This document shows, piece by piece, positions 1-64,000 of a stretch of DNA of 64,000 nt (position 1 is its first letter; each line of letters starts with the position of its first letter). The DNA comes from Cantharellus purpuraceus (Eukaryota > Basidiomycota > Agaricomycetes > Cantharellales > Hydnaceae): positions 494,501-558,500 of the forward strand of contig JALBUN010000015.1 of the NCBI GenBank assembly GCA_025174535.1, read 5' to 3'. The position numbers were made by a program, and so were the translations under genes. The notes beneath the pieces were generated by a model that was given only the letters and a program-made list of their open reading frames with translations, was not told where the DNA came from and did no database searches.

Positions 1-1480
1 CAATTGATCTTCAAGTCCAGGATCTCAGATATCTCATATTCATTATCTCCTTCAATGATGATCAGGGGAGGTGGAGTTTGTGTGCGACCAGAGATCTCAT
101 TTGTAGTAGCAGGTTCAAGCATTGATATATGGAAGACTGGATGAACTGCTCGGAAGTGGTCAGGGAGGCAGAGGGTGAAGGACCTGCTGCCAGCGTGAGC
201 AATGACCTCATAAGGACCTAAGTATTTCTTGGAGAGTTTCTTCAATGGACGGGTGGTCCGGAAATGTTCGGCCTTAACAAATACTTTGTCTTCAATTTGC
301 AGGTCTGGAGCTGGAGCGGCGTCAGTCTGCAGAGACTTGGTATTGTTTCTGAGCATCAGAGATGGTTTCTCAGAGGTGTTGGTGTAGTTGATCGAGGTCA
401 GTTACAAATTGGCAGGCTTTGGTGGAGGCAAGTTCCTTCTCAGGGTGGACGGAGATGTTCAGATGGTAGCCTTTATTAGCAAAGAACGGAGAGATGCCGG
501 TAGTCGCATTTGGAGCGTTGTTGTAGGCAAACTCTGCGATCGGAAGTAGATCAGCCCAGTTGTCCTGTTGATAGTTACAATAGACTCAGAGATATTGTTT
601 CAGGGACTGATTCATTTGTTCTTCGAGAGCCTTTCCTAATGTGCAGAAGAAGGAGGACATGAACTCCGAGCCCTGATCGGATGTGACATGCGATGGGACT
701 CCGTGTTTAGAGAATATGTGGAGAACGAACAATTTAGCTAGTGAGGCGGAGGTGATGGTATCATGCGTCGGAATGAATAGTGACTGTTTAGTGAACCTGT
801 CGACAATCACGAGTATGGTGTCATATCTGAGCGATGGGGGGAGCTTCTCTATGAAATCCATGGAGATGGAGTTCCATGGTTGCTCCAGGACCAGAAGTTG
901 CTTAAGCGTTCCGTAGGGTTTGTTTGTGCCTTTGCGATTTTGAGTGCATACACGTGGTGCAGGAGTTGCAGTAGTGTTGAATGTATTCTCACATTTTTGG
1001 CCATACATAGTCTCGTCAGATTAATCCTAGTGTGTGATTTTGCCCGAAATGGCTGGAGATCGGGTGATCATGGTAATACTGCAAAACTCGGAGTTGGAGA
1101 CCGTTTGCGTCAGGGACGTATATCTGGTTGTTGTGTCGGAGGTGTCCTTCGGGGTCAAGTGACCACTTTGGATCGGAAGGGTCATCCAAGTGTTTAACTG
1201 CAACAGGATCGGATCAGAGTGATGAGCGGATGTCAGAGCGGAGTTGGTTGATGTCCATAATGGTGACAGCTCAGAGGGTGGGAGTCATGAGGGTGGATGC
1301 TCATAGGGACGATGCCAGCTGCTTGTTAGTGAACACAGGACAAAAGTTGTGTGGGTTTACAGTGGCATAGTTGCTACTCCCCTCTTTAGGGTAGATGTCC
1401 CAGCGTCTAGTTAACGTGTCGGGCTTTGCTCCAAGTCAACCAGGACGGAAACAGATAACAAGATTGAACTGAGATAGGTA
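1..1480 (-). pseudogene. Gypsy integrase plus start of chromodomain, decayed
   Basis: Integrase would join retrotransposon cDNA to the chromosome. The core is clearest at 586-1008 (minus), where the first acidic motif is MDFIEKLP, the second is TSDQGSEF, and a later EEQMNQSL stretch aligns with the usual TERVNQTL. The HPETDGQ stretch normally before it is missing, so there is a small deletion in the active site. About 60-330 gives the C-terminal SH3-like region (QIEDKVFVKAEHF-type) and 1-110 the beginning of the chromodomain, which continues outside the window. Several frame breaks make it non-functional. The copy at 16904-17580 supplies the complete chromodomain for comparison. Confidence 0.85.
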
Positions 1481-1489
1481 TTCGGACCA

Positions 1490-2828
1490 TCAGACTTGTC
1501 TCCAGGTGAGCAGTTTCATTGTGGAGAAGTATTCCAAGTTCTTGTGGTCAGTTATAATGTCCACTGGATCGGAGGGGCCTTCAAGGTAGTGTCTCCATAT
1601 CCGAAAGGCTTCATATATGGCAAGGAGCTCTTTGTCATGGATGTCATAGTTCAGTTTGGGGGGTGTAAATGTACGCGAGTGAAAAGCGATCGGATGTACA
1701 GGATTGCGGCAAGTGCATAGTCGGAGGCATCGGTCTCTAATAGGATAGGAATGTCTGGAACCCAATGAGTCAGTATTGGAGTGGAAGTAAAGGCCCTTTT
1801 CAAGGTCTCAAAGCTCTGTCTACATTCGTCAGTGAAATTCCATTGGGTACCCTTCCTAGTAAGTCGGGTGAGCGGGACAGTGATATTGGAGTAGCTGTAA
1901 ATGAAGCAGCGGTAGAAATTGGCGAACCCCAGGAAGGACTGTACATCTTTGACTTTCCAGGGTTCTGGCCATTCCTGTATGGCTTTGATTTTGTCATTGA
2001 ACATTGTCAGTCCTGCCAGGGAGAGGATATAGCCTAGATACTCGACTGAGTCGGAGTGGAATTTGCATTTGTCAGTGCAGGCAAAAAGGCCATGTTTTCA
2101 GAGACGTCGGAGTACCTCTTGGACATGTGTCCAATGCTCTTCTGTGTTATCCAATATACCAAAATGTCGTCTAAGTAAACGAGGACAGTCACATCGAGGA
2201 GGTCAGCGAAGGTATCATTCATGAACCTCTGGAAGGCGGCTGGAGCATTGGTTAGTCTGAAGGGCATGACACACCACTCGAAAGATCCATATCGAGTGCA
2301 GAAAGTCATTTTCCACTCGTCGCCCTCTCAGATGCGGACTAGATGGTAGGCATGTCGGAGATCTATTTTGGAATAGATCTTAGCCTTTCAAGGACTCTCG
2401 AGTAGGTCCGTGGTGTGGGGTATTGGGTATCTGTCTTTCTTGGTGATCTTGTTGAGTCCACAGAAGTCGATGCATAGATGGAGTGATCTGTCCTTTTTAC
2501 GGACAAATAGGACCGGAGCTCCATGGGGAGATAGGGATGGGTGGATGAAGCCCATGGCCAAGTTCTCGTCTATGAATGTTCGGAGAGCCAGTAGCTCTTT
2601 TTGGGATAGTGAGTAGATAAGGCCAAGTGGAGGGGTGGAGTTGTCATCCAACTCAATCTTGAGATCGTATGGTTGGTGTTCCGCTAGGGAGTTGGCTTTA
2701 GACTTGCTGAACACGTCGGCGAACTCATGATACTCCTTAGGAACCATAGATAGATCCGGTTGATCAGGTGGAACGGGCGGCGAGAAATATTGGATCGGAG
2801 AGGTGAACCTGGAACGTGTGAGAGCCAT
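1490..2828 (-). pseudogene. Gypsy reverse transcriptase and RNase H, decayed
   Basis: Minus-strand RT starts near 2750 with the MVPKEYHEFADVFSKS segment typical of fungal gypsy pol, followed by the substrate-binding region and LCIDFCGLNKIT. The catalytic YLDD is at 2034-2309 ([11 protein letters not shown]). RNase H follows at 1490-2004 with LLETDASDYALAAIL and the HDKELLAIYEAF helix. Frame breaks separate the YLDD segment, the thumb and RNase H. The family normally encodes these as one polyprotein, so this is a pseudogene piece. Confidence 0.88.
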
Positions 2829-2958
2829 CCTGTTTGCTTAGTCTGGCAAAGACCATAGCGTCCACCATTGATATAGATGGAGGGGTGGGTGGAGTATCTA
2901 TCGGAGTGGAGTCAGCGGAGGTGGAAGATAATTTCGCACCTAAAGTTGCTGGTGACGT

Positions 2959-2984
2959 TGACGAGCCAGGATGCATCGAGGACG
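2959..2984 (-). repeat. End fragment of L5 LTR
   Basis: These 26 bp match, in reverse, the terminal bases of the L5 unit seen complete at 7560-8966. The outer flank carries the same ACGT (2955-2958) found beside that copy, so G1 descends from a gypsy that carried the same L5 insertion. The rest of L5 has been deleted here. Confidence 0.7.
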
Positions 2985-3040
2985 CTCACCTGCTACAATC
3001 ACTCACCTGCTACAACATAACTGGCTCACCTGCTACAATC
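2985..3040. repeat. Triplicated 14-mer at head-to-head gypsy junction
   Basis: CTCACCTGCTACAA occurs three times in about 50 bp. The motif is a genuine piece of the gypsy protease region (it encodes the LTCYN of NWLTCYNPLIDW), copied twice more at the point where a minus-strand copy (G1) meets a plus-strand copy (G2). Confidence 0.8.
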
Positions 3041-4748
3041 CATTGATTGACTGGGCATTGGGCCATATCACATTCCATTCTCCAGTGCAGACTGTGTCAT
3101 CCCTGATGTCACCAGCAACTATAGGTACAAAATTGTCTTCCGCCTCCACTGACTCCACTCCAATAGATACTCTGCCTACCCCTCCATCTATATCAATGGT
3201 GGACACTATGGTCTTCGCCAGACTAAGCAAACTGGATGGCTCACAAATGTTCCAGGTTCACCTCTCTGATCCAATGCTCCTCACCACCTGTTCTGCTTGA
3301 TCAACTCCACCAGACCTATCTATGGTTCCTAAGGAGTATCACAAGTTTGCTGACGTGTTCAGCAAGTCTAAAGCTGACTCTCTAGCGGAACACCGACAGT
3401 ACAATCTCAAGATTGAGTTGGATGACAACTCCACCCCTCTGCTTGGCCCTATCTACTCACTATCCCAAAAAGAGCTGCTGGCTCTCCAAACATTCATAGA
3501 TGAGAACTTGGCCATGGGCTTCATCTGCCCATCCCTATCCCCCATGGAGCTCCAGTCCTATTTGTCCACAAAAGGGACAGATCACTCCATTTATGTGTCA
3601 ACTTCTGTGGACCCAACAAGATCACCAAGAAAGACCGGTACCCAATACCCCGGACCATGGACCTGCTCAAGAGCCCACAAAAGGCTAAGATCTATTCCAA
3701 AATAGATCTCTGACATGCCTATCATCTAGTCCATATCCAAGAAGGTGATGAGCGGAAATTGACTTTCTGCACTTGATATGGATCTTTCGAATAGTGTGTC
3801 ATGCCCTTTGGACTAACCAATGCTCTGGCCGCCTTCCAGAGGTTCATGAATGATACCTTCACTGATCTCCTCGATGTTACTGTCCTTGTCTACTTAGACA
3901 ACATTTTGGTATATTCGGATAATGAAGATGAACATTGGACACACATCCAAGAGGTACTCCAACATCTCCACCAACATGGCCTCTTTGCCCATGCTGATAA
4001 ATGCAAATTCCACTCCAACTCAGTCAAGTACCTAGGCTATATCCTCTCCCCTGCAGGACTGACAATGTCCAATGACAAAATCAAAGCCATACAGGAATGG
4101 CCAGAACCATGGAAAGTCAAAGACATACAGTTCTTCCTAGGGTTCACCAACTTCTACCAACACTTCATCCACAACTACTCCAATATTACCATTCTGCTCA
4201 CCCAGCTTACTAGGAAGGGTATCCAATGGAATTTCACTGACAAATGTAGACAGAGCTTTGAGGCCTTGAAAAAGGCTTTTACCTCCGCTCCGATACTGAC
4301 TCATTGGGTTCCAGATGTTCCTATCCTATTAGAAACTGATGCCTCCGACTATGCACTCGCTGAAATCTTGTCCATCTGATCACTTTTGACTCATGTACAT
4401 TTACGCCCCCTGAACTGAACTATGACGTCCATGACAAAGAGTTCCTTGCCATATATGAAGCCTTCTGGATATGTAGGCACTACCTCAAAGGCCCCTCCAA
4501 TCCAGTAGACATCATAACAGACCACAAGAACCTGGAACAAAACTACTCACCTGGAGACAAGTCCAATGGTCTGAATACCTGTCTCAGTTCAATCTCATTA
4601 TCCACTTCTGCCCTGGTTGACTCGGAGCAAAACCTGACACGTTAACTAGGTGCTGGGACATCTACACTAAAGAGGGGAGTAGTGACTATGCCACTGTAAA
4701 TCCACACAACTTTTGTCCTGTGTTCACTGACAAGCAGCTGGCATCGTC
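3041..4748 (+). pseudogene. Gypsy fragment G2: protease-RT linker, RT, RNase H
   Basis: Plus-strand pol piece of the same family as G1. 3041-3300 is the end of the protease region and linker. 3322-3705 is the RT N-terminus ([16 protein letters not shown]). 3801-4379 is the RT palm and RNase H start, with [11 protein letters not shown] in place of the canonical YLDD, so the second catalytic aspartate is lost. 4390-4748 is the frame-shifted remainder of RNase H up to the segment before integrase. At 4749 the gypsy sequence stops and an unrelated hairpin-rich sequence begins. Several frame breaks make it inactive. Confidence 0.87.
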
Positions 4749-5108
4749 TGTAAGTACCCAGGGTACTTACTTACTATAGTATATAGTTATATAGTCATAA
4801 TTAATGTATGCAGCATTCCATTAAGGAATACTGTCTTCTTGGTAGATATATGTGCCCATAGGGTGCATATATATAGTTATTATGTAAGCCAGTGGACTCA
4901 AGTACACATGTGGGTCCACATGTAGTAGATAGAACTTAGTTAACTACCACACTGTACACACATCGCCCAACCAGTATACTTGGTTGAGTTCTATGCAATG
5001 GTGTGAACTAAGACACTTTTTTGAACTTCCAAAGGAAGAATCAATTGATTCTTCCACATTATTGAAGTTTTCTAGTCAATACTAGAAAACCAGCTGTTAC
5101 TGGTGTAC
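4749..5108. repeat. Hairpin-rich LTR-like sequence
   Basis: This AT-rich stretch begins TGTAAGTACCC at the break in the gypsy sequence. It contains a series of short palindromes: 4750-4770 (10-bp arms GTAAGTACCC, 1-nt loop), 4906-4923 (ACATGTGG arms), 4968-4986 (CAACCA arms), 5034-5055 (a perfect 22-bp palindrome with arm GGAAGAATCAA) and 5067-5090 (GTTTTCTAGT arms, CAAT loop). I see no ORF. The TG start suggests an LTR, but I cannot find a matching CA end or duplication because the minisatellite follows directly. Confidence 0.6.
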
Positions 5109-5795
5109 AGGTGGTGTCTACTGTGTCCTCCTAGAGGTGGTGTCTACTGTGTTCTCCTAGAGGTGGTGTCTACTGTGTCCTCCTAGAGGTGGTGTCTACT
5201 GTGTCCTCCTAGAGGTGGTGTCTACTGTGTCCTCCTAGAGGTGGTGTCTACTGTGTCCTCCTAGAGGTGGTGTCTACTGTGTTCTCCTAGAGGTGGTGTC
5301 TACTGTGTTCTCCTAGAGGTGGTGTCTACTGTGTTCTCCTAGAGGTGGTGTCTACTGTGTTCTCCTAGAGGTGGTGTCTACTGTGTTCTCCTAGAGGTGG
5401 TGTCTACTGTGTTCTCCTAGAGGTGGTGTCTACTGTGTTCTCCTAGAGGTGGTCTCCACTGTGTTCTCCTAGAGGTGTCCTAGAGGTGGTGTCTACTGTG
5501 TTCTCCTAGAGGTGTTCTCCACTGTGTCCTCCTAGAGGTGGTGTCTACTGTGTTCTCCTAGAGGTGTTCTCCACTGTGTTCTCCTAGAGGTGGTGTCTAC
5601 TGTGTCCTCCTAGAGGTGGTGTCTACTGTGTTCTCCTAGAGGTGGTCTCCACTGTGTCCTCCTAGAGGTGGTGTCTACTGTGTTCTCCTAGAGGTGTTCT
5701 CCACTGTGTTCTCCTAGAGGTGGTGTCTACTGTGTTCTCCTAGAGGTGTTCTCCACTGTGTTCTCCTAGAGGTGGTGTCTACTGTGTTCTCCTAG
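5109..5795. repeat. 26-bp minisatellite, about 26-27 units
   Basis: Head-to-tail units of AGGTGGTGTCTACTGTGTC + CTCCTAG (26 bp) with T/C variation, and shortened variants such as AGGTGTTCTCCACTGTGTT + CTCCTAG in the right half. Left-half units are more uniform and right-half units more mixed, suggesting recent expansion on the left. The array ends exactly at CTAG before gypsy gag sequence resumes at 5796. There are no spacers, so it is not a CRISPR array. Confidence 0.95.
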
Positions 5796-6497
5796 TGGAT
5801 GAAGGAAAATCACAAAATTGCAAAATACATTGTGAGTTTCCAGCAGCTAGCCCCAAAAGTCCAATGGGACAACACCACACTCTGACGCCAATTTTACATT
5901 GGTCTTCCATCCTGCATCAAGGATGAGATATCATGTGTCAGTTAGCCAGATACTTTGGTAAACCTTCGCAAGCTCACCCAATCCATTGACACCCGTTATT
6001 GGGAACATCAATCTGAGGTCTCCCATGAAAATTTGGCTAACAACAAATCAGACAAATCATCGGACAAGACCCCAAAGTCCAACAAGGGGTCTGATAAGAA
6101 GACCACCACCAACTCAGGCCAGAAGTCAAACATGGGTAATGCTGCCACTTCTGGTTCTGGTCAGAACAACTCCAACCAGCAATAACTCTGGAGCTCGCAA
6201 GAGCACTCCGGACCTCTCCACCAAGCTGGGGAAGGATGGAAAACTTACCCAGCAGGAATGCCAGCGCCGCATGGACAACAACCTCTGTCTGTTCTGCAGA
6301 AAACCTGGCCACCAAGCCAAGGATTGCAACAAGGCAACCTCGTCCACAGCAAAGGCAAAGGGCCATACCGCCAATGCCATGACAGACCAAAAAAAATAGT
6401 AAGCAGTCCTATAGCCTCCGTATGGGCTGAGGGCTGTGTTGGTACTCACAAACGAAGTCCGCCTGAACGCATCCACTCTCTCCCACTCCGACTCCCT
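5796..6497 (+). pseudogene. Gypsy gag C-terminus with CCHC zinc knuckle (G3)
   Basis: Plus-strand gag end. MVNLRKLTQSIDTRYWEH starts near 5955, followed by a lysine/serine/asparagine-rich linker. The nucleic-acid-binding knuckle CLFCRKPGHQAKDC (C-x2-C-x4-H-x4-C) lies near 6285-6330. A stop at 6183 and a frame change separate linker and knuckle. Upstream gag is missing, replaced by the minisatellite. Downstream it is interrupted by an L4 solo LTR and continues as protease at 7192. Confidence 0.85.
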
Positions 6498-7191
6498 TGT
6501 TGAAAAAATTTCGCCTTGCTGGGGGTGTGTGGAGAGTAGAGGATGTATGCATAATCGATACTTGAGTAGTATCTTCCTATGAAGTTTGATGGGATTTGGT
6601 GTGATCTTTGTCTAGATATTGACAATTTGAGCAGGGATCAGGAGCAGATGATTTGAACGAGAGTAAATGCTTAATAGAAAATCAACCAGTGGAGCTTAGG
6701 CTTCGCAAACTGGGATTCGAATATATTTGCAATACTCTGGAAGAGTATGCAAAAGATTGTAGAAACACGTTCGTTATGGAGTTATTCCAGAAACGAATAG
6801 TTCAGACACAGTCAACAAAAACAGGTGAGAGGAAATTCTCTAGTCCATTGCATATCTAGCTAGGCATGTTTTATACAAGATATGCATGCTAATAACTCGT
6901 GATAAAAGTTCTGTGTCATTTGAAACATGGGAAAGAAACTTGTGATAAAAACGAAATGGGGGGTGGAGCCAATAGGAAAAAAATGACGAAATAAAATATA
7001 AAAGAAATATAGGAGAATGATCTGATGTGTGTGGAGCTTACAGGGGCTTCTCCTCTTCCCTCCTAACCATTTCCCCTCGCTTTCCTACCTCCCCTCAACC
7101 TCCTGAGCCTCCTATGTGCTCCTATTCCTCCTATCCCCTCTGTTCCCCTTCTGTTCCCCTCTCCCCTAGAAGTCCGGTCTTCCAAATAACA
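6498..7191 (+). mobile_element. Solo LTR, L4 family, TSD TCCCT
   Basis: Begins TGTTGAAAAAATTTCG and ends CCAAATAACA, with TCCCT at 6493-6497 and 7192-7196. The empty site is visible in the related gypsy copy near 19860 (minus), where GACTCCCTTACCCTC is continuous. A TATA-like AATATAAAAG near 6995 suggests the transcribed strand is plus. Relatives are at 22648, 44645 and 57992. No internal element sequence remains. Confidence 0.92.
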
Positions 7192-7559
7192 TCCCTTACC
7201 CTCTGCATCTACTCTGACTCCATTCCCGACACTGCCATCCAAGCACTAATTGACTCCGGTTCTACTCACTGTTTCCTTGATTCCTCTTTTTCCAATTTAC
7301 ATAAACTCCATACATACACCATAACTCCAATATCACTCTGATTATTTGATGGCACTACTAATGCTGTTATTTCACGAGCTATAGATCTGTCTATCCATTT
7401 TTCTGTCAGAGAAATCCAGAACCTTACATTCTATGTTACTCCACTTGACTCCAGCTGTTCTGTGGTTCTCAGACATAATTGGCTCACCCGCTACAATCCA
7501 TTGATTGACTGGGCATTGGGCATTCCATTCCCCAGTACAGGCTGTGTCATTCTCGACGT
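7192..7559 (+). pseudogene. Gypsy aspartic protease (G3)
   Basis: Encodes the retropepsin-like start: IYSDSIPDTAIQALIDSGST followed by HCFLDSSFSN. The D-S-G of LIDSGST is the catalytic triad of the family. The frame is open to about 7341 and then broken. Later codons still give a recognisable RHNWLTRYNPLIDW segment near 7480-7515. The protease would have cut the gag-pol polyprotein. It is separated from gag by the L4 solo LTR and from RT by L5 copy a. Confidence 0.85.
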
Positions 7560-7973
7560 TGTTGGTTCGCTTAAGGAATAGATCCTATAAGTTTGCGCGC
7601 AACGGTCCTAGCAAACAGATGGTGTGTAACGCAGTTGTTCAGCACTCCAAAGATCAATCAGGTCGAGGGGTAGAGGTAGCACTGAGTAACAGGAAAGTGG
7701 AATAGTGCTCTGTGGTTGGATGAGGATGGGAGCAAAAGGTCGGTCCCGATGGCTGATTGTGCTCTGTGACTGGATGAGGATGGAGAGCCCGGTTGGGAGG
7801 TACGTGAAAGCTGGTTTCAGGAGAAGCGACCTCTCGGTGGCGGAGGGAAATCTGATCATTGAACCAAGGTGCTTTACCTCAGTGTAGAGCTGATGGATTG
7901 TGATGTAGAGCATAGAGTGTAGACTTAGAGCATGGGCTGAAAACTTGTTGATTGATTCCAAAGGCAAAAACTA

Positions 7974-7988
7974 GCGCCCTTTTATATA
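7974..7988 (-). promoter_or_regulatory. TATA box in L5
   Basis: TATATAAAAGGGCGC on the minus strand. The same motif is preserved at corresponding places in L5 copies at 36175, 51819 and 61858. Its position downstream of the L5 ORF fits the U3/R border of an LTR. Confidence 0.55.
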
Positions 7989-8324
7989 CAAATCCCCAGG
8001 GCACAACGACACAATATGAGGAGCAAATGATGCAATATGATGCAAGAAATGCTGATCAAGCCAGCTGACGAAGCGTGTGAAGTTGAACTACTAATGGGGA
8101 AATCATGGAGAAATGAAGCAACAGATAGGGGTAATCTTTGTAAGAATAGGAGGTGATGAGTAACAAAAGAACCAAAAATAGAACAAGGATGAGTAAGTCA
8201 TGTATGAATGAATTAAAAGATGAAACAGGGGTGAGTCATATAAAAGAACAATAGAAATGTCCACCAATACCATCTTCCTACAGCTCTGAAGGTAAATTGA
8301 CCCTGAGTCACATGAGGACTTCAG

Positions 8325-8759
8325 TCAGCATCCACAACAAATACTCCTTATTGTCTTAGTGATCCGTCTCCATATGGTATCCCATTCCAAGGGTATTTGG
8401 TCCCTTTGCCTGACACGATGTAACCTGAGTCGGATTGAAGTGGGAGGATAGGTCGGCGATGGCGACTGAAATTCTACCTCATGTTCAACTTGTCTATCCA
8501 TGTTACAATATAGAGGTGAAATGCCGAGGAATGTATATGGTTCAACGGAATTGTGAAAGAATATGGGATTGCCAATGGCATAAGAGAGACATGGTGGGGA
8601 TCTTGGATGTTGAAAGAGTTTTGGAAGTATTTTGGCACGTGGAGGTGGCTTAACATGCCCGTGGAGCTCAGCATATTTTTGATAGTCCTCTGTGTCCAGA
8701 GACCAGTGTGACGTATTATTAGAAGAGATGTTGGAGAGGGGAATAGAATTGGAAGCCAT
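8325..8759 (-). CDS. Conserved 144-aa ORF inside L5
   Basis: No function recognised. The protein begins MASNSIPLSNISSNNTSHW and ends RRITKTIRSICCGC, with proline- and histidine-rich middle segments and no membrane helix or obvious catalytic motif. I chose the internal ATG at 8759 because a TATA-like TTTTAAATAG (about 8880-8890) lies inside the longer reading frame (open to 8906), and because the product from this Met is the same length in copy b (36963-37397). The frame is kept in copies a and b and shifted near its end in copy c. That suggests it was coding in the recent past, though relatedness by duplication could also explain it. Confidence 0.5.
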   Translation of the reverse strand: MASNSIPLSNISSNNTSHWSLDTEDYQKYAELHGHVKPPPRAKILPKLFQHPRSPPCLSYAIGNPIFFHNSVEPYTFLGISPLYCNMDRQVEHEVEFQSPSPTYPPTSIRLRLHRVRQRDQIPLEWDTIWRRITKTIRSICCGC

Positions 8760-8966
8760 GTGAATGATGATGAAAGGATTGGTGTGAATTGAAGGCTGAT
8801 AATGATCGATGGCGATGAAACACAAGTGACGATCGATGGCTAGAATTAGAGACTGAGGTAGAGAGGGAGTTGCAGCGCTATTTAAAAGTTTGATACGAAA
8901 AGGCACTGGCAGAGTTGGACTGTCAGAGTGGTTCGATATATGTCCTCGATGCGTCCTGGCTTGTCA

Positions 8967-9392
8967 ACGTCACCAGCAACTTTAGGTGCGAAATTATCTT
9001 CCGCCTCCGCTGACTCCACTCCGATAGATACTCCACCCACCCCTCCATCTATATCAATGGTGGACGCTATGGTCTTTGCCAGACTAAGCAAACGGGATGG
9101 CTCTCACACATTCCAGGTTCACCTCTCTGATCCAATATTTCTCGCCACCCGTTCCACCTGATCAGCCAGACCTATCTATGGTTCCTAAGGAGTATCATGA
9201 GTTCGCCAACGTGTTTAGCAAGTCTAAAGCCAACTCCCTAGTGGAGCACCGACCATACGATCTCAAGATTGAGTTGGATGACAACTCCACCCCTCCACTT
9301 GGCCCTATCTACTCACTATCCCAAAAGGAGCTACTGGCTCTCCAAACATTCATAGACGAGAACTTGGCCACAGGCTTCATCCGCCCATCCCT
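8967..9392 (+). pseudogene. Gypsy protease-RT linker and RT N-terminus (G3)
   Basis: Continuation of G3 after L5. The linker TPPTPPSISMVDAMVFARLS is followed by [19 protein letters not shown] and [20 protein letters not shown]. It is cut within FIRPSL at the copia 5' LTR (9393). The remainder of RT is absent on the far side of the copia, where a different gypsy part (an LTR) begins. The copia therefore does not sit in a simple insertion here. Confidence 0.87.
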
Positions 9393-9546
9393 TGTTGGAA
9401 TGCACTGAAGGTCCCTACAAAGTTTGGTATGGATTGAGTTATTGTGTGAGGAGATATGAGTGTTTTATGTGCTACAATTTCGCTTTTTTGCTGAGTTTGT
9501 AGTTGAGCTTATCTAATAACATAAAACTTCGCTTTTGAGCTCTACA
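9393..9546 (+). repeat. Copia copy 1 5' LTR
   Basis: 154 bp, from TGTTGGAATGCACTGAAGG to TTTTGAGCTCTACA. Same family as the LTRs at 13918, 27815, 32912, 55412 and 60311. Confidence 0.93.
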
Positions 9547-9558
9547 GGTCATGGGCCC
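9547..9558 (+). promoter_or_regulatory. Primer-binding site, initiator tRNA-Met internal (anticodon) region
   Basis: GGTCATGGGCCC immediately follows the LTR. Copies 2 and 3 have GGTTATGGGCCC, the exact complement of GGGCCCATAACC in the anticodon stem-loop of eukaryotic initiator tRNA-Met. This is the half-tRNA priming known for Drosophila copia. This copy has one T-to-C change. Confidence 0.8.
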
Positions 9559-10040
9559 CGGCCTCCAGGCCTAAACAGTTGCTCTGACACTCCTATATCA
9601 TCAAAATCCTCTCAGTTCCATCCACCTTTTCCAACCCTATCATTTCCCATTAAACAACAACTTCAACCACAACTACACTTCACTTTTTTACCACACTACA
9701 TCCTCCCCTTCTCCCTCAGCTTCTCCCAGCAGTCATCTCTTCAGCTCCCAAAGGGTTTCAGCTTCCAGTGGTGAGAAAGGATCCCTCCTCATTGCCTAGT
9801 GTTACAAAGCCACACCCCTGGCCTTAGTTTGCCGGTTGACTGAGGCCTCTTGTTAACCTTGGGTGCTGGAGTCTGTGGTCTGCAGACTCATAACAGTTCA
9901 CCTGATTTGCGGCGAGGTTGTGCCATCTCATTCTGAGTCCTGTTGTCCCTGAAGTTGCTGGAAGGTGATTGGTGCCATTTGGACCATTTTCCCCATTCCT
10001 AGGACAACTCAGGACCCCCTGGACGACTCAGGATCCCTCT
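9559..10040 (+). other. Copia copy 1 leader, deletion into gag
   Basis: Untranslated leader, conserved with 27980-28450 of copy 2. Near 10045 it is joined directly to mid-gag at a shared CTGCACA, which in copy 2 lies at about 29015. About 560 bp, including the gag start codon, have been lost through this microhomology. Confidence 0.75.
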
Positions 10041-13000
10041 GCACAGGGTACATGTTCAGAAGCAGGCAGGCACTCATTTCAATGCCTATGATGCACTCTT
10101 CAATATACGGAAGGCTCCAGATGAGACACTCCAGTCTCTGGTTGGTCGTGTCAGCTCTGCCATGCAACTCTGCCAGAACCTTTGTCCATCTGATGGCTCC
10201 TATACACTAGCCAGACAGGATGAGGAACTGGTGATCATGACACTGATTAGAGCCCTTCCTGAGGGGTTTGACAGCTTCATGTCTGCATTACTGCTTCAAA
10301 AGGACATTGACAAGGCCAAAGTTATTGAAGCCTTTATCACAGAGGAGAACAACCGTCTGCACTGTTCTGTTCAATCAGCCATGCTATCCAAACCACCTGC
10401 TTCAACACCCTCTTCTAAATGGTGTAACTTCTGCGAATCATCTACTCATAACACCGATGTTTGCTTTTCTCTAGCCAATGCCAAGAAGGCTAATCTGGAG
10501 CACAGACAGATGGCTAAGTAGGAGAAGAAGCAGAGGCACAAGGCTAAACAGGCAGATGAATCTACTTCCTCTGTTGTTGAAGTTGCAGGATCGGCATTTA
10601 CCACCGCAAGCATTCCCTCTCTTCCCCATGCACACCTTGTCTCTGATACCAGTTCCCTTTGGTGCACTGATTCAGGAGCCTCATTACATATGACTCCACA
10701 TCGCCATTGGTTTAAGGAGCTCAAACCTCATAGAGCTCCCATTGAATTGGCGGACAGTAGTGTTGTGTACTCTGAAGGGATTGGCACGGTGATGTTTTGC
10801 CCAAATGACCCAAACTTGAAACCTATACTGTTCAGCAATGTACTATACATTCCCAAACTTGCAAACAACCTCCTCTCACTCCTCTTCTTGACCATGCACC
10901 GTCAGATTCGTGTGGAAATCATAGGAGTGGTTGTCAAATTCTACAAGTTGGGCAAACTGTTATGTACTGCAACGGTCAAAGGGAGACTGGCATACCTAGA
11001 TGGCAACATGCTTTCTCACACTGCACACATTGCTGTGTCCAAGTCACTGGATCTCCAACTCTGGCACCGTCGCTTTGGGCACCTTGGGATTGATGCTGTC
11101 AAACAGCTGATCATGCAGAACATGGTGGAGGGATGGACATCACATCAGACAATCCATTCCCCAAAATCTGTGAAGCGTGCATTCATGGTAAACAACACCG
11201 TGATTCATTCCCCAAGAAAGCCTCCTTCAGGGCCACTGACATCCTGGAACTCATTTATTCTGATGTTCATGGCCCATTGAAGGTGCCCACTGGACAAGGG
11301 TTTAGGTACTGGATCACATTCATTGATGACAAATCTCGTTTTGTGAGCCTGTACTTGATCAAAACCAAGGACCAGGCATTGGATGCATTCAAGCAGTTCA
11401 AAGCACTGGTGGAGAACCAGACTGGCAAATGGATCAAGACCCTGAGGGATGATAAAGGAGGAGAGTACTCATCGCACCAGTTCTCCTTCCTGACCATGTC
11501 CTCTGGGATCTTCAGGCAAAAGACCACACCGGGCACACCACAGCAGAATGGAGTTGCAGAGCGCTACAACAGGACACTGGAAGAAGGCATTATCTCTATG
11601 TTACATGATGCTCAACTAGGTCCTTCTCTCTGGGGAATGGCATTCACTCTTCTCCACAACTGCTCTCCCACCTCTGCGCTATCCCAAGGGACTCCATATG
11701 AAGCCTGGCATGGCCACAAGCCATCTGTTGTGCATTTCAGGGTATTTGGTTCCACTGCATTTGTCCATGTCCCCAAATCTAAAAGGCGTCACCTTGAGTC
11801 ACACTCCACCAAGTGCGTCATGATTGGATATGAAAATGGGACTAAGGCATGGCGACTATGGGATCCAGCTAGAAGGAGGGTATTGATCAGCAGGGATGTC
11901 ATTTTTGATGAATCTGGCCACTCACACACATCCATCACGCACAATCCACCACTGCAACTTGTGCAACTTCCTGATGATGTGCCCATTCGCCAGACATCTA
12001 CTCTCCCTCCAGTTATCCCTCCAGCTACTCCCACCTCACCACCTTTGCCAGACGCTGCAACACCATCCCCTCCACCATCCCCATCTCCACCTCTACCATC
12101 TGACCCTCCTCCAAGGCGTTCAGCACGCACACGCATGCCTCCCCAACCATGGTGGCTTATCCCAAATGCTGCCCAGTACAGGAATCCTCCACCTGAGTCA
12201 CAGGGGAGAGATGATCCAACTGAGGGGGTGGATGACGTCCAGAATGAGGGGGTGGAACAGGCAGAATCCGCCATACCATCTGTCTGACATCCACTTGAGG
12301 AACTCGTCAAGCTCAGCAATGCTCCTGACCTCCCTGAACCATCCAGTTATCAGGAAGCCATGTCTAGAGTTGATGGACCATGGTGGAGAGAGTCCTGCGA
12401 TGAAGAATATCAGTTGCTTATGGACAACAATGTTTGGACGGTGGTGGATCTCCCTCCCAGCAAGAAGGCTGTGGGCTTCAAATGGGTATTCAAAATCAAG
12501 AAGCACCCTGACGGATCCATTGAGCGCTTCAAATCTAGTGTGGTTGCAAAAGGATACACACAGAAGGCAGGGATTGACTTCACAGAAACATTTGCCCCTG
12601 TTGTGAGATTCAACACGCTCAGAGTGCTCCTTGCCATCACCGCCATTGAGGATCTGGAATTGGACCAAGTCAACTTCAAATCTGCCTATTTGAACGGTGA
12701 GATTGAAGAAGAGGTCTACATGGAGCTTCCAGATGGCTACAAGCAGGGAGAGAAAGTTGGGAGACTGAACAAGGCAATCTATGGAACCAGACAAGGAGGA
12801 AACAGGTGGCACGCTAAACTAGACCAAGCTTTCCTTCAGATGGGATTCACCAGGTCCAAAGTGGACAGCTGCCTTTACCTGTACATCCAAGGATCCATCA
12901 AAGTCTACATCCCTGTCTATGTTGACAATCAGCTTATGGCATGCAACAGTCGGAGTCATCTTGACAAAGTTAAGCTTGAGCTGTTGCAACATTTCAAAAT

Positions 13001-13910
13001 GAAGGACTTGGGACCTGCCAGATACATTGTTGGTCTGGAAATCCACAGAGACAGGAGAAAGAGGACGCTGCACATTAACCAGCACAAGTATGCATTGGAT
13101 GTTTTGAAGCGGTTCAACATGGAGAACTGCAAGCCAGTGTCTACCCCTCTTGATCCAGGATGCCATCTGTCCAAGAAACTTAGTCCAGAGTCAAAGGAGG
13201 ACATTGAGGCCATGAGGAGCGTTCCCTATCTTGCTGCTGTTGGAAGCCTGAACTATCTTGTGATTGGAACCAGACCAGACATTGCACATGCGGTTGGTGA
13301 ACTTGGCCAATTCAACTCAAATCCTGGTTTGGGCCATTGGAAGGCGGTACAGCACGTGCTCAAATACATCAAGGGCACTGCTGAACTGGGATTGACATAT
13401 GGACCTGCAGACTCTGGTTCCCAAGTGATGCTCCAGGCCTACTGTGATGCCAACTATGCAGGGGATGAGGACAGGAGACGGTCAACGACTGGATATGCCT
13501 TCTTCATTGGTGGAGCAGCAGTGAGCTGGAGCAGCAAACGACAACCCACAGTGGCAACATCCTCATCTGATGCTGAATACATGTCAGCCAACTTTGGAGG
13601 ATGTGAAGCAATGTGGTTGAAACAGCTGCTGAATGAACTTGGTTACCATCTTCCTCCAATCACACTTTTTCTGTGACAGTCAACCTGCCATTGCGGTATC
13701 CAAGAACCTGAACACCATACAAGGATGAAGCACATTGATGTGATGTATCACTGGTTAAGGGAAAAGGTAGAAAGGAGATCATTAAAACTTCAGTTTGTGC
13801 GCACAGATGAGATGGTAGCTGATGTGCTAACCAAGGCTCTGGTGCGTGCCAAACATGAGAAATTCAGAGATGGATTGGGTATTTGCAGGATTGAAGGGAC
13901 AGTTCATTGA
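10041..13910 (+). pseudogene. Copia gag-pol pseudogene (copy 1)
   Basis: Gag remnant to 10521 has the knuckle CNFCESSTHNTDVC. A CAG-to-TAG stop at 10519 follows. Protease LWCTDSGASLHMT is near 10660. The GAG-pre-integrase HHCC region is at 11060-11200, with a one-G deletion near 11130 shifting frame. Integrase core is at 11250-11600 (SDVHGPLKVP, LRDDKGGEY, AERYNRTLEEG). A stop lies at 12285. RT is at 12360-13676 with YVDN instead of YVDD at the active site. RNase H is broken by an insertion near 13670 and ends at 13910. The natural product would be one gag-pol polyprotein, and at least four lesions prevent that. Confidence 0.92.
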
Positions 13911-13917
13911 GGGGGTG

Positions 13918-14071
13918 TGTTGGAATGGACTGAAGGTCCCTACAAAGTTTGGTATGGATTGGGTTATTGTGTGAGGAGATATGAGTGTTTTATGTGCTAC
14001 AATTTTGCTTTTTTGCTGAGTTTGTAGTTTAGCTTATCTAATAACATAAAACTTCGCTTTTGAGCTCTACA
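13918..14071 (+). repeat. Copia copy 1 3' LTR
   Basis: Preceded by the polypurine tract GAGGGGGTG and ends TTTTGAGCTCTACA. Differs from its 5' partner at about four positions. Confidence 0.92.
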
Positions 14072-14943
14072 GAAGTCCCCAGTCGGACAACTTAAATTCA
14101 TATTTGAAATCTAATAATAATTACTCTGGTGATGGGTCTCCAAGGCCAATGGCCTTACATGAGTATGTCTGAGTCCAACAGGGATGGATGTCCGGGTTCC
14201 TATGACGCTTGTTCGGAATCATGTCAGTATACAATATTCGGATGTATATGAGATATACATCAGAATTTCAATGATACATAAAGCCAGGGAGTTACAATTT
14301 GGATATCTTAAAAGATTTCGGATGTGTGAAATTTTCATAAATATAAACATATATTCTATATTTTAATAAACTTTTAAAGATAAGACATTTGGTTGAGATG
14401 AACATAATTATTTACATGGATATAATAGGAATGTATGTATTAATATAATTGGTATTATATAGGGTATTTAGATATACAAATACCAGGTGGGGATTAAAGA
14501 TAGTTCAAATTATGTTACAAGTATTGTATAAGAAAGAATCAATGATATTTGGATGTTCCTTCAAGAGAGTTGCCACCACTAAATCAGGAAAAAAAGAATT
14601 ATTTTTGAGAATTATGCCAAAATATCAAAATATGTTTTAATCTAGTATATTGTGTAAAATTTGAGAATCATGTTGAAATATGAAAATAAGTTTGAATTGA
14701 AGTGTATTGTATAAAATTTGAGGAAAATAGGTTGTACATACGTATTTGTTGTATTTCTGAATAAGCGTCTATGGTGATGCTGATACATCAATTGGAACCG
14801 GAGACAGATGGGTGGAATCGGCGGTGACAATCAGAGAGGTAAATGGAGATGTGGCAGTTTCCAAATGGAGTATAGATTTCATATCCGCAGGGATCTGAGT
14901 GGATTGGACAGGGATCTGGGCATTAATGAATATAGTCATAACA
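14072..14943 (-). repeat. G4 3' LTR (L2 family), truncated and MITE-interrupted
   Basis: Plus-strand end ATATAGTCATAACA at 14943 matches the ends at 21644, 41930 and 63314. The other end (TGTTACGCAC side) is missing, replaced by the copia LTR end. The MITE at 14204-14769 interrupts it. The uninterrupted sequence is visible in the LTRs near 21470 and 61740. Confidence 0.88.
14204..14769 (+). mobile_element. MITE copy 1, TSD TAT
   Basis: 566 bp, AT-rich, non-coding, with imperfect terminal inverted repeats (GACGCTTGTTCGGAATCATG at left, the complement of GACGCTTATTCAGAAATAC at right). It is flanked by TAT at 14201-14203 and 14770-14772. The empty site GGTTCCTATGGTGATGC is seen at 61736 and 41752. 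A 3-bp TWA-type duplication is typical of PIF/Harbinger-type elements. Nearly identical to the copy at 42210. Confidence 0.93.
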
Positions 14944-14946
14944 GTA

Positions 14947-14954
14947 TCTCCCCA
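14947..14954 (-). promoter_or_regulatory. Gypsy polypurine tract
   Basis: TGGGGAGA on the minus strand, 3 bp before the TGTTATG start of the 3' LTR. It is the expected plus-strand primer and confirms the orientation of the LTR. A comparable tract lies beside the LTR end at 63314. Confidence 0.6.
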
Positions 14955-15045
14955 TTTAAGGCTGAGCCCCTGAGGCCTCATGTCCATGGATTGAATAGGT
15001 GAGACGGTTGGGCGCAGTTGGAGTTATACTGGGGGTCTGGAGACA

Positions 15046-15053
15046 TATAAAAG
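15046..15053 (+). promoter_or_regulatory. TATA box of the opposite-strand gene in G4
   Basis: TATAAAAG, about 30 bp before the first ATG of the plus-strand ORF at 15082. The same box and spacing recur at 63417 in the second copy, suggesting the gene has its own promoter next to the LTR and a very short leader. Confidence 0.6.
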
Positions 15054-15081
15054 GAGGGGCATGATTGAGGTCTTATCCTCA

Positions 15082-16757
15082 ATGATGTCAAACCCTTTGG
15101 CAAGCATGAGTGTGGCCGAGCTTGAGCAGTTGCTCTTGGCCTGATGGAAGGAAGAGGAAGAGGAGCAGAGATGGAAAGAGGAGGAGGAAGCAGAACAGAG
15201 GTGGAAGGAGGAGGAGGCGGAATGGAGGTGGAAGGAGGAGGAGGAGGAGTGGAGACAGAAGGAGGAGGAGGTGGAACGGAGACGCAAAGAGGAGGAGGAG
15301 CGGAGATGGAAGGAGGAGGAGGAGGTGGAACGGAGACACAAAGAGGAGGAGGAGCAGAGATGGAACGGAGAAGGAAAGAGGAGGAAGCGAAAGCCGTGAG
15401 AGCCTGCAGGGTCAAGGAACTTGCGATGGAGGCCACAAGACTGAAGGAAGTGGAGGAGCAGGCGCACAAGCTAGAAGCCGCCATGGAGGTAGAGGAGGAG
15501 GTGACCGGGGCAGGGGTGACCAGCCACCCAGGAGTGTGCCAATACAGGCAGGGACCCCCGAGGTCGCCATCATCTCTATTACGTGGACGGAGACAACTCG
15601 TCCGACAACTGACCCTGCAGTGGACTTGCCATTACGTCCATGTGCACGGCCATTATTTGGGTTGGGTGCAGCTGAGGAAGATGAAGCGGCGGAGGTGGAG
15701 AGGGCGGAGGTGGAGGCGGATCCTGATGCCAATATGGAGCTTGATGCAAATGCAGAGCCCGAGGCGGGTGTGGATGTTGGGATGGATGTAGAGCTGGATC
15801 CGACCTCGAATTGTTATGAGGAGATGGCTTGGGTAGCCGCAGTTGAGGCTCACAAAAGAGCGGAGCTTTATGCTGCTACCACCAAGAAGAATCTCGATGT
15901 CATGGTCTTTTCATTGAAGGTGTACCCAAGTGCTGATACGGAGAAGCGGGAGGCGGATTGGAGGGTCATATGGTGCAAAGCAGAGAGTCACGTGTTGGCG
16001 ACCCATAAGAAGGAGCTGCGTGGCCCTAGGTCGGCGATCCAGCTTCACAAGTGCGAGATGGAGAAGGCGGCGGCAGAACAGCAGGACAAGGAGGAGGAGA
16101 GGGAGCACTTGGATCCAGGCCATGTCGAGAAGGAGCGGACCACCCAAGGCTCTGGCTCCAGCAGAGCCATTCGGCAGGCCCAGTGTAACTTGCAACTTGT
16201 GTCGTGATGTGGGTGTGGAGTGTGTGTGGCCTACTGGCCCAACTCGCCACCTTCAGTCCTGTGATCATTGTCAGGGTCAGAAAGGAGGGTGTAGGATCAA
16301 TGGAAAGTTCAAGCCCCGACTAGTGGTACAAGGAGGGGCGGAGAAAGAAACAGAAGGTCGTCTGACCAAAAAGCGGTGGATGGAGATGGGTGCTGTGGCA
16401 GCTGGGGGTAGCGGTGTCGGATCAGAAGGGGCAACAACCGGTGCAGGTACGGGGCACGTCTCTGCGCCCAATAGTACCGTGGGCCAGCTTATCCGGCTGG
16501 TTAACCTGCAGTCGGAGCACCTTTGGCGGACGGAGGGGTTACTAGTGGACTTGGTGAAGACAATGAAATGGAAGGAGGTTCTGGAGGGTCAGTGGACAGC
16601 CGAGTTATGTCAGCTGCAGAAGTTCATGGCCCCTTTGGACGAGGATTTGGACATGGGGGATGAGAAAGATTGGGTGTCGGATGTAGAGAGTGATGATGAG
16701 TCGGAGACAGAGCCTGAGGTAGACAAGGGGAAGGGGAAAAGGAAACGCAATGTATGA
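15082..16757 (+). pseudogene. Opposite-strand gene of the gypsy element: coiled coil, Cys cluster, acidic tail
   Basis: Function unknown. N-terminus MSNPLASMSVAELEQLLLA, then an in-frame TGA, then a long Glu/Arg/Trp-rich coiled coil (WKEEEEE repeats), VKELAMEATRLKEVEEQAHK, an acidic stretch, and HKRAELYAATTKKNLDVMVF. A cysteine cluster follows near 16185-16290 (CNLCRDVGVECVW and SCDHCQGQKGGC, a C2-C6-C then C2-C6-C pattern suggesting metal binding). After a leucine-rich helix (VGQLIRLVNLQSEHLW) it ends with an acidic then basic tail (KGKGKRKRNV) that looks nuclear. Besides the TGA there are breaks near 15365, 15530 and 16190. Copies are at 63456 and, divergent, 26280-27795. Confidence 0.65.
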
Positions 16758-16903
16758 AAAATGAAAATGATTATGAATTTCAGAGCAGAGAAAAATGAGG
16801 CGGAGTGATTCCTTCAGAGTTTTTTGGGGAGACTTGTAATTTCCCTTGTGACTTGTAATAAAATGATGATGCAAAATAATAGAATTAGCATTAGTAATTG
16901 AAC
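16758..16903. other. Intergenic 3' regions of the two convergent gypsy genes
   Basis: AT-rich sequence between the end of the plus-strand gene and the chromodomain stop. It contains an AATAAA-type signal near 16857 on the plus strand. It separates convergent transcripts by only about 150 bp. Confidence 0.5.
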
Positions 16904-17580
16904 TTAAAGATTCATAAGAGGGCCAGGTTTGTCTGGATAAGCGGAGTGAAAGTTGGAGATGGATTCAGATGCATGATTGAGTTTGGACGCAGAGATCCAT
17001 GAGGACTCTTCATTGGTGCCTTCGTATCCAGTCCATTTGACTAAGTACTGGAGCTTGCACTTGTATCGGTGGTCAATCTTCGAGTCCAGGATCTCAGATA
17101 TCTCATATTCATTATCTCCTTCGATGATGATCAGGGGAGGTGGAGGTTGCGTGTGACCGTTCATAGTAGCAGGTTTGAGCATTGATATATGAAAGACTGG
17201 ATGAACTGCTCAGAAGTGGTCAGGGAGGTGGAGGGTGAAGGACCTGCTGCCTGTGCGAGCAATGACCTCATAAGGACCTAAGTATTTCTCAGAGAGTTTC
17301 TTCGATGGACGGGTGGTCTGGAAGTGTTCGGCCTTAACGAATACTTTGTCTCCGATTTGCAGGTCTGGAGCTGGAATGCAGCGTCGGTCTGCGGAGACTT
17401 GATATTGTTTCTGGGCATTGGAGATGGTTTGTGCCTTTGCGATTTTGAGTGCATACACGTGGTGCAGGAGTTACAGTAGTGTTGAATGTATTCTCGCATT
17501 TTTGGCCATACGTAGTCCCATCAGATTAATCCTAGTGTGCAATTTTGCCTGAAATGGCTGGAGATTGGGTGATCATGATA
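16904..17580 (-). pseudogene. Gypsy chromodomain and integrase ends (core deleted)
   Basis: 16904-17182 (minus) encodes a chromodomain: EYEISEILDSKIDHRYKCKL followed by QYLVKWTGYEGTNEESSW. It would target insertion by binding modified histone tails. 17210-17458 is the integrase C-terminus (IGDKVFVKAEHF). It is joined at about 17430 directly to the zinc-binding CNSCTTCMHSKSQRHK segment. The catalytic core present in G1 (about 370-930) is missing. The junction lies at a shared GGTTTGT, so a microhomology deletion of about 560 bp removed all three acidic residues. Confidence 0.87.
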
Positions 17581-17584
17581 ATAC

Positions 17585-19600
17585 TGCAAAACCTGGAGTC
17601 GGAGACCATTGGCATCAAGAACGTATATCTGGTTGTTGTGTCGGAGGTGCCCTTCGGGGTCAAGTGACCACTTTGGATCAGAAGGGTTGTCCAAGTGTTT
17701 AACTGCAACAGGATCGGATCAGAGTGATGAGCAGATGTCAGAGCGGAGTTGGTCGATGTCCATAATGGTGACAGCTCAGAGGGTGGGAGTCATGAGGGTG
17801 GATGCTTGTAGGGATGATGCCAGCTGCTCGTTAGTAAACACAGGACAAAAGTTGTGTGGGTTTACAGTGGCATAGTTGCTACTCCCCTCTTTAGGGTAGA
17901 TGTTCCAGCGTCTAGTTAACGCGTCAGGCTTTGCTCCAAGTCAACCTGGACGGAAATGGATAATGAGATTGAACGGAGATAGGTATTTGGACCATCAGAC
18001 TTGTCTTCAGGTGAGCAGTTTCATTGTGGAGAAGTATTCCAAGTTTTTGTGGTCAGTTATGACGTCCACCGGATCGGAGGGGCCTTCAAGGTAGTGTCTC
18101 CATATCCGGAAGGCTTCATATATGGCAAGGAGCTCTTTGTCATGGACGTCATAGTTCAGTTCGGGGGGCGTAAATGTACACGAGTGAAAAGCGATCGGAT
18201 GGACTTGTCCATCGTCCAGAGAGATGATGGACAGGATTGTGGCAAGTGCATAGTCGGAGGCATCGGTCACTAATAGGATAGGAATGTCTGGAACCCAATG
18301 AGTCAGTATCGGAGTGGAAGTAAAGGCCTTTTTTAAGGTCTCAAAACTCTGTCTACATTCATCAGTGAAATTCCATTGGATACCCTTCCTAGTGAGTCAG
18401 GTGAGCGGAACGGTGATATCAGAGTAGCCGTAAATGAAGTGGCGGTAGAAGTTGGTGAACCCCAGGAAGGACTGTACGTCTTTGACTTTCTGGGGTTCTG
18501 GCCATTCCTGTATGGCTTTGATTTTGTCATTGGACATTGTCAGTCCTGCCAGGGAGAGGATATAGCCTAGATACTCGACCGAGTCAGAGTGGAATTTGCA
18601 TTTGTCAGCATGGGCAAAAAGGCCATGGTTTCGGAGACATCGGAGTACCTCTCAGACATGTGTCCGATGTTCTTCTTTGTTGTCCAAATATACCAGAATG
18701 TTGTCTAAGTAAACGAGGATGGTCACATCGAGGAGGTTGGCGAAGGTATCATTCATGAACCTCTGGAAGGCGGCTGGAGCATTGGTTAGACCGAAGGGCA
18801 TGATGCACCACTTGAAAGATCCATATCATGTGCAGAAGGTCGTTTTCCATTCGTTGCCTTCTCAGATGCGGACTAGATGGTAGGCATGTCGGAGATCTAT
18901 TTTGGAATAGATCTTAGCCTTTTGAGGACTCTTGAGTAGGTCCGCGGTGCGGGGTATTGGGTATTGGTCTTTCTTGGTGATCTTGTTGAGTCCACGGAAG
19001 TCGACGCATAGACGGAGGGATCCATCCTTTTTGTGGACAAATAGGACCGGAGCACCATGGAGAGATAGGGATGGGTGGATGAAGCCCGTGGCCAAGTTCT
19101 TGTCTATGAATGTTTGGAGAGCCAGTAGCTCTTTTTGGGATAGCAAGTAGATAGGGCCAAGTGGAGGGGTGGAGTTGTCATCCAGTTCAATCTTGAGATC
19201 ATATGGTTGGTGTTCTGCTAGGGAGTTGGCTTTAGACTTGCTGAATACGTTGGCGAACTCATGATACTCCTTGGGAACCATAGATAGGTCCGGTGGAGTT
19301 GATTGGGCGGAACGAGCAGCGAGGAATATTGGATCGGAGAGGTGGACCTGGAATGTGTGAGAACCATCCAGTTTGCTTAGTCTGGCGAAGACCATAGTGT
19401 CCACCATCAATATAAACGGAGGGGTAGACGGAGTATCTATCAGAGCAGAGGCAGAAGATAGTTTCGCACCTAAAGTTGCTGGTGATGTCGGGAATGGCAC
19501 AGCCTGTGCTGGAGAATGGAATGTGATATGGCCCAATGCCCAGTCAATCAACAGATTGTAGCAGGTGAGCCAATTATGTCCGAGAACCACAGAACAGCTG
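17585..19600 (-). pseudogene. Gypsy RNase H and reverse transcriptase (G4)
   Basis: RT N-terminal half is at 18862-19590, an open 242-codon stretch from NWLTCYNLLIDWALGHITF through [19 protein letters not shown] to [16 protein letters not shown]. The active-site region near 18690 reads as a decayed YLDN-type motif. RNase H is at 18007-18270 (ASDYALATILSIISLDDGQV and HDKELLAIYEAF). The segment before integrase (VNPHNFCPVFTNEQL) is near 17830. Several frame breaks leave it inactive. Confidence 0.87.
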
Positions 19601-20451
19601 GAGTCAAGCAGAGTAACATAGAATGTAAGTTTCTGGATTTCTCTGACAGAAAAATGGATAGACAGATCTATAGCTCATGAAATAACAGCATTAGTAGTGC
19701 CATCAAATAATTGGATGATATCAGAGTTATGGTGTATGTATGGAGTTTATGTAAATTGGAAAAAGAGGAATCGAGGAAACAATGAGTAGAACCGGAGTCA
19801 ATTAATGCTTGGATAGCGGTATCGGGAATGGAGTTGGAGTAGACAAGGAGGGTAAGGGAGTCAGAGTGGGAAAGAGTGGATGCGTTCAGGCGGACCTCGT
19901 TTGTCATACAGGGAGTACCAACACAGCCCTCAGCCCATATGGAGGCTATAGGACTGCTTACTATTTTTTTGGGTCCGTCGTGGCATTGGCGGCACGGCCC
20001 TTTGCCTTTGCTGCGGACGAGGTTGCCTTGTTGCAATCCTTGGCTTGGTGGCCAGGGTTTCTGCAGAACAGACAGAGGTTGTTGTCCATGCGGCGCTGGT
20101 GTTCCTGCTGGGTAAGTTTTCCGTCCTTCCCCAGCTTGGTGGAGAGGTCCAGAGTACTCTTGCGAGCTCCGGAGTTATTGCTGGTGCCGGAGTTGTTCGG
20201 ACCAGAACCGGAAGTGGCAGCGTTACCAGTGTTTGACTTCTGGCCTGAGTTGGCGGTGGTCTTCTTATCGGACCCCTTGTTGGACTTTGGGGTCTTGTCT
20301 GATGCTTTGTCTGATGCTTTGTCTGATTTGTTGTTAGCCGAATTTTTGCGGGAGACCTCAGATTGATGTTCCCAATAACGGGCGTCAATGGATTGGGCGA
20401 GCTTGCGAAGGTTAACCAAAGTATCCAGCTTACCGACGCATGATATCTCAT
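19601..20451 (-). pseudogene. Gypsy protease and gag zinc knuckle (G4)
   Basis: Protease at 19668-20036 contains IYSDSIPDTAIQALIDSGST-like sequence (here VYSNSIPDTAIQALIDSGST) and HCFLDSSF. Gag C-terminus at 19961-20419 starts MVNLRKLAQSIDARYWEH, has a Lys/Ser/Asn-rich linker with a repeated SDKASDKASDK, and carries the knuckle CLFCRNPGHQAKDC. The two overlap in different frames, which could reflect either a natural frameshift between gag and pol or decay. The same arrangement in G5 (38035-38738) slightly favours decay plus inheritance. Confidence 0.85.
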
Positions 20452-20494
20452 CCGGGATGGGAGTCCAATGTAAAATTGGCGTCAGAGTGTGGCA

Positions 20495-21102
20495 TCACCC
20501 CATTGGACTTTTGGGGCTAGCTGCTGGAAACTCACAATGTATTTTTGTGATTTTGTGATTTTCCTTCATCCAAAGTCGATTGAGTTCATTCTCAGTGTTG
20601 GCCTTGGGGTTGTAAGGACCGAAATTGGTCTGAAGTTCAGAGATGAAGTCAGAGTAGTCATCTGACCATATCAGGTCATTGGAATCGTCCATGAGTGCTG
20701 GCTCGAAGTAGTCCAGTGTGGTGCCCTTGAGATAGGACATGGCGAAGGTGACCTTCACCCGATCAGATGTGAACGCGTCGGGGCGGTTGTGGAAATTCAA
20801 CCGGCATTGCACCAAGAATGGCTGGAGCTTTTGCGGATCGGAGCCATCGAATGGGTCGGGTTTCGGACCTTGGTCCAAGACTTAGGGGCTTGTGGGTTAC
20901 GGATGCTGCTGGCAAGCAGGGAGATGGCTTGTGCCAGATTTGGAGAGGGTGGGGTGTTGTCTTCTTCATTGATGGCCTCTATGTGGTCCGTCGGTTCTTC
21001 AATGACCTCAGGGATGGTGTCGATGCTGAGAGCGGGCACCTTGACGGTTCGTGCGCGTTTGGAATTGGTGGTGCATTGGTAGGAGTGAGTATGGCAGTTC
21101 AA
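20495..21102 (-). pseudogene. Gypsy gag N-terminal and capsid-like region (G4)
   Basis: Reads about VPALSIDTIPEVIEEPTDHI, then NTPPSPNLAQAISLLASSIR, a shift, and PDPFDGSDPQKLQPFLVQCR followed by a capsid-like LNFHNRPDAFTSDRVKVTFA. This is the usual gag layout of fungal chromoviruses: a disordered N-terminus then a DPxxFDGS...QFLxQC capsid domain. Two frame changes break it. The upstream end is about 7 bp from the LTR boundary, close to the presumed primer-binding site. Confidence 0.83.
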
Positions 21103-21108
21103 ATATAC

Positions 21109-21644
21109 TGTTACGCACTAGGTCTGATTGGGGGTTGGAGATTGGGTCGGTTTGGTTGGAGTCTTGATCAGAGTTGGAGAAGGAGTCGGGTACATCATGG
21201 GGGTCAGAACGGACTTGGCTTCAGCTTATGTGCTGCGCCCTCACTAATACCGGTGTCCAAGATTTCAGAGACGGAGTACGACTTAGAGAATTAGGATCGG
21301 ACTTAGGAACTAGGCATGATTCGATATTCAAACTGGGGAATGAAGTCCCCAGTCGGACAACTTAAATACATATTTGAAATCTAATAATAATTACTCCGGT
21401 GATGGGTCTCTGAGGCCAACGGCCTTACATGAGTATGTCCGAGTCCGATGGGGATGGATGTCTGGGGTCCTATGGTGATGCTGATGCATCAATTGGAACC
21501 GGAGATGGATGGGCAGAATCAGCAGTGACAATCGGACAGGTAAATGGAGACGTGGCGGTTTCCAAATGGAGTATAGATTTCATATGCGTGGGGATCTGAG
21601 TGGATCGGACAGGGATCTGGGTGTTAATGAATATAGTCATAACA
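21109..21644 (-). repeat. G4 5' LTR (L2 family), complete
   Basis: 536 bp. Plus-strand ends are TGTTACGCACTAGG and ATATAGTCATAACA. On the minus strand the LTR ends GTAACA followed by GTATATTTGAACTGCC (21093-21108), the same sequence seen at the G5 boundary and the likely primer-binding region. It does not start with the TGG expected for a tRNA 3'-end primer, and I could not assign the primer. Confidence 0.85.
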
Positions 21645-21873
21645 AGTTTGAATATTGAATCACGCCTAGTTCCTAAGTCCGATCCTAACTCTCTAAGTCG
21701 TACTCTGTCTCCGAAATCTTGGACACCGGTATTAGTGAGGGCGCAGCACATAAGCTGAAGCCAAGTCCGTTCAGACCCCCACGATGTACCCAACTCCTTC
21801 TCCGACTCTGACCAGACCTCCAACCCAACCTCTGACCCAACCTCTGACCCTGAATCGGACCTAGTGCGTAACA
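21645..21873 (+). repeat. Partial L2 LTR in opposite orientation
   Basis: The sequence from AGTTTGAATATTGAATCACG to CTAGTGCGTAACA is the reverse complement of the outer part of the adjacent LTR. It forms a 229-bp inverted repeat with 21109-21345. It is truncated at the junction with the complete LTR. Confidence 0.85.
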
Positions 21874-22647
21874 CCTATTCAGACCAAGGTGCTTGCAGAT
21901 ATTAAAATTATAGCCACTGATACCTGTTGGTTTGGGGATCTTTACAACAATTTCACCTCTGTTGCTCCTTGTCACAAGGCTATAGTTGATATGGCTTTCA
22001 TCAACCTTTTTCTGTGTCTGTGTGGTGGCCATATTTCTTGTTGGCATTGGGCCCAGCATCAGAGTCTTCATAATGATTGTCATTGTCTGCACTGTGGTCA
22101 GAATTGGTGTCTTTACAACCCTCATCATCAATAACCTTTAACTCAATATCAGGCATATTAATTAACATCACAAATCATAAATCACCTGAAATCAGAGCAT
22201 TTGTCAATGCAAACCTGGTTGATCACATAAATAAGAGCTTGTCCTATCTCCTCATGTATCTTTAACACTGTTGCACACTGTCAGTAATAAGCTTTCCCAT
22301 GAATATCCTGAGTGTCACTGATGTACATGCCATGCTCACCAGCAGCCAGGACATCATCAATGACCCTCACCTTCAAGAGGTCTTTATAGGCCATACAGTT
22401 GAAACCCCTATAACACATTATTAAAGTAGGGGAAACAGCCCAATTAGTGGCTAGTGCTACAAGTAAGTTCTTTTATTTGCCTATTGACTATTGAGTAGGC
22501 ACTGAGGTCACTGTGACATCAACCAGGGTGTCTACTGCAGGTCATAGCTAATAATGTTATCATCTCCTTTCATAGCTGACTGCACATACTATGTAAAATG
22601 TGTCAGTCACTATGCATTATGACTCACATAATCTTAGATATTCTAAT
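21874..22647. other. Unassigned sequence with a short protein-like fragment
   Basis: On the minus strand 21880-22131 encodes a fragment containing SNRGEIVVKIPKPTGISGYN in a frame open to a Met at 22131. I do not recognise it with certainty. From 22140 to 22642 I see only AT-rich sequence with no ORF or repeat structure. The last five bases, CTAAT (22643-22647), are one target duplication of the adjacent L4 LTR. Confidence 0.4.
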
Positions 22648-23383
22648 TGTTGAGAATAGTGTAAAATCACCTTGCTGTGGGGGAGTAAAGAGTAGATGTT
22701 GAATAGTGACTGAGGGAGTGATGGGAACTGGGTGTATGCATAGTCGTAGTATCTTCATACAAAGTTTGAAGTAATTTGGTTGAGTCTTCATCTAGATATC
22801 AATGATTTGAGTGAGCAGCAGGAGCAGATGACTCAGATATGAGTAAATGCTCAATAGGAAAATAGCCAGTGGTCATATGGCTTCATAATTCAGGATTTAG
22901 ATAGAGTATGCAAAGGCTAGTAGAAATACGCATTCACTCTGGAGTTATTCCAGATACGAATAGTTTAAACACACAGACAAGAATGATGAGAGATAATTAT
23001 TCTAAATTGTTCAAGGGCAATATAAGCATAATTTATACATGATAAGGGGCCTCATTAATGCAAAAGTTCTTCATAAATGTTCTAGCCCAATGATAGAATG
23101 TGTGATGAAGTGATGATGAAGGGGATAATCTGTGATGAGGAGATGATGAAAATGAAAAATAATGGAATGTCTGGAATGGCCTGGAACTCATAGGGGATTC
23201 CCCTGTTCCCTATAACATCCCTTTAACTGTTCCCTTTCACCCCCTTCATCCATCCAAACCTCCTGAGCCTCCTATATGCTCCTGTCTCCCTCTCCCCCTC
23301 TCCTCCTTTCTCCCCAGAAATCCAGCTCTATTCCCCCCAGAAGTAAGTCCAAAAATTCATATTGGACTCACTTCCAAATAACA
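22648..23383 (+). mobile_element. Old solo LTR, L4 family, TSD CTAAT
   Basis: Starts TGTTGAGAATAGTG and ends CCAAATAACA. CTAAT stands at 22643-22647 and 23384-23388. It shares with the 6498 copy the CCTTGCTG start region, the GGAGCAGATGA motif and the pyrimidine-rich end. Many differences indicate it is much older. Confidence 0.88.
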
Positions 23384-24880
23384 CTAATAACTTGAACAGA
23401 CATTGCTATGGAGTTTAACAATGTGCCAGGGTTTGCAGGTTTGCAGCAATAACTGCAGCAACAGTTCAATCAGATGGATGCAAGGATTGATACACTGGAT
23501 ACACAGTTTGATGCACTAGCTATATGGTTTGATGCACTCCATGCTGCTAAGGGTTGAAAAAAACAGAGTTTAATAAATGTAACCAGAGTTAGTGCTAACA
23601 TGGAATGAGAGTAGACTTTACTGTTCCAGTTCAACTGGGGACAGAGAGGCTCTCATGCTATTGGGTCAGATTGAGTGGACTTGGCTTCAACTTATGTGTT
23701 GTGCCCCCTCAGATTGTCTGTCCAATATTTTAGAGTTTGGAGGTATGAAGTTGAATCAAAGATCCAGAGTTGACTTTGTTAAGAGGAGACTTGTCAAGAA
23801 GCTAGCAACCAGGAAGTTATGAGAGTCAAACTTAGTCAATATAAACTACTGTAATCATACAGAATATAGCCCATATAAGTATCTGAAGAATTGAATGAAA
23901 AACTAAAGTAGGGGAATAATAGAACAGATATGGAATATAAAATGGAAAGGAGTTCAGAGTTTAGACTTAAGTCTGAATTAATACTAAACAATATAACTAT
24001 TGTAACCCATATCAAGAGAATTACTTATCAAGGGAACAATAAGTGAAGTTTGAGGTTGTCAGAGATGGAGATGTCAGAGGTGGAGTAGAAGGAGATGGAG
24101 TTGGAGCCTGGAGATCAGACTTGGTGTTACAGGATATAACACATGCAATAAATCTCAACATCCAAATTGTGGCTTATAACCACAGTAACCTCAGCTATCC
24201 TCACCAGCCACTGTATAAATATGTAGGCCAGCCCACAAGTCATTCCACTCATGCTAACTTTTATATTTAGGTTGCTGGTGATGGCCATGCATTGGCAGCA
24301 CCCCTCACCCCTTCTACCTTGATGCAAGCAGTTCATACATATCATCCTCCAGCTTCTATCAGTGCTGTCCCATCCTAGTTTAACCCCAACATCAATAGCT
24401 ACAGTTACAGTGATATCCTTCAACTGATTATCTTTTACAATGATACCTTTGGTATCTATTCAGGAGATCACATTTTGGAAAGAAGGTGCAAGATACACAT
24501 GCACATTGCAAATGTATCTGCACACTAATTTTGCATGGTGACCCTTGGCAAACATCATGTATTCATTTCTAGATGAATGTCACTATAGACTTGAGACTTA
24601 TCTTTAGCAGAGCATGCTCCCTCACCAAGATGGTCTCACATCTCAACATCCATCTGATAAAAGAAAAAAGTTCATATAAGATACATCACATACAAAGACA
24701 CCTCTTCACCTCAGCAACTAACATTGCATTTGTAGTGTCACTGATATTGTACACACTTGAGGAGGAGGGTACATGATGGCTTGCACAAGCATGGTTGTTT
24801 GTCAGGTATTATAAGGCCAGCTGAGACACACAATTAAAATCACTGTCACTTTCAACTCTGCTAACTTGTAATGCTGCTAC
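23384..24880. other. Unassigned sequence with possible coiled-coil gene fragment
   Basis: At about 23409-23556 (plus) a frame reads MEFNNVPGFAGLQQ, stop, LQQQFNQMDARIDTLDTQFD, a heptad-like coiled coil of a kind found in small repeated basidiomycete hypothetical proteins. One stop and a later loss of frame suggest a relic. From 23830 to 24880 I see AT-rich sequence with no convincing gene. Confidence 0.35.
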
Positions 24881-25202
24881 CTTTACATCACCACCTTTGC
24901 ACCACCACCTTTGCACCACCACCTTTGCACCACCACCTTTGCACCACCACCTTTGCACCACCACCTTTGCACCACCACCTTTGCACCACCACCTTTGCAC
25001 CACCACCTTTGCACCACCACCTTTGCACCACCACCTTTGCACCACCACCTTTGCACCACCACCTTTGCACCACCACCTTTGCACCACCACCTTTGCACCA
25101 CCACCTTTGCACCACCACCTTTGCACCACCACCTTTGCACCACCACCTTTGCACCACCACCTTTGCACCACCACCTTTGCACCACCACCTTTGCACCACC
25201 AC
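24881..25202. repeat. 14-bp minisatellite, 23 units
   Basis: Perfect head-to-tail CTTTGCACCACCAC. The first unit (24881-24894) has two changes, and a degenerate unit follows at 25203. Because 14 is not a multiple of 3 and the unit has no stop on either strand, all six frames stay open. The long reading frames here are artefacts. The near-perfect uniformity indicates recent expansion. Confidence 0.96.
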
Positions 25203-25309
25203 CTTCTCACCTACACTCTTTCACCCTTCTATGCATTCACAAATATCATTTTTCTGTGACTGTTAATCTATGGATTTATCTGCATACACTCTCAAGAGGA
25301 TGCAAGGTG

Positions 25310-25630
25310 AGTGCAACATCCTCTCCTGTCCCTGTGGATTTTCAGACCAACAATGTATCTGACAGACCCCATGTCCTTTATTTTGAAGTGTTGCAACAGC
25401 TCAAGCTTTACTTTGTCAAGATGGGTGCAACTGTTGTATGCCATAAGCTAATTGTCAACATAGACAGGGATGTAGACCTTATGGGTCCTTGGATGTAGAG
25501 GTACAGGCAGCTGTCCACTTTGGATCTGGTGAATCCCATGTGATGGAAAGCTTGATCCAGTCTGGCATGCCATCTGTTCCCTCCTTGCCTGGTTCCATAG
25601 ATGGCCTTGTTCAGTCTCTCAACCTTGTCT
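25310..25630 (-). pseudogene. Copia RT fragment
   Basis: Minus-strand sequence matches the RT of copia copies 1-3 from the RLNKAIYGTRQGGNRW region through the YVDD region to IVGLEIHRDR. At the active site the codons read YVDN then a stop, and several indels are present. It is an old isolated fragment, antisense to the nearby copia copy 2. Confidence 0.8.
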
Positions 25631-25869
25631 CCTGAGAGAGTGGCAGGTATACCTTACAGGGAGCTGCACTACACAGCATGTATTGTGCTAAGCTTGGCTT
25701 GGCAATATATGATAATGAGCAAGGGGGAGTGTAGAAGAGGGGGTATGCTCACTTACTCTATATATATAGCATGCTTGTGTTAGTCAGCACATGTATAGTT
25801 TCACAAGGGCCATGTACAATATAGTTTAGTTTTTTTTACCTCTGACTGTCACATAAGTTGCTGCTCAAA
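25631..25869 (+). other. Possible 3' end of another copia-like element
   Basis: ATATGATAATGAGCAAGGGG followed by GAGTGTAGAAGAGGGGG resembles a polypurine tract followed by an LTR start (TGTAGAAGAGG). A TATATATATAGCATGC promoter-like motif follows. No matching end is visible before the L3 fragment at 25870. Confidence 0.3.
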
Positions 25870-26133
25870 CATTTTGGAATGTCTGGACCCCTAAGCATCC
25901 ATGAACTCTAGACTCTGGAACTCTTATTCATTCCCTGCTGCTAAGAAATGTATTACCTTCCTGCATATAGTCTGTATTGACTATTATAAGGGATTATAAC
26001 CAAAGTACAAATGTAAAATCATTTCTGGAGTTGTGCTGCAGTAGGATTTGATATTCTTCTCAGCTATTCATTTCATGGAATTGTGGTGATTTAGAGTTTG
26101 CTCTAACACCATAATTTTGCAGGTTCTAAAACA
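25870..26133 (+). repeat. L3 LTR fragment (3' end)
   Basis: Matches the last 260 bp of the 1435-bp L3 unit (from TTTTGGAATGTCTGG to GGTTCTAAAACA) with many differences, so it is older than the two complete copies. The 5' part is missing. Confidence 0.85.
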
Positions 26134-26279
26134 GCCATTCCCCTTCTCCATCTTTATTTCTACTTTCATCTCACTTTCCATCTCCTCATCCAATGCCTAG
26201 TCCTTCTCATCTCTCACTTCTGAATCATTGCTTAATGGGGTGAGACGCTTATACAACCAATGTAGCTCTGTGGTCCACT
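26134..26279. other. Short flank between L3 fragment and gene copy
   Basis: Pyrimidine-rich sequence. It may be the decayed acidic C-terminal coding part of the gene copy that follows on the minus strand (26280-27795), but I cannot align it with confidence. Confidence 0.3.
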
Positions 26280-27795
26280 ATCCTTAAGGACCTCTTTCTG
26301 CTTCATGGTCTTCACCAAGTCTATAAGCAACCCCTTGGTTTGTCAGAGATGCTCTGACTGATTATTGATCAGCCTTATCAGCTGACCAACAGTTGAGTTG
26401 AGGGTGGTCACATGCCCTGTTCCAACTCTAGTCATCACCTCTTCTAACCTAACTCCACTTCCACCCACTTCCACAGCACCTCTCTCTATCCAATGTCTTT
26501 TGACTATATGTTCCTCCAACTCCTTGTCTTTCTCCATCTCACCCTGCACCACTGGCCAAGGCTTGATGCTGTGAATATACAGGTCAAACTTGCCATTGAC
26601 CTTACAACCTCTTTTTCAGCCTCAACTGTTAGGTGAAAATAAGGAGGAGTGTGATGTGTGTAAGGCAGGGGGTGAATGCTGAGTAGAAATCAAATAGGAG
26701 TATTATTGGGGTACAGAGGATAATATATGCGCAGTCATATGTTGTATATATTCAAGTAGGATGTTGTCACCAAATTTCAGGTGATTCAGTTAAGAACTGG
26801 TCATTCTGCAAAATATTTAAGCAGAAATAGGGAACAGCAACACTTTGAAAAGGTGTTTGCTTAATAGAAATGGACCCAATGGTCCAAATCGTTCATAATT
26901 TGAGATAGAACTATATGGTGCAATATCCTAATTGGATATGCAAAATATTTGAGATCTAATAAGTTGTTTAGGAGTTATTCTAGGAATGACAGAAAATTGA
27001 CACAAGCTGTTTATTTGCAGCTTGAAAGGGATTAAAATCAGTGAATCCAATGTGATTATGGTATGTAGCTATACAAATAATATACATTTTAATAATCACA
27101 TGGAAAATGAGTCATAAATGATGATGAAACCAATGAAGAAATATGATACAGAGAATTGTAATATGTGATGTCATAAAGGAAAAGTTTTTTACAGAGAAGT
27201 GAAAGGAGGGCTCACAGAATAAAATCGAAAATGACCTCCTCCCCATCCCTTAACCAAAATCCCTAATCTTTTCACACCTTTCTCTTATCATACATCTCTT
27301 CCCTCTTACTCCAGTAAGTTGTGATAATTCTTGAGTGAATTCTTGACATCAACACCAATTGTATGATTGGAGCTGGCAGATCAGGCTGGTAGGCCACATA
27401 CACTTCACACCCACATCACAACATAAGTTACACATGACCCCAGGGCCACCAAACAACTCCACTGGAGCCAGGACCTTGGCTGGTCCACTTCATTTTGACA
27501 TGGACTCTAGATCCTCCCATTCTTTCTTCTTATTCTGCTCAGCCACAGCCCTCTCCACCTCTTGCTTGCAGGCATTCAGTGCAGTGTTCACAACCATGCC
27601 TTCATTGGTATGAATGGACATTGCCCAATGCTCTGCCTTTTCTCACAACTCTCTCCACTTCACCTCACACCTAATCATATTCACACTGGGGTGAGCCTTC
27701 AATGTGAAGACCACAACCTCTCAGTCATTTTTTTAGCATGGCAGTGTATAACCCTGCCCGGTTGGTGTTTGCTGCTGCTACAACCTAGCCCCACT
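26280..27795 (-). pseudogene. Third, divergent copy of the gypsy-associated coiled-coil/Cys gene
   Basis: Minus strand. 27795-27340 gives the ALNACKQEVERAVAEQ helix and CNLCCDVGVKCVWPT; 26640-26280 gives GTGHVTTLNSTVGQLIRL and a degenerate LLIDLVKTMKQKEVL. These align in order with 15840-16580. About 26640-27330 is a non-homologous AT-rich insertion starting near TGTTAGGTGAAAATAAGG, probably an old L4-like LTR. It is cut at 27796 by the L3 LTR. Many stops mark it as a relic. Confidence 0.75.
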
Positions 27796-27814
27796 TGTTT
27801 TGGAACCTGCAAAA

Positions 27815-27967
27815 TGTTGGAATGCACTGAAGGTCCCTGGAAAGTTTGGTATGATATGGATTATTCTGTGAGAAGATATGAGTGTTTTATGTGTTACAAT
27901 TTCGCTTTTTTGCTGAGTTTGTATTTTGGCTTATCTAATATATATAACTTCACTTTTAAGCTCTACA
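27815..27967 (+). repeat. Copia copy 2 5' LTR
   Basis: Starts TGTTGGAATGCACTGAAGG and ends AAGCTCTACA. Confidence 0.95.
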
Positions 27968-27979
27968 GGTTATGGGCCC
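27968..27979 (+). promoter_or_regulatory. Primer-binding site for cleaved initiator tRNA-Met
   Basis: GGTTATGGGCCC directly follows the LTR. It is the exact complement of the anticodon-loop region GGGCCCATAACC of eukaryotic initiator tRNA-Met rather than of its 3' end, implying priming by a half-tRNA. Confidence 0.85.
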
Positions 27980-28730
27980 CGGCCTCCAGCTCTAAACAGT
28001 TGTTCCAACATACTTATATCATCAAAATCCTCTCATTTCCATCCACCTTTTCCAACCCACTCATCCCCCATTAAACAACAACTTCAACCTCAATCACACT
28101 TCGCTTTTTGGCCCACCACATCCTCCCTTTCCCCCTCAGTTTCTCCCAGCAGTCATCTCTTCAGCCTCCAAAGGGTTTCAGCTTCCAGTGGTGAGAAAGG
28201 ATCCCTCCTCATTGCCTAGTGTTACAAAGCCACAACCCTGGCCTTAGTTTGCCAGTTGACTGAGGCCTCTTGTTAACCTTGGGTGCTGGAGTCTGTGGTC
28301 TGCAGACTCATAACAGTTCACCTGATTTGCGGCGAGGTTGTGCCATCTCATTCTGAGTCCTGTTGTCCCTGAAGTTGCTGGGAGTTGATTGGTGCCATTT
28401 GGACCATTTCTTCTATCCTCAGGACCCCTCTGGACGACTCAGGACCGTTTTTGGACACCCTAGGACTATTACCTCTCGGATTTGGTGCTCTGCACTTATT
28501 CTTACTCCCCTGCACTTCCTGTGTGCGTACCACCCCCCACATCTTGCCCACGCAGTGTTTGCACCCGCTATAACCACCTTACAACACTGCGAACCTATCC
28601 TATCACACGTTCACTTGCAATTCTCAAAAAGTGCATTTGGACTTGAATACCCTTAGCCAAACTTTACTCGTATCTCACCCAATTCGTCTACCTCATCATA
28701 CCTATCCCTCGCTGCACATACCTATAAACC
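27980..28730 (+). other. Copia copy 2 leader
   Basis: About 750 bp of non-coding leader between primer-binding site and gag ATG. Pyrimidine-rich, well conserved with copies 1 and 3. I see no conserved ORF. Confidence 0.75.
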
Positions 28731-29411
28731 ATGTCTACAACCACCTCCAACGACGATACTCTGTCACCTAAGTTCCCCATGCTCTCAGACTCAAATTATC
28801 ATGACTGGGCATTCAACACAACTGCAAGGTTGCGTTCAAAGGGCTTGTGGATGCTTGTCAATGGCAAGAAGAAGCGCCCCACTGAGCCTGCAGACGTGGA
28901 GAAATGGGAACTAGATCAGGAGGTAGCAGCTGGACTCATTGCGTCAACCTTGGAACAAGGGCAGCGAGTTCATGTTCAGGGATTAGAGGACAATCCGGTG
29001 AAAATGTGGGAGGCTCTGCACAAGGTTCATGTTCAGAAGCAGGCAGGCACTCGCTTCAATGCCTATGACGCACTCTTCAATATACGGAAGGCTCCAGATG
29101 AGACGCTTCAGTCACTGATTGGTCGTGTCAGCTCTGCCATGCAACTCTGCCAGAATCTTCATCCATCTGATGGCTCATATACCCTAGCCAGACAGGACGA
29201 GGAGCTGGTGATCATGACACTCATTAGAGCCCTTCCTGAGGAGTTTGACAGCTTCACGTCCGTGTTACTGCTTCAAAAGAACGTCAACAAGGCCAAAGTT
29301 ATTGAAGCCTTTATCATGGAGGAGAACAACCGTCTGCACCGTTCTGTTCAATCAGCCATGCTATCCAACAAACCACCTGCTTCAACACCTCCTAAATGGT
29401 GCAACTTCTGA
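28731..29411 (+). pseudogene. Copia gag (copy 2)
   Basis: Starts MSTTTSNDDTLSPKFPML, the N-terminal motif of copia gag, followed by LSDSNYHDWAFNTTARL and the UBN2-type capsid helices (VHVQGLEDNPVKMWEALHKV, RALPEEFDSFTS). It stops inside the zinc knuckle at KWCNF because two bases (CG) present in copy 1 are missing near 29408. The knuckle and pol continue in the next frame. ATG choice is supported by the same start in copy 3 (56331). Confidence 0.9.
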
Positions 29412-32400
29412 AGCATCCACTCATAACACGGATGTCTGCTTTTCTCTAGCCAATGCCAAGAAGGCAAATCTGGAGCACAGACAGACAGCTAAGCAGGAGA
29501 AGAAGCAGAAGCAGAAGGCTAAGCAGGTGGATGGATCTACCTCCTCTGTTGTTGAAGTCGCAGGATCGGCATTCACCACTGCAAGCATTTCCTCTCTCCC
29601 TCATCACGCACTTGTCTCTGATACCAATTCCCTTTGGTGCACTGATTCAGGAGCCTCATTACATATGACTCCAAATCGCCATTGGTTTAAGGAGCTCAAA
29701 CCTCATAGGGCTCCCATTGAATTGGCGGACAATAGTGTTGTGTACTCTGAAGGGATTGGCACGGTGATGTTTTGCCCAAATGACCCAAACTTGAAACCTA
29801 TACTGTTCAGCAATGTACTCTATGTTCCCAAACTTGCAAACAACCTCCTCTCACTCCTCTTCTTGACCATGCACCGTCAGATTCGTGTGGAAATCATAGG
29901 AGCGGTTGTGAAATTCTACAAGTTGGGTAAACTGATATGTACTGCGACAGTCAAGGGGAGACTGGCATACCTGGATGGCAACACACTCTCACACACTGCA
30001 CACATTGCTGCGTCCAAGTCACTGGATCTACAACTATGGCACCGTCGCTTTGGGCATCTGGGGATTGATGCTGTCAAACAGCTAGTCATGCAAAATATGG
30101 TGGAGGGGATGGACATCACATCAGACAATCCATTCCCCAAAATCTGCAAAGCGTGCATTCATGGCAAACAACACCGTGATTCATTCCCCAAGAAAGCCTC
30201 CTTCAGGGCCTCCGACATTCTTGAACTCATTCATTCTGACGTTCATGGTCCATTGAAGGTGCCCACTGCGCAGGGATTTAGGTACTGGATCACATTCATT
30301 GACAACAAATCTCGTTTTGTGAGCCTGTACTTGATCAAGACCAAGGACCAGGCGTTAGACGCGTTCAAGCAGTTCAAAGCACTGGTGGAGAACCAGACTG
30401 GCAAACGGATCAAAACCCTGAGAGATGACAAAGGAGGAGAATACTCATCGCACCAGTTCTCTTTCCTGACCATGTCCTCTGGGATCTTCAGGCAAAAGAC
30501 TGCACTGGGCACACCATAGCAGAATGGAGTTGCAGAGCGCTACAACAGGACTCTGGAAGAAGGTGTTATATCCATGCTACATGATACCAAACTAGGTCCT
30601 TCTTTCTGGGGAGAAGCAGCCTTAGCATTCACTCTTCTCCACAACTACTCTCCCACTTCTGCGCTTTCCCATGGGACTCCATATGAAGCCTGGCACGGTC
30701 ACAAGCCATCTGTTGCACATTTCAGGGTATTTGGCTCCACTGCGTTTGTCCATGTCCCCAAATCTAAAAGACGCCACCTTGAATCACACTCTACCAAGTG
30801 TGTCATGATTGGATATGAAACTGGGACTAAGGCATGGCGACTGTGGGACCCAGTCGGAAGGAGGGTATTGATAAGCAGGGATGTCATTTTTGATGAATCT
30901 GGTCACCCACATACATCCACCACGCACAATCCACCACAGCAACTTGTGCAACTTCCTGATGATGTGGCCATTCACCAGACCTCTACTTCCCCTCCAGTTA
31001 TTCCTCCAGCTACCCCCCCTTTACTACCATTGCCAGACGTTGCAACACCATCCCCTACATCCCCTCCACCATCCCCATCTCCACCTCTACCACCTGACCC
31101 ACCTCTGAGACGTTCAACACGCATCCACATCCCTCCCCAACCATGGTGGCTTGTCCCAAATGCTGCCCAGTACAGGAATCCTCCACTCAAGTCAGAGGGA
31201 AGAGATGATCCAACTGAGGGGGTGGACAATGCCCAGAATGAGGGGGTGGAACAGGCTGAATCTGCCATACCATCTGTCCAACATCCACTTCAGGAACTTG
31301 TCAACCTCAGCAACGCTCCTGACCTTCCTGAACCATCCACTTATCAGGAAGCCATGTCTAGAGTTGATGCACCATGGTGGAGAGAGTCCTGCAATGATGA
31401 ATATCAGTCGCTCATGGACAACAATGTTTGGATGGTGGTGGACCTCCCTGCAGGGAAGAAGGCCGTGGGATCCAAATGGGTATTCAGACTTAAGAAGCAC
31501 CCTGATGGATCCATTGAGCGCTTCAGATCTAGAGTGGTTGCAAAAGGATACACGCAGAAGGCAGGGATTGACTTCACGGAAACATTTGCCCCTGTTGTGA
31601 GATTCAACACGCTCAGAGTGCTCCTGGCCATCACCGCCCTTGAGGATCTGGAATTGGACCAAGTCGACTTCAAATCTGCCTATTTGAATGGTGATATTGA
31701 AGAAGAGGTCTACATGGAACTTCCAGAAGGGTACAAGCAGGGAGACAAGGTTGGGAGACTGAACAAGGCCATCTACGGAACCAGGCAAGGAGGAAACAGA
31801 TGGCATGCCAAACTGGATGACGCTTTCCATCACATGGGATTCACCAGATCCAAAGTGGACAGCTGCCTTTACCTCTACATCCAAGGACCCATCAAAGTCT
31901 ACATCCCCGTCTACGTTGACGATCAGCTCATGGCATGCAACAGTCGCACCCATCTTGACAAAGTAAAGCTTGAGCTGTCGCAACACTTCAAAATGAAGGA
32001 CATGGGACCTGCCAGGTACATTGTTGGTCTGGAAATCCACAGGGACAGGAGAAAGAGGACATTGCACCTTAACCAGCACAAGTATGCACTGGATGTTTTG
32101 AAGCGGTTCAACATGGAGAATTGCAAGCCAGTGTCTACCCCTCTTGATCCAGGCTGTCATCTCTCCAAGGATCTCTGTCCACAGTCAAAGGAGGACGTTG
32201 AGGCCATGAGAGGTGTTCCGTACCTTGCCGCTGTTGGGAGCCTGAATTACCTTGCGATTGGAACCAGACCGGACATTGCACATGCAGTTGGTGAACTTTG
32301 CCAATTCAACTCAAATCCTGGTTTAGGTCATTGGAAGGCAGTGCAGCACATGCTCAAATATCTCAAGGGGACTACCGAACTGGGATTGACATATGGACCT

Positions 32401-32904
32401 CCAGACCCTGGCTCCCAAGCGATGCTCCAGGCCTACTGTGATGCCAACTATGCAGGGGATGAGGATAGGAGACGGTCAACGACTGGATACGCCTTCTTCA
32501 TTGGTGGAGCAGCAGTCAGTTGGAGCAGCAAACGACAACCAACAGTGGCAACATCCTCATCTGATGCTGAATACATGTCAGCTAACTTTGCAGGACGTGA
32601 AGCCATGTGGTTGAAACAGTTGCTGACTGAACTTGGCTACCATCTTCCTCCAGTTATGCTTTATTGCGACAGCCAACCTGCCATTGCCGTATCCAAGAAC
32701 CCTGAACATCACTCCAGGATGAAGCACATTGATGTCATGTATCACTGGTTGAGGGAAAAGGTGGAAAGGAGATTGCTGAAACTTCAGTTTGTGCCGACAC
32801 ATGAGATGATAGCTGATGTGCTAACCAAGAGTCTGGTGCGTGCTAAGCATGTGAAGTTCAGAGATGGATTGGGTATTTGGAGCATTGAAGGGACACTTCA
32901 TTGA
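29412..32904 (+). pseudogene. Copia pol (copy 2), single TAG interruption
   Basis: The open frame resumes from the shifted knuckle. Protease LWCTDSGASLHMTPNRHW is near 29635. The HHCC zinc region (LWHRRFGHLG and CKACIHGKQHRD) is at 30035-30175. Integrase DDE motifs are SDVHGPLKVP, LRDDKGGEY and AERYNRTLEEG. A CAG-to-TAG stop is at 30518-30520. Proline-rich linker 30990-31110. RT runs from about 31350 with FAPVVRFNTLR and the intact YVDDQLM at about 31912. RNase H has CDANYAGDEDRRRSTTGYAF and ends after VLTKSLVRAKHVKFRDGLGI. All catalytic residues are present, so the element was active recently. Confidence 0.94.
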
Positions 32905-32911
32905 GGGGGTG
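32903..32911 (+). promoter_or_regulatory. Copia polypurine tract
   Basis: GAGGGGGTG directly before the 3' LTR start. The same tract precedes the LTRs at 13918 and 60311. Confidence 0.7.
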
Positions 32912-33065
32912 TGTTGGAATGCACTGAAGGTCCCTGGAAAGTTTGGTATGATATGGATTATTCTGTGAGAAGATATGAGTGTTTTATGTGTTACAATTTC
33001 GCTTTTTTTGCTGAGTTTGTATTTTGGCTTATCTAATATATATAACTTCGCTTTTGAGCTCTACA
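32912..33065 (+). repeat. Copia copy 2 3' LTR
   Basis: 154 bp, TGTTGGAATGCACTGAAGG to TTTTGAGCTCTACA, almost identical to its 5' partner. Confidence 0.95.
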
Positions 33066-34486
33066 CAAAATTATGGTGTTAGGGCAAACTCTAAATCACC
33101 ACAATTCCATGAATGAACAGCTGAGAAGAATATCAAACCCTGCTGCAGCACAACTCCAGAAACAATTTAACATTTGTACTTTGGTTACAATCCCTTGTAT
33201 TGGTCAATGCAGACTATACGCAGAAAAGTAATACATTTCTTAGCAGCAAGAAATGAATAAGACTTCCAGAGTCTAGAGTTCATGGATGCTTAGGGGTCCA
33301 GATATTCCAAAATGAGGGGAATGCACTTAGAGGCTAAAGGAAGTAGGTGGATGAATCCAACCGTCCAACCAGTGGCACTCAGAAGTGGGTAACAGCAATG
33401 TGTGAAGTAGTCTAGCAACTGCTTCACATGAGTTCAAGCTTCTAATGCTCTGCAAAGGCAGTACACACTAGTCACTTAAACAAGAGCACTAATGGCAGGA
33501 CTATTGACAGACAATCTCACCCTGTAGATTCGTAGTCATGTGAGGCAGATACTACACTCATGCCCAGAGCAGGAATATCACTACCTTGAGTGCAATCAAG
33601 TACAGTTACACAACTGTAAAAGATCCTTGAACTGGTAATCAACAGTTACTGAGATATAGAGGATGACACTGTATGTCACTCTAGTCACACTTGTGTGCAG
33701 AAGATGGGTAGAAGTGGTAGAATATGTTACTATTTCAGAGGCAGAATGGCCTCCTTATATATTGTATTTACAGGGGCTGACTAATGGTTCTGGAATATTC
33801 TACCTATTAATAGATGGAAACTACTGGAAGGTTGTGGAAGGTGGAAGAAAGGGGTAGAATATTCCAAGCCAATCACAGGTTCTGATCACTGGACTAACAC
33901 TGATCAGGAGCTGAATAATGGTTCTGGAAAGTTCCATCTAATAATAGAAGGAAACAGCTAGAATGTTATGGAAAGGGGTAGAATATTCCAAGGCAATCAC
34001 CTGATTTGATCACCCATCACCTGATCTGATCCCTGAACTAGGCCCTGATCAGGCAAAAAGAAGGGTGTCCACCCTGTTTTCTGCACTGGTTTGGACAGCC
34101 ATGGATAGCCAGATCTCAGGTGATGATCTCCATGGAAAATAGTGCCCTGAGAGGCTGTGGTTGTCAAGTTAGAGAATATTTATTGATCAGAGACATCTGA
34201 GCTTGAATTCAGGCCGAATGCCTGGTCCAAAGGTGGATAGCCGGCTGTGTGAAGGTTTGTGGGTGCCTATGGGTCCACAACTGTAGTACAGCAGAAATAA
34301 ATGATTCTGGGCTAAGTTCTGCATGGAATATTCCTGAGAAAATATGGAAAAATAGAGAATATTTGAATAAGTCCATTCCAGGTACAAGCACCAAATATAT
34401 GCTGATATTTAGGAATGGAAAAGCAAAGTATAGCACATTGGTGCTACATAAATAGGATTTGATAGGGAAAAGGTGGTTCCCATACA

Positions 34487-36174
34487 TGTATATCCAGTTG
34501 TTATGTCAGAGGTGTCCTTCGGGATCAAGTGACCATTTCAGATCAGAAGGGTCATCCAAGTGTTTAACTGCAACAGGATCAGATCAGGGTGATGAGCGGA
34601 TGTTGGAATGGAGTTGGTTGATATCCATAATGGTGACAGCTCGGAGGGTGGGAGTCATGAGGGTGGATGCCCATAGGGACAATGCCAGCTGCTCGTTAGT
34701 GAACACAGGACAAAAGTTGTGTGGGTTTACAGTGGCATAGTTGCTACTCCCCTCTTTGGGGTAGACATCCCAGCATCTAGTTAATGTGCCGGGCTTTGCT
34801 CCAAGTTGACCAGGATGGAAGCAGATAACAAGGTTGAACTGAGACAGGTATTTGGCCATCAGACTTGTCTCCAGGTGAGTAGTTTCATTGTGGAGAAGTA
34901 TTCCAAGTTCTTGTGGTCCGTTATGACATCCACCAGATCAGAGGGGCCTTTGAGGTAGTGTCTCCATATCCGGAAGGCTTCATATATGGCAAGGAGCTCT
35001 TTGTCATGGACATCATAGTTCAGTTTGGGGGGCATAAATGTACACGAGTGAAAAGCAATCAGGTGGACTTGTCCATCATCCGGAGAGATGATGGACAGGA
35101 TCGCAGCAAGTGCATAGTCCAAGGCATCGGTCTCTAATAGGATAGGAATGTCTGGAACCCAATGAGTCAGTATTGGAGTGGAAGTAAAGGCCTTTTTCAA
35201 GGTCTCAAAGCTCTGTCTACATTCATCAGTGGAATTCCATTGGGTACCCTTCCTAGTAAGTCGGGTGAGCAGAATGGTAATATTGGAGTAGTTGTAAATG
35301 AAGCAGCAGTAGAAGTTGGCGAACCCCAGGAAGGACTGTACATCTTTGACTTTCCACGGTTCTGGCCATTCCTATATGGCTTTGATTTTGTCATCAGACA
35401 TTGTCAGTCCTGCCGGGGAGAGGATATAGCTTAGATATTTGACTGAGTCGGAGTGGAATTCGCATTTGTCAGTGTGGGTGAAGAGGCCATGTTTTCAGAG
35501 ACATCAGAGTACTTCTTGGACATGTGTCTGATGTTCTTCTTCATTATCCAAATATACCAAAATATCATCTAAGTAAATGAGGATGGTAACATTGAGGAGG
35601 TCAGTGAAGGTATCGTTTATGAACCTCTGGAAGGCGGCCAGAGCATTGGTTAGTCTGAAGGGCATGACACACCATTCAAAAGATCCATATCAAGTGCAGA
35701 AAGTCGTTTTCCACTTGTTGCCTTCTCAGATGCAGACTAGATGGTAGGCATGTTGGAGATCTATTTTGGAATAGATCTTAGCCTTTCAAGGGCTCTTGAG
35801 TAGGTCCATGGTGCAGGGTATTGGGTATTGGTCTTTCTTAGTGATCTTGTTAAGTCCATGTAAGTCGACACATAGACAGAGTGATCCATCCTTTTTGCAG
35901 ACAAATAGGACCGGAGCTCCATGGGGGGATAAGGATGGGTGGATGAAGCCTGTGGCCAAGTTCTCTTCTATGAATGTTTGGAGACCCAGTAGCTCTTTTT
36001 GGGATAGTGAGTAGATAGGGCCAAGCAGAGGGGTGGAGTTGTCATCCAACTCAATCTTGAGATCGTATGGTTGGTGTTCCACTAGGGAGTCAGCTTTAGA
36101 CTTGCTGAACATGTCGGTGAACTTGTGATACTCCTTAGGAACCATAGATAGGTCCAGTGGAGTTGATCAGGTGG
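34487..36174 (-). pseudogene. Gypsy RNase H and RT (copy G5, first part)
   Basis: Minus strand. RT N-terminus at 35786-36145 ([16 protein letters not shown] to [14 protein letters not shown]). RT palm is near 35560 with a decayed YLDD. RNase H at 34859-35200 (LLETDALDYALAAILSIIS, HDKELLAIYEAF). The segment before integrase is at 34584-34859. Integrase and chromodomain are absent, replaced at 34486 by the L3 LTR. Upstream it is split from protease by L5 copy b. Confidence 0.87.
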
Positions 36175-37604
36175 TGTCGGTTCACTTATGGAATAGATCC
36201 TATAAGCCTGTGCGCAACGGTCCTAGCAAACAGACAGTGTGTAATGCAGTTGTTCAGCACGCCAAAGAACAATCATGTCGAGGGGTAGAGGTAGCACTGA
36301 GTAACAGGAAAGTGTAATAGTGCTCTGTGGTTGGAGGAGGATGGGGAGCAAAAAGGGACGGTCCAGATGGTTGATCATGCTCTGTGACTGGATGACAATG
36401 GGGAGCCCGGTTGGGAGGTATGCGAAAGCTGGTTTCAGGAGATGCGACCTCTGGGTGGCAGAGGGAAATCTGATTGTTGAACCAAGGTGCTTTACTTCAG
36501 TGTAGAGCTGATGGATTGTGATGTGGAGCGTAGAGTGTAGACTTAGAGCGTGGACTTTGACTTTAGAGCATTGGCTAAAAACTTGTTTCTTGATTCAAAA
36601 GGCAAAAACTAGCGCCCTTTTATATACAAATCCCCAGGGCACAATGACACAATATGAGGAGCAAATGATGCAATATGATGCAAGAAATGCTGATCAAGCC
36701 AGCTGACAAAGCATGTGAACTTGAACTACTAATGGGGAAATCATGGAGAAATGAAGCAACAGATAAGGGTAATCTTTGTAAGAATAGGAGGTGAGAGTAA
36801 TAAAAGAACCAAAAATAGAACAAGGATGAGTAAGTTGTGTATGAATGAATTAAAAGATGAAACAGGGGTGAGTCATATAAAAGAACAATAGAAACGTCCA
36901 CCAATACCATCTTCCCTATGGCTCTGAAGGTAAATCAACCCTGAGTCACATGAGGACTTCAGTCAGCATCCACAACAAATACTCCTTATTGTCTTAGTGA
37001 TACGTCTCCATATGGTATCCCATTCCAAGGGTATTTGGTCCCTTTGCCTGACACGATGTAACCTGAGTTGGATTGAAGTGGGAGGATAGGTTGGCGATGG
37101 CGACTGAAATTCTACCTCACATTCAACTCTTCTTTCCATGTTACGATATAGAGGCGAAATGCCGAGGAATGTAAATGGTTCAATGGAATTGTAAAAGAAT
37201 ATGGGATCGCCAATGGCATAAGAGAGACATGGTGGGGATCTTGGATGTTGAAAGAGTTTTGGAAGTATTTTGACATGTGGAGGTGGCTTAACATGCCCAT
37301 GGAGCTTGGCGTATTTTTGATAGTCCTCTGTGTCCAGAGACCAGTGTGACGTATTATTAGAAGAGATGTTGGAGAGGGGAATAGAATTGGAAGCCATGTG
37401 AATGATGATGAAAGGATTGGTGTGAATAGAAGGCTGATAATGATCGATGGCAATGAAACACAAGTGACGATTGAGGGCTAGAATTAGAGACTGAGGTGGA
37501 GAGGGAGTTGCGGCGCTATTTAAAAGTTTGATATGAAAAGACACTGGCGGAGTTGGACTGTCAGAGTGGTTCAATATATGTCCTCGATGCGTCCTGGCTC
37601 ATCA
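36175..37604 (-). mobile_element. L5 element copy b
   Basis: 1430 bp with ends TGTCGGTTCACTTATGG and CTGGCTCATCA, inserted in the gypsy protease-RT linker. The flanking 4-mers GTGG and GCAG differ by two transitions, so the duplication has decayed or is absent. It keeps the internal TATATAAAAGGGCGC box (minus, near 36625) and the 144-codon ORF. Confidence 0.8.
36963..37397 (-). CDS. Conserved 144-aa ORF inside L5 (copy b)
   Basis: Same protein as at 8325-8759: MASNSIPLSNISSNNTSHW at the N-terminus and RRITKTIRSICCGC at the C-terminus, with scattered substitutions and no frame break. The frame is also open upstream to 37574, but the Met at 37397 is preferred because a TATA-like TTTTAAATAGC lies in between. 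No family recognised. It could be an LTR-encoded accessory protein or a frame that is open by chance. Confidence 0.5.
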   Translation of the reverse strand: MASNSIPLSNISSNNTSHWSLDTEDYQKYAKLHGHVKPPPHVKILPKLFQHPRSPPCLSYAIGDPIFFYNSIEPFTFLGISPLYRNMERRVECEVEFQSPSPTYPPTSIQLRLHRVRQRDQIPLEWDTIWRRITKTIRSICCGC

Positions 37605-38822
37605 GCAGAACAAGTGGCGAGGAGCATTGGATCAGAGAGGTGAACCTGGAACATTTGTGAGCCCTCCAGTTTGCTTAGTCTGGCGAAGACCATAGCGTCC
37701 ACCATCAATATAGACGGAGGGGTAGACAGAGTATCTATTGGAGCAGAGTCAGCAGAGGCAGAAGATAATTTCGCACCTAAAGTTGCTGTTGACATCAGGA
37801 ATGACACAGTCTGCACTGGAGAACAGAATGTGATATGGCCCAATGCCCAGTCAATCAATGGATTGTAGCGGGTGAGCCAATTATGTCTGAGAACCACAGA
37901 ACAGCTGGAGTCAAGTGGGGTAACATAGAATGTAAGGTTCTGGATTTCTCCGACAGAAAAACGGATAGACAGATCTATAGCTCATGAAATAACAGCATTA
38001 GTAGTGCCATCAAATAATTGGAGTGATATTGGAGTTATGGTGTATGTATGGAGTTTATGTAAATTGGAAAAGAGGAATCAAGGAAACAGTGAGTAGAACC
38101 AGAGTCAATTAATGCTTGGATAGTGGTATCAGGAATGGAGTCAGAGTAGATGAGGAGGGTGAGGGAGTCAGAGTGGGAAAGAGTGGATGTGTTCAGGCGG
38201 ACCTTGTTTGTCATATGGGGAGTACCAATGCAGCCCTCAGCCTGTATGGAGGCTAGAGGACTGCTTACTATTTTTTTGGGTCCATCACCTTGGCGTTGGA
38301 CTTGTCTGTCATGGCATTGGCGGCACGGCCCTTTGCCTTTGCTGTGGATGAGGTCATCTTGTTGCAATCCTTGGCTTGGTGGCCAGGTTTTCTGCAGAAC
38401 AGACAGAGGTTGTTGTCCATGCAGTGCTGGTGTTCCTGCTGGGTAAGTTTTCCACCTTTCCCCAGCTTGGTGGAGAGGTCTGGAGTGCTCTTGCGAGCTC
38501 TGGAGTTATTGGTGGTGCCAGAGTTGTTCTGACTGGAACCGGAAGTGGCGGCATTACCAGTGTTTGACTTCTGGCCTGAGTTGGTGGTGGTCTTCTTATT
38601 GGACCCCTTGTTGGACTTTGGGGTCTTGTCCGATGATTTGTCTGATTTGTTGTTAGCTGAATTTTTGCAGGAGACCTTGGATTGATGTTCCCAATAACAG
38701 GCATTGATGGATTGGGCGAGCTTGCGAAGGTTAACCAAAGTATCCGGCTTACCAACACATGATATCTCATCCTTGATGTGGGATGGGAGACCAACATAAA
38801 ATTAGTGTTGGAGTGTGGCATC
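37605..38822 (-). pseudogene. Gypsy protease and gag C-terminus (copy G5, second part)
   Basis: Linker and protease end at 37605-37897 (HNWLTRYNPLIDWALGHITF). Protease DSG at 38035-38200 (DTTIQALIDSGSTHCFLDSS). Gag C-terminus at 38268-38738 (MVNLRKLAQSINACYWEH, Lys/Ser/Asn linker, CLFCRKPGHQAKDC). An in-frame duplication near 38280 adds NAMTDKSNAKVMDPKK-type sequence. It is interrupted at 38823 by the L3 LTR. Confidence 0.86.
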
Positions 38823-40257
38823 TGTATGGGAACCACCTTTTCCCTATCAAATCCTATTTATGTAGCACCAATGTGCTATACTTTGCTTTTCCATTCCTAA
38901 ATATCAGCATATATTTGGTGCTTGTACCTGGAATGGACTTATTCAAATATTCTCTATTTTTCCATATTTTCTCAGGAATATTCCATGCAGAACTTAGCCC
39001 AGAATCATTTATTTCTGCTGTACTACAGTTGTGGACCCATAGGCACCCACAAACCTTCACACAGCCGGCTATCCACCTTTGGACCAGGCATTCGGCCTGA
39101 ATTCAAGCTCAGATGTCTCTGATCAATAAATATTCTCTAACTTGACAACCACAGCCTCTCAGGGCACTATTTTCCATGGAGATCATCACCTGAGATCTGG
39201 CTATCCATGGCTGTCCAAACCAGTGCAGAAAACAGGGTGGACACCCTTCTTTTTGCCTGATCAGGGCCTAGTTCAGGGATCAGATCAGGTGATGGGTGAT
39301 CAAATCAGGTGATTGCCTTGGAATATTCTACCCCTTTCCATAACATTCTAGCTGTTTCCTTCTATTATTAGATGGAACTTTCCAGAACCATTATTCAGCT
39401 CCTGATCAGTGTTAGTCCAGTGATCAGAACCTGTGATTGGCTTGGAATATTCTACCCCTTTCTTCCACCTTCCACAACCTTCCAGTAGTTTCCATCTATT
39501 AATAGGTAGAATATTCCAGAACCATTAGTCAGCCCCTGTAAATACAATATATAAGGAGGCCATTCTGCCTCTGAAATAGTAACATATTCTACCACTTCTA
39601 CCCATCTTCTGCACACAAGTGTGACTAGAGTGACATACAGTGTCATCCTCTATATCTCAGTAACTGTTGATTACCAGTTCAAGGATCTTTTACAGTTGTG
39701 TAACTGTACTTGATTGCACTCAAGGTAGTGATATTCCTGCTCTGGGCATGAGTGTAGTATCTGCCTCACATGACTACGAATCTACAGGGTGAGATTGTCT
39801 GTCAATAGTCCTGCCATTAGTGCTCTTGTTTAAGTGACTAGTGTGTACTGCCTTTGCAGAGCATTAGAAGCTTGAACTCATGTGAAGCAGTTGCTAGACT
39901 ACTTCACACATTGCTGTTACCCACTTCTGAGTGCCACTGGTTGGACGGTTGGATTCATCCACCTACTTCCTTTAGCCTCTAAGTGCATTCCCCTCATTTT
40001 GGAATATCTGGACCCCTAAGCATCCATGAACTCTAGACTCTGGAAGTCTTATTCATTTCTTGCTGCTAAGAAATGTATTACTTTTCTGCGTATAGTCTGC
40101 ATTGACCAATACAAGGGATTGTAACCAAAGTACAAATGTTAAATTGTTTCTGGAGTTGTGCTGCAGCAGGGTTTGATATTCTTCTCAGCTGTTCATTCAT
40201 GGAATTGTGGTGATTTAGAGTTTGCCCTAACACCATAATTTTGTGGGTTCCAAAACA
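38823..40257 (+). mobile_element. L3 solo LTR, intact, 1435 bp
   Basis: From TGTATGGGAACCACC to GGTTCCAAAACA, near-perfect reverse complement of the 27796-34486 copy. Inserted in gag: the uninterrupted GTGTGGCATCACCCCATTGG is at 20490. Flanking GCATC and GTGTC differ by two transitions, consistent with a decayed 5-bp duplication. A TATATAAGGAGGCC motif near 39548 and AATAAAT near 39124 are LTR-like signals. No ORF. Confidence 0.87.
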
Positions 40258-40860
40258 GTGTCACCCCATTGGACTTTTGGGGCTAGCTGCTGGAAACTCA
40301 CAATGTATTTTGTGATTTTGTGATTTTCCTTCATCCGAAGTCGATTGAGTTCATTCTTGGCGTCAGCCTTGGGGTTGTAAGGACCAAAATTGGTCTGAAG
40401 TTTGGAGATGAAGTTGGAGTAGTCTTCTGACCATATCGGGTCATTGGAGTCATCCATGAGCGCTGGCTCAAAGTAGTCCAGTGCAGTGCCCTTGAGATAG
40501 GACATGGCGAAGGTGACCTTTGCCTGATTGGATGTGAATGTGTCGGGGAGGTTGTGGAAATTCAACTGGCATTGCACCAAGAATGGCTGGAGCTTGCATG
40601 AATCAGAGCCATCAAATGGGTCAGGTTCCTGGACCTTGGTCTGGGACTTAGGAGCTTGTGGGGTACAGATGCTGCTGGCAAGCAGGGAGATGGCTTGCAC
40701 CAGATTTGGGGAGGGCGGAGTATCATCCTCTTCATTGACAGCCTCTATGTGGTCCATCGGTTCTTTGATGACCTTGGGGATGGTGTCAATGCTGGGAGCG
40801 GGCACCTTGACGGTTCATGTGCATTTGGAATTGGCGGTGGATTGTGGCATTGGTAGGAGT
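40258..40860 (-). pseudogene. Gypsy gag N-terminal region (copy G5, third part)
   Basis: Minus strand, open 40227-40805. Starts near PAPSIDTIPKVIKEPMDHIE, then DTPPSPNLVQAISLLASSIC and PDPFDGSDSCKLQPFLVQCQ, with the capsid-like helices to the L3 junction. This is a longer uninterrupted gag frame than in G4. The LTR boundary is at 40883. Confidence 0.86.
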
Positions 40861-40882
40861 GAGTATGGCAGTTTGAATATAC

Positions 40883-41930
40883 TGTTACGCACTAGGTCCG
40901 ATTGGGGGTCAGAGTGATGGTCAGAGTCGGAGTGGGAATCGGGGTGCATTGTGGAGGTGTTATGACTATATTCATTAATGACCAGATCCCCATCCAATCC
41001 ACTCAGATCCCCATGCATATGAAATCTATACTCCATTTGGAAACTGTCACATCTCCATTCACCTGTCCAATTGTCACCGCCGATTCCGCCCATCCATCTC
41101 CGGTTCCGATTGATGCATCAGCATCACCATAGGAACCTGGAAATCCGTCCCCATCGGACTTGGACATACTCATGTAAGGCCATCGGCCTCGGAGATCCAT
41201 CACTGGAGTAATTATTATTAGATTTCAAATATGTATTTAAGCTGTCCGACTGGGGACTTTATTCCCCAGTTCGAATATCAAATCACGCCTAGTTCCTAAG
41301 TCCAATCCTAACTGTCTAAAGTTGTACTCCATCTCTGAAATCTCGGACACCGGTATTAGTGAGGGTGCAGCACATAAGCTGAAGCCAAGTCCGTTCAGAT
41401 CCCCACGACGTACCTGACTCCTTCTCCAACTCCAACCAGACCTCTGACCCAATCTCCGACCCAAATCAGACCTAGTGCGTAACAGGAGGTTGGAATGGAC
41501 TTGGCTTCAGCTTATGTGCTGTGCCCTCACTAATACCGGTGTCCAAGATTTTGGAGACAGAGTATGACTTAGATAGTTAGGATCGGACTTAGGAGCTAGG
41601 CGTGATTCAATATTTGAACTGGGGAATGAAGTCCCCAGTCAGGCAACTTAAATACATATTTGAAATCTAATAATAATTACTCTGGTGATGGGTCTCCAAG
41701 GCTGATGGCCTTACGTGAATATGTCTGAGTCCAACAGGGATGGATGTCCAGGTTCCTATGGTGATGCTGATGCATCAATCGGAACCAGAGATGGATGGGC
41801 AAGATCGGCGGTGACAATTGGACAGATAAATGGAGATGTGATGGTTTCCAGATGGAGTATAGATTTCATGTGTGCAGGGATCTGAGTGGATCAGATGGGG
41901 ATCTGGGCATTAATGAATATAGTCATAACA
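40883..41930 (-). repeat. G5 5' LTR (L2), interrupted by another L2 LTR
   Basis: TGTTACGCACTAGG at 40883 and AGTCATAACA at 41930 are the two ends. 40958-41484 is a second LTR in the opposite orientation. Without it and one GGAGG the host LTR is about 516 bp. Confidence 0.9.
40958..41484 (+). mobile_element. Solo L2 LTR nested in an L2 LTR, TSD GGAGG
   Basis: 527 bp starting TGTTATGACTATATTC and ending CTAGTGCGTAACA, with GGAGG at 40953-40957 and 41485-41489. An exact duplication shows it was a true insertion followed by LTR-LTR recombination, not a simple inversion. Confidence 0.94.
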
Positions 41931-41931
41931 A

Positions 41932-42206
41932 TATAATAGGAATGTATGTATTAATATAATTGGTATTATAGGGTATTTAGATATACAAATATCAGGTGGG
42001 GATTAAAGATAGTTCAAATTATGTTACAAGCATTGTATAAGAAAGAATGAATGATATTTGGATAATCCCTCAATGGAGTTGCTGCCAGTAAATGGGGAAA
42101 AAGAATTATTTTTGAGAATCATGCCAAAATATCAAAATATGTTTTTAATCCACTATATTGTGTAAAATTTGAGAATCATGTCAAAATATGAAAATAAGGT
42201 TTAATC
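41932..42206 (+). repeat. Older MITE, left part (truncated)
   Basis: Matches the internal sequence of MITE copy 1 from ATATAATAGGAATGTATG on, with many differences. Its right end continues at 42776-42834 beyond the younger MITE and ends GAACAAGCATC. The left terminus is missing. Confidence 0.85.
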
Positions 42207-42209
42207 TAA

Positions 42210-42775
42210 GACGCTTGTTCGGAATCATGTCAGTATACAATATTCTGATGTATAGGAGATATACATCAGGATTTCAATGATACATAAAGCCAGGGAGTTA
42301 CAATTTGGATATCTTAAAAGATTTCGGATGTGTGAAATTTTCATAAATATAAACATATATTCTATATTTTAATAAACTTTAAAAGATGAGATATTTGGTT
42401 GAGATGAACATAATCATTTACATGGATATAATAGGAATGTCTGTATTAATATAATTGGTATTATATAGGGTATTTAGATATACAAATACCAGGTGGGGAT
42501 TAAAGATAGTTCAAATTATGTTACAAGTATTGTATAAGAAAGAATCAATGATATTTGGATGTTCCTTCAAGAGAGTTGCCACCACTAAATCAGGAAAAAA
42601 AGAATTATTTTTGAGAATTATGCCAAAATATCAAAATATGTTTTAATCTAGTATATTGTGTAAAATTTGAGAATCATGTTGAAATATGAAAATAAGTTTG
42701 AATTGAAGTGTATTGTATAAAATTTGAGGAAAATAGGTTGTACATACGTATTTGTTGTATTTCTGAATAAGCGTC
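42210..42775 (+). mobile_element. MITE copy 2, TSD TAA, nested in an older MITE
   Basis: 566 bp, nearly identical to 14204-14769, flanked by TAA at 42207-42209 and 42776-42778. The target lies inside an older member of the same family. Confidence 0.93.
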
Positions 42776-42834
42776 TAAGTGTATTGAGGAAAATAGGTTG
42801 TATATACATATTTGATGTATTTCTGAACAAGCAT
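42776..42834 (+). repeat. Older MITE, right end
   Basis: Continues the element at 41932-42206 after the nested insertion. It ends ATTTCTGAACAAGCATC, a two-change variant of the family terminus. Confidence 0.8.
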
Positions 42835-44644
42835 CTAAGTCACACCTTCATATCAATCATATTGATCCATCAAACCCATCCACAAGGCCACACAACACTT
42901 AAAAGATTTTATGAACTCACATACATTCACCCCTGTCAAAAGCACTGGCTCCTGATACTTCCTCTGCCTCCCATCAACCTCTACTCAACTTTGGACTGAG
43001 CAAGGTATACCACTTAAACCAAACCCATAACAGTCTGGAGGTCAGCCAAAGCAGGTTTTCAGTCAGAGATCTGCCAGTTGAAAAACTGTTTCAATGATGT
43101 GACCATATTAATGTTTATATATCTCTATGAAACCAGGACCAATGAGCATGATTCAAAAATATCTTAAAGATAAGATGCAATACTAATATACATTAATATT
43201 TTGGATATTTCATCAAATATATTTATTACATCATTGCATTATAAAGTCAAAACAAGCAAACATTGAAATAGCTTTCTAAATTACTATATATTGGGAGGTG
43301 TCTGTGAGTTTGGCATGGTCATAGCAACATGAAGCATGACATGTCAGTCACATTGTACTTACATTAAGATCAGATGGAGGGCTACATCTCCCACCTCTGC
43401 TCACACATCCTCTGATACTATTCACAACCACACTAAAAAGAGTGTTTGATTACAAGTCAAAAGGTATCTGATAATACTTAAAAACATCCAGCTCATGGCT
43501 GAATACCATGGCTCAGGATATTACCATGAATCTAAATTGTATCCCTTGGCTGGAATAAAATTGTAAGACTGAAGATTGGCACATGATGTGAAAGACAGCA
43601 AATTCCTGCGATAACAAGCTATTTCTAACTGAACCAAAAGGCCATTATGCCAGGTTACTGGTACAACTTGCAGACACTGTTTAAACAGCAACTTGCCACA
43701 TATTCACCAACTATTTGGAATAGTCTATGATAGTATTCCCCTCTTAGGTACCAAGCCCTTAAAGTACTACAGTGATGACATCTTAACAGGTTCTCCAGAC
43801 CTGTCTATGGCTTCTCCCAAGCACTCTAATTACTGTTTGACATAGCACAACATCATGTAAGCCAGGGTTCCTGGGGTCCAGGTGATTGCAATAACCTCTG
43901 CAAATTATTGCACACATGTGGATTTGAACCACTGACCTGGACAACCTGGCATACTGTAAAAGACAGCAAATTCCTGCAATAACAAGCTGTTTCCAACTGG
44001 ACCAAAAGGCCATTATGTCAGGTTACTTTGCAGACACTATTTAAACAGCAACTTGCCACATATTCACCAACCATTAGAATGGTATATGACACATGAAAAG
44101 AGCCACCTAAATGAATGGATGACAGCCTAGAGGCAGGGATGGTCCTTGTTATCAGTATAAATAGAGGTCTGACAATTGAAAAGAAGAGCATGGCATGGAA
44201 ATAGTGACTGATCGACTGCTTGAATAGCTTTGGAAGATGGATTGATGGAGGAAGCAGTGGCTTTGAGCTTTTCCAGCATACCATGTGCCTTGAGATCTAA
44301 AATCTTTAGAATCTATTGTCATTGATTGAAAAGGCACCCATCTGATCCAAATCTCACAACCAGCAGAAAATCTACGACTTCCAGTGGTAAGAGTAGCAGA
44401 TGGAGTAGAGTCACATCCTGGTAAGGAGAGTGAGAATGAAAGGTAAAAGCAAGAGAATGCATACTGCATGCTAGTCAAATAAGAGTTGTACAAATCTAGA
44501 ATACTCTCTCTATATCCACATGTGCACAAATAAAACTCTTTGGATGAGAAATGAAAGAAACTTGCAGTAGGCTTGATTACAAGATTAACATTCTCTCCAT
44601 AGGTCATAAGAGCCTTGAACAAATTATTATAATGCAGGTTGACC
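42835..44644. other. Unassigned AT-rich sequence with a direct repeat and a tRNA-like piece
   Basis: 43586-43727 and 43956-44083 are direct repeats (GACAGCAAATTCCTGCGATA versus GACAGCAAATTCCTGCAATA, and CAACTTGCCACATATTCACC in both). Between them, on the minus strand near 43915-43945, GTGGTTCAAATCCAC forms a tRNA T-arm-like hairpin with a box-B sequence, suggesting a decayed SINE. I find no box A at the right distance. No gene is recognised, and the open minus frame at 44152-44781 has no known motif. Confidence 0.4.
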
Positions 44645-45230
44645 ACCTTGCTGGATGCCTGTAGGGGATGGAAGTCAAATAGAGGGAAGGGATGTGGTGA
44701 AAACTGAATGTATGTGCAGTGAACAAGCAGTAGGAGCTGATGACATGAATATAAGTGTATGCTCAATAGAAAAATAGCCAATGGTTGTGTGGCTTCATAA
44801 TATGGGGTTCAAGTAGATGTTGCAATACTCTAATAGAGTATGCAAAGCTTGAAGAGAGTCATGTTCATTCTGGAGTTATTCCAGATATGAATAGTTTAGA
44901 CACACAGATAGAAGCAGTGAGAGATAATTACTCTAGTCTATTCAAGTGCAATATAGGCATAATTTATACATGATAAGGAGTCTCATGAATGTATAAGTCC
45001 TTCATAAATGTTCTAGATTAATGATGGAATGGATGATGGATTCATGATGCAGGGGATTGTCTATGATGCAAAAGTGATGAAATAAAATATAAGAAATCAT
45101 CCAGACAGTTCTAGAACCCACAGGGGCTCCTGTCCTCCTATCCTCTCTACTCCTCTCTTCCCATAACTCTGACTTTATTCCCTCCTGAAGTGAGTCTGAA
45201 TTGTAATAGTGGACTTACTTCCACATAACA
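44645..45230 (+). repeat. Old L4-like LTR, 5' truncated
   Basis: Shares with the 22648 copy the CCTTGCTG region, the AATAGAAAAATAGCCA segment, GGAGTTATTCCAGATATGAA and the end CTTACTTCCACATAACA. The TG end and target duplication cannot be identified. Confidence 0.7.
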
Positions 45231-46558
45231 CACATCCTATGAGAAATGCAGCTAGAGGCAATGGACAACATTAAAAGTCAATGATTAGGAATATCTGCAA
45301 GGAGAGGCAGTCCATTAGAGTCCACAGCAACTCTTGGCTGCTCCAAACCAGACCAGATCCTCAAAGGGTCAGAGCAGGGTGATATAACATCAGTCATATC
45401 ACTACTAAGACAAACCTCAATGGCCACTTTCAGTCATAGGCAAATGTTTCTAGCTAGTAGTTAGCAACTAATTAGTATAGAGGTGAAAGAATACTTATCA
45501 GATGTTTCTAGCTCTTTCAAAAAGTCTATTACAACACTTGATCTAAGCCTTTTCATTCCTTCTTCTCTGGATCCTTAGGTCACAAAGGAGTGTAAAACTG
45601 GAAAAAAGTGAAATTCTAACAATTACACGATCAAGATGATAGAACATACCAGAGTCTAGGTTTTAGCTTCTTTAAAGGTGCGGTATGTCTTACTTTTTTA
45701 TAATGGTACTTTAAATAATAATGTATGTTAGCTGTATTATTAAAAGAGTACAATGTATATATCTTTTTGCCCTTCCATATCTGACAAATAGATGTGTAGA
45801 CTGAGTCTGCAAGTTCTTCTTGAGAGAATAACTACACTACTGCCCAGTATATATAGTAAGACAGCTAGTCTGTCCATAGCCCAGTTCTTAATATATACTT
45901 TGCTGACTATGAGTGCATCTCTACTATACCCATCTATATCCACCTCCACCTCTGCAAGCCATTCAAGACATGAGTGCTACCAGCAGCAGTATTGGTGCTG
46001 GAGATGCAGGTGGTGATATGGCTGGTGTATATAAGGAGGGAGAGTACTATGCTGGTCTACCTAGAGCTGCTGCTAGAAAGAAAGGAATGGAAGTATGAGA
46101 CATGGGATGCAAGGTGAGTCCATGGAGGTGCAGTCTCCACTTGCTGGTGTACAGGACATCACCATGTCCATGCCAGAGTACCATACTTATACAGTCCCTG
46201 TTGCCTATGGACATGAGCCACTCCAGTATCAGACATGAAATGTTCTGACTCAATAATGGTTAGAATTACTTCCTCTCTTCCCCTACCATTATCATGATTT
46301 TATGTGATTGATCCAATACCGACCATTGATTTTGTTTGACTTATCAGACAACATCTCCATTAATACAAGAACCACCTACAGACAATTCTCTCCCCTTAGC
46401 TCCACTACTCTTGTCACCCCTATCATAGCCATACTCAGGACCTCCTCCACTATAATGCTCTTACTTGCTGTTGCAAATATTGCTCTTACACTTATTGAAG
46501 CATACATTTACCTCTACAGCAAATTAGACTGTCTAAAAGGAAGGAAGCTGAGGCCATA
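45231..46558. other. Unassigned sequence
   Basis: No recognisable domain on either strand. A plus frame at 45913-46098 encodes MSATSSSIGAGDAGGDMAGV and a basic end (RAAARKKGMEV) but has no supporting features. Confidence 0.3.
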
Positions 46559-46940
46559 TCATTGATCCATAATGCAGAGACTGTCTCTGAAGTTGCTTAG
46601 AGTACTCCATTCCACTCTATACCCAAGTTCAGACCTCCCTCTCTCATTAGAATCCCAAACATGCTGTGAGATATATATCCACCAGTGAGGATAAGAGAGG
46701 CAATTCCAAAGAAGGCCACACAGAGAACAATCAAACCATGACCTCTGCAAGAGGCAGCTGCAGTGTTTCAAGTTAAGATCTTACCAGTTTCTTTTAGTTT
46801 ATTGATAAAGAAAGGTCTTTTGTGAGGTTTTTCACAAGCATCTATTTGTAACACTGAAGCCAGAATCTAATCATGGACTGCTTTCTACCTTGAATTGAGT
46901 CTGGCAATTTTTTCAGTAGCAATTCAGCAGATGGATCATA
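46559..46940 (-). pseudogene. Helitron helicase fragment, second part
   Basis: Minus strand, continuing the Helitron frame from 54648 across the composite insertion. It starts YDPSAELLLKKLPDSIQ. After stops come a degenerate Walker A region (TGKILT) and NTAAASCRGHGLIVLCVAFF then GIASLILTGG, matching the PIF1-type helicase of Helitrons, which usually reads TVAASLRAQGKIVLAVASSGIAALLL. Multiple stops make it a relic. Confidence 0.75.
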
Positions 46941-47472
46941 GACGCTTGTTCAGAAATACAACAAATACGTATATACTCAATTCAAACTTATTTTCATATT
47001 TCAACATGATTCTCAAATTTTACACAATATACTAGATTAAAACATATTGTGATATTTTGGCATAATTCTCAAAAATAATTCTTTTTTCCCCATTTAGTGG
47101 TGGCAACTCTCTTGAAGGAACATCCAAATATCATTGATTCTTTCTTATACAATACTTATAACATAATTTGAACTATCTTTAATCCCCACCTGGTATTTGT
47201 ATATCTAAATACCCTATATAATACCAATTATATTAATACATACATTCCTATTATATCCATGTAAATGATTATGTTCATCTCAACCAAATATCTTATCTTT
47301 TAAAGTTTATTAAAATATAGAATATATGTTTATATTTATGAAAATTTCACACATCCGAAATCTTTTAAGATATCCAAATTGTAACTCCCTGGCTTTATGT
47401 ATCATTGAAATTCTGATGTATATCTCATATACATTAGAATATTGTATACTGACATGATTACGAACAAGCGTC
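46941..47472 (-). mobile_element. MITE copy 3 (left border of composite)
   Basis: 532 bp, same family as copies 1 and 2 in reverse. It lacks about 33 bp near its left end relative to copy 4. Its left flank is ATA and its right flank TAG, so it has no duplication of its own. Confidence 0.93.
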
Positions 47473-47551
47473 TAGGGAGGTCATTTTAAAAACAAAAATC
47501 ATCACCTTATATCATCAACAAGCTTCTTTCTCCATAGATTTAGACATGCCA

Positions 47552-48049
47552 TTATGAATTCTTATCTTCATTGGTATGTCTGGACACTGTCCAACACAGC
47601 AAAGCCAATAGTATACCAATACTAGTTATGTAGATCATGTGCACTGTACGGCCAAGATATAGTTTCTGCCTATTTATATCTGGGCCTGGCTGTCTAACAA
47701 ACGCCTGATTCACATGTGTGGTTATAATGTGTGCATATCCAGAGGTTGGATCAGAACCACTTACAAATCTGTTGGTTTTATTCAGAAAACCTGCAAATTC
47801 TGCTACAAAAATAGGATCACTTTCATTATAGCCTATTTTATCAGGTTGTAGACCAAGAAATACATATTTGATATGAGGATACTTTGAAAGCTGGAACACT
47901 TCACCTTCAGCATATGAACGGTCCAGATACTGCCCAAAGGGGTACCAGTCACACGTTGTACAATTAGCTAGCCGGTGTGGATTGCTGTGAAAAGGCTTTT
48001 GGTAAAACTGTTGATTGAGACGCTGTTTCAGTAATGGATCAGTCTCCAT
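47552..48049 (-). CDS. 165-aa protein with C-terminal membrane anchor, unknown
   Basis: Begins METDPLLKQRLNQQFYQKPF. It has a CTTCDWYPFGQYL segment near residue 32, a soluble middle (YPHIKYVFLGLQPDKIG), and one strongly hydrophobic helix near residues 135-155 (MIYITSIGILLALLCWTV) followed by a short charged tail, so it looks tail-anchored. No family recognised. It lies about 180 bp downstream of the transposase on the same strand and 80 bp inside the left MITE. The frame is uninterrupted, unlike almost everything else nearby. Confidence 0.6.
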   Translation of the reverse strand: METDPLLKQRLNQQFYQKPFHSNPHRLANCTTCDWYPFGQYLDRSYAEGEVFQLSKYPHIKYVFLGLQPDKIGYNESDPIFVAEFAGFLNKTNRFVSGSDPTSGYAHIITTHVNQAFVRQPGPDINRQKLYLGRTVHMIYITSIGILLALLCWTVSRHTNEDKNS

Positions 48050-48232
48050 AGATACCTATAAGTATAAAACATACAAATATTCAATTTTATTCTGGGAAAA
48101 AAAATTTACAGTTGAATGTAGCATAGGTATACAATAATATTATTACTATTGTCTTTCCAATACTCTTTAATACATTCTGTAGATTTAAAGCTTGATGTTG
48201 CTTCCCAAGTTTTCTCTGCATAACATTTCCAT

Positions 48233-49578
48233 TTAACTAAATATTCTACGTACTTTCCTTTTTCTTTGCCTTATTATTTGTTCTACTTCATTTTCAGTCT
48301 CATAATGCATCTCCACATCATACTCACATCTTTCTAATAGTCGTTGTTGAGATTGAGTCATCTTGTCAACATCTTCTGCTCTTTCCAGTAATGATCTGGG
48401 TGGCTCAATATCTGGGTCCTCTTCCTCAGGGTAATCAAAATATTGTTCACACCATTTTTCATGATAAGGGGATGGTTTGATCTTACGTAGTTCTACAAAT
48501 TTCTTAATATTCCATAATAGACATGCTACCTTTAATTCCAGATTAAAGACAGCAGGATTTGTAGTTCTAATAGATCTCTTATTATCAAATTTTTCAAACA
48601 ATCTTGCAAACCCTCCAAAGAATGCTTCTACTGTTGAACGAAAGGCACCAAACTTCTTATTAAAAATCTTTTCTTCAGGTTTAAGTTCAACATTTTTGGC
48701 TTCCGAAAAGGATAAAAGAAGTTCTTAGGCTTTAATATACTTGCCTTTACTACTTCTGGAATAGCAGATGGATAAGCTCCATCAAAGCCTATCTGATCAT
48801 TCTTATCTATTTTATTCCATACAGCCATCTCTACAAACATTTTTGCATCAGGATTTAGTTTACATGCCAATGAAGGTGAGGTGAATAGAACCATTTGATT
48901 AATGTCAATGCATACTTGAGTACGAAATCCTGCCTTTTAAATTTATATGAGTACCCCTCTTCAGATGCCGATCCAATCAAAATTCCTCTTGTATCATGAC
49001 CATCAAGAAGTAATGTCACTGATTCCATTTTTGGAGGATTCTTTATAAGAGCTGATAATATCCTTATTATTATATTTGAGAACATTGTACGCAGTGAATC
49101 AGTAACTTGTTTATCTAGATCAAAGTTAAGATGATGCAGACGACCATAAAATTCCTTATGAACATCATAAAAGCTACTTGATGGCATGAAATTTCCTATT
49201 TCTTCATAAGTAGGACCTTTGAGTAGATGATATAGTACTAACAAGCCTTTTTCTATCTCTCTATAAGGTGTAGAATGTTCTTCAACTGAAAACAATACCA
49301 CAAGAAAGAAAAATACTGGTATTGGTCCAAGCTTGTTATATACTACTTTTTTACATCATCCATATCATTCATATCTTTTAGTTTTGTTCTATGATATTTT
49401 TGTGTTCTAAGACAGGCCACTTTGTGTATAGAAAATTCCAATGATTGTCCATCAACTTATTATATGCTCTGTCCCTTTGATCATTCCACATTTTAAGTTG
49501 CTGAAGCTCTTTTTCTTCTTTCTCTTTTTGCTCTTTCTCTTTTTGCTCCTTTGTGCGTTTTTGCTGGTCTGAGGGCAT
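48233..49578 (-). CDS. DDE_Tnp_4-like transposase, frame broken at four homopolymers
   Basis: N-terminus is a Lys/Glu coiled coil (MPSDQQKRTKEQKEKEQKEK), then DRAYNKLMDNHWNFLYTKWP and a helical region (REIEKGLLVLYHLLKGPTYE). The catalytic residues are in TLLLDGHDTRG (first D), QIGFDGAYPSAIP (second D) and STVEAFFGGFARLF (E), the order and surroundings of DDE_Tnp_4 transposases. The C-terminus is acidic then basic (RQRKRKVRRIFS). The frame changes near 49398, 49350, 48937 and 48702. Each is explained by one missing base in an A or T run, and with those four bases the total is exactly 450 codons. It could be a relic or an intact gene with sequencing errors. Confidence 0.72.
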
Positions 49579-49673
49579 TTTGACTAAGATACTCTTATAT
49601 TACAGTAAAACAAAAATATGTTCATTTTTTGATAATTGAATTTTAAATTAAATAATATTTATTCTATGAAGCT

Positions 49674-50324
49674 ATGTTGTCTGTCTCTAAGCAAGTTGTT
49701 CGTAAAATATCTACTGTCTTTGTTAAAAAAGAACCAGAGGATGATGAAAATCCTTTGTATATAGACTCTGACACCATCTACATAAAATTCAGATTAAGAA
49801 ATCCCCCAAAGGACTTCTTTCCAGCTGGATCGGTTTCTCAGGAAAGAGATAAAACACCAGAAGCACTGTACAATAAGATGATTGAAAAGGGCAATGAAAT
49901 AAGTAATTCAACCTGGATTCAACAAAATCATTGTATGTCAAGTCTGCAAACCATGCAACAGGATAATCTGCCTAGTTGTAATATTTCTATTGCTAGAGAA
50001 ACTGGCAAGAAGTGTGATATTTCTATTGCTGGGGAAACTTGTAAGAACTGTGATGTGTATAACAATTTGGTTACATCAATGGTTGTTGCATTGAAACAAC
50101 AGCAGAGAGTTTTCAAGAAAAGTAAAATCACAATCTATGGTATGATCATAACTAAGGATGGTAGGTTAAAATTATATGAAACCACCAATAACAATCAGGG
50201 TGTTTCAATTGTTGTATATCCTTCCTCTGGATACAGCATAGAAGCTCAGTTTGAAGAGTGTTCTAATGCTATTGACATTATATTCCAAAGTATAAGAAAT
50301 CAGATGTTCAAAGAATCCTCATAA
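49674..50324 (+). CDS. 216-aa protein, unknown
   Basis: Begins MLSVSKQVVRKISTVFVKKE. VKKEPEDDE matches a SUMO-attachment consensus. The middle has a short internal duplication (CNISIARETGKKC and CDISIAGETCKNC). The C-terminal half looks globular with beta strands (KITIYGMIITKDGRLKLYE). No family recognised. It is divergently arranged with the transposase (96 bp between starts) and ends 19 bp from the next gene on the opposite strand. The frame is uninterrupted. Confidence 0.6.
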   Translation: MLSVSKQVVRKISTVFVKKEPEDDENPLYIDSDTIYIKFRLRNPPKDFFPAGSVSQERDKTPEALYNKMIEKGNEISNSTWIQQNHCMSSLQTMQQDNLPSCNISIARETGKKCDISIAGETCKNCDVYNNLVTSMVVALKQQQRVFKKSKITIYGMIITKDGRLKLYETTNNNQGVSIVVYPSSGYSIEAQFEECSNAIDIIFQSIRNQMFKESS

Positions 50325-50342
50325 GGAGTTGATTTAAAAGTC

Positions 50343-50597
50343 CTAGTTTCTACACTCACAACATTTTTCATCTATTTTCACTTGGATAATTTCAAGATTT
50401 GAACTTTTGTTCACACAACAATAAGTACCATTAGTATCATGATGAGTATTTTTGAATGTTCAGAGCTCTTAGGACATTTAATATCCTTACAATCTGTAAC
50501 TACAGATGTAGTAGTTATATGATTGCACTTCCAAGTAATTTGAATTTTTTCACTATCACCACACATGCCTTCATTTGAGTGAATAAAAATATTGCAT
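50343..50597 (-). CDS. Small cysteine-rich protein, about 84 aa, unknown
   Basis: Minus-strand frame reads SNEGMCGDSEKIQITWKCNH, then VVTDCKDIKCPKSSEHSK, shifts at an A run near 50450, and continues THHDTNGTYCCVNKSSNLEI to a C-terminal KCCECRN. There are about nine cysteines. The shift is repaired by one added A. The start is uncertain: an ATG at 50597 needs one T fewer in a T run to be in frame. No family recognised. The cysteine spacing suggests a disulphide-rich or metal-binding small protein. It is too broken to appear as a long simple ORF. Confidence 0.4.
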
Positions 50598-50617
50598 ATT
50601 CACTTATCTGATTTATC

Positions 50618-50797
50618 TTATACTTGTTGTAGTGCACGTAGTGGTAGCTGAATCTCATTGTCATCATAAGTAACAGTTATTAGCAAAGTGTCATCTGACA
50701 AAGTGCCAGTTACTAATGTAACAATACCTGTCACTGTCATTTGTGTTCTTGCATTGATAAATGATACCTTATCACCAATCTCGGGTATATTCAACAT
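50618..50797 (-). CDS. 59-aa beta-rich protein, unknown
   Basis: MLNIPEIGDKVSFINARTQM at the start and IQLPLRALQQV at the end, with alternating hydrophobic beta-strand patterns (TVTGIVTLVTGTL, LLITVTYDD). The GDKVSF start and strand pattern resemble a small SH3-like barrel, an inference only. It lies 21 bp upstream of the Cys-rich gene and 39 bp downstream of the 81-aa gene, all on the minus strand. Confidence 0.45.
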   Translation of the reverse strand: MLNIPEIGDKVSFINARTQMTVTGIVTLVTGTLSDDTLLITVTYDDNEIQLPLRALQQV

Positions 50798-50835
50798 GGT
50801 GTCTCTGGTTATTATATATTAATTTTCAAAACTCA

Positions 50836-51081
50836 TTATTTCTCATCTAATTTCCTATCAAGTATATCTACAAACTTCTTAAATGCTTCAAAACACTGTA
50901 GAACATTCTTTCTACTATTAATATGTTTCATACCTGTTACTGTTAAAGGGAAACAACACCTTACATTTGTTATCACTTCTGAAAACAACCCTTCTGTGAT
51001 AGCATGATCAAGCTCTCTTGTAACAGTTACTAGGTAAAACTGGGGGACTTTTCTCGATGTTTGAATGCAAGGTATTGTCAT
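50836..51081 (-). CDS. 81-aa protein, unknown
   Basis: Begins MTIPCIQTSRKVPQFYLVTV and ends FKKFVDILDRKLDEK. Predicted strands in the first half and an amphipathic helix at the end. No known motif. The frame is open and neighbours are very close on both sides, as in a compact gene cluster. Confidence 0.45.
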   Translation of the reverse strand: MTIPCIQTSRKVPQFYLVTVTRELDHAITEGLFSEVITNVRCCFPLTVTGMKHINSRKNVLQCFEAFKKFVDILDRKLDEK

Positions 51082-51158
51082 TTCCTCTAAAGCACTTTTT
51101 CCCTTATTCTTCCTTATCTAAGTATGTAAAAATTTTCTTGAAGACTCCTTTAAACATT

Positions 51159-51326
51159 TCACATCATCTTTTTGTAATCAAAACTGAGGATCTCATCATC
51201 AGTATCTAAAGTAATATCTCTAAAATCTGTCTCAAAAAACTGTTTAGTCCATTGTGTGTCAACCATTATACCATAATCCCAAAGATCATGAGAACTCCAA
51301 TCATTGCACTTCTTATCTTTACCCAT
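51159..51326 (-). CDS. 55-aa acidic protein, unknown
   Basis: MGKDKKCNDWSSHDLWDYGI at the start, then aromatic and acidic residues (QFFETDFRDITLDTDDEILS). Intact frame, 78 bp upstream of the 81-aa gene on the same strand. No motif recognised. At this length chance cannot be excluded, and the evidence is mainly its place in the cluster. Confidence 0.35.
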   Translation of the reverse strand: MGKDKKCNDWSSHDLWDYGIMVDTQWTKQFFETDFRDITLDTDDEILSFDYKKMM

Positions 51327-51818
51327 GATGTCAATAAAGAAGGATATATAAAATTTATTTACTAGATATGTGCATAGTTCTGAAGAGCAGAATGTCCATA
51401 TTTTTATCTAATATTTATAAATTGAATTATATATATTTTCTAAAGTTGTCAATAGCCAGATGCATGCACTCGTTCTGAATACTACAACAAAGTCCCATAC
51501 AGAATTCCCTGTCCTTTCATCTATCATTCTTCTACCAGTTCCTTGTTTCCTATCTTGCCAGTCTTTCATTCCAAATTCTTTGCTGCATAGCTAAATAGGT
51601 GTACCAGCCGATTGGATATTATCATATCATGGTAATGACGTCGGATGGAAGGTCACCTTGTCAGGAGCAGTTTGATCACATTATCAAAGGACAGCCTTTT
51701 GGCTGTGAGGGTTGATAATGATGCACTTACTGAGCAGACAGTAGGTGAGACTTTGCAGCGGCATGGTGTACCAGATAATTGAATCGTTGTCCTTGAGCAG
51801 CCCGATGATGTCACTCGG
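51327..51818. other. Non-coding AT-rich sequence, then a short foreign-looking fragment
   Basis: 51327-51600 shows no gene. 51705-51818 (plus) reads VRVDNDALTEQTVGETLQRH then GVPDN, a stop, and IVVLEQPDDVTR. This stretch is less AT-rich than its surroundings and ends exactly at the L5 fragment, so it may be the remains of sequence carried in with it. I do not recognise it. Confidence 0.35.
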
Positions 51819-52380
51819 TGTCGGTTCGCTTATGGAATAGATCCTATAAGCCTGCGTGCAATGGTCCTAGCAAGCAGACGGTGTGTAACGCAGTTGTTCA
51901 GCACTCCAAAGATCAATCAGGGCGAGGGGTACGTAACAGGGAAGTGGGATAGTGCTCTGTGGTTGGATGAGGATGGGAGCAAAAGGTCGGTCCCGATGGC
52001 TGATCGTGCTCTGTGACTGGATGACAATGCGGAGCCCGGTTGGGAGGTACGCGAAAGCTGGTTTCAGGAGAAGCAACCTCTCGGTGGCGGAGGGAAATCT
52101 GATCGTTGAACCAAGGTGTTTTACCTCAGTGTAGAGATGATGGATTGTGATGTAGAGTGTAGACTTAGAGCTTGGACTTTGACTTTAGAGCGCCGGCTGA
52201 AAACTTGTTTTTTGATTCCAAAGGCGAAAACTAGCGCCCTTTTATATACAAATTCCCAGGGCACAACGACACAATATGAGGAGCAAATGATGCAAGAAAT
52301 GCTGATCAAGCCAGCTGACAAAGCGTGTGAAGTTGAGCTACTAAAGGGGAAATCATGGAGAAATGAAACGACAGATAGGG
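51819..52380 (-). mobile_element. L5 fragment inside the composite unit
   Basis: Begins TGTCGGTTCGCTTATGG and matches the first 560 bp of L5 copies, including the TATA region, then stops abruptly at GACAGATAGGG. The L5 ORF is missing. It shows that basidiomycete retroelement sequence was added to the cargo. Confidence 0.85.
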
Positions 52381-52453
52381 ACATCATTAGACTGCTCATG
52401 GACAGCCATTCACTCCAAGGTGACCTTGTATCCTACGTCTTTGGAGGCTTACA

Positions 52454-53548
52454 TTACTGGGTTCTCCCTCTACATCTTTTTCTTGAACTAGTAATTTGAG
52501 ATTGATCAGAGTCTGAATCAGATTGATCAGAGTCTGAATCAGATCGTTCCTTAGACCTTTTTTCTTGATGCCTTGAACTAGGAGTTTGAGATCGTTCCTT
52601 AGACCTTTTTTCTTGATGCCTTGAACCTTGAGTCATTCCTTGCTTCCATGTTTGAAAATTAATCCTATTACCATCTACGTCATATGATGACATTTCATTC
52701 TTCCTAGTATATATTGTAGATAGTTTTCTAGGCTCACCATTTATGAATAATTCCATTCTATTTAGTCTACAAGACTGATCTGAGTCTATAAGTATATAAT
52801 CTACACCTCTTTTCACTATCTTAAATGTCACCTTTCTGGTACCATTTTCCTGTAACCTTGTTACCTCCTGTTCTTGTTTTCCAGCCCAGTGATTCATATC
52901 AAATTTCCAGTCAACAATCTCAGATATTATTGCTTTATATTTATCACCCTGTTTCTGAAGTTTATTAATGTCTGTTCCAAGTTCCACTACAGTATCATCT
53001 GTTTCTACAATCCACTCATGCACTTCAGATTTCCATTCCACAATGTCTGATATTGTTGCAATACATCTATTAACCTGTTTCTGAAGTTTATGAATATCTG
53101 TTCTATGGTCCAATATAAGATTCTCTGCATTATGTGTATTGACCTGTTGATGAATATCTGTTCCATGGTCTGATATTGTGGCAACACACCTATTAACCTG
53201 TCTCTGAAGTTTATGAATATCTGTTCCAAATCCTGATACAATATCATTCATTTCACTCATCCATTCATCTAAATTCTCTTTCCTGTCTGTCAAAGTAGTT
53301 ATAATTGTATTTTTTTCCTCAACCTGTTTCTTAAGCACCTGAATTTCCTGACTCTGGGAATTAACCTGTTGTTCAAGTATAGTGATCTGCCTATCCTTTT
53401 CACTCATCCAAGACTTGACATTTATAAGATCAGATATTAATTCATCTTTTACTTCCATTTGACTTGCCATAGCTTTTATCAGTGCATCATTGTCACTTAT
53501 CCAGCCTTTGATTGCTTTTATATCTTCAAAGATTTGTGACATTTTCAA
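52454..53548 (-). CDS. 364-aa coiled-coil protein with SD/RS-rich tail, unknown
   Basis: Begins MKMSQIFEDIKAIKGWISDN. Residues about 1-225 are a repetitive coiled coil with recurring GTDIHKLQxQVNRCxATISD and W-K-S-E units. Residues about 230-305 form a globular segment (KVTFKIVKRGVDYILIDSDQ). The C-terminus has tandem RHQEKRSKERS and SDSDQS repeats and ends KRCRGRTQ. The layout (long repeated stalk, small domain, charged tail) could suit a structural or fibre-like protein or a nuclear scaffold. No family recognised. The uninterrupted 364-codon frame is the longest in the cargo. Divergent from the spliced gene at 53690. Confidence 0.65.
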   Translation of the reverse strand: MKMSQIFEDIKAIKGWISDNDALIKAMASQMEVKDELISDLINVKSWMSEKDRQITILEQQVNSQSQEIQVLKKQVEEKNTIITTLTDRKENLDEWMSEMNDIVSGFGTDIHKLQRQVNRCVATISDHGTDIHQQVNTHNAENLILDHRTDIHKLQKQVNRCIATISDIVEWKSEVHEWIVETDDTVVELGTDINKLQKQGDKYKAIISEIVDWKFDMNHWAGKQEQEVTRLQENGTRKVTFKIVKRGVDYILIDSDQSCRLNRMELFINGEPRKLSTIYTRKNEMSSYDVDGNRINFQTWKQGMTQGSRHQEKRSKERSQTPSSRHQEKRSKERSDSDSDQSDSDSDQSQITSSRKRCRGRTQ

Positions 53549-53689
53549 ATCCCTCTCTGCTTATAAAACAGAAATGAAAAAACATAATAATCATTTTTTT
53601 CTGAACATTTGATATTTTGTATAGGCAGTAGATATATACATCTTGCTTTCTTAATAAAATGATTATTATGTTTTTATGTTATAAGCATT

Positions 53690-54016
53690 ATGAAGATGCT
53701 CTCTTTTATGCTTCAATGCAAGATAGAGTTTGATAGAAGAGTTAATGATTGGTATATATCTCGGATAGGATCCCTCCATGATTTGTTTCTGAGGTAAGTT
53801 CCTTTATAAATATCAAGGTTCCAATCACTGACTTTATACAGATGTACTGATGGCACACTTCTGGAACAGAAATTAACAGAGTTATATACTAGTATGGAGC
53901 AGGATCATTATTTTCCACCACTTTGGATGGAAAATCTGATGGTATTGCACCCTAAAGTACGAGGGATAGTCATACAGTCTCATGTTAGAACAAGATTATC
54001 TACCACTATGCCCTAA
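53690..54016 (+). CDS. 92-aa two-exon gene, unknown
   Basis: Exon 1 is 53690-53793 and exon 2 is 53842-54016. The 48-bp intron has GTAAGT at its start, CACTGAC as a plausible branch site and ACAG at its end, typical of fungal introns. Splicing gives 279 bp, 92 residues plus stop, from MKMLSFMLQCKIEFDRRVND to RTRLSTTMP. Without splicing the frame stops one codon into the intron. No motif recognised. It ends 66 bp from the right MITE and is divergent from the coiled-coil gene (141 bp between starts). Confidence 0.6.
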
Positions 54017-54082
54017 CTAAGTTACTTTGTTTTAAAAATAGCTTCACTGCATTAAAGGTGTTTGTTTCCAAGACTTTCCTAA

Positions 54083-54647
54083 GACGCTTGTTCAGAAATA
54101 CAACAAATACGTATATACAACCTATTTTCCTCAAATTTTATACAATACACTTCAATTCAAACTTATTTTCATATTTCAACATGATTCTCAAATTTTACAC
54201 AATATACTAGATTAAAACATATTGTGATATTTTGGCATAATTCTCAAAAATAATTCTTTTTTCCCTATTTAGTGGTGGCAACTCTCTTGAAGGAACATCC
54301 AAATATCATTGATTCTTTCTTATACAATACTTATAACATAATTTGAACTATCTTTAATCCCCACCTGGTATTTGTATATCTAAATACCCTATATAATACC
54401 AATTATATTAATACATACATTCCTATTATATCCATGTAAATGATTATGTTCATCTCAACCAAATATCTTATCTTTTAAAGTTTATTAAAATATAGAATAT
54501 ATGTTTATATTTATGAAAATTTCACACATCCGAAATCTTTTAAGATATCCAAATTGTAACTCCCTGGCTTTATGTATCATTGAAATTCTGATGTATATCT
54601 CATATACATTAGAATATTGTATACTGACATGATTCCGAACAAGCGTC
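54083..54647 (-). mobile_element. MITE copy 4 (right border of composite)
   Basis: 565 bp, same orientation as copy 3. Left flank TAA (inside the composite), right flank ATA, which matches the left flank of copy 3. Confidence 0.93.
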
Positions 54648-54960
54648 ATAGTCCATCTGCTCAGCCACAAACTAATTAATTTCCAATCATTTCCTCCCAG
54701 CTATCTGTCACCTGAGGCATGTCTCTAACTGATCCAGAGATTTTCCAGCATAGCTCAGGAGATTGTCTATGAGAAAGAGGCTAAAGTTATACACCTGATC
54801 ATCCTCTGGACTCCATTTGTGATATTTGGTCTGAAGAAGATGCTTGAGATCATTACAAATCAAATGCTTGAAGAGGTTCCAAAGTTTTCTTGGATCAAAA
54901 GAAAAACAGAAGGCCAGGATAAATGTGAATAGTCTTTTTAGTTGAGAACCAATTGCACCT
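54648..54960 (-). pseudogene. Helitron helicase-region fragment, first part
   Basis: Minus strand: QLKRLFTFILAFCFSFDPRK then LWNLFKHLICNDLKHLLQTK, EDDQVYNFSLFLIDNLLSYA, GKSLDQLE. This is the segment between Rep and the PIF1 helicase in Helitrons (usual form LWxxFKxHICDDL...VYDYGLYLIDxIL...GKSLxDFP). After 54700 it continues past a stop to AEQMD, interrupted there by the composite unit, and resumes at 46940. Its upstream end is fused to Tc1 sequence. Confidence 0.75.
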
Positions 54961-55411
54961 GCCTCCTGGAGACATCTCCTTCTAGGCGTACTCTCAATCA
55001 ACTTCTCACACTCCTCTGCCTTGACTTTACCCCATATAACCTCCATTGACATACATCTTGAGGAGAGTCAGGATGCTTGTTAAGCTATCTTTTGAGATGC
55101 TTCCAGAGATGTTCTATTGGGTTAAGGTCAGAAATTATGCAGGCCAATCCAGAACCTGAAATACATGATCATTGAACTAAGTTTAGACCAGTTTGAAGGT
55201 GTGTTTGGAGTCATTGTCTTGTTGAAAGATGGTCTTTTCTGAAGAAATTCCCAAACCCTCCATACATTGGAGTGGATGCTAGTCCAGAATTTCTAGATAC
55301 TGCTTTGCAGGCATTCTTCCTTCAACTTCTGTAAATATTCCTACCCCATTCCAGCCTATACATCCCTATACCAGGATGTTTCCTCTTCCATACTTCACTG
55401 TAGAAAGTGTT
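54961..55411 (-). pseudogene. Tc1/mariner (DDE_3) transposase fragment
   Basis: Minus strand: TVKYGRGNILVWGCIGWNGV, EVEGRMPAKQYLEILD, the second acidic motif FQQDNDSKHT, a decayed DLNPIEHLW-type third motif (LTLTQ, stop, NISGS), HPDSPQ and, after a frame change, KAEECEKLIESTPRR, the usual C-terminal motif. Several stops make it dead. It is cut at 55412 by the copia LTR, so the N-terminal half is missing. Confidence 0.82.
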
Positions 55412-55565
55412 TGTTGGAATGCACTGAAGGTCCCTAAAAAGATTGGTATGATTTGGATTATTCTGTGAGGAGATATGAATGTTTTGAGTGTTACAATTTT
55501 GCTTTTTTGCTGAGTTGGTATTTTGACTTATCTAATAACACACATCTTCCCTTTTGAGCTCTACA
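55412..55565 (+). repeat. Copia copy 3 5' LTR
   Basis: 154 bp, TGTTGGAATGCACTGAAGG to TTTTGAGCTCTACA, with more differences from copies 1 and 2 than those show to each other in the central region. Confidence 0.93.
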
Positions 55566-55577
55566 GGTTATGGGCCC
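55566..55577 (+). promoter_or_regulatory. Copia primer-binding site (initiator tRNA-Met, internal)
   Basis: GGTTATGGGCCC, identical to copy 2. Confidence 0.82.
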
Positions 55578-56330
55578 TGGCCTCCAGCTCTAAACAGTTG
55601 CTCAAACACACTTATATCATCAAAATCCTCTTATTCCCATCCACCTTTTCCAACCCTCTCATTCCCCATTAAACAACAACTTCAACCTCAATCACACTTC
55701 ACTTTTTCAGCACACTACATCCTCCCTTTCCCCCTCAGTTTCTCCCAGCAGTCATCTCTTCAGCTTCCAAAGGGTTTCAGCTTCCAGTGGTGAGAAAGGA
55801 TCCCTCCTCATTGCCTAGTGTTACAAAGCCACACCCCTGGCCTTAGTTCGCTGGTTGACTGAGGCCTCTTGTTTGGGTGCTGGAGTCTGTGGTCTGCAGA
55901 CTCATAACAGTTCACCTGATTTGCAGCGAGGTTGTGCCATCTCATTTTGAGTCCTGTTGTCTCTGAAGTTGCTGGGAGGTGATTGGTGCCATTTGGACCA
56001 TTTTCTCTATCCCTAGGACCCCTCTGGACGACTCAGGACCGTTTTGGACCCCCTTAGGACTATTACATCTTGGATTTAGTGCTCTGCACTTGATTTTACC
56101 CTCCTGCATTTCCTGTGTGTGTATCACCTCCCATATCTTGTCTACACAGCATTCGCACCATCTTAAACCATCTCACAACATCACGAACCTATCCTATCAC
56201 CTGTTCACCTGCAATAATCAAAAGCTGCATTTGAACTTGTATACACTTATCCAAAATATACTCGTATCTCACCCAACTCATCTAGTCATACCTATCCCTT
56301 GCTGCACATATCTATAAACCATGTCTACAA
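55578..56330 (+). other. Copia copy 3 leader
   Basis: Non-coding leader homologous to 27980-28730, ending at the gag ATG near 56331. No independent feature. Confidence 0.75.
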
Positions 56331-57991
56331 CCACCTCCACCGATGACACTCCCTCTCCTAAGTTCCCCATGCTCTCAGATTCAAATTATCATGACTGGGC
56401 ATTCAACATGACTGCAAGGTTACATTCAAAGGGCTTGTGGATGCTTGTCAATGGCAGGAAAACGCCCCACTGAACCTGCAGCCATGGAGAAATGGGAAAT
56501 GGATCAGGAGGTAGCAACTGGACTCATTGCATCAACCTTGGACCAAGGACAGCAAGTTCATGTTCAGGGATTAGAGGACAATCCAGTGAAAATGTGGGAG
56601 GCTCTGCACAAGGTCCATGTTCAGAAGCAGGCAGGCACTTGTTTCAATGCCTATAATGTGCTCTTCAATATATGGAAGGCTCCTGATGAGACACTCCAGT
56701 CACTGATTGGTCGTGTCAGCTCTGCCATGCAACTCTGCCAGAATCTTTGTCCATCTGATGGCTCATATACCCTAGCTAGACAAGACGAAGAACTGGTGAT
56801 CATGACACTCATTAGAGCCCTTCCTGAGTTTGACAGCTTCACATCTACAACAGGACTCTGGAAGAAGGCATTATCTCCATGTTACATGATGCCCAACTAG
56901 GTCCTTCTCTCTGGGGAGAAGCAGCGTTAGCATTCACTCTTCTCTACAACTGCTCTCCCACATCTGCACTATCCCATGGGACTCCATATGAAGCCTGGCA
57001 TGGATGGCCACAAGCCGTCTGTTGAACATTTCAGGGTATTTGATTCCACTGCATTTGTCCATGTCCCCAAATCCAAAAGGCACCACCTTGAACCACACTC
57101 TACCAAGTGCATCATGAACATGGGACTAAGGCATGGCAACTGTGGGATCCAGCTAAAAGGAGGGTATTGATCAGCAGGGATGTCATTTTTGATGACTCTG
57201 GCCACTCACACACATCCACCACGCACAATCCACCACAACAACTTGTACAACTTCCTGATGATATGTCCATTCACCAGACCACTACTTTCCCTCCAGCTAT
57301 TCCTCCAGCTACTCCCTCTTTACCACCATTGCCAGACACTACAACAGCATCCCCTCCACCATCCCCATCTCCACCTCTACCACCTGACCCTCCTCCAAGG
57401 TGTTCAGCACGCATATGCATCCCTCCCCAACCATGGTGGCTTGTCCTAAATGCTGCCCAGTACAGGAATCCTCCACCTGAGTCACAGGAGAGATGATCCA
57501 ACTGAGGGGGTGGATGACATCCAGAATGAGGGGGTGAAACAGGCTGAATCTGCCATACCATCTGTCCAACATCCACTTGAGGAACTTGTCAACCTCAGCA
57601 ATGCTCCTGACCTCCCCTGAACCATCCAGTTATCAGGAAGCCATGTCTAGAGTTGATGCACCATGGTGGAGAGAGTCCTGCGATGAAGAATATCAGTTGC
57701 TTATGGACAACAATGTTTGGATGGTGGTGGATCTCCCTGCAGGCAAGAAGGCTGTGGGTTCCAAATGGGTATTCAAACTTAAGAAGAACCCTGATGGATC
57801 CATTGAGCGCTTCAGATCTAGAGTGGTTGCAAAAGGATACACACAGAAGGCAGGTATTGACTTCATGGAAACATTTGCCCCTGTTGTGAGATTCAACACC
57901 TCAGAGTGCTCCTGGCCTTGCTGCCCTTGAGGATCTGGAATTGGACCAAGTTGATTTCAAATCTGCCTATTTGAATGGCAATATTGAAGAG
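56331..57991 (+). pseudogene. Copia gag-integrase fusion and RT start (copy 3)
   Basis: Gag opens with MSTTTSTDDTPSPKFPML-like codons, shifts near 56455, continues MEKWEMDQEVATGLIASTLD and RALPEFDSFTS, then joins directly to the last integrase codons (RTLEEGIISMLHDAQLG in another frame). About 1.7 kb, including knuckle, protease and the first two integrase acids, is missing. The proline-rich linker and RT start (57577-57930, EAMSRVDAPWWRESCDEEYQ, KKAVGSKWVFKLKK) follow with breaks near 57110, 57495 and 57895. It ends at the solo LTR. Confidence 0.88.
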
Positions 57992-59101
57992 TGTTATTTG
58001 GAAGACCGGACTTCTGGGGAGAAAAAGGAGAGGGGGGAACAGAGGGGATAGAAGGGATAGGAGCATATAGGAGGCTCAGGAGCTTAGGAGGGGATAAGGA
58101 GATGAGGGGAAACGACTGAGAGGGAAAAGGAGGAGCCCCTGTAAGCTCCACAATGATCTGAACATTCACCCTAATTTTTCTTTTGATATATTTCATCATT
58201 TTTCCCTATTTGACATCACCCCCCATTTTGTTTTTATCATAAATCACTTTCCCTTTATTCACATGACACAGAACTTTTATCATGAGTTATTAGCATGCAT
58301 ATCTTGTATAAAACATGCCTAGCTAGATATGCAATGGACTAGAGAATTTACTCTCACTTGTTTTTTTGTTGACTGTGTCTGAACTATTCGTTTCTGGAAT
58401 AACTCCAGAACGAACATGTATTTCTACAATCTTTTGCATACTCTTCCAGAGTATTGCAACATATATTCGAATCCCAGTTTTCGAAGCCTAAGCTCAACTG
58501 GTTGATTTTCTATTAAGCATTTACTCTCGTTCAAGTCATCTGCTCCTGATCCCTGCTCAAATTGTCAATATCTAGACGAAGATCACACCAGATTTCATCA
58601 AACTTCGTAGGAAGATACTACTCAAGTATATCTTCAATTTGACTATGCATACATCCAGTTCCCATCACTCCCTCTGTCCCTATTTGAAATCTACTCTCCA
58701 CACACCTGTGAGGGCAACGCTGATGACGAGGCCACAACAACAAGATACTCAATAAGTGAGAGCCGATAAGAAATAATGCCAGCTGGTACAGCGGATATCC
58801 TCAGTCTATACAGCTGTTTCTGATAAATACATGGGACTTACCTGGTACAGCAGATATCCTCAGAGATCAAGCTGAGGGGATCACACTGCACCAAGGCGAG
58901 TCTTTATACTAAATGATGGAGACGGATAGGAGAACCAAGATAGGGGAGGAAGGATAGGGGAAGTGATAGGGGCAATGAAACAGGGGAGACACACCCTGAC
59001 AGGCTGCGCTGATAGGGGTGTCAAGAGAAAATACTAAAAATAGAATATGACTTATTTGAACCCTGACAACACCCCCAGCAAGGCGAAAAAAATTTTCAAC
59101 A
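57992..59101 (-). mobile_element. Solo LTR, L4 family, in copia RT, TSD AAGAG
   Basis: Starts TGTTATTTGGAAGACC and ends AATTTTCAACA, the reverse of the copy at 6498. AAGAG at 57987-57991 and 59102-59106 is an exact duplication within the NGNIEEEVYM codons. 1110 bp long because it contains L6 (58707-59068). Without that it is about 743 bp. Confidence 0.95.
58707..59068. mobile_element. Solo LTR, L6 family, nested in L4, TSD ACACC
   Basis: 362 bp from TGTGAGGGCAACGCTG to GAACCCTGACA, flanked by ACACC at 58702-58706 and 59069-59073. The empty site CACACACCCCCAGCAAGG is seen in the 6498 copy (reverse). It contains an internal near-duplication of AGCTGGTACAGCGGATATCC. Only copy in the window. Confidence 0.93.
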
Positions 59102-60300
59102 AAGAGGAGGTCTACATGGAACTTCCAGATGGGTACAGGCAAGGAGACAAGGTTGGGAGACTAAACAAGGCCATCTATGGAACCAGGCAAGGGGGAAACA
59201 GGTGGCATGCCAAACTGGACCAAGCCTTTCATGACATGGGATTCACCAGATCCAAGGTGGACAGCTGCCTTTACCTCTACATCCAAGGACCCATCAAAGT
59301 CTACGTCCCTGTCTATGTTGACGATCAGCTTATAGCATGCAACAGTTGCACCCATCTTGACAAAGTAAAGCTTGAGCTGTTGCAACACTTCAAAATGAAG
59401 GACATGGGACCTGCAGTACATTGTTGGTCTGGAAATCCACAGGAACAGGAGAAAGAGGACATTGCACACTAATCAGCACAAGTACACACTGGATGTTTTG
59501 AAGCGGTTCAACATGGAGAATTGCAAGCCAGTGTCAACTCCTCTTGATCCAGGCTATCATCTCTCCAAGGATCTCTGTCCACAGTCAAAGGAGGACATTG
59601 AGGCCGTGAGAGGTGTTCCATACCTTGCCGCCATTGGGAGCCTTTTTAACCTTGCGATTGGAACCAGACCGGACATTTCACATGCAGTTGGTGAACTTTG
59701 CCAATTCAACTCAAATCCTGGTTTAGGTCATTGGAAGGCGGTTCAGCATGTGCTCAAATATCTCAAAGGGACTGCTGAACTGGGGATGACGTATGGACCT
59801 CCAGACTCTGGCTCCCAGGCAATGCTCCAGGCCTACTGCAATGCCAACTATGCAGGGGATGAGGACAGGAGACAGTCAACAACTGGATATGCCTTCTTCA
59901 TTGGTGGAGCAGCAGTCAGTTGGAGCAGCAAACGGCAACCCACAGTGGCAACATCCTCATCTGATGCTGAATACATGTCAGCTAACTTTGCAGGACATGA
60001 AGCCATGTGGTTGAAACAGTTGCTAACTGAACTTGGTTACCACCTTCCTCCAGTCACGCTTTATTGTGACAGCCAACCTGCCATTGGGGTATCCAAGAAC
60101 CCTGAACACCACTCAAGGATGAAGCACATTGATGTTATGTATCACTGGTTGAGGGAAAAGGTGGAAAGGAGATCACTGAAACTCCAGTTTGTGCCAACGA
60201 ATGAGATGGTAGCTGATGTGCTAACCAGGAGTCTGGTGGGTGCCAAGCATGTGAAGTTCATAGATGGATTAGGGATTGGTAGGATTGAAGGGACGTTCAT
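59102..60300 (+). pseudogene. Copia RT C-terminal half and RNase H (copy 3)
   Basis: Continues EEVYMELPDGYRQGDKVGRL with RLNKAIYGTRQGGNRWHAKL and an intact YVDDQLIACNS. One frame break near 59415 (a missing base at PAxYIVGLE), then open from about 59462 to the end: FNMENCKPVSTPLDPGYHLS, GTRPDISHAVGELCQF, RNase H CNANYAGDEDRRQSTTGYAF (first RNase H aspartate D to N), and HIDVMYHWLREKVERRSLKL. Confidence 0.92.
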
Positions 60301-60310
60301 TGAGGGGGTG

Positions 60311-60464
60311 TGTTGGAATGCACTGAAGGTCCCTGAAAAGATTGGTATGGATTGGATTATTCTATGAGGAGATATGAGTGTTTTATGTGTTACAATTTCA
60401 CTTTTTTGCTGAGTTTGTAGTTTGGCTTATCTAATAACACACACCTTCGCTTTTGAGCTCTACA
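60311..60464 (+). repeat. Copia copy 3 3' LTR
   Basis: Preceded by GAGGGGGTG. Its sequence and 30 bp of adjoining pol are repeated in reverse at 61213-61390 with about one difference. Confidence 0.93.
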
Positions 60465-61212
60465 AGAACACTATGACAGGGCAGTCCAAGACTGGACCCT
60501 GGAAACTGCAATCCAAGGATTGCAGTGTAGATTCCTACACACCCTGACACATCATCATGTGTCAAATAAATTTGACTCTGTAATACAGGGTCAAAGGACC
60601 GTTCACAAATTAATGAATGATCTAGATAAGTATGTGGGCCGCATGATAATGCCACCAGATGCATACATGTACAGGAAGAGGTTCATAACCGCAATGTGTG
60701 AACGTCTGAGAAAAGAAGTCCTCAAGAAGGGCTTCAATGCTGAGTTTAGCAGTATCGAGCAATTGTACGAAACTGCTTGATAGAGGAAGCAATGTGATAC
60801 CACCATGGTATGCAACACCTGGAGAACACAATACCACTATGGTTTGCGACACCCAGAGAACACAATACCACCATGGTTTGCGACACCTGGAGGACACAAC
60901 TAACACATCCTCCTCAACCCATAGACCAGTAGTCAATAGAACTATTGGTGATGAATACAGGGAGTCAACCCATGCCCCATGGACATGTGTATATGGCTCC
61001 CAACACACACTCACAACAAGTGAGTGTGTCAAGGTTGGAACCCTGTAATGGAAACTCTGGGTCCAATTCCAACAATTACCCTTTCAAGGGTAATTATCAA
61101 TCGAAGCCACCAGCACACATGAGTGGTGATCGATCGAACAACGTTACCAGTAATGTTGTGTGCTATGAATGTGGCCAGACAGGCCACATGCAACCCAGCT
61201 GCCCCAAACTAT
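60465..61212 (+). pseudogene. Gag fragment of a second gypsy-type family
   Basis: 60520-60780 encodes capsid helices: RTVHKLMNDLDKYVGRMIMP, DAYMYRKRFITAMCERLRKE, GFNAEFSSIEQLYETA, the retrotransposon-gag pattern of another fungal gypsy family. After frame breaks, 60945-61212 has a Gln/Asn-rich linker and the zinc knuckle CYECGQTGHMQPSCPKL. In between is a short tandem repeat (ACCACCATGGTWTGCRACAC, three times at about 60800-60890). The piece is bounded on both sides by copia 3' LTR ends in opposite orientation. Confidence 0.8.
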
Positions 61213-61390
61213 GTAGAGCTCAAAAGCAAAGGTGTGTGTTATTAGATAAGCCAAACTACAAACTCAGCAAAAAAGTGAAATTGTAACACATAAAACACTC
61301 ATATCTCCTCATAGAATAATCCAATCCATACCAATCTTTTCAGGGACCTTCAGTGCATTCCAACACACCCCCTCAATGAACGTCCCTTCA
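61213..61390 (-). repeat. Inverted copia 3' LTR and pol end
   Basis: Reverse complement of about 60284-60464 with about one difference. It begins TGTAGAGCTCAAAAGC inside the gag fragment and ends in the last codons of copia pol at 61390, where it meets an L2 LTR. Confidence 0.92.
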
Positions 61391-61857
61391 ATCCTATGTT
61401 ACACACTAGGTCCAATTAGGGGTCGGAGATTGGGTCGGAGGTTTGGTCGGAGTCGGAGAAGGAGTCAGGTATGTCATGGGGGTTGGAATGGACTTGGCTT
61501 CAGCTTATGTGCTGCGCCCTCACTAATACCGGTGTCTGAGATTTCGGAGATGGAGTACAACTTAGAGAGTTAGGATCGGACTTAGGAACTAGGTGTGATT
61601 TGATATTCAAACGGGAATGAAGTCCCCAGTCGGGCAGCTTAAATTGAAATCTAATAATAATTACTCCGGTGATGGGTCTCCGAGGCTGAAGGCCTTACAT
61701 GAGTATGTCCAAGTCCGACAGGGACAGATGTCCGGGTTCCTATGGTGATGCTGATGCATCAATTGGAACTGGAGACAGATCGGCAGGGGGGTGGTGACAA
61801 TCGGACAGGTAATGGAGACGTGGCGGTTTCCAAATGGAGTATAGATTTCATATGCGC

Positions 61858-63275
61858 TGTCGGTTCACTTAAGGAATAGATCCTATAAGCCTGCACGCAA
61901 TGGTCCTAGCAAACAGACAGTGTGTAATGCAGTTGTTCAGCACTCCAAAGATCAATCAGGTTGAGGGGTAGAGGTAGCACTGAGTAACAGGAAAGTGGAA
62001 TAGTGCTCTGTGGTTGGATGAGGATGGGAGCAAAAGGTCAGTCCCGATGGCTGATCATGCTCTGTGACTGGATGAGGATGGAGAGCCCAGTTGGGAGGTA
62101 TGTGAAAGCTGGTTTCAAGAGAAGTGACCTCTCGGTGGAGGAGGGAAATCTGATCATTGAACCAAGGTGCTTTACCTCAGTGTAGAGCTGATGGATTGTG
62201 ATGTAGAGCGTAGAGCGTAGACTTAGAGCGTGGACTTTGACTTTAGAGCATGGGCTGAAAACTTGTTGATTGATTCCAAAGGCAAAAACTAGCGCCCTTT
62301 TATATACAAATCCCCAGGGCACAACGACACAATATGAGGAGCAAATGATGCAATATGATGCAAGAAATGCTGATCAAGCCAGCTGATCAAGCGTGTGAAG
62401 TTGAACTACTAATGGGGAAATCATGGAGAAATGAAGCAACAGATAGGGGTAATCTTTGTAAGAATAGGAGGTGATGAGTAATAAAAGAACCAAAAATAGA
62501 ACAAGGATGAGTAAGTCGTGTATGAATGAATTAAAAGATGAAACAGGGGTGAGTCATATAAAAGAACAATAGAAACGTCCACCAATACCATCTTCCATAC
62601 GGCTCTGAAGGTAAATTGACCCTGAGTCACATGAGGACTTCAGTCAGCATCCACAACAAATACTCCTTATTGTCTTAGTGATCTGTCTCCATATGGTATC
62701 CTGTTCCAAGGGTATTTGGTCCCTTTGCCTGACACGATGTAACCTGAGTCGGATTGAATGGAAGGATAGGTCGGCGATGGCGACTGAAATTCTACCTCAC
62801 ATTCGACTCGTCTATCCATGTTACGATATAGAGGTGAAATGCCGAGGAATGTATATGGTTCAACAGAATTGTGAAAGAATATGGGATTGCCAATGGCATA
62901 AGAGAGACATGGTGGGGATCTTGGATGTTGAAAGAGTTTTGGAAGTATTTTGACATGTGGAGGTGGCTTAACATGTCCGTGGAGCTCAGTGTATTTTTGA
63001 TAGTCCTCTGTGTCCAGAGACCAGTGTGACGTATTATTAGAAGAGATGTTGGAGAGGGGAATAGAATTGGAAGCCATGTGAATGATGATGAAAGGATTGG
63101 TGGGCTGATAATGATTGATGGCGATGAAACACGAGTGACAATCAATGGCTAGAATTAGAGACTGAGGTAGAGAGGGAGTTGCGACGCTATTTAAAAATTT
63201 GATACGAAAAGGCGCTGGTGGAGTTGGACTGTCAGAGTGGTTCGATATACGTCCTCGATGCATCCTGGCTCATCA
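61858..63275 (-). mobile_element. L5 element copy c, TSD GCGC
   Basis: 1418 bp, TGTCGGTTCACTTAAGG to CTGGCTCATCA, with GCGC at 61854-61857 and 63276-63279. The interrupted L2 sequence (CATATGCG next to CAGGGATCTGG) is continuous at 14880. Together with copy a (ACGT) it supports a 4-bp duplication. Confidence 0.85.
62667..63077 (-). pseudogene. L5 ORF, copy c, frameshifted
   Basis: Same start MASNSIPLSNISSNNTSHW (Met at 63077). Identical layout through CEVEFQSPSPTYPS, then a small deletion near 62757 changes the frame so the end reads IPYGDRSLRQ instead of the conserved RSICCGC. The other two copies keep the original end. Confidence 0.55.
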
Positions 63276-63416
63276 GCGCAGGGAATCTGGTCGTTAATGA
63301 ATATAGTCATAACAGTATCTCTCCATTTAAGGCCAAGCCCCTGAGGCCTCATGTCTGTGGATTGAATAGGTGAGACAGTTGGGCGCAGTTGGAGTTATAC
63401 TGGGGGTCTGGAGACA

Positions 63417-63424
63417 TATAAAAG
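63417..63424 (+). promoter_or_regulatory. TATA box of the second opposite-strand gene
   Basis: TATAAAAG, same position relative to LTR and ATG as at 15046. Confidence 0.6.
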
Positions 63425-63455
63425 GAGGGGCATGATTGAGGTCTTATCCTCAAAG

Positions 63456-64000
63456 ATGTCAAACCCTTTGGCAAGCATGAGTGTGGCCAAGCTTGAGCAG
63501 TTGCTCTTGGCCTGATGGAAGGAAGAGGAAGAGGAGCGGAGATGGAAAGAGGAGGAGGAAGCAGAATGGAGGCGGAAGGAGGAGGAGAAGGCGGAATGGA
63601 GATGGAAGGAGGAGGAGGAGGAACAGAGACAGAAGGAGGAGGCAGAGGTGGAACGGAGACACAAGGAGGTGGAGGAGCGGAGACGGAAGGAGGAGGAGGA
63701 GGCGGAACAGAGACGCAAAGAGGAGGAGGAGCGGAAATGGAAGGAGGCGGCAGAGACGGAACGGAGAAGGAAAGAGGAGGAAGCGAAAGCCGAGAGAGCC
63801 TGCAGGGTCAAGGAACTTGCGGCCTCAATGGAGGCCACGAGACTGAAGGAAGTGGAGGAGCAGGCGCATGAGCTAGAAGCCGCCATGGAGGTAGAGGAGA
63901 AGGTGACTGGGACAGGGGTGACCAGCCGCCCAGGAAGTCTGAGTGTGCCAATATGGGCAGGGACCCCCGAGGTCGCCATCATCTCCATTACACAGACAGA
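63456..64000 (+). pseudogene. Opposite-strand coiled-coil gene of gypsy G6 (runs off the window)
   Basis: From MSNPLASMSVAKLEQLLLA through the same in-frame TGA as copy 1, then one continuous frame to the window end: WKEEEEERRWKEEEEAE-type coiled coil, AERACRVKELAASMEATRLK, EVEEQAHELEAAMEVEEKV, IWAGTPEVAIISIT. It lacks the frame breaks of copy 1, so apart from the TGA (probably an old CGA) this portion is coding. The Cys cluster would lie beyond 64000. Confidence 0.65.

Follow-up and report, generated by a model that had tools for sequence, protein, structure and literature searches.

DNA transposons in which a transposase gene lies between two long terminal direct repeats (LTDRs) have been described in animals under the name KolobokP, which is found in seven phyla, encodes a Kolobok transposase and measures 4.0–4.7 kb in the oyster families (Kojima and Bao, 2022, PMC9587614). 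In the parts of that account compared here, the repeats have inverted ends of 11–18 bp and termini of the type RR..YY, solo repeats and (repeat-internal)n-repeat multimers occur, usually with duplications at the outer edges, and most families encode a His-Me finger nuclease while some appear to lack it; the authors consider the architecture to be unlike that of any other DNA transposon (PMC9587614). Within the open-licence literature, further elements of this architecture were not met among the papers listed, nor was a report of a fungal Harbinger composite transposon or MITE; a Repbase entry or a paper outside this literature may exist. The PIF/Harbinger-ISL2EU-Spy (PHIS) transposons combine a DDE transposase with a 3-bp duplication and a terminal inverted repeat that starts with G, the duplication being TWA or, in NuwaII, TNA preceded by C and followed by G (Han et al., 2015, PMC4482050). 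Direct repeats around a cargo and tandem arrays are also known, as far as the accounts compared here go, from the translocatable units and pseudo-composite transposons of the bacterial IS26, which has a one-repeat circular unit (PMC7986276, PMC11102541), and in the maize Ac/Ds macrotransposons, according to the part of the source compared, the outer ends of two elements move the interior (PMC9910405).

The block of 7.7 kb considered here lies in a stretch of 64,000 nucleotides from Cantharellus purpuraceus, called the window in the following, and its features are collected in Table 1. It is near certain that the block is a member of a multi-copy DNA transposon family with a transposase gene between two LTDRs, an architecture previously described in animals and found here with a different kind of transposase. 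The two repeats share their orientation, and their inverted ends of 11 bp (GACGCTTGTTC/GAACAAGCGTC) as well as their termini GA...TC agree with the description of KolobokP, the nearest counterpart among known systems (PMC9587614).

Table 1. Features of the element in the window (positions are those of the window).
Feature	Position	Strand	Basis
Left target-site duplication copy, ATA	46938..46940		flank reading
Left long terminal direct repeat (LTDR), 532 bp, lacking 33 bp, 11-bp inverted ends	46941..47472	+	
Internal region, TAG at start, TAA at end	47473..54082		
167-aa open frame, no Pfam match	47552..48055	-	
Chromodomain-like stretch (our reading; chromodomain C-terminal in relatives)	48150..48270	-	
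DDE_Tnp_4-type transposase gene, in several frames in the window copy	48233..49590	-	
222-aa open frame, divergent from the transposase, no significant Pfam match	49656..50324	+	
Piece of another repeat within the internal region	51816..52380		
368-aa open frame, weak coiled-coil Pfam matches	52454..53560	-	
Right LTDR, 565 bp, 11-bp inverted ends	54083..54647	+	
Right target-site duplication copy, ATA	54648..54650		flank reading

No homologues of the 368-aa frame were found at E 0.001. The piece of another repeat in the internal region recurs in the window at 7557–8130, 36173–36769 and 61855–62448 with 87–88% identity, and a tandem repeat at 24809–25266 gives rise to long overlapping frames on both strands. 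A copia-like frame of the window is matched best, at 77%, by an unnamed protein from a metagenome.

A preliminary description of this DNA had noted that ATA flanks only the outer edges of the two repeats, with TAG and TAA at the inner ones, and this is confirmed on both copies: the left outer flank ends in ...CATA and the right one begins with ATAG.... Joining the outer flanks with a single ATA restores, as had been claimed, an open stretch, 39 aa long on the minus strand (FVAEQMDYDPSAELLLKKLPD...), that includes the AEQMDYDPSAEL reported earlier. Moreover, at a second locus, L113 (G000:C49:1927580; DNA identity 82.8% and 84.2%), homologues of both window flanks follow each other in collinear order with 1 bp between them, and this sequence comparison supports the view that the flanks belong to one Helitron-like gene. 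The name Helitron is presumptive, taken from motifs recognised in L113, and a 119-aa piece of the right flank gave no Pfam match. L113 lacks the exact insertion point and therefore provides no precise empty site, and none was found for the window copy in the genome sequence read. Since a single ATA match could be due to chance, its significance comes from the family as a whole, in which 19 of 23 loci have equal outer flanks. The target sequence in the window (46928–46940 joined to 54651–54663) is palindromic, with two arms that match perfectly over 10 bp and a loop of 6 bp.

Does the block move as a single unit? The preliminary description had proposed so and had called for a search of the genome, which, in an assembly of 40.15 Mb on 50 contigs, found about 58 internal regions, 13 of them including that of the window matching over the full length at 97–100% identity and others in large part. 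The pattern of the repeat 5' end occurs at 615 places and its reversed control at none, and the junction patterns of repeat and internal region at 59 left places (one of them, C1:574400, doubtful with three mismatches) and 61 right places. A right junction in the same orientation accompanies 55 of the 59 left junctions, at 5,976–7,266 bp in 53 cases and farther away in two. In the sample of 24 of the about 58 full loci, collected mostly by similarity to the window's repeats in a genome read in part, both outer flanks were read at 23, the exception being C1:2366797, whose right end could not be located. The outer 3-bp flanks are equal at 19 of the 23, whereas 100,000 shuffles of the right flanks yielded 5.4 equal pairs on average and 13 at most. 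The outer triplets vary (TTA 9, TAA 3, ATA 2, TAT 2, and TTT, AAA and TTG), and the inner ones hardly at all, with TAG following the left repeat at 23 of 24 loci (four with the variant TAGGGGGG; one not parsed) and TAA preceding the right repeat at all 23 read. A simple 3-bp match is missing at C17:49920, C1:457528, C1:1095702 and C26:126570; at the last of these the right end is damaged and a CTCG match occurs at a shifted position. Furthermore, ungapped empty sites were found for 14 of the 23 loci in the sequence read, or 13 after removal of C1:3226856, which matched its own flank, and all 13 belong to the 19. Transposition of the block by its outer ends is thereby borne out for the family, and the resemblance to a bacterial composite transposon drawn earlier is upheld. 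The clearest empty site, that of C24:168840, equals window 49506–49552 at 100% with a single TTG, and since this is internal sequence of the element, one element has inserted into another. The region concerned (G000:C24, about 166000–178600) contains a full element inside a mosaic host element: the host's left part is diverged (65% identity in the transposase), and its right part matches the internal region of the window at 98%.

What enzyme does the internal region encode? In the window copy the transposase gene is split over several frames. With an open stretch of 374 aa from the C17 copy (L109) as the query, 58 relatives were found, those named coming from the fungi Apophysomyces, Rhizomucor, Mortierella, Actinomortierella and Thamnidium. 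All members of an alignment of 24 share the catalytic D, D and E, and 23 of them match DDE_Tnp_4 at E 0.001 or better; the element's own protein does so at E 1.8e-4 with 21.6 bits, below the Pfam gathering cut-off of 24.8. Among 95 matches in the genome, 31 of the 34 that span the query are free of stops and the other 61 are pieces or diverged. The predicted structure (mean pLDDT 83.4) found no Foldseek match at E 0.001, and in a second-look structure alignment (VIA) RNase H-type transposases and integrases resemble it. Searching solved structures by sequence gave no match with the single protein and, with the alignment, chromodomain matches among the matches listed. By its sequence, the encoded protein is thus classified as a PIF/Harbinger-like (DDE_Tnp_4) transposase. 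The C/DxxH pattern is absent from the element's own protein and present in two of the 24 aligned members, the interval concerned measuring 50–56 residues. In this, the family differs from KolobokP as described in the part of the account compared, since 22 of 24 members are without the C/DxxH of Kolobok; it also differs in the Chromo match of 15 of the 24 members and in its length of 7.7 kb. A Pfam match to a His-Me finger nuclease was not found in the internal frames scanned, which are broken. A Myb/SANT domain found no match in three other internal frames.

Single repeats are far more numerous than full elements, amounting to roughly 500 when about 116 are subtracted from the 615 places, an approximate figure as the patterns allow different mismatches. 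Flanks could be read at 27 distinct solos, and at 24 of these they show a 3-bp duplication. Taken together, the 43 full and solo sites share a target signature, with C before the duplication at 29, G after it at 29, both at 20, and a TNA duplication at 26. This common signature fits one enzyme for both, and from the sequence we infer that the encoded transposase is the active enzyme for blocks and solos alike. The preference also fits that of NuwaII, whereas the 17 of 43 duplications that are not TNA and the long direct terminal repeats, which are not part of the PHIS description compared, set the family apart from PHIS (Han et al., 2015, PMC4482050). At repeat position 8, read at 100 listed places of the 615, solos have G in 50 of 61 cases and A in 11, while A is found in 29 of 39 element repeats (Fisher p 2e-8), indicating that the full copies now present did not give rise to the solos at random. 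The idea that solos are mere by-products of these copies is disfavored by this allele, albeit older full copies could have made them. Two solos lie in the window itself, both on the minus strand, at 14203–14770 (duplication ATA) and at 42210–42776 (duplication TTA), the latter apparently inside an older repeat copy (pieces at 41931–42205 and 42784–42836). Arrays, in which a repeat has internal region on both sides, are found at C38:12109, C44:11176, C44:18353 and C45:1750348; the one on C45, which consists of two units and is the sole multimer whose outer flanks could both be read, is bordered by TTA on either side. Besides each other, the closest relatives of the window's two repeats are those on C38 and C44. 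Internal-internal junctions, a trace of repeat excision, were not found by exact pattern.

Diverged relatives bear on the age of the design. Transposases of 62–66% identity are encoded on C23, C24 and C35. On C35 a repeat matched at 72–82% in pieces is followed by TAGGGAGATC, and on C23 a repeat of 76% identity, interrupted by an insertion, is followed by TAGGGTGATC, and both relatives keep the left repeat-internal junction. A right LTDR of the C35 element was not found in the 2.3 kb read near the expected place. The C23 repeat (L118, G000:C23:1092000–1094300) represents a second subfamily, about 76% identical to that of the window, with at least 40 copies of 96–100% identity to the C23 repeat (40 of 676 candidates scored).

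The left and right repeats of one element are much more alike than repeats of different elements. At 22 of the 24 loci, where both could be compared (the left repeat of C24:125167 was not parsed and the right one of C1:2366797 not found), they differ by a median of one position, as opposed to 12 between elements, and nine of the 22 pairs are identical. Over 31 polymorphic columns 26 discordant cells were observed versus 225.7 expected if the repeats were independent, and the summed left-right distance is 82, of which 33 are due to the gap in the window's left repeat, versus a mean of 295.7 and a minimum of 191 after shuffling. Columns that separate left from right repeats are absent among those listed. 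Near-identical ends within elements are the pattern of LTR retrotransposons. Single exceptions occur: the left repeats of C1:3226856 and C1:3849311 are the same, the right repeat on C47 is nearer to C1:567234 than to its own left partner, and 7, 8 and 14 differences separate the repeats at C1:457528, C8 and C26. Among the 12 of the 22 pairs used for this test, left-right distance grows with the divergence of the cargo (Spearman 0.69, p 0.014); divergence is measured here as distance from the window instead of insertion age, and the result depends heavily on three elements, of which one is a likely recombinant and another is damaged. The trend hints that the two ends start out alike when an element inserts and diverge thereafter. 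The element at G000:C1:457528–464194 is likely chimeric, with repeats of different lineages and outer triplets TAA and TAT. The crossed triplets of C17:49920 and C1:457528 would suggest that these two loci had exchanged sequence reciprocally, but their repeat lineages do not support this.

How could a DNA transposon come to have two ends that are alike? In the explanation proposed here, the encoded PIF/Harbinger-like transposase would cut at the outer ends of the left and the right LTDR and paste the block with a 3-bp duplication, and it would mobilise lone LTDRs in the manner of MITEs as well. Both ends of each new block would come from a single repeat, most likely because the form that amplifies has one repeat only, either in a tandem array or in a circle made of LTDR and internal region. 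Such a unit would account jointly for alike ends, arrays and constant inner junctions. In IS26 the transposase sits inside the flanking element, whereas in the present family its gene lies between the repeats; the circle is, in this family, a proposal. We consider the explanation as a whole, an LTDR-ended DNA transposon moved by its own transposase with ends taken from a single repeat, to be probable, and within it lean, with some reserve, towards an origin of both ends of each new block from one repeat, most likely via a one-repeat unit. Insertion of the block in a replicative, cointegrate-like manner would be conceivable. The most far-reaching version, a DDE transposon that uses one repeat to renew both long ends whenever it inserts, by way of a one-repeat circle or concatemer and possibly replicatively, and whose PIF/Harbinger origin is separate from KolobokP, is speculative and rather unlikely to hold in full.

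A serious rival to the origin from one repeat is later gene conversion or unequal exchange, by which the repeats would have been made alike after plain cut-and-paste transposition of the whole block. Recombination can take place between direct repeats at a distance of about 7 kb and would be expected to yield arrays and solos, and C1:457528 is a likely recombinant; the elements farthest from the window nevertheless keep their 7–14 left-right differences, suggesting that old pairs are not kept identical, although there are three such elements only, one likely recombinant and one damaged. We regard conversion as a conceivable, if doubtful, explanation. That a circle of one repeat and internal region enters resident solos by homologous recombination, making block transposition unnecessary, would likewise account for the constant inner junctions and the arrays, and such a route was proposed as one option for KolobokP in the part of the account compared (PMC9587614). 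It would, however, demand that the resident solo matches the circle's repeat almost exactly to give nine identical pairs out of 22, and the predominance of G at position 8 in solos and of A in element repeats speaks against it, making this route improbable. The two independent MITEs of the preliminary description, which would have captured unrelated cargo and moved as a macrotransposon, gain some plausibility from the solos with their own duplications and from the occurrence of both TAG and TAA among these, so that two such insertions may have founded the family long ago. As the present state they are rejected on the absence of left and right repeat lineages, and with an internal region that is constant and carries the transposase gene, and a left junction common to diverged relatives, this part of the earlier description is not supported and the scenario is very improbable. 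Maize Ac/Ds macrotransposons are separate elements acting together, from which the present family differs as a stable one of high copy number. A non-autonomous LTR retroelement of the LARD type would share direct repeats, near-identical ends and solos, but is ruled out for practical purposes by the ends GA..TC in place of TG..CA, the 3-bp length of the duplications, the transposase gene inside and the absence of a reverse transcriptase in the five internal frames scanned with Pfam.

What would an LTDR-ended transposon that is probably moved by its own PIF/Harbinger-like transposase mean for this class of elements? The family suggests repeated origins of the LTDR design among eukaryotic DNA transposons, and a design that can do without a homing endonuclease. 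Given the near-identity of the ends within elements, the question of how a two-repeat structure is kept or regenerated becomes testable, and if renewal of both ends from one repeat is true, it would constitute LTR-like behavior without reverse transcription. With its high copy number and high similarity the family offers a practical model.
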